Assembly (NCBI GenBank): GCA_020050835.1
Contig: JAGVKB010000114.1
Location: 1-40,524 of the forward strand
Direction of reading: 5' to 3'
DNA from: Candidatus Obscuribacterales bacterium
Lineage (GTDB): Bacteria > Cyanobacteriota > Vampirovibrionia > Obscuribacterales > Obscuribacteraceae
DNA: 40,524 nucleotides
Under the pieces are notes generated by a model. That model made no database searches and was not told where the DNA came from. It saw only the letters and a list, made by a program, of their open reading frames with translations. Below, in pieces: positions 1 through 40,524 of the stretch. The position numbers were made by a program, and so were the translations under genes. Each line of letters starts with the position of its first letter. Within the stretch, counting starts at the first letter, position 1.

Positions 1-198
1 CTCGTACTGCGCCTCGATGATGCAGGAATCGCAGGTGTGATTCGAGCGGTAGATATGCCAGCCGGCTTGCTGAGCGTCGTATTCCAGATTCTCTGCTTTT
101 GCCGTCCAGGCAAGTCCATCCTTTCGGCTTGAGTCAGGCGACGTTGCGATCAGAGCCTTGCAGATGTCGCATTCAAGAAGGATCAGCACTTTCAGCAT
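1..198 (-). CDS. Small CxxC (zinc-binding-like) protein, 3' end cut by window edge
   Basis: The minus-strand frame is open from an ATG at 198 to the window edge (66 codons seen, no stop). An AGGAG sits 9 bases before the ATG, which supports this start. The protein has two cysteine pairs, CDIC at residues 10-13 and CDSC at about 57-60, separated by a segment rich in Trp, Tyr and His. This arrangement is typical of short bacterial proteins that bind one zinc ion between two knuckles. No specific function can be given. The first 26 bases overlap the 3' end of an IstB relic, so the gene may have become attached to the relic's end by rearrangement. Being truncated, its full length is unknown. Confidence 0.6.
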   Translation of the reverse strand, partial: MLKVLILLECDICKALIATSPDSSRKDGLAWTAKAENLEYDAQQAGWHIYRSNHTCDSCIIEAQYE

Positions 199-354
199 TA
201 GGAACTTCTCCTGGTTTCTTGCTCTTACCCCGCCTTTTCTGAGCACGTAGCTCAGCCCGTTCCGTTGCCTCTCTGTTTCGGAAGGAAGCTCCCTCAATTA
301 GCACGACCTCGGCTTTGTGCATGAGACGGTCCACCAGAGTGACGACACAGCCGG
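173..354 (-). pseudogene. C-terminal relic of an IS21-type IstB transposition ATPase
   Basis: Reading the minus strand from about 354 to the TGA at 175-173 gives a segment with the pattern LVDRLMHKAEVVLIEGASFR followed by a charged, Lys/Arg-rich tail. This matches the C-terminal end of IstB helper ATPases of IS21 elements (a DRLLHHA-type motif, then hydrophobic strand, then G-E/A-S-Y/F-R). The Walker A and B region of IstB is absent: upstream the frame runs straight into the Lys-Gly repeat tail of the neighbouring RecG-like gene. It therefore appears to be a short relic left after loss of the rest of an IS element. No IstA or terminal inverted repeats are visible. The assignment rests on about 55 residues by memory of the family. 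Confidence 0.55.
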
Positions 355-1822
355 CCCCTTTGTGGCCCGTTTTGCCCCTTTGTGGACACGACTGCCTAAA
401 AGCGTTGACCAGCGAAGGTTTTGAGCATTGCCCCTTTGTTGCCCCTTTGTTGCCCCTTTGCCTCGAATCAACGTGTAATAGGTACCTTTGCCCGTCTTCC
501 CGTGCTTCTCCAAGACGCCTTGATCTACTAAACCCCGTAAATCATTTGAGGCTGTGCGCTTGGAGACGGCAAAAGTCTCCTGGTAACGCTCGTTGGTAAG
601 TATCTGCCCCTCGGTCTTCAGCCACATGACGGCCTTGATCTGCTTTTCGCTCAGCGCCAATTTCTGGAGGCTCTCCTCGGTGAGTCTATCGCTCCGTAGG
701 ACGACCCTGAACTTGCCATGAGTGCTGTTATCGAACTCGGGCAGTGGTAAGTCAGCGGCTGTCAGCGCTTCCGCCATTCTGATGGTGCCGCTTCCCCAGT
801 TTTCTATTAGGCCGCAGAAAAACAAACAATCGGCCAGGAGCCGATTCGGCGGCACCGAGTCATGCTCACGCAGTAAATCATCTGTCGTCAGGTTGGTAGG
901 TAGGTCGCCCGGATTCCAAATCTCAAGATGATCGTCGTAGAGGCGTATCTGCACGTTCGTGTTGCTTCTGTAATCACGATGGCACAAGGCATTTATCATT
1001 GCCTCGCGGACAGCTTCGAGAGGATACTCCCAGATCACTTCTCTCTGTGGTGCGCCAGTAATTACAAACTCGGTTTGAAATCGTTCCCTGAACCAAGTCA
1101 TACATTCGTCTACTTGGCTTAGCAGAGTACCATCGACGCGCTTGTCATCAACAATCAGTGTCGGAGAGCGGAAACGTCCAAGTTTCACATATGCAGCAGG
1201 AAAATGTTTGAGAGGATCTTTCCCGAAAGGGAGCAGCGCTGCTCTCGTAGGCACGCCTGATTCTAGCAAATTGAGGCGCTCCAGAAATTCTACCTCACCG
1301 GTTCCTGCCGGAACTGGGCGCCTACCAATCTTTTTAACTTGCTCGACAAAGTGCTGAACTGAAGTCATGTCCAAATCACTTAAAGACGACCCTGGTTCCG
1401 CACCTGCATCCCAGCTCAATCCGCTGGTCGTCCATAGGCGTTGCATGATTTCCGCATGACTCATGCGTTGATTGGAGCGTCCCACTCTGCGAAGAAATAC
1501 TCCCCGAACACTAACTGGTGCCCCCGGCGCTTCTATCAACTGCGATGACACCGCATGTTCGACCGCCAATGTCTGCAAGGTCGATCGATGGAAGCAAGCG
1601 AAGATCAGTCGCCTCCCGAATCTGATTGGCCCAATCTTCAACTGTTTTCTTGCCTACTGTTACACCAACTATAGTGCCATCATCCTCAATACCAACCAAA
1701 ACAGTTCCACCCTCAGCATTCGCAAACGCTCCCAAACTTTCAATTGTCTCTGCGCCAAAAGACCTCTTAAACTCAAGAGTCTCGGACTCGCCTTTTGAAA
1801 TCAGTTTTTGCAAATCAGACAT
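298..1822 (-). pseudogene. AlbA_2 / RecG-like (COG2865) ATPase-type regulator, frameshifted
   Basis: Two overlapping minus-strand frames together form one gene. Frame one (ATG at 1822 to a stop at 1511) is a Schlafen AlbA_2 DNA-binding domain, with the ESETLEFKRSF opening and the NAEGGTVLVGIEDDG core. Frame two (to the stop at 298) begins with the expected continuation (PVSVRGVFLRRVGRSNQRMS), then a HATPase_c_4-type region with EAMINALCHRD (N box), EIWNPGDLP and ENWGSG, then a winged-helix segment and a Lys-Gly-rich tail. The frames would join perfectly if one base were removed from the run of five C at 1521-1525. Such proteins are usually 450-550 aa putative DNA-binding regulators, often linked to mobile or defence loci. 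The break is either a real inactivation or a homopolymer sequencing error; the rest of the gene is intact, which favours a recent event or an error. Confidence 0.75.
428..460. repeat. Three tandem copies of an 11-bp unit in the RecG-like gene tail
   Basis: TTGCCCCTTTG occurs as three perfect contiguous copies (428-438, 439-449, 450-460). A fourth identical copy lies at 372-382 and a near copy around 353-362. On the coding (minus) strand the unit reads CAAAGGGGCAA. Because 11 is not a multiple of three, successive copies are read in different frames, yet all give Lys/Arg-Gly-rich residues. Confidence 0.85.
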
Positions 1823-1967
1823 TTCGCAACCAGTGATTCTTTGAAGGGGGTATCTCGGACAATCGCATAATAGCTACGGAACGCATATATCATTCCAGAA
1901 ATTTGCATAAGGTTGTCGAATTGTTAGTAGATTACGATCAACAGGAAAAGGCTGCGAGGATGATTAT

Positions 1968-2828
1968 ATGCGCAACGTATGGGAAAGATATTTCGATGCT
2001 GGCAATTCTGCATTGGAGCGTGGGAATTCGAAGGTCGCCTGCAAGAAGCTAAGACAAGCGCTGAAGGAATCTGAGGGACGGACTGATGAGCGCGAATGAA
2101 TCCTCCGACGCGGAATGCAGTTAGCTCAAGATTTGGAGGGGCATCACTCAGTTGCGTTTGCTCTTACCGCGAACAACTTGGGCATGATCTTCAGAAATCG
2201 CGGTGATGTAGAGGAGGCGCAGCCATTACTCGAACGTGCCATCGAAGCCCTGGAGAGTAACCCTGATGAACCAGATGCCGGCTGCGCGGTACCCTAAAAG
2301 AACTTGGCGAAGCTCTACTGTAAAATTGGAAGACTCGCTGATGCAGAGCGGCTCTTAATGAGGGCCTACGAAATTCAGAAGACCTTGTTAGAGGACAACG
2401 ATGACGCCCTGACAGACACAATTTGGGCTCTTAGCAAGGTCTGTCAAGCGAACGGAAAACCAGCTGAAGCAACCGGATTCAAGAACAAACTGGTGGCAGT
2501 TTATCCAAGCATGGCAAGCATGTTTGGTGAAGATCGCACGTATTCCTTTGCCGACAACATACTGGGCGGCATGCAGCAGCTGGTTGGCACGAAACCATCA
2601 TCCGCAGGTTCGAGCAAGGATGTATTTGCAGTGCAAATTGAAGATGGTTTGCTTGAATTCCTTTTCGAAGGTGAGAAACACAGCGTAAAGGCTGATCTCA
2701 ATGCGATCCAAATTGTCGATGCGCTTACCGCGTTGGCAGAGGCTTTTGAGAAGGACCAAAAATCCGGTCGCCCTCTTGAAAACTCGCCGCGACGATCCAG
2801 CAAGAGGGCTGCAGTCAAAAGTCGCTGA
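1968..2828 (+). pseudogene. TPR protein gene broken by in-frame stops
   Basis: A single forward frame from the ATG at 1968 to the TGA at 2826-2828 encodes a TPR protein, but it is interrupted by TGA at 2097-2099 and TAA at 2295-2297. Segment one carries a helix pair (FDAGNSALERGNSKVACKKL). Segment two carries a clear TPR (ANNLGMIFRNRGDVEEAQPLLERAIE). Segment three carries another (LAKLYCKIGRLADAERLLMRAYE) and a C-terminal part of about 110 residues rich in charged residues. Around 2285-2305 the other frame gives the TLK expected before NLAKLY, so a pair of compensating one-base indels may explain the second stop. TPR proteins are protein-protein scaffolds; the target here is unknown. Probably non-functional, unless the stops are sequencing errors. 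Confidence 0.65.
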
Positions 2829-2842
2829 AGTTTCTTGCTTGG

Positions 2843-2871
2843 AGAATCTGCGACAGGTTGTCGCAGATTCT
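2843..2871 (+). terminator. Perfect 13-bp hairpin after the TPR pseudogene
   Basis: A 13-bp perfect inverted repeat (AGAATCTGCGACA, loop GGT, then its complement) begins 15 bases after the TPR stop. Only three T follow, after one C, so it is a strong stem with a weak U-tract. It may be a terminator for the TPR transcript or a remnant of a palindromic element. Confidence 0.5.
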
Positions 2872-3222
2872 TTGCTGCTCTGTTGCCTGTGATCTCTTTT
2901 GTGATCTCCACTGTGTACTTTTGGGTCCTTTCAGGGACACTCCTGTCCATTTCGACTCCAAACAAAACGCGGCTCCCAGAGCCGCTTTCGTGCAGTATTT
3001 CGAGATTCTCAATCCTCGGGCTCGTCGACTCCCACTGTCGGCTAAGTTTTTCATACGATAGCTGGCTCACTCGGCGGACTTACGCCGAATGAGCCAAGTT
3101 CCTTGGAAAACAGTCTTTGTCTACTTGACGTGATACAAGAAAATGGAGCGGGTCCATAGGAGCACTCCGACTTCAAGTTTTGTGGGTCACAGGAAGAGCG
3201 CGAATGTTTGAGCCGGTGCAGC
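2872..3222. other. Non-coding stretch with two more hairpins
   Basis: No convincing gene is seen between the TPR pseudogene and the membrane protein gene. The stretch holds a 7-bp hairpin at 2969-2985 (GCGGCTC, loop CCA, GAGCCGC, followed by TTT) and the longer one at 3063-3096. Minus-strand frames crossing it have no recognisable domain and no good ribosome binding site. Confidence 0.5.
3063..3096. repeat. 14-bp inverted repeat with one mismatch
   Basis: TGGCTCACTCGGCG pairs with CGCCGAATGAGCCA around a 6-base loop, with one C/A mismatch. It lies downstream of the stop of the minus-strand membrane protein gene (stop at 3223) but 127 bases away. Neither strand has a T-tract, so it could be a factor-independent-like stem without a tail, a protein site, or a structured RNA element. 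Confidence 0.5.
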
Positions 3223-4488
3223 TTAGTTGGAATTCTGTTTCTTGGCTGTAGAGACGGCTGCGATCAGTGCCAGAAAACCAAGCGCGAGCAATTGGGCACA
3301 AAGCTGTTGATAATTGATCCGGTCAGCGCGTGGATGTGGTGGGCACACTATGTACCCAATTCCCATTCCATATTGCATGGCACCATTTTCAAATCCAAAT
3401 GGGGGACAAACAACCATCAACATAGCGATAAGCAAAGAACAACAAGCTATTGCAGCCTTACGCTTTCGCCTGGATTGTGTATCCAAACCTAACCAGACCG
3501 ACACGGGAAGCATAATTGCAAAAATTCCTGCGAGCAATCCTCCGATAACCAGAATGAGCAGCCTTTCTGCCATCGCAGCTGGTGGCAGCTCGCGCCGGAT
3601 AATGAGCCTGCCTTTGCGGGCATCGCTCACATTCACTACGAAATCACCTTGCGGCATTGACATATTAAATTGCTGTCCCATCACCATTTCGGGTAATGGT
3701 AAGCCTATCAACGATTTGCTCAAGCGGATTGGAAAACGCGGGGTTCCCTCCAACTGATCGGAACCGAAAAACAGCGTGTGGTTTACGTCTACCATGGACA
3801 AGAGAGCAGGCGGACTACCGTCATGAGCGTCCAGCGCTGGAAAAAACAGCTCGTCTTTGTTTATAGGTTCGTAGTACCACACCAGTGGTTCAGCTGATTT
3901 GAGGTCTTTGTTATTGAAACAGCAAAGAGCAAATGTCCATCCTTTGTACCAACGGTCATAACTGGAAAAAATCTGCGAATTCAACCTGGGTCTCTTTTGC
4001 TTTGGTACCTGTTCAAGGGCAGCCGGGATTACCGCAGCGCTGTTAGCCAGGACAACAGTGTAACTTCCGTGATCGAAAACCTTGAATTGCGATACGGTTT
4101 CAGAATCTCCAGCGAAAAAAGCGTCGCCACCACGCGTTTCCATACCTTGAGGGCCGGGCGGTAGCGCTGCCTCGGCCTCTCGAAGGAACGATTGAGCGTT
4201 CTCTGGCAAATAAACAAGGTTCTTCTCAGTCATCGTGCCTGGTTTGGCTGGAATTGGTAGAAACATAGCATTGCCACCGGCCTCTTGCGATGCCAGATTC
4301 TGCACATTGTTCTGATAAGCGAGCACATGCACCGGTTTTCCCTTGTATGTAAGCTCGGCTGCCAACCCAAAGGTATCCGAGAAGTGAGCTGGAGCCAGCG
4401 AGCAACAGCTCCAGACGCAGAGCGAGGGAAGAAGAAATAGAAAAAGTAAAGTTGCTGCTATTTGGACCGAGCGATTAATAACAGGCAT
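3223..4488 (-). CDS. Membrane protein of unknown function with large exported domain
   Basis: 421 aa. The ATG at 4488 is preceded by AGGGGA at 5 bases. Residues 8-28 are a hydrophobic segment that serves as signal peptide or anchor, followed by a Cys-rich patch (SCCSLAPAH). Residues about 35-310 form a soluble, presumably extracytoplasmic domain with no motif I recognise. The C-terminal third has about three hydrophobic segments: one at about 311-335, one at 345-365 (CCSLLIAMLMVVC), and one near the end (LLALGFLALIAAVS). Topology is therefore exported sensor-like domain plus a small membrane bundle. It stands alone on its strand, so context gives no function. Confidence 0.75.
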   Translation of the reverse strand: MPVINRSVQIAATLLFLFLLPSLCVWSCCSLAPAHFSDTFGLAAELTYKGKPVHVLAYQNNVQNLASQEAGGNAMFLPIPAKPGTMTEKNLVYLPENAQSFLREAEAALPPGPQGMETRGGDAFFAGDSETVSQFKVFDHGSYTVVLANSAAVIPAALEQVPKQKRPRLNSQIFSSYDRWYKGWTFALCCFNNKDLKSAEPLVWYYEPINKDELFFPALDAHDGSPPALLSMVDVNHTLFFGSDQLEGTPRFPIRLSKSLIGLPLPEMVMGQQFNMSMPQGDFVVNVSDARKGRLIIRRELPPAAMAERLLILVIGGLLAGIFAIMLPVSVWLGLDTQSRRKRKAAIACCSLLIAMLMVVCPPFGFENGAMQYGMGIGYIVCPPHPRADRINYQQLCAQLLALGFLALIAAVSTAKKQNSN

Positions 4489-4792
4489 CTAAGTCCCCTA
4501 AGTCCGTACAACTAAACTTTACCACCACCACACCAGGTCAGAAATGTATTGCCTACCACTTCCCCCACCGTCAAGACCAAGCCGTTCGTGTTCCTTATCA
4601 GTCTTTTGCTGTCACGCACTCGGTTGAACAAAATACGCGTCCCCCCCGTAGACTCAGGCTACGCAACTATGTCCAGCAAGATCTGAGCTGGATAAGTTGC
4701 TGCGAACGACTGGCTCGAGCGAAACATTCCTGTCATAATCTAAGCTGCCAGCATTATTCATACTTGGTTGAATTACAGGCATTACAAATGCC
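4489..4792. other. Divergent intergenic region, nothing specific seen
   Basis: This 304-bp gap separates the divergent starts of the membrane protein gene and the methyltransferase-like gene, so both promoters should lie here. I see no clear sigma-70 pair, no strong inverted repeat and no plausible ORF. A run of seven C occurs near 4642. Confidence 0.4.
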
Positions 4793-5509
4793 ATGAGTAA
4801 CTCCATAGTCACGATCCTATCTACCATTGTACTGGTACTCAATTTTTTATCCTCCTGTCTCAATTCTGCACAGGCCGGCCCAACCATGACTAAGACCGAA
4901 AGCGATCATCACTCTCACCAACATGGCTATCATCATAGGTTCGATGATATCGAGCGGTGGACTAAGAAGTTCGACGATCCAGCTCGCGACCAGTGGCAAA
5001 AGCCGAACGAGGTTATTGAGAAGCTGCATATCGAAGCAACCGACAAAGTAGCCGACATCGGAGCTGGCACGGGTTACTTTTCGTTGCGCATAGCTCAGAA
5101 GTATCCCGCTGCCACCGTTTATGCCGCCGACGTTGAAGACTCCATGGTGGCATATCTCAGGAAGCAAACCAAACAGCGAGCTTTGCCCAATCACATGCCG
5201 ATCAAGGTTTCGGCGCACGAGCCTAATCTGCCCGACAAAGTAAATTTAGTTCTATTCGTCGATACATGTCACCATATCGACGACCGAACCGATTATTTTG
5301 CCACCCTCAAAAAGCGGCTTCTTCCTGATGGCAGGGTTGCAATTATTGATTTCACGGAAAATTCTCCGGAAGGTCCACCTCGGGAACATCGAATCCCACC
5401 AGCTGACATGAAAACAGCAATGCGAGAGGCCGGCTATGTTCTGGATCAAGAGATATCACTTCTACCTAATCAGTACTTTCTAATTTTCAAACCAGATGGA
5501 AGCAATTGA
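4793..5509 (+). CDS. Exported class I SAM-dependent methyltransferase-like protein
   Basis: 238 aa. Residues 1-22 look like a signal peptide ending in LSSC (Cys22), a fair lipobox, so the protein may be a lipoprotein; otherwise cleavage could be after SAQA. A His-rich linker follows (about 39-48). The class I Rossmann methyltransferase core starts near residue 70: motif I DIGAGTG at 88-94, an acidic residue after the next strand (YAADVEDSM), motif IV-like LVLFVDTCHHI, and the post-II LPDGRVAIIDF strand. These are the SAM-binding features; no residue shows the acceptor. The family is often labelled methyltransferase type 11. The upstream ribosome site is weak (AGG 14 bases away); an internal ATG at residue 32 would remove the signal peptide and give a cytosolic enzyme. 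Confidence 0.8.
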   Translation: MSNSIVTILSTIVLVLNFLSSCLNSAQAGPTMTKTESDHHSHQHGYHHRFDDIERWTKKFDDPARDQWQKPNEVIEKLHIEATDKVADIGAGTGYFSLRIAQKYPAATVYAADVEDSMVAYLRKQTKQRALPNHMPIKVSAHEPNLPDKVNLVLFVDTCHHIDDRTDYFATLKKRLLPDGRVAIIDFTENSPEGPPREHRIPPADMKTAMREAGYVLDQEISLLPNQYFLIFKPDGSN

Positions 5510-5517
5510 AGTACCCG

Positions 5518-5557
5518 TCCGATGCACCGCAGGTATCGACTTTACCGCTGCATCGGA
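5518..5557. terminator. Hairpin between convergent genes
   Basis: TCCGATGCA (5518-5526) pairs with TGCATCGGA (5549-5557), with an inner GGTA/TACC pair. It lies just after the methyltransferase stop and before the convergent small secreted protein gene, and is followed by ATATTTACAATT rather than a T-run. It may act as a bidirectional terminator. Confidence 0.45.
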
Positions 5558-5621
5558 ATATTTACAATTAGGATGCGGAGGAGCGTAACTAAATTAGCGG
5601 GTGCTTAGCTCAAGTTGCGTG

Positions 5622-6233
5622 TTATCGTCCACTTGCACCAGGGAATTCTGCTCCGCTTGCATCATAACTTCCACCCCCGAGAGTACCACCCGGCAGTGCG
5701 GACATGGGATCGAGTGGGTAACCTGCTGGCTGGCCGTTGCCATCGCGAATGACATGATCTCCGGAGACAGTGGGTTGCTCCGGAAACGGACTGAACTCAT
5801 CGGAACCCCAAGCCGTGGGCAACAGGCTTTCATGCCCGGTAGTCAAACCGGCGTTGCTCGCTGAGGCAGTTATTCCGAAGTCGATTCGATTTTGCGGCAA
5901 GAAGTTTTTGATCGGCGGAGGAGCGTTGGTACCTTCGTCTCCATAGATGTATTCAGCAAGACCGCCTGCTTCCTTTACGAAGCTATCCAGTCGGGTAGGA
6001 GGCAGTCCGCTGGCTCCGCCATAAACTCCTGCCAGCCCTCCGGATGATGTACGTGGCAGTTGGACATACTGCGCACCAGTGGGAGACGTCCAACCCAAGC
6101 TGCCACCGCTCCTGGCGGTGTGACGGGCTTGAGCACCGCTGGCTCCGGCCGAGGCCTGGTTGGAATGGTAAGCATTAGCTGGAACTGCTAGTAAAGAGAA
6201 CAATGTAAATGCAGCAATTATAGATTTGGTCAT
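5622..6233 (-). CDS. Small secreted protein of unknown function
   Basis: 203 aa from the ATG at 6233, chosen because GGGAG lies 6 bases upstream; a longer frame to 6269 has no such site. Residues 1-21 are a typical Sec signal peptide (Lys near the start, hydrophobic core, AVPANA cleavage site). The mature part is rich in Gly, Ala, Ser and Pro with no predicted domain or cysteines, and looks largely unstructured. A possible recurring theme is G-G-A-S-G-type stretches. It is likely periplasmic or surface located. The function is not recognisable and the neighbours do not help. Confidence 0.65.
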   Translation of the reverse strand: MTKSIIAAFTLFSLLAVPANAYHSNQASAGASGAQARHTARSGGSLGWTSPTGAQYVQLPRTSSGGLAGVYGGASGLPPTRLDSFVKEAGGLAEYIYGDEGTNAPPPIKNFLPQNRIDFGITASASNAGLTTGHESLLPTAWGSDEFSPFPEQPTVSGDHVIRDGNGQPAGYPLDPMSALPGGTLGGGSYDASGAEFPGASGR

Positions 6234-6616
6234 TTTGAACTCCCCGTGCACTTGAGACAATTGACGCACTCTAGATTTGTTGTGTAAACGTTCCGTCTCC
6301 TGATTCAGATTTAGGGACTTTGTCTACCTGCTCGAGAAACAACTTGCAACGCTCTCCACTCTGCCAATTTAGCCGGCAATTGTTACAGCGGTGCAAAGAT
6401 TGCAATCGAGACCAAGTTTTCGTCCATTCCAGCCTCAGATTTCCGATCGCGGCTAAGCTAGACTGACGTGCAGGGAAACAACCAAGAAGGTTGTAGTATG
6501 TTCAGGAAATGCAGCATTTTCGCCCGCTGCGTTGAAGACCTAGGGCATATCTGTGGAGGATCTAGTTTTAAGGTATAGATAGCTGATCGAACTGCACGAG
6601 GAAGAGTATTGCTCAA
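6234..6616. other. Divergent intergenic region
   Basis: A 383-bp region between divergent starts. It contains a short inverted repeat (ACAACC, 5-base loop, GGTTGT, 6478-6494) and a TATAGAT sequence about 40 bases before the kinase ATG that could be a -10 box, but no matching -35 was found. No ORF is supported. Confidence 0.35.
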
Positions 6617-7852
6617 ATGGCAAGAGTTCTGATTATTGAAGACGACCGGCAGCTTTCCAATTTGGTTGTGGATTTCCTGAATGGCGAGGGGCACCAGATT
6701 GAACCAGCCTACAAAGGCACTGATGGACTAGAGCGATTGCGCACTGGTTCGTACGATCTAGTTATTCTTGACTGGGAGCTACCCGGTCTATCCGGCGTAG
6801 ATCTCTGCCAGCAGTATCGCGACTCCGGCGGACAGACACTTATCCTTATGCTCACAGGGAAGCGCGAGCTGGAGGACAAAGAGATTGGCCTAGATTCAGG
6901 TGCCGACGACTACCTGACCAAGCCGTTTCACTTGAAGGAACTTTCTGCTCGCATGCGAGCGCTTTTGCGCAGAAAGACTAAAGTAGCTGAATCCTCAGAT
7001 GGTTCGATTCAAACCGGTCAAATCGTTGCCGGCAAGTTCCGGCTCGATCAGTTCATCGCCCAGGGAGGAATGGCGTTAATCTATCGTGCCACTCATATTG
7101 GAATGAATAAAACAGTGGTCGTCAAAGTGCTTCAAGAGCATCTGATTAATAGCGCCAAGCAACGAACCAGATTCGAACGTGAATGTCTCACCATGGCCAA
7201 GATCAATCACATCAATGTCGCAACTGTTTTCGATGCCGGTGTAACGGATCACGGCAGGCCATACCTCGTGATGGAGTACGTAAAGGGAGTTTCGCTTGCC
7301 GACCGGTTGGATCGCGACGGAGCATTACCTTTGGAAGATGCGGTGAAGGTCCTCGATCAAATCTGCCGTGGACTGGAGGAAGTGCACGCGGCCGGGATAA
7401 TACATCGAGACTTGAAGCCAGACAATATCTTGCTTCAAGAAAACAAGGAGCGTCCAGACTGGGTAAAAATTGTCGATTTCGGCATTGCGCATTTGGTAGA
7501 TGCCGACCGCCGACTGACGGACGCGGACAAGGTTGTCGGGACCGCAGGATTTATGGCCCCGGAGCAGCTGCGTAGCGAGGAAGCTGACTGCCGAACCGAT
7601 GTTTATGCGCTTGGAGTCATGTTCTTCCAGATGATTACGAACCAACTGCCGTTTAAAGCAAAAAATACCGAAGCCATGCTTCTAAGACAGTTTCAGACCG
7701 AGCCCGATCTGCTGTCGGACTACCTGCCACAACTGGGAAAAGACTCCACTTTAGATTTGTTCAAACGAAAGGCTCTTGCGATCGACCCGCGAAATCGCTA
7801 TCAAACCGTGACTGAAATGCGGCTCGCCTTACAGTACGTGCTTCCCAGGTGA
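6617..7852 (+). CDS. Hybrid response-regulator receiver / Ser-Thr protein kinase
   Basis: 411 aa. Residues 1-118 are an OmpR-type receiver domain with acidic pocket E8-D9-D10, phospho-acceptor D52 (VILDWELPG), T80 and K102 (LTKPF). A short linker leads to a Hanks-type kinase from about 140: glycine loop IAQGGMALIY (first Gly is Ala148), Lys170, HRDLKPDN at 263-270, DFG at 287-289 and the APEQL segment after it. All catalytic residues are present, so an active kinase is expected. No transmembrane segment is seen, so it should be cytosolic. Inference: phosphorylation of D52 by a histidine kinase would control Ser/Thr phosphorylation, joining two-component and eukaryote-like signalling. A second copy of this architecture lies at 36947-38326. 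Confidence 0.93.
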   Translation: MARVLIIEDDRQLSNLVVDFLNGEGHQIEPAYKGTDGLERLRTGSYDLVILDWELPGLSGVDLCQQYRDSGGQTLILMLTGKRELEDKEIGLDSGADDYLTKPFHLKELSARMRALLRRKTKVAESSDGSIQTGQIVAGKFRLDQFIAQGGMALIYRATHIGMNKTVVVKVLQEHLINSAKQRTRFERECLTMAKINHINVATVFDAGVTDHGRPYLVMEYVKGVSLADRLDRDGALPLEDAVKVLDQICRGLEEVHAAGIIHRDLKPDNILLQENKERPDWVKIVDFGIAHLVDADRRLTDADKVVGTAGFMAPEQLRSEEADCRTDVYALGVMFFQMITNQLPFKAKNTEAMLLRQFQTEPDLLSDYLPQLGKDSTLDLFKRKALAIDPRNRYQTVTEMRLALQYVLPR

Positions 7853-7937
7853 GGTTGCACTAAGTGCTCGTTACTATCAGTTTGCCAACCTCAATCACTG
7901 GGAAAGTTTAGAATACTTAGCACTGAGGCTGCAACTT

Positions 7938-8300
7938 ATGACATCCAGTCCTGAGGTTGATACCTTCTTTCAACGATACTATCTCTGGTTCGCATTTGTC
8001 ATGGCGTTTGCATTTGGGTCAATACGAGCGTTCAAAGGTGCCGACTTGGGATTCGAGCTTTATCCTAGCGCCGAATCAATCTCGAAATCAGCTTTTGTTG
8101 CAATGCTATTTAGTGGTGTTCCGAGCGGTTTACTGTCGTTGATATGCTCTAGAATTCTTCTTCTCAAGGCAGATCTTCCGAGTTGGCTGCTATTGCTTGC
8201 GCTGATCCTTATCAGCCTTATCGCTGCGCCACTACTGGTCTACTCATTCATCTATCCATATCTGGTAATTGTGATCAGGAACAGCAATCTACTAACTTAG
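7938..8300 (+). CDS. Small integral membrane protein
   Basis: 120 aa with about three hydrophobic segments: 15-30 (YLWFAFVMAFAFGSI), 50-72 and 80-110. The N-terminus starts with a short polar stretch. No domain is recognised. A good ribosome site is not evident; CTGAGG lies about 10 bases before the ATG. It follows the receiver-kinase gene by 85 bases on the same strand and could be co-transcribed. A second hydrophobic frame begins 8 bases after its stop, so the two may once have been a single gene. Confidence 0.6.
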   Translation: MTSSPEVDTFFQRYYLWFAFVMAFAFGSIRAFKGADLGFELYPSAESISKSAFVAMLFSGVPSGLLSLICSRILLLKADLPSWLLLLALILISLIAAPLLVYSFIYPYLVIVIRNSNLLT

Positions 8301-8307
8301 GTGCGTA

Positions 8308-8472
8308 TTGTTCATTGCTTGTATTGTTGCTGTAATTCTATTCCTTGCCATCGGAATTTTCTTGGTCATAGCAGATCAAAAAGAATGGCTCATTTGGTAT
8401 GTGATATGCCTGTTTGTGATTGGTGTCCTTTTTGTGCTCTTCCTGCCCAAGATTTTCGGCGCGCACCACTAA
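8308..8472 (+). CDS. Possible 54-aa membrane ORF starting at TTG
   Basis: A forward frame from the TTG at 8308 to the TAA at 8470-8472 is strikingly hydrophobic, with two likely membrane spans separated by a polar turn (ADQKEW) and ending in GAHH. AGGTG lies 4 bases before the TTG. It is in a different frame from the preceding membrane gene and begins where that one stops. It is either a tiny membrane protein or the frameshifted tail of the 7938 gene. A stop in its own frame just upstream (near 8293) means a single indel must lie within about 8 bases. Confidence 0.35.
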   Translation: MFIACIVAVILFLAIGIFLVIADQKEWLIWYVICLFVIGVLFVLFLPKIFGAHH

Positions 8473-8665
8473 CTAACAAAATCGTCGGATTTGCCTGCAC
8501 CTCCACCATCGCCGGCTCCCACAAGGCTGGAACTATTGCCAGACAATTCTGACTCAAAGCACATGACAGCTTCGAACAAGAATACGGATAGTACACACTC
8601 CGGCATCATTGCATTCAAGCGAAAACTCGTATAATGCTAGAAGCTTACTCAATAGGAGATACTTT

Positions 8666-10402
8666 GTGAGAGCGAAGACAATTAGAAGTACTACGTTCGC
8701 TTGCTCATTTGGATTGGCGCTCTGTACTTTCGTTTCTTGCACTAACTCCTTCGCCAGGGACGCGTCTACTCCAGAGAGCTCCGTACAATCCGCACAAACA
8801 GACTATGTAGCGTCCGGCAACAAGCTTCTGGAACAAAACGACTATAAGGCAGCAATTGCCGAGTACGACAAGGCCCTAAAGCTCAATTCGAATGAATTGG
8901 GTGCCCACTCTGGTCGCGCGATTGCGTTTGGTCAGCTCGGTGACTACAAAAATGCGCTCGCTAGTTACAACCTTGCCATTCAACTCGACGGCAAGAGCGC
9001 GCATCTTTTCTACGGACGAGGAGCTGTCCTTGTGCGCATGCACAATCCCAAGGAGGCCATTCAGAGCTTTGATGAGGCACTAAAGCTCGAACCGACAATG
9101 GCACACGCTCTATATAGTAGAGCCGGTGAATACTGCAATCTCTTAGAGTTTGAGAAAGCGGTAGTAGACTACAATTCCACGCTAAAGACCGACCCAAATT
9201 ATATAGATGCTCTACGCGACCGGGGTTTGACATTCTTTCAAATGGGCGAGTATGAAAGAGCAAGGGATGACTTCGATCGCTTTTGTCGCGTAACAGAAAC
9301 TCCCGATCCTCAACTAATTATGTACAGCGGCTTCGCCAGTCTTCTGACCGGCAGAACATCAGATGCCACCAATGAGTTTCAGCAGTTCATTCGCAAGAGC
9401 AAGGAGCCGAGTAAGGATGTTCTCCTATCTGGTTATTGTGCTGCAGTAGCCAGTAAAGCAGAGGGCAATGACACCAGAGCTAGTGCAATCTTAGACGAAG
9501 CAGCTGCAAAAGTGCCCAGTAAGGACTGGCCGTATCCGTTGATTCAATACATTCGAGGACAACAGACTATTGATGGCGTGCTGTCCGCAGTTGCTGGGAA
9601 TAAAGACCAGCTAACCGAAGCCAGGTTCTACATTGGACTTGATCTCTCATTTAAGGGAAAGCGTGAAGCGCTTCAAGAGTTTCGCTGGGTTGTAGATAGC
9701 GGTAACAATGCGTTTCTCGAGTATGGAATGGCACGCGACGAACTAGCTAAGCTTCACCAGAAGACATTGGACAGGGCGCTGTACAAAGCAATCTACGCAT
9801 CTAACAATGACAAAGTTAAGGAGTTACTGGACAATGGGGCCGACGTTAAATCAGGCGGCGAAGAGGGCAATGACAACACATTAATCACCGCCACGATCCA
9901 CGAGAATCCCGAACTTGTAACGCTCTTCCTCGATCGTGGCATTAAGCCTGATGCAAAACTCAGCGACGGGCGAACTGCTCTTTATTTCGCCGCAATGGAT
10001 GTTGGACACTCTAATAAGTCCAAGGGGGCAGAGCTCGCCCGGATTCTGCTCGATAGGGGAGCTAGCGTCAATGCATCGGATGAGTTTGGCATTACACCGT
10101 TAATGAATGCTGCTCGTACGCACAACGTGCCTGCCGTGAAGTTACTGATCGAACGGCATGCCGATGTGAATCGCATTGTAACCTCCGAAAAGATTGATGC
10201 TGCAGGCGGACAAACCGTGGCTAAGAAAGGGGACACCGCTTTGAGCATGGCCAAAGACGAGTTAAAGTACGAGCACCAGCTCGACGAGTTCTCCGTCGAT
10301 GTACTTTTGAGCATGGCCGACGAGTTAAAGTACGTGAAGCCTGACACCAAAGCTCAGATAATGGAAACAATTGCCTTGTTAGAACAAGCCGGCGCAAAGT
10401 AA
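8666..10402 (+). CDS. Exported TPR-ankyrin repeat protein
   Basis: 578 aa from the GTG at 8666, chosen because AGGAGA ends 6 bases upstream and the protein then starts with a proper signal peptide (MRAKTIR, hydrophobic core, cleavage near NSFA). Residues about 45-220 hold five TPR units (for example YKAAIAEYDKALKLN and YKNALASYNLAIQLD). A helical middle region without clear repeats follows. From about 370 to the end there are ankyrin repeats (DGRTALYFAAMD, FGITPLMNAART, VKLLIERHADVN). Both repeat types mediate protein-protein contact; no catalytic domain is seen. It should act outside the cytoplasm. The C-terminus contains a short recent internal duplication. The partner is unknown. Confidence 0.85.
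   Translation: MRAKTIRSTTFACSFGLALCTFVSCTNSFARDASTPESSVQSAQTDYVASGNKLLEQNDYKAAIAEYDKALKLNSNELGAHSGRAIAFGQLGDYKNALASYNLAIQLDGKSAHLFYGRGAVLVRMHNPKEAIQSFDEALKLEPTMAHALYSRAGEYCNLLEFEKAVVDYNSTLKTDPNYIDALRDRGLTFFQMGEYERARDDFDRFCRVTETPDPQLIMYSGFASLLTGRTSDATNEFQQFIRKSKEPSKDVLLSGYCAAVASKAEGNDTRASAILDEAAAKVPSKDWPYPLIQYIRGQQTIDGVLSAVAGNKDQLTEARFYIGLDLSFKGKREALQEFRWVVDSGNNAFLEYGMARDELAKLHQKTLDRALYKAIYASNNDKVKELLDNGADVKSGGEEGNDNTLITATIHENPELVTLFLDRGIKPDAKLSDGRTALYFAAMDVGHSNKSKGAELARILLDRGASVNASDEFGITPLMNAARTHNVPAVKLLIERHADVNRIVTSEKIDAAGGQTVAKKGDTALSMAKDELKYEHQLDEFSVDVLLSMADELKYVKPDTKAQIMETIALLEQAGAK
10241..10334 (+). repeat. Direct repeat inside the TPR-ankyrin gene
   Basis: Copy one (10241-10271, 31 nt) and copy two (10307-10334, 28 nt) are identical except that copy two lacks one AAA codon. 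They encode LSMAKDELKY and LSMADELKY. Near-perfect nucleotide identity points to a recent local duplication. Confidence 0.8.
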
Positions 10403-10656
10403 AAGCAACAGTCAATAACTCATTGTTGCAGTGTCGAAATGTCTTGAGGTTCGACGGTACCTCTCCTTCGAATTCAGCGCAGCAGAGAGTGAGGCTTAGT
10501 TCTTACTTCCAGAAGAAACCGTCTGACAGCGTGGTAAATAGCAAGGGAGAACCGGGACGGACAAACACGACAATTCTAAGAAAGCCGGAGTAGTTACCCT
10601 TATTGGCGGGAATAACAACTGCAGTCAAAACCAACACGTAAATTGGGGATTTTACT

Positions 10657-11439
10657 GTGACTAGTGTGAGTGCAATTGGGTTCTGCCTAACGCTTGCGAT
10701 GACGATCAATATGACTTGTTCCGCCACTTTCGGACAGGATCTAAGCGCTCTCAATGCAGCGGTGACCGTTGGAATGCAGTGTGAGGCTCGCGGAGATATG
10801 ATGGGAGCCTCCAAACAGTACATGAATATCTGCAAGGCTGGAGCACAGTCACCGTATGGGAAGGTACCTGTAGATATCATGAGATTGCTTTGCCGTCGTT
10901 CCCTCGCTTGTCTTATCAAGCTGTCCGGTCAGCAATCGGCCCAAGAAGACAGGCGCTGGACGCCAGCGCAATCACTCTACAATCGCATCTTGGACGGCTA
11001 CCGAACCATGTACAAATTGGAGCCGGCAAACGCATCCTGGCCGTACTTAGCGGGTGAATCATTTGCAAACCACACCTCCTACCTCGCAGCAGAAGCCTAT
11101 CTTAAACTTGCATCCAGCCCAACTCGAGGTCCGGTAGCGATTAGACAAAAGGCACAGACGCTTCTCAATCGGCTCGCTCCCCAGATTGCTCAGGCCCATC
11201 GGCAAGACGAGGCGGCGGCAGCGCGACTACAAGCAGAAATTGAGCGTCCACTGGATTGGTTCGATCCAAGCGATGTCATGAAGTACTCGACACCGACCAG
11301 CAACAGCGATAGCGGAAACGGCTCATCATCCTGGGAAGGACGACAAAATGCTGAACGAGCAGGAGACTGGGGAGCCGCAGATCGATTTAGAAGTGGATCA
11401 GGAACCTGGTCCGACACACATACATACGGCTCGCGTTGA
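10657..11439 (+). CDS. Exported protein of unknown function, first gene of a three-gene unit
   Basis: 260 aa from the GTG at 10657 with GGGGA about 7 bases upstream. The N-terminus is a signal peptide (cleavage near ATFGQ). The mature N-terminal part is helical with TPR-like pairs (LNAAVTVGMQCEARGDMMGASKQYMNIC) and continues with an Ala-rich helix. The last 45 residues are Ser/Gly/Asp/Trp-rich and probably disordered. No known domain is recognised. The next gene starts 11 bases after its stop with its ribosome site on the stop codon, so the genes are probably co-transcribed and translationally coupled. Confidence 0.7.
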   Translation: MTSVSAIGFCLTLAMTINMTCSATFGQDLSALNAAVTVGMQCEARGDMMGASKQYMNICKAGAQSPYGKVPVDIMRLLCRRSLACLIKLSGQQSAQEDRRWTPAQSLYNRILDGYRTMYKLEPANASWPYLAGESFANHTSYLAAEAYLKLASSPTRGPVAIRQKAQTLLNRLAPQIAQAHRQDEAAAARLQAEIERPLDWFDPSDVMKYSTPTSNSDSGNGSSSWEGRQNAERAGDWGAADRFRSGSGTWSDTHTYGSR

Positions 11440-11449
11440 GGATGATGCA

Positions 11450-11965
11450 GTGTTTAACGCTTCACAGAGACAATTAGGGGTGCTGCTATTACTCGGCGCG
11501 GTTTGGCTAGGCACAGCGATTAACGCTCCAGCTCAACAGACTTACAGCCGACGGTTTCAACAACGTTTTGGTCTAAACCAACAACAGCAACAGCGGCAAC
11601 AGGACGGTAACAGCCTCTACGAGCAGGAGAACGCACGCTCTGAGGCAGAAGCAGAGCGTCAACGAATGCAAGGCGACGGGAGAATCAGCCCGTGGTCCCA
11701 AGGCAGTCATCCGCAAGGATATCCATCAGAAGGATCACCAACAGGCAGAACACCGTTAGGAAGACAACCAACTGTTCCGGTCCAGCCGCTTACATTCAAT
11801 CAAAATCCAGGTAGCCTTGACCGTTGGCTGGCTTCGGACTTTCCGATTGCTATTAAGGCGACCGACGTTGAGACATACGCGATGCCTGTATCAATCGCCC
11901 AGCCAATCTCAGGACCGTCCACAGGCTATCAACGAATGGGCGGCAGAATTCGAGGAAGCCGCTGA
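11450..11965 (+). CDS. Exported Gln-rich low-complexity protein, second gene of unit
   Basis: 171 aa from the GTG at 11450, chosen because GAGGA (11438-11442) overlaps the upstream stop and sits 7 bases away. An ATG frame 102 bases earlier would overlap the upstream gene by 92 bases and lack a signal peptide at its start. From the GTG the protein begins with a Sec signal (VLLLLGAVWLGTAINAPAQ). The mature part is low in complexity: a Gln-rich run (NQQQQQRQQ), a Glu/Arg helix, then Pro/Gly/Ser-rich stretches. It looks unstructured. The unusual composition and the placement before a hydrolase-like gene suggest an accessory surface or periplasmic role, which is only inference. Confidence 0.6.
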   Translation: MFNASQRQLGVLLLLGAVWLGTAINAPAQQTYSRRFQQRFGLNQQQQQRQQDGNSLYEQENARSEAEAERQRMQGDGRISPWSQGSHPQGYPSEGSPTGRTPLGRQPTVPVQPLTFNQNPGSLDRWLASDFPIAIKATDVETYAMPVSIAQPISGPSTGYQRMGGRIRGSR

Positions 11966-11966
11966 T

Positions 11967-12887
11967 TTGATTGATTGTCGAAATCGGTTCAGATCAATAG
12001 TACAGCTGCTGTTATCGCTATGGCTCGCCTGCTCTACACAGGCTATTGCCAGCGGAATGTCTGCAGGTTGCGACCCCCACGAGTATCGGCTGTCACAACT
12101 AACTTACAGAACCGGGAAGCACAGAACACCTGATGCCATAATCCTGATCAGAAAGGACTTTTCTGCAGCAAAGCCGATCCGGTTGGTCGTCTACAACCAT
12201 GGACTCGCGCTTAACGTTACCGAAACGAACCGGATCTGGAGGCTAAGAGATCACCTGACTAGCGCTGATCCAAATACAATTTTAGTCTTACCTGAATGGT
12301 CTGAGAATCCCGATTCGTATAATTCCAGCGCAGCAACTTTCTCGCAGCCCGGCTTCTTTCGCAAGATGCTCAAGGAGATTTTCAGCAAAACTCCTGAGCT
12401 GAAACGACTAGATATCGATGACTTAGACGCTATCTCTATAGTCAGCTTCTCCGGTGGCTTTCGAGCAGCTTCAAGTGAAATCTACAACAACGACTTGCAA
12501 GACAAGATCGACTCAGTAACTCTCCTTGACTCGCTTTATGTACCAGAGACGCTCGATCGCTGGCTGCAACAGAACATTCATTCACTTGCCGACGGTACTA
12601 AACAATTTCAAAATTTCTACTTCGATACCGGGCAAGACAGTATCAATCAATTAGCAAGGGTACGAAAGATGCTGAAAGACTCTGGAATAACCCATCCTCA
12701 ACTAATCCAAGACACCGCTCGTCCAGCGAAAGTACTCGATGCCACAATCATAGCCAAGAACGGCATCATCTTTAAATCATGCTCGCTTGGCACAGGCAGA
12801 TTTACCCCGCACATGAATGTAGCAAATGTCTATCTCCCACAACTTTTGCTCGCCCTCAAGATCCGAAGTAGGATGAGAGCTCAATAA
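11967..12887 (+). CDS. Exported alpha/beta-hydrolase-like protein, third gene of unit
   Basis: 306 aa from the TTG at 11967, one base after the previous stop, with GAGGA 9 bases upstream. This start gives a good signal peptide (RFRS, hydrophobic core, cleavage near AIA-SG); longer frames do not. The mature protein reads as an alpha/beta hydrolase: the strand LVVYNHG with the HG oxyanion-type pair (residues 73-79), the nucleophile elbow SFSGG with Ser162, the Asp in LLDSL (188) and a C-terminal His in TPHMN as triad candidates. Substrate is unknown; esterase or peptidase activity are both possible. If the fold is right it would act in the periplasm or outside the cell. Confidence 0.7.
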   Translation: MIDCRNRFRSIVQLLLSLWLACSTQAIASGMSAGCDPHEYRLSQLTYRTGKHRTPDAIILIRKDFSAAKPIRLVVYNHGLALNVTETNRIWRLRDHLTSADPNTILVLPEWSENPDSYNSSAATFSQPGFFRKMLKEIFSKTPELKRLDIDDLDAISIVSFSGGFRAASSEIYNNDLQDKIDSVTLLDSLYVPETLDRWLQQNIHSLADGTKQFQNFYFDTGQDSINQLARVRKMLKDSGITHPQLIQDTARPAKVLDATIIAKNGIIFKSCSLGTGRFTPHMNVANVYLPQLLLALKIRSRMRAQ

Positions 12888-12947
12888 CGGCAGCCCAATT
12901 GGAATTGCGGTAGGATAATCAGGCCAATTAGAGAGGAGGACAGTTCG

Positions 12948-13271
12948 ATGCAGTTTCTAGTAATTGGGCGAGACGGCGCTGATGAGCAAGCACTGAGTCG
13001 ACGGATGGCGTCCAGGGAGGCTCATCTAGCGCTCGCAGAGAAGATGCGGCAAGGCGGCTCCTTGTTGTTCGCGGCAGCGATCTTGGACGACTCAGAGAAG
13101 ATGGTCGGCTCGACGCTTATCTGTGAATTCCCGTCGCGAGCAGAGCTAGATCAATGGCTGAAGGAAGAGCCATATATCAAGGGAGATGTCTGGCGTGACG
13201 TCGAAATCAAGCAATGCAAAGTCGGGCCCAAATTTGTGGTAACCAAGCCGGCCGCATCAACCAAGTCATAA
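12948..13271 (+). CDS. YciI-like protein
   Basis: 107 aa. GAGAGGAGGA lies 7 bases before the ATG, a strong ribosome site. The sequence follows the YciI / dimeric alpha-beta barrel pattern: a first strand FLVIGRDG, a helix with SREAHLALAEKM, GGSLLFAAAILDD, then GSTLICEFPSRAELDQWLKEEPYIK and a last strand before KVGP. Family members are small enzyme-like cytosolic proteins with mostly unknown substrates. It is separated from the upstream exported unit by 60 bases and converges on the kinase gene (stops 16 bases apart). Confidence 0.8.
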   Translation: MQFLVIGRDGADEQALSRRMASREAHLALAEKMRQGGSLLFAAAILDDSEKMVGSTLICEFPSRAELDQWLKEEPYIKGDVWRDVEIKQCKVGPKFVVTKPAASTKS

Positions 13272-13287
13272 TCGAGCCGAGAAGCAG

Positions 13288-15141
13288 TTATTGCGCTGCA
13301 GCAATCGCCAGCTTAATCTCGAGATCTGATGGAGATCCTTTGATACCGCTGCCCCACGCTCCCCCAATCGTGAGAACTCCTTCGCGAAACGAGACCTGGC
13401 GCTCGTAAATCTCGCTGACGTTTCTAATGCGAATTTTTGTTATCCCACCTTTCGATTCCTGTCCTTTACTTGCCAGAGTTGATTCCTTGATGGCGTCTCG
13501 GATTGCTTCAATCCCGTAATACCTGAATGTATCTAGCGCCAATGGATTGTTTTGGAAGCTCGCCCAATCTATATCCCACTCTAAGTTCAATCCGGTAATT
13601 CGCGCAACTTCTTGCACGATTTTTGGCACCAGATCCATTTGAAGCTGAGTCAGCGACTGTTTCGCTTTCTCTAATTGGGCTTCGGTTTGATGATCGTTCT
13701 GCCTGCCCTTCCTTGCTGGCACGCTTTGCTCTGATGCTGCAGCTGGAGAGTTGGCTGCCAGCTGCACGCCGGTAGACTTTTCCGTTCTGTCAGATTTGTC
13801 AACCATCTGATCTGGCACTACATTCGGTGACACTATCGATAGACTGTTTGTCTTTGAGTTCTGCTGGTCTGCACCTACTCTTGGCAGTAAGTGCAGCGGT
13901 GCGGCCGATCTTGCAGTCACCATCGGAACAACCGGTGCAAGCTCAACGCTTGGCAGCGGAGCCGGTACCAATTTTGCATCAAGCATCGGCTTGCTTTCGG
14001 CAAATTGCAGCGGCGGGGTGGTCTCTGTAGCGGATCGATTGACCGCAGATGTAGCAGTCTGCTTTTGATTGCCCTTCAAGAAGAAATCCAGCGCAACTCC
14101 GGCACTTAGTATGCCTACCACAAGCAGAGTCATTGGCTGAAACGCAGTCAATCGTCCCTTCTTGGCGACGGCACCGGTTGCTCGAACCGACCCCTGCCCA
14201 ATTACCGCTGTCCTTCCTGCGTCAGCACCGTTTCGTCCTGACTTCTTCGAGTTGAGAAATCTTCCCAAGTCGATCGAGAGATCGGTCACGGTTTGATACC
14301 GGTGCTCAGGTTTTTTCTCCAGGCATTTGAAAACGATTTTTTCCAGCTGTTCCGGAAGATCGAGGTCGGGACAAACCTCAGAAAATGGCGCCGGTGGCTC
14401 TTGAAGATGCATGAGGATAGTCTGAATGGTATTTTCGCCCTCGATCGGCTTTTGACCGGTCAAAATCTCATACAGCACGCAACCGAGCGAGTAGATATCG
14501 GAGCGTCCATCGACCGAATAACCCATACACTGCTCAGGGCTGGCATAAAATGGGGTGCCGAAGATTTCACCAGTTCCTGTTAAATGCTGCTGCTCCTTAT
14601 TTGCGGAGGCCATCACCTTGGCAATTCCAAAGTCGACTATCTTTACCTGCTCCTGTCCTTCATGGTCAACGAGCATGATATTGGAAGGCTTCAAATCACG
14701 ATGAACCAGCCCTCGATCGTGAGCATGTGAAAGCCCAGCGCAAATCTGAACGCAAACTTTCACCGCTCTGGTGATTTCGACCTTTCCAGACTGCTTGAGC
14801 ACCTCTGCCAGGCTAACTCCGTCTACAAAATCCATGACGAGAAACGGGTAACCCTCATCGGTTTCGCCATAGTCGTAGACTGAGGTTAAGTTGACATGGC
14901 AAAGCGATCCCGCAATTTTTGCCTCCAGAAGAAAGCGCTTATAGGCGCGCTCGTCATGCTCCTTGGTCTTCCAAAGCACTTTGACAGCGCATATCCGTTC
15001 AACTTGAGTGTGCTTCGCCATGAAGACAGAACCGGTGCCACCTTGCCCCAAAGTCTTCAGCAGCTCGTATCTGCCGGCAAGAGTCGAACCAGCGCCTCTG
15101 GTTATGTATCGTCGCTCATGCGTATCGTCTATTAGCTGCAT
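13288..15141 (-). CDS. Membrane-anchored Ser/Thr protein kinase with exported C-terminal domain
   Basis: 617 aa from the ATG at 15141, chosen for AGGGG 8 bases upstream; the frame is open to 15267 but the extra 42 residues look non-native. Residues 24-295 are a Hanks-type kinase: glycine loop LGQGGTGSVF, Lys54, HRDLKPSN at 147-154, DFG at 170-172, SPEQC at 201-205. All catalytic residues are present. A Lys/Arg-rich linker leads to one membrane span at about 336-355. The exported part (356-617) has a Pro/Ala/Thr linker and a C-terminal domain of about 120 residues starting near the helix AKQSLTQLQMDLVPKIVQEVA, with no match to PASTA or other known sensor domains. Likely a receptor kinase with an unknown input. 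The RYQTVTDLSIDLGRFL end of the kinase is typical of PknB-type enzymes. Confidence 0.9.
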   Translation of the reverse strand: MQLIDDTHERRYITRGAGSTLAGRYELLKTLGQGGTGSVFMAKHTQVERICAVKVLWKTKEHDERAYKRFLLEAKIAGSLCHVNLTSVYDYGETDEGYPFLVMDFVDGVSLAEVLKQSGKVEITRAVKVCVQICAGLSHAHDRGLVHRDLKPSNIMLVDHEGQEQVKIVDFGIAKVMASANKEQQHLTGTGEIFGTPFYASPEQCMGYSVDGRSDIYSLGCVLYEILTGQKPIEGENTIQTILMHLQEPPAPFSEVCPDLDLPEQLEKIVFKCLEKKPEHRYQTVTDLSIDLGRFLNSKKSGRNGADAGRTAVIGQGSVRATGAVAKKGRLTAFQPMTLLVVGILSAGVALDFFLKGNQKQTATSAVNRSATETTPPLQFAESKPMLDAKLVPAPLPSVELAPVVPMVTARSAAPLHLLPRVGADQQNSKTNSLSIVSPNVVPDQMVDKSDRTEKSTGVQLAANSPAAASEQSVPARKGRQNDHQTEAQLEKAKQSLTQLQMDLVPKIVQEVARITGLNLEWDIDWASFQNNPLALDTFRYYGIEAIRDAIKESTLASKGQESKGGITKIRIRNVSEIYERQVSFREGVLTIGGAWGSGIKGSPSDLEIKLAIAAAQ

Positions 15142-15304
15142 CCGTGATGCCCCTGGCGGTAAAAGCAGAAAGTGCTCCAGTCCGCCAAACACTCCAGCAA
15201 TAGCTAGAATCGCTCCCCTTTTTCGATCAGCACTCGAGTAACGTTCTTCTGGAGCGAACCCCACCAATCTCCATTATGCCCCTACAAGGGAAAGTCAGCT
15301 ACAT

Positions 15305-16042
15305 CTATGACAATTTAGTTTCGGGTCCACCTATGTAATGCAACACCATTTCGTGCCAGTACGGCCAATCGTGGGCCCAGCCATCCCAAACCCGAAACGC
15401 ATGCCACACGCCACGCCCCCAGAGAGAGTTCGAAAACTCCTGGTTTTCTCCAAAGGCCGGATCGTCGCGGCCGATGGTGACAATCATGTCGAGCTTTCGC
15501 AAGCGCGCGAGCTGCTCGTTATCATCCATCCAGCGAATAAATTCCAAGGGATTGCCCTGATATACCAGATCATCGTCGTATCCGCCTGTCCACGGACTGA
15601 TGTCATAAATGCCGCTCATTGCCACAACCCGACTGAAAGCTTCCGGGTAACGCAATGCAATGTTTACCGAGTGATATGCGCCGAAACTAGCGCCGGCCGC
15701 AATCACAAACGGATTGTTGTTCTTGCTCTCGGAAAAGGGCAGAACTTCTTTCATGATGAAGTCCTGATACTGCAAATGCCGGGATGCCCTCTGCCTGGGC
15801 TGCACACTGCCATTGTCCCAGCTCTCGGGGTCGACACTATCGACGCAGAAGAGCTGGAGCCAGCCATTTGCCAGGTGCGTCGACAGGGAGTCAATCATTC
15901 CTCGGTCTTCCCAGTCATAGAATCGTCCTGATTGGGTCGGGAAAACAACCGCTCGAGCACCAGCGTGCCCGAACACAAGCAACTCCATTTCACGACCGAG
16001 GTTGTCGCTCTGCCACTTATGATACTCGCGCAACATCTGCAT
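15305..16042 (-). CDS. Esterase-like alpha/beta hydrolase
   Basis: 245 aa; start either the ATG at 16042 or the one at 16036, with GAGG just upstream. No signal peptide, so cytosolic. The fold markers of the esterase D / antigen 85-like family are present: the nucleophile elbow GASFGAYHS (Ser119), then the Asp pair in TIGRDDPAF (193-194) and the His of GWAHDWPYW (224) as triad. The early PTQSGRFYDWED stretch and the late WPYWHEM end are typical of this esterase family, where members hydrolyse acyl esters such as S-formylglutathione or siderophore esters. The exact substrate cannot be told. It precedes the kinase gene on the same strand by 163 bases. Confidence 0.85.
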   Translation of the reverse strand: MQMLREYHKWQSDNLGREMELLVFGHAGARAVVFPTQSGRFYDWEDRGMIDSLSTHLANGWLQLFCVDSVDPESWDNGSVQPRQRASRHLQYQDFIMKEVLPFSESKNNNPFVIAAGASFGAYHSVNIALRYPEAFSRVVAMSGIYDISPWTGGYDDDLVYQGNPLEFIRWMDDNEQLARLRKLDMIVTIGRDDPAFGENQEFSNSLWGRGVWHAFRVWDGWAHDWPYWHEMVLHYIGGPETKLS

Positions 16043-16343
16043 TCAGCCTCATTCAATCACAGTCCCCATTAGTGGCAAAATTCTACCATGCTCGCTTGCC
16101 GGCAGCCGCTTAAGCAGAGATTGCAGCCAGTCTGAATGTCCACCATCGGTGGTGTCACTGCGGAGGTTAAGGGCGACAATTCGACCAATTGCTAAGAGGA
16201 CCGGCAATCAGAATTAGACCTTGATCCTATCGGCCGGACAGCGCTACAATCGCTAGAATTATTTTTCAACCCGACTAACAATTGCCTGGCAGGCACCGGT
16301 TCAGCCGTACTACATTAATCCCCTTCGAGTCGAGCCATCACCG
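16043..16343. other. Divergent intergenic region
   Basis: A 301-bp gap between divergent starts. It contains a short CCACC-ATC-GGTGG hairpin (16140-16152). No promoter pair is convincing and no ORF is supported. Confidence 0.35.
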
Positions 16344-17513
16344 ATGAACGTAGTATTTTTATCACCGCACTTTCCGCCTAATCTCTGGCATTTCTGCGCC
16401 CGATTGCGCCAAGCAGGAGCGAACGTGCTCGGCTTGGCAGATGCTTATTACGACTCGCTCGCTCCGGAGCTGCGCTCTTGCTTGACTGAGTATTACCGCG
16501 TATCGGACATGCACAACTATGATGAGCTCTTGCGCGCACTCGGCTATTTCACACATCGCTACGGCAAACTGGATCGAATCGACTCACAGAACGAATATTG
16601 GCTGGAGACCGAGGCTAAGTTACGAACTGATTTCAATATTTTTGGAATAAGGCTCGACCAGATCGGCAAGATCAAGAGCAAGATGGCGATGAAACAGGTG
16701 TTTAGAGAAGCCGGTTTCAAACCGGCCCGCGGACGCGTATGCCGCACAGAGCGCGAGCTCAAAGACTTTATTGCCGAGGTCGGTTATCCGGTAGTCGCCA
16801 AACCTGACATCGGGGTAGGCGCAGCCAGAACCTTCAAGATCGGCACCGAAACCGAACTCAAGCAGTACCTGGCTGAGAAGCCGCCAGCTGACTACATCGT
16901 CGAAGAGTTCATCTCCGCTCAAATAGTCACCTTCGACGGATTGGCTGACGCCAACGGGGAAGTTGTCTTCTCATCATCGCTGAGGTACAGCCGAGGAGTA
17001 ATGGAGGTAGTCAACGAAGACTCGGATATTTATTACTACATTCCACGAGAGATAGAGCCGGTTGTGGTTCAAGCCGGCATCGCTACCTTGCGAGCCTTTA
17101 ACGTCAAGGAGCGCTTCTTCCACTTCGAGTACTTCCTCACTGATGCCGGCGACACAGTACCGCTCGAGGTCAACATGCGCCCGCCGGGCGGTTTGACACT
17201 GGACATGTTCAACTACGCATTCGATTTCGATTGCTATCGGGCCTGGGCTGAAATGCTTACCACCGGTTCGGCCCAGAAGCTCGGGGAAAGAAGCTATTCA
17301 GTAATTTATGTCGGACGAAAGGACCACATTGCGTACTTACTTTCTCACGAACAAGTGCTGCACGATTATGGAGCCCCGCTCGTTCAACATGAAAGAATCA
17401 GCGGAGTCTTTGCACCGGCGATCGGCAATTACGGCTATATCCTACGCAATCCGGACCTCAAACCGTTGCTTGAGGCTGCCCGCTCAATCCAGAGCAGGGC
17501 TAACAACAACTAA
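16344..17513 (+). CDS. ATP-grasp domain ligase-like protein
   Basis: 389 aa. The N-terminal 110 residues resemble a pre-ATP-grasp domain (MNVVFLSPHFP, then the YYDSLAPELRSCL stretch). The ATP-grasp fold follows: KSKMAMKQVFREAGFKPARG, the nucleotide-binding strand YPVVAKPDIGVGAARTFKI, YIVEEFI, and the metal-binding end FFHFEYFL ... PLEVNMRPPGG (Glu and Asn positions). Related proteins join a carboxylate and an amine using ATP, as in carbamoyl-phosphate synthase large chain or biotin-carboxylase-type enzymes. The substrate is not evident. It stands alone, divergent from the esterase gene and convergent with a TPR protein, so context does not narrow it. A ribosome site before the ATG is weak. 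Confidence 0.82.
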   Translation: MNVVFLSPHFPPNLWHFCARLRQAGANVLGLADAYYDSLAPELRSCLTEYYRVSDMHNYDELLRALGYFTHRYGKLDRIDSQNEYWLETEAKLRTDFNIFGIRLDQIGKIKSKMAMKQVFREAGFKPARGRVCRTERELKDFIAEVGYPVVAKPDIGVGAARTFKIGTETELKQYLAEKPPADYIVEEFISAQIVTFDGLADANGEVVFSSSLRYSRGVMEVVNEDSDIYYYIPREIEPVVVQAGIATLRAFNVKERFFHFEYFLTDAGDTVPLEVNMRPPGGLTLDMFNYAFDFDCYRAWAEMLTTGSAQKLGERSYSVIYVGRKDHIAYLLSHEQVLHDYGAPLVQHERISGVFAPAIGNYGYILRNPDLKPLLEAARSIQSRANNN

Positions 17514-17530
17514 CGACAACTGACTGGGCA

Positions 17531-18433
17531 TCAAGCGTGCTTCAAGCGCGACATCTGCTCGCGAGCGACATTTAGGACTTCCCGCTTTTCGTTGGAATCA
17601 GGGGCTTGATTGGCTGCATCGACCGCCCGCTTATAGTTTTCCTTAGCCTGGCGGTAGTTCATCATCCCAAAGTAAGCATTGGCGTTGTGCAGATAAACCA
17701 CTGCCATGTGCATGCGCATCGGTCCAACCCATTGACTGCTTTGAGTAGATGCCAGCTTGGCCATCATTCCCTTGGGATTAGCCACCTGCTCGAAAAGTGC
17801 CTTGAAGCCTTCAATTGAGCGCTCATTCCAGGACACCGATTCGCGGGCATTGCCGCGCATTTGATAGGCAAGACCGACCGTCGCGCAAAGAAGCGCGAGA
17901 TTTTGATCGGCCTTGGCTGACGAACCGAACCGCTGCCATTGCTCTTCGGCGACCTTAATCGCTTCATCATACTTTTCTTGCCCAAGCAGGTTTTGAGCGA
18001 GCGCTAGAGCAGCAGTCGAGGCAGCACCCGGTATCACGCGCCAGAGCCCGAGCGCCTGCCGACAAAGGCTTTCCTGGCTACGCCAGGCTTTCGCTTTTGA
18101 CGCGAACAAGATTGCACCGAAATAGCTCAACCAAACGAGGCTTCGAGCAACAAAGAACATGATTGCGATGGTAGTAACTGAAAATGCCACCGAGACCCAA
18201 TCTACCGGTGCATGCATGACTGCAGCATACAGGCGGCTACCAGTCCAGAAGAGCCCTCCGCCGAGCAGCGCAGCTGCCAATATCAACAGCCCGGCCAGGA
18301 GCGCTTTCGCCTGCAGATCGCCCTTTTCGTTGGTTTCGGTCGTATTGATAGCGATCTCAGGTTTTTGCCCTTTGGGACGCTTAACAATTGTTTGAGTCTT
18401 TACCTTGCTGCCTACATTTCCTGACCTGGCCAC
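17531..18433 (-). CDS. Membrane-anchored TPR protein
   Basis: 300 aa from the GTG at 18433, chosen because GGGAGA lies 9 bases upstream; the frame is open to a TTG at 18484. A basic N-terminus (KTQTIVKRPKGQK) precedes two hydrophobic spans at about 43-66 and 78-110. The C-terminal half contains TPR-like helix pairs: LALAQNLLGQEKYDEAIKVAEEQW, VGLAYQMRGNARESVSWNERSIEG and NANAYFGMMNYRQAKENYKRAVD. The TPRs should face the cytoplasm given the basic N-terminus and two spans. Function unknown; a scaffold role is inferred. Confidence 0.8.
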   Translation of the reverse strand: MARSGNVGSKVKTQTIVKRPKGQKPEIAINTTETNEKGDLQAKALLAGLLILAAALLGGGLFWTGSRLYAAVMHAPVDWVSVAFSVTTIAIMFFVARSLVWLSYFGAILFASKAKAWRSQESLCRQALGLWRVIPGAASTAALALAQNLLGQEKYDEAIKVAEEQWQRFGSSAKADQNLALLCATVGLAYQMRGNARESVSWNERSIEGFKALFEQVANPKGMMAKLASTQSSQWVGPMRMHMAVVYLHNANAYFGMMNYRQAKENYKRAVDAANQAPDSNEKREVLNVAREQMSRLKHA

Positions 18434-18631
18434 TGTTGTTAATCTCCCGTTCAGGTTGTTTCCAAATGTGCTCGCGGACGCCAAACTTAGCGCAGCTGTA
18501 TCGAGTCTATGACAATTTGACGGGCGTGCGCTCTTACTACGTACATGACACCCGATCCCACTTTACAGCCAAATACTGCTCCAGCGCCTGTTTCTTAGTC
18601 GATTATTTCTGCTTTTTAAATTAGCGTTTGG

Positions 18632-19177
18632 TTATCTGCTCTTATTGATCTGTTGAGGCTGCTTGCCAGGTCTGGTCCAGATATCCAATTCAATCGATCT
18701 GTCTCCCAGCTTCTCGAACATTGGATCGACAGAATCCAGGCTAACCTCCTCATAATATCTTCGCATCGGCGTGTACTTCAAGAACCAGTTTTGAACGTAG
18801 TCTTCCTGCCCGCGGCGATACCAATAAGAGATACCCTTAATTTCAGCGACTCGAATTCTGGGCAATGGGCTGCCGGTCGATACGAGTCGAACAACGAGAT
18901 TTTCTCCGTTGTCTATGCGGCTGGCCATTAGTCTTTCGCGACGCTCGCGAACCAGCTTCAACTTATCGACGTCCCGCAAGGGAACGAAAAATTTGGGTTG
19001 GGAGCGCCCTTTCTTCTTCTTCGAGCTGCGGTCTCTAGAGGCGTCTTCCTTACTTTCCGGCGAAACGACCGGACCTTTCGGCTTGAAGTGCCCGGCCTTG
19101 AACAATCGCTCCAAACGTTCCAGGTCCGCGAGAGTATAGCCGTTCTGCTGCTCTTCGTGCGCCGTGTCTGTTTCCAT
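18632..19177 (-). CDS. Soluble charged protein of unknown function
   Basis: 181 aa; AGGAG lies about 10 bases before the ATG at 19177. No signal peptide or membrane span. Residues about 50-60 hold a Lys/Ser patch (SSKKKKGRSQ) that could bind nucleic acid or be disordered. The second half looks folded: VRLVSTGSPLPRIRVAEIKGISYWYRRGQEDYV and a C-terminal WTRPGKQPQ end. No domain is recognised. It lies downstream of the shared intergenic region with 19527 and upstream of the membrane TPR gene on the same strand (199-bp gap). Confidence 0.6.
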   Translation of the reverse strand: METDTAHEEQQNGYTLADLERLERLFKAGHFKPKGPVVSPESKEDASRDRSSKKKKGRSQPKFFVPLRDVDKLKLVRERRERLMASRIDNGENLVVRLVSTGSPLPRIRVAEIKGISYWYRRGQEDYVQNWFLKYTPMRRYYEEVSLDSVDPMFEKLGDRSIELDIWTRPGKQPQQINKSR

Positions 19178-19526
19178 TGCGAACCAACTCCTCAGTCCCG
19201 GTGGACCTTAGAGCAAGTGAATCATTGAAAGGCTATTTCGGGACAAACCCGTTCGTCCCTTTACCCACCGTTGATTGTCACCTGCCCCCCCGGACATCTG
19301 CGAGATTATGACATCCCCTTCTGGAATTGTTAATGGGAGTATTACTAATGTTGCCGAGTGTGCTGATAATGCCAAAACATGCGGCTTCCTGCCAAAATTC
19401 CACAGTCTGTAACATCAAGTCAGGACTGACTTCATGGTCTGGTGAGAGAGTCAATTCCGTCAATTTCCAGTACACTACCGGGGGGACTAATTCACTAAAT
19501 CAACAAATATTAAAAGAGGTGCAGTC
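19178..19526. promoter_or_regulatory. Divergent intergenic region with a palindrome
   Basis: A 349-bp gap between divergent genes. An imperfect 20-bp palindrome at 19240-19259 (GGGACAAACC / CGTTCGTCCC) pairs at 8 of 10 positions and is a candidate operator. No clear sigma-70 pair was found and no ORF is supported. Confidence 0.35.
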
Positions 19527-20333
19527 ATGAGTACCAGCCAGAAAAGGGCAGCTGCGACCGGTACGCAGACCTGGAGCCGAAGCGGCGTACTGACACCACT
19601 TCTAATGGCGGCTGTACTGCTCCTACCTCTGGCTGCTCGCGCTGAAGATGCACCGGCAGCTACCAACTCCAAACCTCAATCCTCCACCGAAGCTGCAACA
19701 CCGACCAGCACTTCAGGCCCCACCAGTACCAGCGATTCACAGAGTCAAGCTAAACCACCGATGCAGGCCGGTGTAAAGAAAGTAGAGCTTTCACTGGAGA
19801 CTCTGCGCGATGTGGGTCTCGATTTGAAGCACGTAATGAAGGCTGTCGGCAGTTTGTATGATGAAGTCACCATTCAACCGGTTAGCCTGGTGACACAGCC
19901 TGAAATCGTAGGACCGGGGACGATTATCTACATTCCAATCAATACGATGCCGGCAGGGCCACCCCAACCTGCTCGCAAAGACAGAGTAGACCTGGCCATG
20001 AACAACATTCGCCCGATTGTCGGGCTTCTAAAGACGAATGTGGATGAATTCGAATCAGGCCGCCGTCAGCTGGACCTTCCAGCCGATGTGTTGTCGGAGC
20101 TGCATCCGCAAATTCAAAGGTGGGTAGGAGACGTCAACGATCTCGCCACGCAGCTGGACAAATTGAACCAACTTACTCAAGGGCCTCCCTATAGCAATGA
20201 TGAAATCGCTTCCATCACGAAAGGAATGCACCAGGACATTAAGGAGCTGGACGACACCCGCAGGAAAATTTACAAGGTGATTCGCAAAGAAGGCAAGAAA
20301 ATTGCCGCGGAGCGTCAAAACTCGTCCCAGTAA
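19527..20333 (+). CDS. Exported protein of unknown function with helical C-terminus
   Basis: 268 aa; AGAGGTG lies 5-6 bases before the ATG. Residues 1-38 form a signal peptide with an extended n-region (cleavage near AARA-ED). A Ser/Thr/Pro/Ala linker (about 40-80) follows, then a folded part. The second half is predicted helical with heptad-like spacing (ELHPQIQRWVGDVNDLATQLDKL, MHQDIKELDDTRRKIYKVI). No known domain. It is 153 bases upstream of the caspase-like gene on the same strand, so the two may be co-expressed. Confidence 0.7.
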   Translation: MSTSQKRAAATGTQTWSRSGVLTPLLMAAVLLLPLAARAEDAPAATNSKPQSSTEAATPTSTSGPTSTSDSQSQAKPPMQAGVKKVELSLETLRDVGLDLKHVMKAVGSLYDEVTIQPVSLVTQPEIVGPGTIIYIPINTMPAGPPQPARKDRVDLAMNNIRPIVGLLKTNVDEFESGRRQLDLPADVLSELHPQIQRWVGDVNDLATQLDKLNQLTQGPPYSNDEIASITKGMHQDIKELDDTRRKIYKVIRKEGKKIAAERQNSSQ

Positions 20334-20486
20334 GTAAAACCGGTAGTATCATCCTCGATACCAACTTCAGCCGGCGCAGACGGTCGAGGGAAGGCCAGCT
20401 ATCTGCTCTAAAATCAATCATGATACTGTTCACCAGCAATGCGTGGATAATAGATCAGGATCGGGTATGGAACTTTCTGGGTCAAA

Positions 20487-22115
20487 ATGAAGGATATTCG
20501 GGCGAAAGTTTCTAGAATTGCTATTGGTCTGCTGGTATGCGCCAGCCAGGCTGTGTTTTTCCGAAGCACGATACCGGCACATGCGGCCGACGTCAGCGGA
20601 GCTACTGCGAATCAAGACATATCCGGCTCGCCGGCCGGAGAACAAAAGCCCGCTGTCGAGAATCGACCGGTGAAAGACAAGTGGGCGCTGGTGGTCGGCA
20701 TCAGCAAATTCGCCAATCCCAAGCTCAATCTTCGTTGCGCCGCAAAGGACGCCGAGGATTTCTACAAGTACCTGACGACAGAAGGCAATTTTGCGCCAGA
20801 CCATGTGAAGCTGCTCACAGATGAGAAAGCCACACAACGGGAGATACTCTCCGAATTAGGTAACCGCTGGTTGCCCCGGGTGGCCAATCCGGACGACCTG
20901 GTAGTTATTTATGTCTCCAGCCATGGCAGTGCCTCCGAGATGGACGTAGGCGGCGTTAACTATATAGTTGCTCACGACACGGACATCGACGACCTCTATA
21001 CCACCGGCATCGAGATGCAAGAGCTGGCCCGTACGATTAAGCGCAGAGTACATTCCGACCGGGTTGTCGTGATCCTGGACGCGTGCCACAGCGGCGCCGC
21101 CAATGCAGATGCGAAAGGATTGACCCGGATGGGCAACCTCAATGCAGACGATATCTCTCAAGGAAGCGGACAACTAGTAATCTCTTCGAGTCAACCCAGC
21201 CAAGTTTCATGGGAGCTCAAGGACCAGAGCAACAGCGCATTTACGACTTACTTGATCGCCGGACTCAAGAAGCAGGGCGATGGAACACGACTGGGGGACG
21301 CATTCGGCTTCATGAAAGATAAAGTGCAAGAGACTGTGCTTAGAGAGCGCGGCGTCTTACAAACTCCGGTCTTGAAGAGTCAATGGCAAGGCAACGAGCT
21401 AGTTCTGGCGGTTCGACCGAGTCAACCCCGCCCCGGACTAGTTGAGCCTCTACAGCCGCCGCCGGCAACAACCGCACCTTCCAAAAATCCATCCGCTCCA
21501 GCTGGCAGCTCTTCTGCAAGCGCCAAACCAGGCTCCGATGCACAGCCTGTAAATGCCTCCGTCACAATCAATAGTCTGCAACCGAAGGTAGCCGTATTAC
21601 CGTTTACCGGTCCGCTCAAAACTAACATAGGCAACTTTCAAGGCACGATGTTCTGGGGCAATGTAATGGGACCGGGAGACTTTGCAGGATTGCCGACATT
21701 GTTGAGCCAGAAGACACGCGACGAGCTCGCATCGAAGCTGAAGGACCGAGTAATCGATCCCCGCGGGTTGCTTGCCGAGAATCCCGGGCAAGTTCCAGAT
21801 CCAAATTGTCAAAGTGCAGAGGAATGGCAGAGGATTGGGCGACTGCTCGGGACAAAGTACATAGTGTGCGGAACGGTCGACGAAGTACGCTGGACTCCCG
21901 GCACAATGGCTAATAAGTATTCGATGATAGTTTCGGTACGGCTTGTTTCAGGACAAACCGGCCACCAAATCTGGCAATTGAACCAGTATCAAATAGTCAA
22001 GGCACCGTTTTTCGGCGATATGCGCGGCGGGCGCGTGTACTTCGAGGAAGTATTGGCACCAGCTGTCGCGGAGCATTTAACTCACCTCCTGACCAAAGCG
22101 ATACCGGCCAATTGA
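20487..22115 (+). CDS. Exported caspase-like (peptidase C14) protein with C-terminal lipoprotein-assembly-like domain
   Basis: 542 aa. Residues 1-33 are a signal peptide (cleavage near AHA-AD). Residues about 65-300 form a caspase/p20-type domain: WALVVGISKF strand, AAKDAEDFYKYL, then the His of VSSHGSA (His146) and the Cys of LDACHSGAA (Cys200), the catalytic dyad of clan CD proteases. A Pro/Ala/Ser linker (310-365) leads to a C-terminal domain: KVAVLPFTG, LLGTKYIVCGTVDEVRW and MIVSVRLVSGQTGHQIW, which resembles CsgG/FlgO-type periplasmic lipoprotein domains that assemble outer-membrane structures. No lipobox is seen. It is an orthocaspase-type exported protease; target unknown. The C-terminal assignment is inference. 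Confidence 0.85.
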   Translation: MKDIRAKVSRIAIGLLVCASQAVFFRSTIPAHAADVSGATANQDISGSPAGEQKPAVENRPVKDKWALVVGISKFANPKLNLRCAAKDAEDFYKYLTTEGNFAPDHVKLLTDEKATQREILSELGNRWLPRVANPDDLVVIYVSSHGSASEMDVGGVNYIVAHDTDIDDLYTTGIEMQELARTIKRRVHSDRVVVILDACHSGAANADAKGLTRMGNLNADDISQGSGQLVISSSQPSQVSWELKDQSNSAFTTYLIAGLKKQGDGTRLGDAFGFMKDKVQETVLRERGVLQTPVLKSQWQGNELVLAVRPSQPRPGLVEPLQPPPATTAPSKNPSAPAGSSSASAKPGSDAQPVNASVTINSLQPKVAVLPFTGPLKTNIGNFQGTMFWGNVMGPGDFAGLPTLLSQKTRDELASKLKDRVIDPRGLLAENPGQVPDPNCQSAEEWQRIGRLLGTKYIVCGTVDEVRWTPGTMANKYSMIVSVRLVSGQTGHQIWQLNQYQIVKAPFFGDMRGGRVYFEEVLAPAVAEHLTHLLTKAIPAN

Positions 22116-22187
22116 GACCGGCAGATTTGCATCTTGCAGGTTTGTGCAGCCAATCAAGCAGCGTCGTTGGACTTTCGACGCTCTGCG

Positions 22188-24686
22188 CTACCAGACCTCG
22201 ATGATTACATTGAGCGGCTCAGTTCGCCAAATGTTTTGGCAATACTCTCGTATCGATCGATCTGAAGAGAACTTGCCCATTCTGGCTACATTGAGAATGG
22301 ACATGCGGCTCCATTCATCCTGATCGAGATACGCTTTGCTCACCTGCTCCTGGCAATCCATGTAAGATGAGAAGTCAGCAAAAAGTAGATAGTCGTCGCG
22401 ACTGAGCAAGGAATCAAGCAGCGGAGCGAAAAGCGCACCGTTGCCGGCAGAGAAGTAACCGGAAGAAATCTGATCGATCACTTTCTTTAACTCAGGATTG
22501 CTGGAATAGATATCATACGGACGATATCCCTTCGCCTTGCTCGCTTCGACCTGCTGAGCCGACAGCCCGAACAAGAAAAAGTTCTCGGCTCCGACCTCCT
22601 CGCGAATCTCAATGTTTGCGCCATCGAGAGTTCCAATCGTCAAGGCGCCGTTCAGCGAGAACTTCATGTTGCCTGTGCCGGACGCCTCCTTACCAGCTGT
22701 CGAAATCTGCTCCGACAGGTCAGCCGCAGGATAGACACGCTGCCCGAGTGTGACGTTAAAATCAGGCAAGAACACGACCTTCAACCGTCCGGCTATATCC
22801 GGGTCGTTGTTGACCACTTCGGCTACGGAGTTAATCAGTTTGATAATCAGTTTCGCCTGGAAGTAGGCAGGCGCAGCCTTGCCACCGAAGATAAATGTTC
22901 GAGGTGCAAACTCTAACTTCGGGTTCTCCTTAATCCGGTTATACAAGGCAATGATATGCAAAACGCTGAGATGTTGCCGCTTGTACTCATGTATTCGCTT
23001 AACCTGGACATCAAACATCGAATTGGGATCAACGTCAATCTTCAATCTGGTGGCAATGTAATCAGCCAACCGGCGCTTTGCCGAAAGCTTCATCTCTCGC
23101 CATTGCTTGCGAAACTGCGCATCATCGGCCAAAGGCTCCAATTTACGCAACTCTTCCAAATCATGAAGCCAACCATCACCGATCTGATCGTTTATCATCT
23201 CGCCCAATCTTGGATTGCTAAGCAACATGAATCGACGAGGAGTTACACCGTTAGTTACGTTCAAGAACTTATCCGGCCACAACTCATAGAAATCTCTCAA
23301 CACATCAGATTTGAGGAGCTCGGAGTGCAGCGCCGCCACACCATTGATCGCATGACTCCCCACGCAAGCCAGATGTGCCATTCGCACGTACCGTTCTCCG
23401 CTTTCGTCAATCAGGGACATCCGGCTTAAACGATCGTCGTCACCCGGATACTTCTGCTTGACTAGATCAAGAAAGCGCCGATTTATCTCGTAGATAATCT
23501 CGAGATGCCTCGGTAGTAAGCTACCAAACAGCTCAACCGGCCAGCGCTCGAGCGCCTCAGGAAGCAACGTATGATTAGTGTATGAGAATGTGTTCTGAGT
23601 GATGGTCCATGCGCGCTCCCAATCAATTACATATTCGTCGACCAAGATACGCATCATTTCAGCGATTGAGACAGATGGATGAGTGTCATTCAATTGAATG
23701 GCTATCTTTTGATCCAAACTATCTACATTGTCCCCTTCTTTAAGATGCATTCGGATCATGTCTTGCAGCGAACACGAGGAGAAGAAGAATTGCTGCTCTA
23801 AGCGCAATTCCTTTCCTTGTTTCGGCTGGTCATTCGGATAAAGAACTTTGGAGATGTTTTCGGAAATCATTTTTTCGTAGACGGCTCCAGAATAGTCGCC
23901 CATATTGAAAGCCTGGAAATTGAATGATTGGTGCGCTTCCGCTTTCCACAAACGTAATGTATTGGCGTTGTTAGTTTTATATCCGAGGATCGGGGTGTCG
24001 TAGGCGACACCGTTAACAACCTTACCGGGAATCCACTCCACTCTAAAGTGACCGCGAGCATCGACATACGAACGCGTAAATCCACCCAACTTAACCGGCA
24101 TTGTTATCTCAGGTCTGCGAATCTCCCACGGATTGCCGAAGTGCAACCACTTATCGGTAATCTCGACTTGCCAGCCGTCTCTAATCTCCTGATCGAAGAT
24201 ACCGAACTCGTAGCGAATTCCATAACCAATCGCCGGTATACCAAGCGTCGCCAAAGAATCCATGTAACACGCTGCAAGCCGGCCCAAGCCGCCATTTCCG
24301 AGTCCAGGCTCCTCCTCTTGTTCGATCAATTGGTCTAAATCAAGATCGCCGCCCAGTTCACGGACCGCCTCCTTGATTGGCTCTTGAATATCAAGATTAA
24401 TGATGTTGTTGGCGAGATGCGGGCCGGTTAAGAACTCGGCAGAAAGATAACAGACCAGCTTTACGTCCTTCCTCATGCCGGTGTGTCGAGTCGTTATCCA
24501 GCGATGAACCAGGCGATCGCGAACCGTGTAGGCCAGCGCCATATACCAATCGCACTTGGTGGCAATCTGCGGAAACTTTCCCTGCATATAGAAAAGATTG
24601 TCAGTAATCGCTCTCTTCAATGTCTCGACAGAAAGACCGGTACGGTCGTCCTCAACCCTGACCTGCTCTGCAACGACTTTCTCCAC
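22188..24686 (-). CDS. glgP: Glycogen phosphorylase
   Basis: 832 aa from the GTG at 24686 with AAGGAG 8 bases upstream; the length matches the family (about 800-850). It removes glucose from alpha-1,4 chains with phosphate, giving glucose-1-phosphate, in the cytosol. Diagnostic stretches are GLGNGGLGRLAACYMDS and GYGIRYEFGIFDQ early, and the pyridoxal-phosphate site EASGTGNMKF with the Schiff-base Lys at about 675, followed by GTLDGANIEI. No truncation or missing motif is seen. The gene follows phosphoglucomutase by 47 bases on the same strand, and is divergent from glgX beyond that gene, so the three probably share one metabolic purpose. Its 3' end converges with the caspase-like gene (72-bp gap). 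Confidence 0.97.
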   Translation of the reverse strand: MEKVVAEQVRVEDDRTGLSVETLKRAITDNLFYMQGKFPQIATKCDWYMALAYTVRDRLVHRWITTRHTGMRKDVKLVCYLSAEFLTGPHLANNIINLDIQEPIKEAVRELGGDLDLDQLIEQEEEPGLGNGGLGRLAACYMDSLATLGIPAIGYGIRYEFGIFDQEIRDGWQVEITDKWLHFGNPWEIRRPEITMPVKLGGFTRSYVDARGHFRVEWIPGKVVNGVAYDTPILGYKTNNANTLRLWKAEAHQSFNFQAFNMGDYSGAVYEKMISENISKVLYPNDQPKQGKELRLEQQFFFSSCSLQDMIRMHLKEGDNVDSLDQKIAIQLNDTHPSVSIAEMMRILVDEYVIDWERAWTITQNTFSYTNHTLLPEALERWPVELFGSLLPRHLEIIYEINRRFLDLVKQKYPGDDDRLSRMSLIDESGERYVRMAHLACVGSHAINGVAALHSELLKSDVLRDFYELWPDKFLNVTNGVTPRRFMLLSNPRLGEMINDQIGDGWLHDLEELRKLEPLADDAQFRKQWREMKLSAKRRLADYIATRLKIDVDPNSMFDVQVKRIHEYKRQHLSVLHIIALYNRIKENPKLEFAPRTFIFGGKAAPAYFQAKLIIKLINSVAEVVNNDPDIAGRLKVVFLPDFNVTLGQRVYPAADLSEQISTAGKEASGTGNMKFSLNGALTIGTLDGANIEIREEVGAENFFLFGLSAQQVEASKAKGYRPYDIYSSNPELKKVIDQISSGYFSAGNGALFAPLLDSLLSRDDYLLFADFSSYMDCQEQVSKAYLDQDEWSRMSILNVARMGKFSSDRSIREYCQNIWRTEPLNVIIEVW

Positions 24687-24733
24687 GGCATGTTCTCCTT
24701 GATGAAGGTGAGTAGATTCAGACGCCGAATCGA

Positions 24734-26537
<1,804 letters not shown>

Positions 26538-28700
26538 ATGCGAGTCTTGCCTGGTCAGTCATACCCGTTGGGCGCAACCTGGGACGGGCTTGGCGTTAAC
26601 TTTGCGATTTTTTCGGAGCGCGCCACGAAAGTCGAGCTCTGCCTCTTTGATTCAGCACTGCCTGGCCGGGAAAGTCATAAAATCACCCTGCCGGAGTACA
26701 CCAACCAGATCTGGCATGGTTACCTTCGCGATGTCCGTCCCGGTCAGATCTACGGTTATCGCGTGCATGGACCGTACGACCCGGACAAAGGGCTGAGATT
26801 CAATCACAATAAAATTTTGGTCGACCCATACGCAAAGGCGATTGTTAGAACTGTCAGCTGGAATGACAGCTTGTTCGGATACAAGATTGGTTCAGCGCAG
26901 CAGGACCTGTCCTTTGATACTCGGGACTCGGCCGAGCATGCCTTGCTCGGGGCCGTGATCGATCCGGCCTTCACCTGGGGCAACGATAGCCGGCCGGCCA
27001 CTCCGTGGCACAAGACGGTAATCTATGAGACCCACGTCAAGGGGATGACTGTTTTGAACAAAGAGGTTCCACCCGAAATGCGTGGGACTTATGCCGGGAT
27101 GTCCTCCGAGCCGATGATCAAACATTTGAAATCGCTCGGCGTTACAGCAGTTGAGCTCATGCCGATTCACCATCGTGTGGATAATCGCTATCTGGTGGAT
27201 AACGGACTGGTGAATTACTGGGGCTACAACACCATCGGATATTTCGCTCCGGACATTCGCTATTCCCAGTTCAAAGGCCCGACTGAGCACGTGCACGAAT
27301 TCAAAATGATGGTTCGAGCATTCCACGCTGCCGGCATCGAGGTGATCTTGGACGTAGTCTACAACCACACAGCCGAAGGCAATGAACTTGGTCCGACGCT
27401 TTCATTCAGAGGAATCGACAATACGGCCTATTATCGAACTGACGCTAAGAATCCGCGCTGCTATGTTGATTACACCGGCTGCGGCAACACCCTGAACATG
27501 ACCCATCCACGAGTGCTACAGCTATTGATGGATAGCCTGCGTTATTGGGTGCAAGAGATGCACGTGGATGGATTCCGATTCGATCTGGCCAGCGCGCTGG
27601 CCAGAGAGCTCTACGACGTCGATAAGCTTTCCGCCTTCTTCGACGTCATTCAGCAAGATCCGGTCGTTTCACAGGTGAAGTTAATCGCTGAACCTTGGGA
27701 TTTAGGCGAAGGCGGCTACCAGGTAGGAAACTTTCCGGTCCTCTGGACGGAATGGAACGGCAAATTCAGAGATACAAGCCGCCGGTTCTGGCGGGGAGAT
27801 TCCGGTCTGGCCGGAGAGATGGCGACCCGTTGCACCGGCAGCTCGGATCTGTATGAACATTCCGGACGAAGCCCACACGCCAGTATCAACTTTGTAACTT
27901 GCCATGACGGATTTACGCTCTCAGATCTCGTCAGTTATCAGACGAAACACAATGAGGCAAATCTGGAGAACAACAAAGATGGGGAGAGCCACAACCATAG
28001 TTTCAACTGCGGAGTGGAAGGACCTACCGAAGACTCGAAGGTTCTTGCTCTGCGCTTGAAGCAGAGGAAAAACTTGATGGCGACTCTGCTTCTGTCAATT
28101 GGAGTGCCAATGATTAGCGGAGGCGACGAGCTGGGTCGTACTCAGCGCGGCAACAACAACGCATACTGCCAGGATAACAACGTCAGCTGGCATAAATGGG
28201 ATTTGAGCGACAACGATCGGGAATTCCTCTCTTTCGTCCAACGCCTGTGCGCAATCCGCCAGAACCATGTCGCGCTGCAGCGAAGAACGTTTTTGGATGG
28301 CAGAATCATAGACAAAGTCTCGGGCAGCAAAGATGTAATCTGGCTCAACCCAGAAGGCCGCGAGCTCGATCAAAAGTCATGGAAAGATCCCGACTTGAAG
28401 TCGTTCGGAATCTTGACCGATGGCGATGTTATCAAAGAAATCGATGAAGAAGGTCACCAGGTTACCGGTCTTACGATGCTTACCCTCTGCAATGCCTCCA
28501 ACGAGGCGATTATTTTCACTCTACCTGACAGGCACCCGCTAGCCTCATCCGAGTTCGATCGCTCCGAGGACAACCGCAAGTACTGGAAGCTCTTGCTTGA
28601 AACCACTGATTCGATTGGTCTCGTTTGCCTTGACTTCGGTTACGAAATCCTTCTCAAGGAACAGAGCGTAGCGGTCTTTGAGCTAGCCGACAAAGAGTAA
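26538..28700 (+). CDS. glgX: Glycogen debranching enzyme (isoamylase-type GlgX)
   Basis: 720 aa; GGAGGAA lies 8 bases before the ATG. It hydrolyses alpha-1,6 branches of glycogen after phosphorylase has shortened the outer chains. An N-terminal CBM48-like domain (residues 8-110, with YPLGATWDGLGVNFAIFSE) precedes a GH13 barrel: DVVYNHTAEGN, FRFDLA with the nucleophile Asp349, AEPWDLG with the acid Glu385, and TCHDGFT with Asp457. The LRQRKNLMATLLLSIGVPMISGGDE-like end is typical of GlgX. All catalytic residues are present. It is divergent from pgm-glgP and its stop abuts the acetate kinase stop. Confidence 0.95.
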   Translation: MRVLPGQSYPLGATWDGLGVNFAIFSERATKVELCLFDSALPGRESHKITLPEYTNQIWHGYLRDVRPGQIYGYRVHGPYDPDKGLRFNHNKILVDPYAKAIVRTVSWNDSLFGYKIGSAQQDLSFDTRDSAEHALLGAVIDPAFTWGNDSRPATPWHKTVIYETHVKGMTVLNKEVPPEMRGTYAGMSSEPMIKHLKSLGVTAVELMPIHHRVDNRYLVDNGLVNYWGYNTIGYFAPDIRYSQFKGPTEHVHEFKMMVRAFHAAGIEVILDVVYNHTAEGNELGPTLSFRGIDNTAYYRTDAKNPRCYVDYTGCGNTLNMTHPRVLQLLMDSLRYWVQEMHVDGFRFDLASALARELYDVDKLSAFFDVIQQDPVVSQVKLIAEPWDLGEGGYQVGNFPVLWTEWNGKFRDTSRRFWRGDSGLAGEMATRCTGSSDLYEHSGRSPHASINFVTCHDGFTLSDLVSYQTKHNEANLENNKDGESHNHSFNCGVEGPTEDSKVLALRLKQRKNLMATLLLSIGVPMISGGDELGRTQRGNNNAYCQDNNVSWHKWDLSDNDREFLSFVQRLCAIRQNHVALQRRTFLDGRIIDKVSGSKDVIWLNPEGRELDQKSWKDPDLKSFGILTDGDVIKEIDEEGHQVTGLTMLTLCNASNEAIIFTLPDRHPLASSEFDRSEDNRKYWKLLLETTDSIGLVCLDFGYEILLKEQSVAVFELADKE

Positions 28701-29897
28701 TTACAGAAACCGCAGGCATTCTTTGGCAATAGCCAGCTCTTCACGAGCTTTGACAACGAGCGTGGCAACCTTGGCATTGTCAGCCGAGATGATCCGATCA
28801 GCGCGACCATTGGTGTTTCTTTCTGTATCCACTTGCATCCCTAAGAACTCAAACGGCTTGCAGGCTTCTGTTCTTACCCAGTCGGAATTTTCTCCGACAC
28901 CGCCCGTGAAGGCGATCGCGTCGATACCACCCAATACTCCAAGCGACGCTCCGATGTGCTTATGCAGGCTGGCGATATACATTGCCAATGCCAGTTTCGC
29001 CCGTTCGTTGTTCCGCTCCGCGGCAGCTTGAATCTCACGCATGTCACCGGACAGCCCCGAGACACCCTTCAAACCGGACTCTTCATTCAAGATGCGCAGC
29101 ATCTCCTTAGCAGTACATCTTTCATCAATCAACATCTGCAACACAATTCCGGTATCGATAGACCCACATCGAGAGCTCATGATCAGCCCTTCCAGCGGAG
29201 TATATCCCATCGTTGTCATCTGGCAGGTACCGCCGCTGATGGCAGCCAGGGATGCGCCGCCTCCGAGATGGCACGTCACCAAACGCAGCTCAGTCAGCGG
29301 TTTACCTAGCATCTCTGCGACCCTGGTTGCGCAATAGTGATGACTGATGCCATGAAAACCGTAGCGCCTGACTCCCAGATCTCGATACCAGTCATATGGC
29401 AAGGCATAGACTCGATGATGCTCCGGCACGCTCTGATGAAAGGCGGTATCAAAGACAGCGACTTGTGGCAGGGCTTCAAACAGCTCGCCGGCGATTCGAA
29501 TGCCACTAATATTAGAAAGCTCATGCTCCGGCGCGAGGCTCACAAACGACTGCAAATCAATCATTACCTTTTCGTCGACCAGAACAGGCGAAGAATACTT
29601 AGCACCGCCATGCACAACCCTGTGCCCAACGATATCTACGCTTCGACCGGAGCAGCCATTTTCAGCCAATTCAAGCAGCTTCTTTACGATCGCCTTGAAA
29701 GAATTCTCCTCCGCCAGGCATGACTGCCGGCTGCCATCAGCATCGGTGATTGTGATGGTAGAAGTTCGGTGATCAGCCACCGATACTTGTCCGGACCAAA
29801 CAGGCTCGACCAATGAGTTGCCACCCAAATGATCGACTATGTCGAACAATCCGGCTTTCACGCTCGTTGAGCCGGCATTCAGAACTAGTATGGCCAT
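28701..29897 (-). CDS. ackA: Acetate kinase
   Basis: 398 aa from the ATG at 29897 (the frame can be extended one TTG codon upstream). It transfers phosphate between acetyl phosphate and ADP, giving ATP and acetate. Motifs: LVLNAGSTSVK at the start, FDTAFHQSVPEHHRVYALPYDW, the phosphate-binding CHLGGGASLAAI, and FTGGVGENS near the C-terminus; all are intact and the length is typical. No phosphotransacetylase gene is visible nearby. Its stop codon directly abuts the glgX stop (TAA then TTA in the forward strand), with no room for a terminator between the convergent genes. The ribosome site is weak. Confidence 0.96.
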   Translation of the reverse strand: MAILVLNAGSTSVKAGLFDIVDHLGGNSLVEPVWSGQVSVADHRTSTITITDADGSRQSCLAEENSFKAIVKKLLELAENGCSGRSVDIVGHRVVHGGAKYSSPVLVDEKVMIDLQSFVSLAPEHELSNISGIRIAGELFEALPQVAVFDTAFHQSVPEHHRVYALPYDWYRDLGVRRYGFHGISHHYCATRVAEMLGKPLTELRLVTCHLGGGASLAAISGGTCQMTTMGYTPLEGLIMSSRCGSIDTGIVLQMLIDERCTAKEMLRILNEESGLKGVSGLSGDMREIQAAAERNNERAKLALAMYIASLHKHIGASLGVLGGIDAIAFTGGVGENSDWVRTEACKPFEFLGMQVDTERNTNGRADRIISADNAKVATLVVKAREELAIAKECLRFL

Positions 29898-30133
29898 CAA
29901 CAGTTGCGAATCTCAAACATATCCTAACCGTACTCCCTGCTGTTCTGCTTATCTTCCACCATTTTGTCGCGGGAAATTTAGAAAATTTTCGCAAAATCAA
30001 AAATACTCTGTTGAACGTCCAGCCTTGACAACGCGGATTGAAACAGTTCGGGGAAGTTTATTGATAGCGACGATTGGGGACCCAAGATTTCTTTCCCAGT
30101 TCAATAATTTGTGACATCGGAGAAGGCAACCGA

Positions 30134-30171
30134 AACAAGGGGCGACTCGAAGTCGCCCCTTGTTGTTTTTT
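30134..30171 (+). terminator. Strong Rho-independent terminator
   Basis: A 14-bp perfect stem (30134-30147 with 30151-30164, loop CGA, GC-rich core) is followed by GTTTTTT on the plus strand. On the minus strand it lies 22 bases past the Spy-like gene's stop, but the tract after the stem there is only TTTCGG. The best T-tract is therefore on the plus strand, where no gene ends; it may be bidirectional and serve the Spy-like gene. Confidence 0.8.
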
Positions 30172-30185
30172 CGCAGTCGTCCTGG

Positions 30186-30701
30186 TTATGCCCGGCCGCC
30201 AAATCCACCACGGTGATGGTATCGTCCGCCGAAGGCCTGCTTGGCCAGCATCATGTGCTTAAGTTCTTTCTTTTGGTCTTCAGTAAGAACCGCTAAAAGA
30301 TCGATCTTGAAGCTTAAGCGCTTGGTTGCAAGATCAGTTTTCAGAGAATTGATATTGCCTTCGAGCGCCATCGCCTTGGACTTATCTACGGTCGGCTGCA
30401 GAAGAAGTGATTTGAGCTCGAAATTGAGCGACTTCAACTGGGCCTTCTGTGAGGCTGTGGCTGTTCGGAGATCATTCTTCAAAGAAGCAATCTTTTCCAA
30501 TTGATCGTCCGACAGATTAAGCCTCTTGGAGAATCCACCATGTCTTGAATGGCGCATTCCCGGAGCGCACATGTCCGAACCTCCCTTGGCGAATTTTGGT
30601 GTAACGGTCGCTCCCGCAGTACCGTCGGCTGCCATCGCCGGTAACACCATCATTGATGCCATAGCGATAGCATTGCACAATAAGTGATTAACCGATTTCA
30701 T
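30186..30701 (-). CDS. Spy/CpxP-like periplasmic protein
   Basis: 171 aa; AGGAGG lies 9 bases before the ATG. A signal peptide ends near PAMA-AD. The mature part is helical with the LTxxQ-like features of the CpxP/Spy family: LNLSDDQLEKIASLKNDL early and LLAVLTEDQKKELKHMM late, flanking long charged helices. The ends are His/Gly/Arg-rich (MRHSRHGG, YHHRGGFGGRA), which may bind metal. Relatives act as periplasmic chaperones or metal-stress sensors. No kinase/regulator pair of the Cpx type is adjacent. The next minus-strand gene upstream is a small secreted protein 75 bases away. Confidence 0.75.
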   Translation of the reverse strand: MKSVNHLLCNAIAMASMMVLPAMAADGTAGATVTPKFAKGGSDMCAPGMRHSRHGGFSKRLNLSDDQLEKIASLKNDLRTATASQKAQLKSLNFELKSLLLQPTVDKSKAMALEGNINSLKTDLATKRLSFKIDLLAVLTEDQKKELKHMMLAKQAFGGRYHHRGGFGGRA

Positions 30702-30775
30702 AGAATCGAACCTCCTAGAATTTGAATATGTAAGTACTGTTAGAGCTTCCGCTCAATCACACTCCGCCTGTGGAC

Positions 30776-31069
30776 TTAGAACCCCTGGCGGAAACGCTGC
30801 CACAAGGACAGATTGTTTGGATATCCGTAGTTATAGGGATTTCCAAAACCGTATTGGTTTCCATTACTGGAACCACAAAAATATGGATAGTTGTTGACTG
30901 AGCATCCACCTTGTCTAGCAGCATGCCAACGTTGCTTAGCCAAGCGCTTTTCAGACTTTTGTTGTCTGACCCAATCAGGCTGACGCGCCTCTGCCGAAGA
31001 GGTGAACACCAATCCAGACATTGTAGCTAGTGTCGCTACAAGTAGACTTAGTGATACCAAACGCTTCAT
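30776..31069 (-). CDS. Small secreted protein
   Basis: 97 aa from the ATG at 31069 with GGAGG 9 bases upstream. A signal peptide (MKRLVSLSLLVATLATMSG, cleavage near AEA-RQ) precedes a basic segment (QQKSEKRLAKQRWHAARQ), two cysteines that could pair (CSVNNYPYFC), and a Gly/Asn/Tyr-rich end. Likely exported; function not recognised. It precedes the Spy-like gene on the same strand. Confidence 0.65.
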   Translation of the reverse strand: MKRLVSLSLLVATLATMSGLVFTSSAEARQPDWVRQQKSEKRLAKQRWHAARQGGCSVNNYPYFCGSSNGNQYGFGNPYNYGYPNNLSLWQRFRQGF

Positions 31070-31487
31070 TAACAAATGCCTCCAATCTACTTATGGAAGA
31101 GCGCAAGCGCGGCTGTCTGAGAGTTGTTGACCGTCTTCATTGCTGCTCTTCTGTTGGTTTAGACGCTCGATCTTCCAGAATGGTTCAATCAATTCGCTTA
31201 AGTTTCTCTAATCTTCCTGGCAAATCATCCACAGTAGAGCTCTTCCGAACTCAATGTTCAGCCTTCCTGATTATTTGAATGAGTGACCGCTTGCATTCTT
31301 TAAGTCAACCTAGACATTTGAGCTTACCGAGCAAAGCAGCTTTGAACTGTTTCACCAGCCTGCGATTATCTAGTTACAGCCACAAAGATGGCAGGCAGCG
31401 CAATCGGAACTTGGAGCACCGGCAAGTTGTCTGCCACTCGAACGGACGCCGATAGATGCACCCAGCCGACTAAAATCTAAACGTAAG
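31070..31487. other. Intergenic region, nothing specific seen
   Basis: A 418-bp gap between two minus-strand genes. It must contain the promoter of the small secreted protein gene. A CAAAG-CAG-CTTTG mini-hairpin lies near 31334-31346. No RNA gene or supported ORF is seen. Confidence 0.35.
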
Positions 31488-32606
31488 TCACTTCTTATCA
31501 GTACCGTAATACTGCACGTAAGAGCCAGGAGAAGAAGTGCTTGGAGAAGATTGCGCTGGTTGATTCGCTGCTTGGTCGCCAGCGGCAGGAGTGGGAAGGC
31601 GAGAATTGACTTTGGTTTCTGGTCGCGAGCCAGCACCGGTGGCAGGCAAAGTCGAGCCGCCCGGTGTGGGCACCGGCGAATTGCCCGGAATAGAGGGCAC
31701 CGGCTTTGGCAGCCCATATTGCGTCTCGAGCGGCTGCAAAGTCGGCGTAAGCTTAATTCTCGAGAGCATATCTTTCATATTGGAAGTAGAAGTAAACTCA
31801 CCGCCAATCGAGTTTACTTCCGATGTTCCAGAAGAAACATTGGCATTAGGCGAAGGCTGTGTCAGACCTGGAAGCTTACTGCTACCGAGTGCGGTCCCTT
31901 TCGTCTGATGGGCAGAGAAATTCGAGGTTTGCAAAACCGGGCCAAGTGAACTATCAGTCGGCTCCGCAGGCCTGTTACTCACCAACCATATTCCGACCGC
32001 TATTGCTCCCACCACTGCTGCGGCAAGGGAAGCGATGGTCACCATTCCCGAACGAACTCGCTTTTGTCCGACTGGACAATCAGAGGTCAGGAATCGACCA
32101 TCTTTTCGCTTGTAGAGAACAAAACTCTGTTTGTTCTCCTTTTGCAAGACAAGCTGCTCAACTTCTACCTGGTCCATATTCGAGCAATCATAAACATTGA
32201 GACTGCAAGCGGAGCAAAAACGACAACGACTAGTTCCAATCAAGTCATTCCAGTCCGAACTACAAGGAGCGGCAAGCTTATACTGTGAAATCTGCTTGAC
32301 CGGCTCCGTACTGTCCGGCGCCGACCGAAAGTTTACTTCATCCTTGCCCTTGGACTCACTTTCCGTTATCAGACGCGATACAACGTCTCGGCAGGCATCT
32401 AGATCAAGAATTGTCCTTTCGACAACCACGTTTAGCTTTTTCATCACTCTTCCCACACCGCCTGCAGACTGCTCAGGAGCCTTTCGAGCAGTCTGCCCGC
32501 CGGTCGCCGCAGAAGCTGCAGCTTGCGCTGAGTCAGGAGCAGTTGATGCTTCCGAAACCAATTTTGGGCTCGTCTCCTCCGGACCGTTGCCCTGACTGTC
32601 AGACAT
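31488..32606 (-). CDS. Single-pass protein with cysteine-rich zinc-ribbon-like domain
   Basis: 372 aa from the ATG at 32606 with AGGAGA 6 bases upstream; the frame is open further. Residues 1-60 are an Ala/Ser/Pro-rich disordered stretch. Residues about 107-182 form a Cys-rich domain: C115, C128, C131 (RFCSAC), C134 and C141, then the RKDGRFLTSDCPVG end with C177. This pattern (W-x-L, R-x-C-x-x-C-x-x-x-V-Y-D, DG-x-x-x-x-DCPVG) recurs in uncharacterised bacterial proteins, probably as a metal-binding domain. A membrane span follows at about 189-209, then a Ser/Pro/Thr-rich tail of 160 residues outside. No N-terminal signal peptide, so the Cys domain is cytosolic. Confidence 0.75.
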   Translation of the reverse strand: MSDSQGNGPEETSPKLVSEASTAPDSAQAAASAATGGQTARKAPEQSAGGVGRVMKKLNVVVERTILDLDACRDVVSRLITESESKGKDEVNFRSAPDSTEPVKQISQYKLAAPCSSDWNDLIGTSRCRFCSACSLNVYDCSNMDQVEVEQLVLQKENKQSFVLYKRKDGRFLTSDCPVGQKRVRSGMVTIASLAAAVVGAIAVGIWLVSNRPAEPTDSSLGPVLQTSNFSAHQTKGTALGSSKLPGLTQPSPNANVSSGTSEVNSIGGEFTSTSNMKDMLSRIKLTPTLQPLETQYGLPKPVPSIPGNSPVPTPGGSTLPATGAGSRPETKVNSRLPTPAAGDQAANQPAQSSPSTSSPGSYVQYYGTDKK

Positions 32607-32738
32607 AACCGATCTCCTGATTTGCAATAACAAGTGCTTTGGCGATTGGAGATTTCGCGCGCCAGCGAGCTCCAGCTTCTGTTATTCCCGTTGAATAAGA
32701 AATATCAATCAAGACCGTTGGCGCCGGATAGACATAGC

Positions 32739-32767
32739 TAGCTCCTGGTACGAAGTACAAGGAGCTA
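32739..32767. repeat. 29-bp hairpin between divergent genes
   Basis: TAGCTCCTGGTAC pairs with GTACAAGGAGCTA with one mismatch around a GAA loop. It lies in the 297-bp gap between the zinc-ribbon gene (minus) and the first TadE-like gene (plus), 133 bases from one start and 137 from the other. It could be an operator or a transcript leader structure; it has no T-tract. Confidence 0.5.
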
Positions 32768-32903
32768 TATTAGCGATTATGGGCTGTCTGGCAAGGCTGA
32801 TAAATACCGAAGCAAAACGGAGCAAAGCAAGCTCAGTATCCAGTCACAGATCGGACACACAAGCAGACTAGATTAGGCTTGCAGGAAGGCTGGAGGTTAG
32901 TTT

Positions 32904-33347
32904 ATGAAGAAGAGGCGTTCGCAACAAGGGTCGCAAATTGCCGAGTTCGGACCAGCGCTCGGCATAGTCTTTACTATCTTTCTAGCAATTCTGGTTGTTT
33001 TCCCATTTTTCGTGGCATTTGCCGCCGGGTTTACCTTGAACTTCATGGAAGTGCGAGAGGCAGCTCTGGCAGCACATGTTAATGGTCAAAGCGGACAACT
33101 ATTGAACGTCGAAGAGGTAAGAACCCAACTCAGCTCGCTCGATCAAGAGCTGCAGGCTTCGCCAATCGTAAAAGCGCTTAACCTAACCATTCTTCGACCG
33201 ACTGATCCGACTGTCGCCGCCGGTTACGACGGCACCATGCGTGAAATAGTAGTCCCGTGCGAAATTGTGTGGAACAGCGGACTGCCATTCTTCGGAGTGA
33301 AGCGACTTCATTTTGCAGGTAAGCGTTCGGTTGAGCATATCGAATGA
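32904..33347 (+). CDS. TadE-like pseudopilin-type protein
   Basis: 147 aa; GGAGG lies about 7 bases before the ATG. The N-terminus is the TadE signature: a basic lead (MKKRRSQQ), GSQIAEFGPAL with the Glu typical of TadE-type processing sites, and a hydrophobic helix (residues 17-42). The rest is a small extracytoplasmic domain ending in GKRSVEHIE. Such proteins are minor pilin-like parts of tight-adherence (Tad) systems. A paralogue of nearly the same size lies at 36193-36633 with the same N-terminal motif and a matching end (GERSVENVI). Likely in one operon with the next two genes (15-bp gap to the next). Confidence 0.85.
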   Translation: MKKRRSQQGSQIAEFGPALGIVFTIFLAILVVFPFFVAFAAGFTLNFMEVREAALAAHVNGQSGQLLNVEEVRTQLSSLDQELQASPIVKALNLTILRPTDPTVAAGYDGTMREIVVPCEIVWNSGLPFFGVKRLHFAGKRSVEHIE

Positions 33348-33362
33348 GAGGGAATAGCATAA

Positions 33363-33878
33363 ATGATTATTTCAAGGGCTGGCGCGAGGTGTACTGAATT
33401 GGAGCGAAGAAGAAGACGACGACGAGGACAAGGGGGAGCCAGCCTGGCCGAAGCGGCAGCCAGCATAGGCATGTTCCTGCTATTAGGATTTGCGCTTTAC
33501 GATCTTTGCGTCTTCGTAATCGGCGTCATGATTCAAGACGGCGCAACCAAGGCTGTTGCCAGAGCCGTATCCAGCGCAACCGGAGCACAATCAGTTTCAC
33601 AAGTTCGCGAAGGGCAGGTGAGCTTGAGCGAGACGGCCAGTAATGTAGTGCCCGGAGTGGTGGCTCGTCTGGAACAGCAGTACAATCGCAACCCACTTTA
33701 TACATTCAAAGTGAGTTCGACCGATTACAACCAGTCGATGCCTGGTTTCGTAATCATCAAGACAGCGATGACTTCTCATATCGTGTTTCCGCGCCTGCCG
33801 TTCTTAAAGCTCGAGGACCCCACAACGGCGGCGCAAGCTTGCGAGCCAATCACAATTGCTCCATTCGCCAAGAATTGA
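33363..33878 (+). CDS. TadE/TadF-like minor pseudopilin
   Basis: 171 aa. A strongly basic lead (about nine Arg in residues 15-24) precedes GGASLAEAAASIGMFLLLGFALYDLCVFVIGVM, a prepilin-like helix with Glu near its start. The remaining 120 residues form an exported domain with two late cysteine-free strands and one Cys at about 162. The basic lead is unusually long. Its position, 15 bases after a TadE-like gene and 108 bases before a TadG-like gene, supports a Tad-type role. The ribosome site is GAGAGGG about 10 bases before the ATG. Confidence 0.8.
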   Translation: MIISRAGARCTELERRRRRRRGQGGASLAEAAASIGMFLLLGFALYDLCVFVIGVMIQDGATKAVARAVSSATGAQSVSQVREGQVSLSETASNVVPGVVARLEQQYNRNPLYTFKVSSTDYNQSMPGFVIIKTAMTSHIVFPRLPFLKLEDPTTAAQACEPITIAPFAKN

Positions 33879-33986
33879 CAGAGAGATCTAACTACGAATT
33901 AGGTACTTTAATTTAAATCGTCGTACTGAGGCAATTTTGGACCAATTTTTCCACTTCACTTACTACAAACCAGAGGAATGAATTCG

Positions 33987-36092
33987 ATGAGTCATATTAT
34001 GCCAATGCGGAAAGTCAAGTCGCGAACGACTACTGGTGGAATCACCGCTCTGGCAGCTGCTCTGCTGTTCGTCCTTTTCGGTTTTGCTCTGCTCGTGCTC
34101 TATGCCACCAGCGGATTCGGAGTTCACATGGAGCTGCAGAATGCTGTCGATGCGGCGACGCTGTCGCTCGCCAATAAAGCGGCAGCAGCATCGGTATCGT
34201 TGGGAGAAGTTGATACCAAACTCGCCGGTGATCCCTTGTTTCAAAAAAATGGTCGAGTTCAAGCCAATTGCAGCTATTTCCTCAATGGGCTTGGTAGCGG
34301 TCCGAACAAGGACAAGATAAGCCTAGGCAATTTAAACGATGTAATCGGGTCAGTACTTTTGCTTTCGGCCGATATCGAAGACTGCCACTTTATCCAATCA
34401 TATATCTACATATTGTCGACTGCCGGTCGCACCAATGCCGGCTCACCTCCGGCACCGATTGCGGATCAAATCTACATACCGGAGCAAGGTTTCAATGGTA
34501 CAGACAACCCGAATGTAGAGCTCTTCTCAGATCCATTCCCACAGGACGAAAGCCTGCATCGCTCAGTCCAGGCTGTCGTGAAACTGCTCAAGGAGAAGCT
34601 CGGCTTGGACTCTTCCCAAGAGAACAAAGAGCTGTTTAGAAAGGTGATAGCGCAGAATCCAGCGAGGTTGTTTGGGCTCTTGCCTGCTCATACGCAAGCG
34701 AAACTTGATATGACCAGCCTCAAGATCGAGCCGGTCTATTATAAGGTCGCTCAACCAGGTCAGACCTCAAATATCAAAATCATGAACGACAGTGTGCCCA
34801 ATATGTGCCTGATGCGCGGCAGTTTCTTTCCTTCCCAACCACCAGGAGTAACTGCACTTTTACCGGCGCCCCAGCCGCTGGAAGTGAGTACCGCCTGGTT
34901 ATTAAATCCTTTGACGATCGATGTCCCAGCCAATACGAACTTATTAAAGTATGGCATCTATGCATTGCCAGCTAACCCAACCGGCAACTTGACGCTGGCC
35001 CATCTGATACCAGTGCGGGAAGCCAATCAGTACTTGTTAAACAAACTGCCGGAGCCATACAAGACAGATGCGAGCAGAGGAGTTCTGCTGCCAAATGCAG
35101 TAAAGGTCACAGCGAACTTCATCGACCCCAATACCAAGCAAACTCTTACATTCTACGCCGCAGCCGAGCTACCATTTCCGGCCACGAAGAAAGTCGCAAA
35201 AATACCAAACGGTCACGTCAAGTTCTCCAACAGCATTCTGTCTTACACCGACGTCAGAGAAACCTATGACCTGTCTCCAAATCTTCCGCAATTTGGAATG
35301 ACCGAATCAAAGCGATTCAGAGTAATCCGTCGCGGGATTCAAAAATGGGATCGTCTACCATCGCAGACTCGTCCGACTGTCGCCCAGGACGGTCAGTGGC
35401 CAAACGAAATCGTACCCGGAGAGCAGGTAATGCAAGGTGCTAACCAGGACTTTCTCGTCAGTATGTACAATCAACCTGACTTCGCCTCGTTTGTCCTGCC
35501 ATCTAGCATCGATCCAACCGTTCATACTGATGGAACATTTGGTGACCTAGTAACACAAGTTGCGTTGTACAACCCGGTAAGAGACTATCGCCGCATCGAA
35601 TTGGCAAGGTATGTGCATCAATTTGCGCCCAATGCATCGATTGAAGAGATCGAAGGCGTCTTGAGCACAACGCCGGCTCCCGTGGCAACGCACCAGGTCC
35701 CGACCGTTACCTGCCTGCGCGAAGACCCCAACCGAAGTGGTCACGTCGCGGCGCTCAATGCGGACCTGCCCGGCATGCCTCCGGCACCGGGCGAGCCGGA
35801 GCAGTTGAAGAATCGAATTAGGGTCCACTGCCCGTTGTGGGCCATCCCACCAGCAAGAGAAGGACTAGAGCCACCATTTCAAATCAAGACCGGCTATCTC
35901 GGCCGATACAATCCAGACTTCATTCGCAGACTAGCCGAGGTTGGCGCAAAGATTCGCGGATATGACGTCAACAAGCCAAGCACTTTTCCGGAATTGTATG
36001 ATGAATTGTCGATCGACTACTTCCCGGGAATGAACAACGGACAGTTGTTGCAATATACGTTCGGAACGGAAGGATTCCAGAATATACCGTAA
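33987..36092 (+). CDS. Large TadG-like protein
   Basis: 701 aa from the ATG at 33987, since AGAGGA lies 9 bases upstream and directly abuts the earlier ATG at 33978. The N-terminus (basic lead, TTGGITALAAALLFVLFGFALLVLYATSGFGV, then HMELQNAVDAATLSLANKAA) matches TadG-type proteins: a membrane helix followed by the conserved QNAVDAAALA-like stretch. The remaining 600 residues are a large exported domain rich in Pro, Asn and Thr, with no von Willebrand A motif recognised. It follows two TadE-like genes and is the largest exported part of the cluster, possibly a surface or pilus-tip component. Confidence 0.82.
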   Translation: MSHIMPMRKVKSRTTTGGITALAAALLFVLFGFALLVLYATSGFGVHMELQNAVDAATLSLANKAAAASVSLGEVDTKLAGDPLFQKNGRVQANCSYFLNGLGSGPNKDKISLGNLNDVIGSVLLLSADIEDCHFIQSYIYILSTAGRTNAGSPPAPIADQIYIPEQGFNGTDNPNVELFSDPFPQDESLHRSVQAVVKLLKEKLGLDSSQENKELFRKVIAQNPARLFGLLPAHTQAKLDMTSLKIEPVYYKVAQPGQTSNIKIMNDSVPNMCLMRGSFFPSQPPGVTALLPAPQPLEVSTAWLLNPLTIDVPANTNLLKYGIYALPANPTGNLTLAHLIPVREANQYLLNKLPEPYKTDASRGVLLPNAVKVTANFIDPNTKQTLTFYAAAELPFPATKKVAKIPNGHVKFSNSILSYTDVRETYDLSPNLPQFGMTESKRFRVIRRGIQKWDRLPSQTRPTVAQDGQWPNEIVPGEQVMQGANQDFLVSMYNQPDFASFVLPSSIDPTVHTDGTFGDLVTQVALYNPVRDYRRIELARYVHQFAPNASIEEIEGVLSTTPAPVATHQVPTVTCLREDPNRSGHVAALNADLPGMPPAPGEPEQLKNRIRVHCPLWAIPPAREGLEPPFQIKTGYLGRYNPDFIRRLAEVGAKIRGYDVNKPSTFPELYDELSIDYFPGMNNGQLLQYTFGTEGFQNIP

Positions 36093-36118
36093 GAGTAGCT
36101 ACCCAGAGGCGCAGCGCT

Positions 36119-36152
36119 GTCCTCGCTGTCATTTACTCTGAACAGCGAGGAC
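36119..36152. terminator. Hairpin between convergent Tad-like genes
   Basis: An 11-bp perfect stem (36119-36129 with 36142-36152) around a 12-base loop lies in the 100-bp gap between the convergent TadG-like and TadE-like genes. No T-tract follows on either strand. A bidirectional terminator is likely but not proven. Confidence 0.5.
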
Positions 36153-36192
36153 GATCACAAGCAATTCGGCTTGCAGCTGAGCGACATGCGAC

Positions 36193-36633
36193 TCAGATAA
36201 CATTCTCCACCGACCGCTCGCCATCAAATTGGAAGGTCTGTTTTCCGACACCGGGCAAGCCAGGGCTGAACTTCATTTTATTCCGGATATGCAAGAAGCG
36301 CACGGTAGTCGTGCCCTTATCGGGCACGTTGATCTCATGAGAGACGGTAAATGGCAACAATAGTCCGATCGGCGATCGCTTCCACCGGTCCTCAAGAGCA
36401 GACAGATTGTCCTCAACCTCCTCCCAATTGGCGATGGTGCAATCCTGCCCCTTCACCGTGGACCGAATAGCTGCTTCCTGCAACTCCGCATAGTGAAGGC
36501 TGGCACAAGTCAGATAGATCACTGCCACTCTTACAAGCAAGATCAAAGGAAACAGAATAACCACGAACAGAATGAACAGCGCTGGACCAAATTCAGCTAT
36601 CTGAGAACCTCTCAGCGCGCGCCGGGCTTTCAT
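36193..36633 (-). CDS. Second TadE-like protein (paralogue, opposite strand)
   Basis: 146 aa from the ATG at 36633, chosen because GAGGA lies 6 bases upstream; the frame is open to 36666. It opens with the same RGSQIAEFGPAL motif as the 32904 gene and a hydrophobic helix (FILFVVILFPLILLVRVAVIYL). Both have EEV...LS.L...SPI in the middle and end in G-x-RSVE, so they are paralogues of 146-147 aa. This copy has two extra Cys (in TCASLH and KGQDCT). It is convergent with the TadG-like gene and divergent from the receiver-kinase gene. Confidence 0.85.
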   Translation of the reverse strand: MKARRALRGSQIAEFGPALFILFVVILFPLILLVRVAVIYLTCASLHYAELQEAAIRSTVKGQDCTIANWEEVEDNLSALEDRWKRSPIGLLLPFTVSHEINVPDKGTTTVRFLHIRNKMKFSPGLPGVGKQTFQFDGERSVENVI

Positions 36634-36784
36634 GTATCGTCCTCGAGCCATACTTTCCAGATGCACCAGTCTAGTCGATTCCCGACTGCAATCTTTGAGC
36701 AGCTAAGCTTTTCGTTCGCCGTTCACTGCTTCGTGACATACCCAATGGCGGTTTGTGGTTACCAGTCCGATTCTGGGCATAAAA

Positions 36785-36926
36785 TGGACAGTTCCCAGAA
36801 TCCAGCTCTGTCCACAAACCGTAACTCCGCTGAAGAAATTAATCGCGCTTTTGGCCCGATTCTCTTGCCTTAAGGCTAAACATACTCGAATGCTTTAGAA
36901 GTAAACTGACTGTCCACTCCGGACAG
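36785..36926. promoter_or_regulatory. Candidate operator: four GGACAG half-sites
   Basis: Two inverted pairs lie in the 313-bp gap before the receiver-kinase gene: GGACAG (36786-36791) with CTGTCC (36808-36813), spacer 16; and CTGTCC (36910-36915) with GGACAG (36921-36926), spacer 5, the latter ending 20 bases before the ATG. The rest of the gap shows nothing else. Repeated half-sites of this kind often mark regulator binding; the regulator is unknown. Confidence 0.4.
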
Positions 36927-36946
36927 CAAAATGGAAATCACGATAA

Positions 36947-38326
36947 ATGGCTAAAGTGCTTGTGGTTGACGACGATCCATTGTTGTCCGGAACGCTCGAA
37001 GACTGGCTATTGGGCGAAAAGCACAATGTCGAAGTAGCCGACACCGGATTCAAAGGATGGGAGAAGCTCCAGAAGAATGAATACGACTTTGTAATTCTCG
37101 ACTGGGACTTGCCTGATTTAAACGGTGTAGACATCTTGAAGATGTACCGCGGTGCGGGCAATACAACTCCGGTCCTTCTCCTGACCGGTAGATCTTCGCT
37201 CGATGATAAAGAGCAAGGCTTGGACTCCGGCGCCGATGACTATCTGACCAAGCCGTTTCATGTGAAGGAGCTTGCCGCCCGCATGCGCGCTGCCATGAGA
37301 AAAGGCGAAGCGAGGCAACCCAAACCTAAAGCGCTGGGAGAAGGCAACGAAGAGATGCTGAAGAGCGCCGATCTCGATGGCACAAGCCTGGCAGCTCACT
37401 ATGAATTCATCGCCACTGTCGGTTCGGGCGGAGTAGGGGTTGTTTTCAAGGCCAGACATCCTCGATTAGACAAACTGGTGGCAATCAAGATGCTACAACG
37501 CGCAGAGGCTAAGGACGAAACTGTCTCACGGTTCGAAAGAGAGGCACAGATCATCAGTCGGCTCGAACACCCTGGCATAGCGACTGTTCACGATTTCGGT
37601 GTAACCGAACGCCGGCAGCCCTATATGGTCATGGAGTTCATCGAAGGCAGAGGTCTGGAAGCAGTGCTTGCCGAACGAGATTTTTTGCCGCTACCAGAAG
37701 CACTAGACATCGCCTTGCAAATCTGTGATGCCCTGGCATATGCCCACGAGCACGGGATTCTCCACCGCGACATCAAGCCAAGCAACGTCATGCTTAAGGA
37801 CATACCTGGCAAGGCACCAATCATCAAGATTCTGGATTTTGGCTGCGCCAAGAGACAGGAAGAAGGCATCGAGAAAGCTCCGGCGTTGACGCAAACCGGA
37901 CAGATTATCGGCAGCCCTCCTTATATGAGCCCTGAGCAGATCAAGGGAAAGACGCTGAGCGAACGGTCGGACCTGTATTCCTTCGGCTGTTTGCTGTACG
38001 AAACGCTAGTCGGATACCCGCCACACAGTGGAGAGACTGCCGTTGAAATCATTTTCAAGCATCTCGACGAACCGGTCATCCCCATTCGTGCCGTCCGGCC
38101 CGAATTGAATCTGCCGCAGGAGCTCGATCACTTGCTCTCCAATGCGCTGGCACTAGACCCTTCAATGCGTTATGGCTCTATGCGAGAGATTCAAAAGGAC
38201 TTAGAAAGGATTCGCGCCGGGTTGACTGCACCCAAGGAAGCAACTAAGCAGGCTGCCGACGACAAACACAGCGACACGCTCAAGAATCGCCTCAAAGGAA
38301 TTTTCAATCGCTTTCATCAGAGCTAG
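36947..38326 (+). CDS. Second hybrid receiver / Ser-Thr protein kinase
   Basis: 459 aa, with the same layout as the 6617 gene. The OmpR-type receiver (1-118) has D8-D9-D10, phospho-acceptor D52 (ILDWDLPDL), T80 and K102 (LTKPFH). A 35-residue linker leads to the kinase (about 152-425): glycine loop VGSGGVGVVF, Lys181, HRDIKPSN at 273-280, DFG at 297-299, SPEQI. All catalytic residues are present, so activity is expected. The C-terminal 35 residues are basic and helical (KNRLKGIFNRFHQS). No membrane span. It is convergent with an OmpR-type response regulator (stops 47 bases apart) that has a very similar receiver. The ribosome site is weak. Confidence 0.93.
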   Translation: MAKVLVVDDDPLLSGTLEDWLLGEKHNVEVADTGFKGWEKLQKNEYDFVILDWDLPDLNGVDILKMYRGAGNTTPVLLLTGRSSLDDKEQGLDSGADDYLTKPFHVKELAARMRAAMRKGEARQPKPKALGEGNEEMLKSADLDGTSLAAHYEFIATVGSGGVGVVFKARHPRLDKLVAIKMLQRAEAKDETVSRFEREAQIISRLEHPGIATVHDFGVTERRQPYMVMEFIEGRGLEAVLAERDFLPLPEALDIALQICDALAYAHEHGILHRDIKPSNVMLKDIPGKAPIIKILDFGCAKRQEEGIEKAPALTQTGQIIGSPPYMSPEQIKGKTLSERSDLYSFGCLLYETLVGYPPHSGETAVEIIFKHLDEPVIPIRAVRPELNLPQELDHLLSNALALDPSMRYGSMREIQKDLERIRAGLTAPKEATKQAADDKHSDTLKNRLKGIFNRFHQS

Positions 38327-38373
38327 GCTTACGGTCCGTCCGACCGACAAGTTGAGATTGTTTGAAAGGCAGC

Positions 38374-39045
38374 TCAGGACTTGAACATATAACCGACGCC
38401 GTGGACTGTTTCAATAATTGAAGATTGCCCATCCGTATCCAACTTCTTTCGCAGCCGTTCGACACATTTGCGAATCGCATTAGGTAACGCGTCCGACTCA
38501 TTCGACCAGACGCGATCGAGCAGCGCCTCTGCACTAAACACTTGGTTGGGATGACGCATCAAGAAATACAAGAGCGCGAACTCGCGAGGAATCAGTTTGA
38601 CTTCAACACCATCCTTCTGCACCCGATGAGCGCCACCATCAATCTCAATACCGCGAGCCACAAGCGCTTCGGGTTTAAAAACCTGTGGTCTCCTCAAGAG
38701 CGCTCTTACACGAGCCCTTAACTCCCTTAGTTCGAACGGCTTAGTCAGATAGTCATCGGCTCCTGAATCCAGACCTTCTTCTTTATTAGAAAGGGAGCCC
38801 TTTCCGGTGAGCATAAGAACCGGACTAGTCCCGCCGCTCTTGCGATAGTCTTTGCAAAGCTCCAAACCGCTCTTGCCCGGCATCTGCCAATCCAAGATCA
38901 ACACATCATACTTATAAGACCCCAGCATAGCCCAACCATCTTCACCGTTAGCAGCCCAATCTACCTCGTACTGGTCTGCCTTGAGCGCATCAGTAACAAC
39001 CTCGGCCAGGATTACATCATCGTCAACGACTAAGACTTTCGGCAT
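38374..39045 (-). CDS. OmpR/PhoB-family response regulator
   Basis: 223 aa. The receiver (1-118) has the acidic pocket D8-D10, the phospho-acceptor D52 (ILDWQMPG), T80 and K102 (LTKPF). The C-terminal winged-helix DNA-binding domain (about 125-223) has PREFALLYFLM, VWSNESDALPNAIRKCVERLRKKLD and the ETVHGVGYMF end. It should be a transcription factor activated by a histidine kinase that is not in the window. The upstream TPR gene ends 25 bases before, so they probably form one operon; AGGAG lies 11 bases before the ATG. Confidence 0.95.
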   Translation of the reverse strand: MPKVLVVDDDVILAEVVTDALKADQYEVDWAANGEDGWAMLGSYKYDVLILDWQMPGKSGLELCKDYRKSGGTSPVLMLTGKGSLSNKEEGLDSGADDYLTKPFELRELRARVRALLRRPQVFKPEALVARGIEIDGGAHRVQKDGVEVKLIPREFALLYFLMRHPNQVFSAEALLDRVWSNESDALPNAIRKCVERLRKKLDTDGQSSIIETVHGVGYMFKS

Positions 39046-39070
39046 TGCGCTCAGGACTCCTGGGTAACAA

Positions 39071-40524
39071 TCAGTGTTTACGTGCCAATTCTTCCAAACG
39101 TTTCGCCTCCTCTAATCTACCCGCCTTTCTCAGGTATTCAGCATAGCTCTGAAAGGTTCGCTGAGCATAACCCTGGTTCGGATACTTAGTGGCCATTGCT
39201 AGCGCCATTTTGTAAAAGTGTTGTGCCTCGCCGTTCTTCGCTTGACTATCCAGAGCTAAGGCCAGCGAAGCGGCAGCATTTCCGCGCAATGCATCCTCCT
39301 TGCCGGGGAATGTCTCGCTCAGAGCTAGCATTCGCCGGAACGATTGCTCCGCCTTGGCTAGTTGACCGGATTGCAATTGAGCGACGCCGATTATGCCGAC
39401 GTAGCCAACCGTCTCCTCGTCAACTTTTCTGGGAGCCATGGCTAAACCACTGACAATCAAAGCTTCGAGATCCGTATTCTCGCTCGAGTTAAACAACTGC
39501 ATGCCGAGCCAGAGCGTGTATTCCTGAAGTTTTGCGGGGGGAAACTCCGGACGTCCAGCGGACATTCTCATGAACTTCCGGTAGCTGTCTCGTGCTAGCG
39601 CATACCTCTTCTCAGCATAGTAAAGCGGAATCAATTTCATCAATATGTCCAAAGTTGTATTGGCAGTTGCAGCACCCTCATGTTGCGAAATCTTGAGCGC
39701 TCGCTCCAAGACAGTTCTGGCCTCTGCCGTCCGCTTGTCTCGCACATAGAGTTGATGTAGAGCCAACAAAGGCTCAAGCAACATGGCATTCTCTGCTCCG
39801 AATCCGGCATCGGCAACGGAGATTGCCCGCTGATTAAGGCTTTCGGCTTCTGCGAATTTATGCTGCTCTTGTTTGATCTTGGCTAAGAAGGCAAAGTCAC
39901 TCGACAAATATGGATTATCAGCTCCAATGTAGTTTTGCCTGATTCTAATTGCTTGCGTCGCAGCCTCTTCAGCATCCACTAACCGTTGATCTTGGTCGAG
40001 AGCCTTGCCTAACTTCTCTAAAGGGAAGGAGAGATATCGATGAGTCGGTCCGTACCGCTTGTCGAGAATGGCCACCTCCTGCTCGAGACACTTGACGGCA
40101 TTTCCATACTGACATTGGAACATGTACAGGTCTGACAGTCGTTGCAACACTACTGCTACACGTTCACTGCCCGGTCCCAAATACTGCTTGCGATGCTTCA
40201 GACAGAGCTGATACGCCTGCTCGGCCTGCCGATAATCTTTCAGCGCTGTCAAAGTAATACCAAGATCTTCTAGCGTATCTGCAATACGTTGGTCGCCAGC
40301 GGCAAAGCCTTTCGATTCCTGGAGCGCCAGTCTATAACATCGCTCTGCTTGGCGGTAATCGCCGTGATTAGAGGCAGCCTGCGCGCTAATAGTCAGACGG
40401 TTCCAGGGATCCGAATTGAAAACCGCATAGCCTGGACCGCTGCAAACATACAATATGCAACAAAGACAGATGAATCCGGCTACAAGCAACCTCGAAAGCT
40501 TTCCAGCCTGCTCGTGGACAATTC
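39071..40524 (-). CDS. Exported TPR-rich protein, 5' end cut by window edge
   Basis: The minus-strand frame runs from the stop at 39071 to the window edge; the earliest in-frame start seen is the TTG at 40489 (472 aa), but it lacks basic residues before the hydrophobic stretch, so the true start is probably beyond the edge (the frame continues IVHEQAGKLSRLLVAGF). A signal sequence or anchor (LVAGFICLCCILYVC) is followed by many TPR units, for example YRQAERCYRLALQ, YRQAEQAYQLCLKH, FAEAESLNQRAIS and EARTVLERALKI, in the kinesin-light-chain style with about 42-residue spacing. It is upstream of the response regulator in a likely operon and may help sense or transmit a signal to it. Confidence 0.85.
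   Translation of the reverse strand, partial: IVHEQAGKLSRLLVAGFICLCCILYVCSGPGYAVFNSDPWNRLTISAQAASNHGDYRQAERCYRLALQESKGFAAGDQRIADTLEDLGITLTALKDYRQAEQAYQLCLKHRKQYLGPGSERVAVVLQRLSDLYMFQCQYGNAVKCLEQEVAILDKRYGPTHRYLSFPLEKLGKALDQDQRLVDAEEAATQAIRIRQNYIGADNPYLSSDFAFLAKIKQEQHKFAEAESLNQRAISVADAGFGAENAMLLEPLLALHQLYVRDKRTAEARTVLERALKISQHEGAATANTTLDILMKLIPLYYAEKRYALARDSYRKFMRMSAGRPEFPPAKLQEYTLWLGMQLFNSSENTDLEALIVSGLAMAPRKVDEETVGYVGIIGVAQLQSGQLAKAEQSFRRMLALSETFPGKEDALRGNAAASLALALDSQAKNGEAQHFYKMALAMATKYPNQGYAQRTFQSYAEYLRKAGRLEEAKRLEELARKH

Follow-up and report, generated by a model that had tools for sequence, protein, structure and literature searches.

The gene at 36947-38326 encodes a protein that we read, with a probability of about 0.68, as a response regulator with a Hanks-type Ser/Thr kinase as its output; it would be controlled by a histidine kinase and would act at the membrane on a putative substrate discussed below. 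The reading builds on what we observed: the architecture of the protein and its intact catalytic residues, the OmpR-type origin of its receiver, the linkage of its family to histidine kinases, and linkage to and co-divergence with a family of membrane proteins, NB. The window, the whole stretch of DNA analysed, is 40,524 nucleotides long and is contig C151 of the 7.0-Mb draft genome of a Candidatus Obscuribacterales bacterium. It holds two fusions of a receiver (REC) and a Ser/Thr kinase (STK), referred to here as hybrids and by their first positions:

36947..38326, + strand: REC-Ser/Thr kinase hybrid of group I, 459 aa (Pfam Response_reg and Pkinase)
36956..37285, + strand: receiver domain of hybrid 36947 (Pfam), with D52 (37100-37102), T80 and K102
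37316..37387, + strand: linker of hybrid 36947, consensus PKxLGxxNxxxLxxxxLxGTxLAxRYEF, conserved among group-I hybrids (alignment)
37400..38185, + strand: Hanks-type kinase domain of hybrid 36947 (Pfam, 181 bits)
38237..38323, + strand: C-terminal tail of hybrid 36947, a predicted helix, amphipathic and basic (NRLKGIFNRFH)
6617..7852, + strand: second REC-STK hybrid of the window, 411 aa (Pfam Response_reg and Pkinase)

Both Pfam and AlphaFold2 place a receiver and then a kinase in one chain of hybrid 36947, with Response_reg at residues 4-113 (91.6 bits) and Pkinase at residues 152-413 (181 bits). In an alignment of 118 receivers, its receiver has the acidic pair, D52, T80 and K102, and is thus of the phosphorylatable type. 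The kinase carries the VAIK lysine K181, the alphaC glutamate E199, D275 of HRD, N280, D297 of DFG and E330. All of these kinase residues are invariant across 43 aligned hybrids, as are D52, D98, K102, E108 and R112 of the receiver. The P-loop, VAIK Lys, alphaC Glu, HRD, DFG and APE-type Glu by which Hanks kinases are recognized are all present, so that, judged by sequence, hybrid 36947 has a complete Hanks-type Ser/Thr kinase core and is predicted to be catalytic. Pfam found no match to Trans_reg_C (PF00486) in the protein, and thus no winged helix; hybrid 36947 is therefore not filed as an OmpR regulator.

The AlphaFold2 model, built on 43 hybrids, has a mean pLDDT of 89.8 and a pTM of 0.73 and is less confident in part of the activation loop and in the C-terminal tail. 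The linker is modelled confidently (residues 121-150, block pLDDT 75-91). The tail forms a helix at residues 431-458 (block pLDDT 62-71) with a hydrophobic moment of 0.69 and a charge of +3, and is a possible membrane anchor. Such a basic amphipathic tail is shared by roughly a dozen hybrids out of 49, among them those that lie tail-to-tail with histidine kinases in G017, which is another genus of the same family, and at contig C50.

Hybrid 36947 has many relatives. Of the roughly 75 Ser/Thr kinases and roughly 140 receivers of the genome, about 23 are joined as hybrids. In the kinase tree, 36947 falls in a clade of 27 members that contains only hybrids (group I, support 100/100). Seventeen of these are from this genome, seven from G017 and one each from G015, G028 and G034, so the clade is amplified in two genera. 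A search of 53 genomes of the order gave full-length hybrid matches in about a dozen of them. In a sample of 292 genomes of the phylum, where six candidates per genome were scored, no full-length REC-STK matched at E <= 1e-75 beyond this genome, and no other genome of the order was among the matches. A peptide-pattern search of genome contigs, with loci from many phyla, returned mostly kinase-only relatives (one REC-STK among 99 kinase ORFs), and a plasmid search gave no convincing REC-STK match. In the open literature that we searched, neither REC-Hanks kinases nor NB were the subject of a study. As far as searched, fusions of a receiver with a Hanks kinase are rare and, in that literature, unstudied.

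Several other genes of the window may be mentioned. Just downstream of hybrid 6617 lies a gene for a protein with TPR and ankyrin repeats (8609-10402), relatives of which (TPR family f1) are found close to several other hybrids. The window has a third Ser/Thr kinase gene (13288-15267, 659 aa), which lacks a receiver, as well as a gene for a caspase-like protein (20487-22115; Peptidase_C14, 90 bits) and a glycogen-type gene run encoding a phosphorylase, a phosphoglucomutase and a CBM48/alpha-amylase protein (22188-28700).

The third receiver of the window belongs to an OmpR regulator that faces hybrid 36947:

38374..39045, - strand: OmpR-family response regulator, 223 aa (Pfam Response_reg and Trans_reg_C)
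39071..40489, - strand: TPR protein of family f0 (Pfam TPR_12), co-oriented with the OmpR gene and 25 bp upstream of it

The initial annotation gave the three receivers a common framework of D52, T80, K102 and GLDSGADDYLTKPF, and all of these are indeed present in 6617, 36947 and 38374. It also called the receivers of 36947 and 38374 near-identical, which does not hold: they share 52% identity, against 56% for 36947/6617 and 55% for 38374/6617. As many as 26% of all OmpR/hybrid receiver pairs in the genome are at least as similar as 36947/38374, and 38374 ranks 13th among the 50 genome OmpRs by receiver identity to 36947, 12 of the 50 being closer. GLDSGADDYLTKPF occurs exactly in 14 of the 118 receivers examined, and GADDYLTKPF in 38 of the 118. 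On these comparisons the framework exceeds chance, yet it is ordinary conservation of receivers and of the OmpR subfamily, with no special bond among the three. In the receiver tree, the nearest kin of 38374 is the OmpR regulator C95:32299 (97/97) and that of 36947 is other hybrids (96/89), while the 6617 receiver is sister to that of a plain OmpR regulator, C141:10373 (68% identity, 99/95).

Where, then, do the hybrid receivers come from? A position far from OmpR family receivers, by which the initial annotation would have been refuted, was not seen: all 23 hybrid receivers of the genome fall within the OmpR receiver clade (96/82). They also keep the OmpR dimer-face positions, with E108, R112 and D98 in 23/23, K88 in 20/23 and R118 in 22/23; at these positions hybrids show OmpR-like frequencies and non-OmpR receivers differ. 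This is the face, alpha4-beta5-alpha5, through which phosphorylated OmpR/PhoB receivers dimerise (PMC2586830). The earlier picture, in which a kinase took the place of the winged helix of an OmpR regulator, is thus supported for the receiver, by the tree and by the alpha4-beta5-alpha5 residues. A single clade of hybrid receivers was not rejected in an AU test (p = 0.35), and we therefore do not claim multiple, independent fusions from the receivers alone. In bootstraps of the kinase tree, the label changed between hybrid and non-hybrid four to seven times, with at least two changes forced by the starred branches. Hybrids 36947 and 6617 lie in different clades of the kinase tree and in different receiver subclades, and on both trees they are best described as separate modules of the same class. 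The sister kinases 6617/C43 and C12/C76 have receivers that are not sisters in the receiver tree; exchange of receivers among hybrids is a reasonable inference from this, though not a proven one with a receiver tree of only 117 columns. At another locus (L187, C76:32381-34895), a 359-aa receiver-HATPase protein adjoins a REC-STK hybrid and the two receivers are sisters (99/94), which by sequence is a local receiver duplication.

The initial annotation further proposed that one histidine kinase phosphorylates both hybrid 36947 and the convergent OmpR regulator, splitting its output into gene control and Ser/Thr phosphorylation. The arrangement is suggestive, as the two genes are convergent neighbours, tail-to-tail with a 47-bp gap. 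Moreover, an OmpR, a histidine kinase and a hybrid form one same-strand run in a related genome (G015:C619), an OmpR gene lies upstream of a same-strand hybrid at C1 and at G034:C475, and C18 repeats the combination of hybrid, TPR gene, OmpR and TadE/G-like genes seen in the window. The receivers themselves do not bear the proposal out. They belong to different subclades, each with closer kin elsewhere, and the contig has no histidine kinase. At the histidine-kinase specificity positions, which we mapped from RR468 and OmpR, the two read LLTDW/FHVK and ILVDA/FELR; this similarity is average, 38374 ranking 23rd of 50 OmpRs against 36947, and 45% of the OmpRs of the genome score as high. Co-located hybrid-OmpR pairs at other loci have no matched specificity residues either, and even the same-strand pair of G015 scores below the median, so specificity residues and co-located pairs elsewhere gave no signal of a shared kinase. 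An OmpR gene stands within 1 kb of 2/23 hybrids, a frequency that does not significantly exceed chance (p = 0.11), and we dropped such adjacency as a general rule. No shared terminator was found in the 47-bp gap (fold z = -1.07). A kinase shared by 36947 and 38374 is thus possible but unsupported, and we consider it improbable. Conserved synteny around the hybrids does exist, mainly with histidine kinases, TPR proteins, NB and TadE/G-like genes and less with OmpR; relatives of the f0 TPR protein, for example, adjoin histidine kinases and hybrids elsewhere (neighbourhood table). Most likely, OmpR 38374 and its TPR neighbour are another branch of this locus, with wiring of its own.

Histidine kinases are frequent neighbours of the hybrids. 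Of the hybrids, 11/23 have a HATPase_c domain no more than 3 kb away, as do 23/50 OmpRs, against 4/50 other Ser/Thr kinases; for hybrids against other STKs this gives a Fisher p of 2e-4, which like our other association p-values is optimistic and descriptive only because the loci are partly duplicated as blocks. Eight of the neighbouring kinases were scanned and have HisKA and HATPase_c, some with CHASE3 or PAS. A tail-to-tail layout of histidine kinase and hybrid recurs in two genera: the gap is 7 bp at C56 and 60 bp at C50, and at G017:C87 and G017:C167 the genes overlap by 6 and 4 bp. Thus, with a linkage like that of OmpRs and a recurrent layout, the hybrids behave genomically as response regulators. 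For 36947 itself, no HATPase_c match was found on the 40.5-kb contig and hence no local histidine kinase; the contig ends 35 bp past the TPR gene, so the orphan call is provisional. This lack of a local kinase would also suit a receiver that serves merely for dimerisation or docking, with the kinase constitutive or otherwise controlled and the linkage a product of chance and duplication of regulatory loci, as would the growth of the family by duplication and the varying presence and position of histidine kinases between paralogs. Such a receiver would not be expected to keep D52 and K102 in 43/43 hybrids, to equal real response regulators in its linkage, or to stand in the same tail-to-tail layout in two genera, and we judge this explanation quite improbable.

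Comparison of neighbours across hybrid loci revealed NB, a family with a member in the window next to genes that resemble tadE and tadG:

31488..32633, - strand: NB, an undescribed single-pass membrane protein, with a Cys4 core of C124, C140, C143 and C186 (alignments)
32904..33347, + strand: TadE-like small membrane protein (family f2), with the N-terminal G....E + hydrophobic motif and the order NB/f2/f2/f5 in relatives
33363..33878, + strand: TadE-like small membrane protein (f2), from the N-terminal motif, synteny and weak matches of the family to PF07811
33978..36092, + strand: TadG-like protein (family f5), 704 aa, from synteny and a weak PF13400 match below cut-off (E = 0.01)
36193..36666, - strand: TadE-like small membrane protein (f2), from the N-terminal motif; a relative adjoins a hybrid and NB at C32

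NB proteins consist of a core with four conserved cysteines, one predicted transmembrane helix and a low-complexity tail. They had no Pfam, NCBIfam or PDB match, and a model of NB found nothing in the PDB at E <= 0.001. Basic residues before the helix suggest an N-in topology. Ahead of the Cys core, nearly all copies have a [KR]T-x-[LIM]D site (T74) that is close to invariant, whether or not a hybrid is in the vicinity; it is a candidate phosphosite, nothing more. In this genome, NB lies within 5 kb of 13/17 group-I hybrids versus 0/6 other hybrids, and 14 of the 20 strong NB copies of the genome are that close to a group-I hybrid. The gene order is histidine kinase-NB-hybrid at C92 and NB-hybrid at C56 and G034:C643; in the window NB is non-adjacent, about 4.3 kb from hybrid 36947. 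Divergence of NB and of the hybrid kinase correlates over 15 loci (Mantel r = 0.40, p = 3.5e-4, again descriptive), and the numbers of group-I hybrids and NB copies rise together, from 1 hybrid with 1-4 NB in three genomes to 7/11 in G017 and 17/20 here.

NB is also older and wider than the hybrids, being present in 32/53 genomes of the order, mostly in one or two copies (20 in this genome, 11 in G017, 4 in G034 and usually 0-2 elsewhere, with 4 in G013). It thus cannot act solely through hybrids. Some of its Ser/Thr-kinase neighbours are non-hybrids, and at L178 (C50) and L187 (C76) it adjoins same-strand OmpR genes with no hybrid between, as if OmpR and REC-STK swapped places beside NB. Relatives that carry few NB copies usually have NB facing a set of two TadE-like genes and a TadG-like one (f2-f2-f5), as at 31488-36092. 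To judge from this gene order, NB facing f2-f2-f5 is an old conserved locus of the family, with NB ancestrally linked to TadE/TadG-like genes. The "-like" is deliberate, as the names rest on the N-terminal motif, synteny and weak matches: PF07811 matches 4/20 f2 members, weakly, and PF13400 8/16 f5 members (best 7.7e-4), while f4 relatives at other loci pass PF13400. No TadA/CpaF ATPase or TadB/C platform gene was found among the window ORFs scanned. That NB is the recurrent neighbour, that most hybrids lack an OmpR neighbour and that no shared phosphosite was identified make it quite unlikely that the Ser/Thr targets of the hybrid kinase are instead in the OmpR regulator or in the hybrid's own receiver, even though the two genes adjoin and there are known cases of response regulators phosphorylated by Ser/Thr kinases, some of them of the OmpR family (review, PMC12471899).

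Taken together, these results suggest how a histidine-kinase-controlled hybrid might work. D52 of hybrid 36947 would receive its phosphoryl group from a membrane histidine kinase whose gene lies elsewhere in the genome, with acetyl phosphate as an alternative phosphodonor. Two hybrid molecules would then pair through the OmpR-type alpha4-beta5-alpha5 face, and the paired kinase domains could activate each other on the activation loop. The substrates that the activated kinase phosphorylates would be at the membrane, and among candidates for a substrate or partner the NB family, which sits in a module with TadE/TadG-like proteins, is the best. We regard NB as a possible rather than a probable substrate, and it is doubtful that the hybrid controls a Tad-like export. 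The window also contains an acetate kinase gene, a possible link to the supply of acetyl phosphate for orphan receivers:

28701..29900: acetate kinase, 412 bits

How does such a protein compare with known systems? Yeast links two-component signals to kinases in trans, through Ssk1 and its MAPKKKs. The hybrid shares with OmpR/PhoB regulators a receiver nested among theirs, the phosphorylation pocket and the dimer-face residues, but its output is a Ser/Thr kinase in place of a winged helix. With PknB-like Hanks kinases it has the complete catalytic core in common, but it is soluble and carries an N-terminal receiver in place of the transmembrane sensor part. The best PDB match, 1mru (E = 1.4e-54), covers the kinase part only, and no solved PDB chain among the matches listed covers both receiver and kinase domains. 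A receiver also puts Ser/Thr phosphorylation under histidine-kinase control in PA3346 of Pseudomonas aeruginosa, where it is joined to a PP2C-type phosphatase (PMC12189002), and in the cyanobacterial RsbU class (PMC9953108), but there the output is a phosphatase and not a Hanks kinase. Cyanobacterial HstK-type proteins (PMC1183210) likewise unite both signalling worlds in one polypeptide; their Ser/Thr kinase is joined to a histidine kinase, that of the hybrid to a receiver. The one REC-STK from the search across phyla, on a Planctomycetota contig (L024), also has a receiver followed by a Hanks kinase, but it is longer (581-residue open frame) and lies outside this expansion.

Most of the closest kin of hybrid 36947 lie near a histidine kinase or NB, which suggests that the hybrids pass signals on to the phosphorylation of proteins at the membrane. 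Somewhat short of even odds, we would extend this to a lineage-specific module, in which histidine-kinase-controlled REC-Ser/Thr kinases may act on NB proteins tied to TadE/TadG-like surface-protein loci and in which OmpR-type receivers and kinase outputs may have been reassorted among the copies, 17 of group I here and 7 in another genus. The hybrids bear on how two-component signals enter eukaryotic-type phosphorylation without transcription, and about 23 of them in one bacterium are natural replicates for how a receiver switches a Ser/Thr kinase. NB offers a concrete substrate candidate and would tie the hybrid system to the cell surface.
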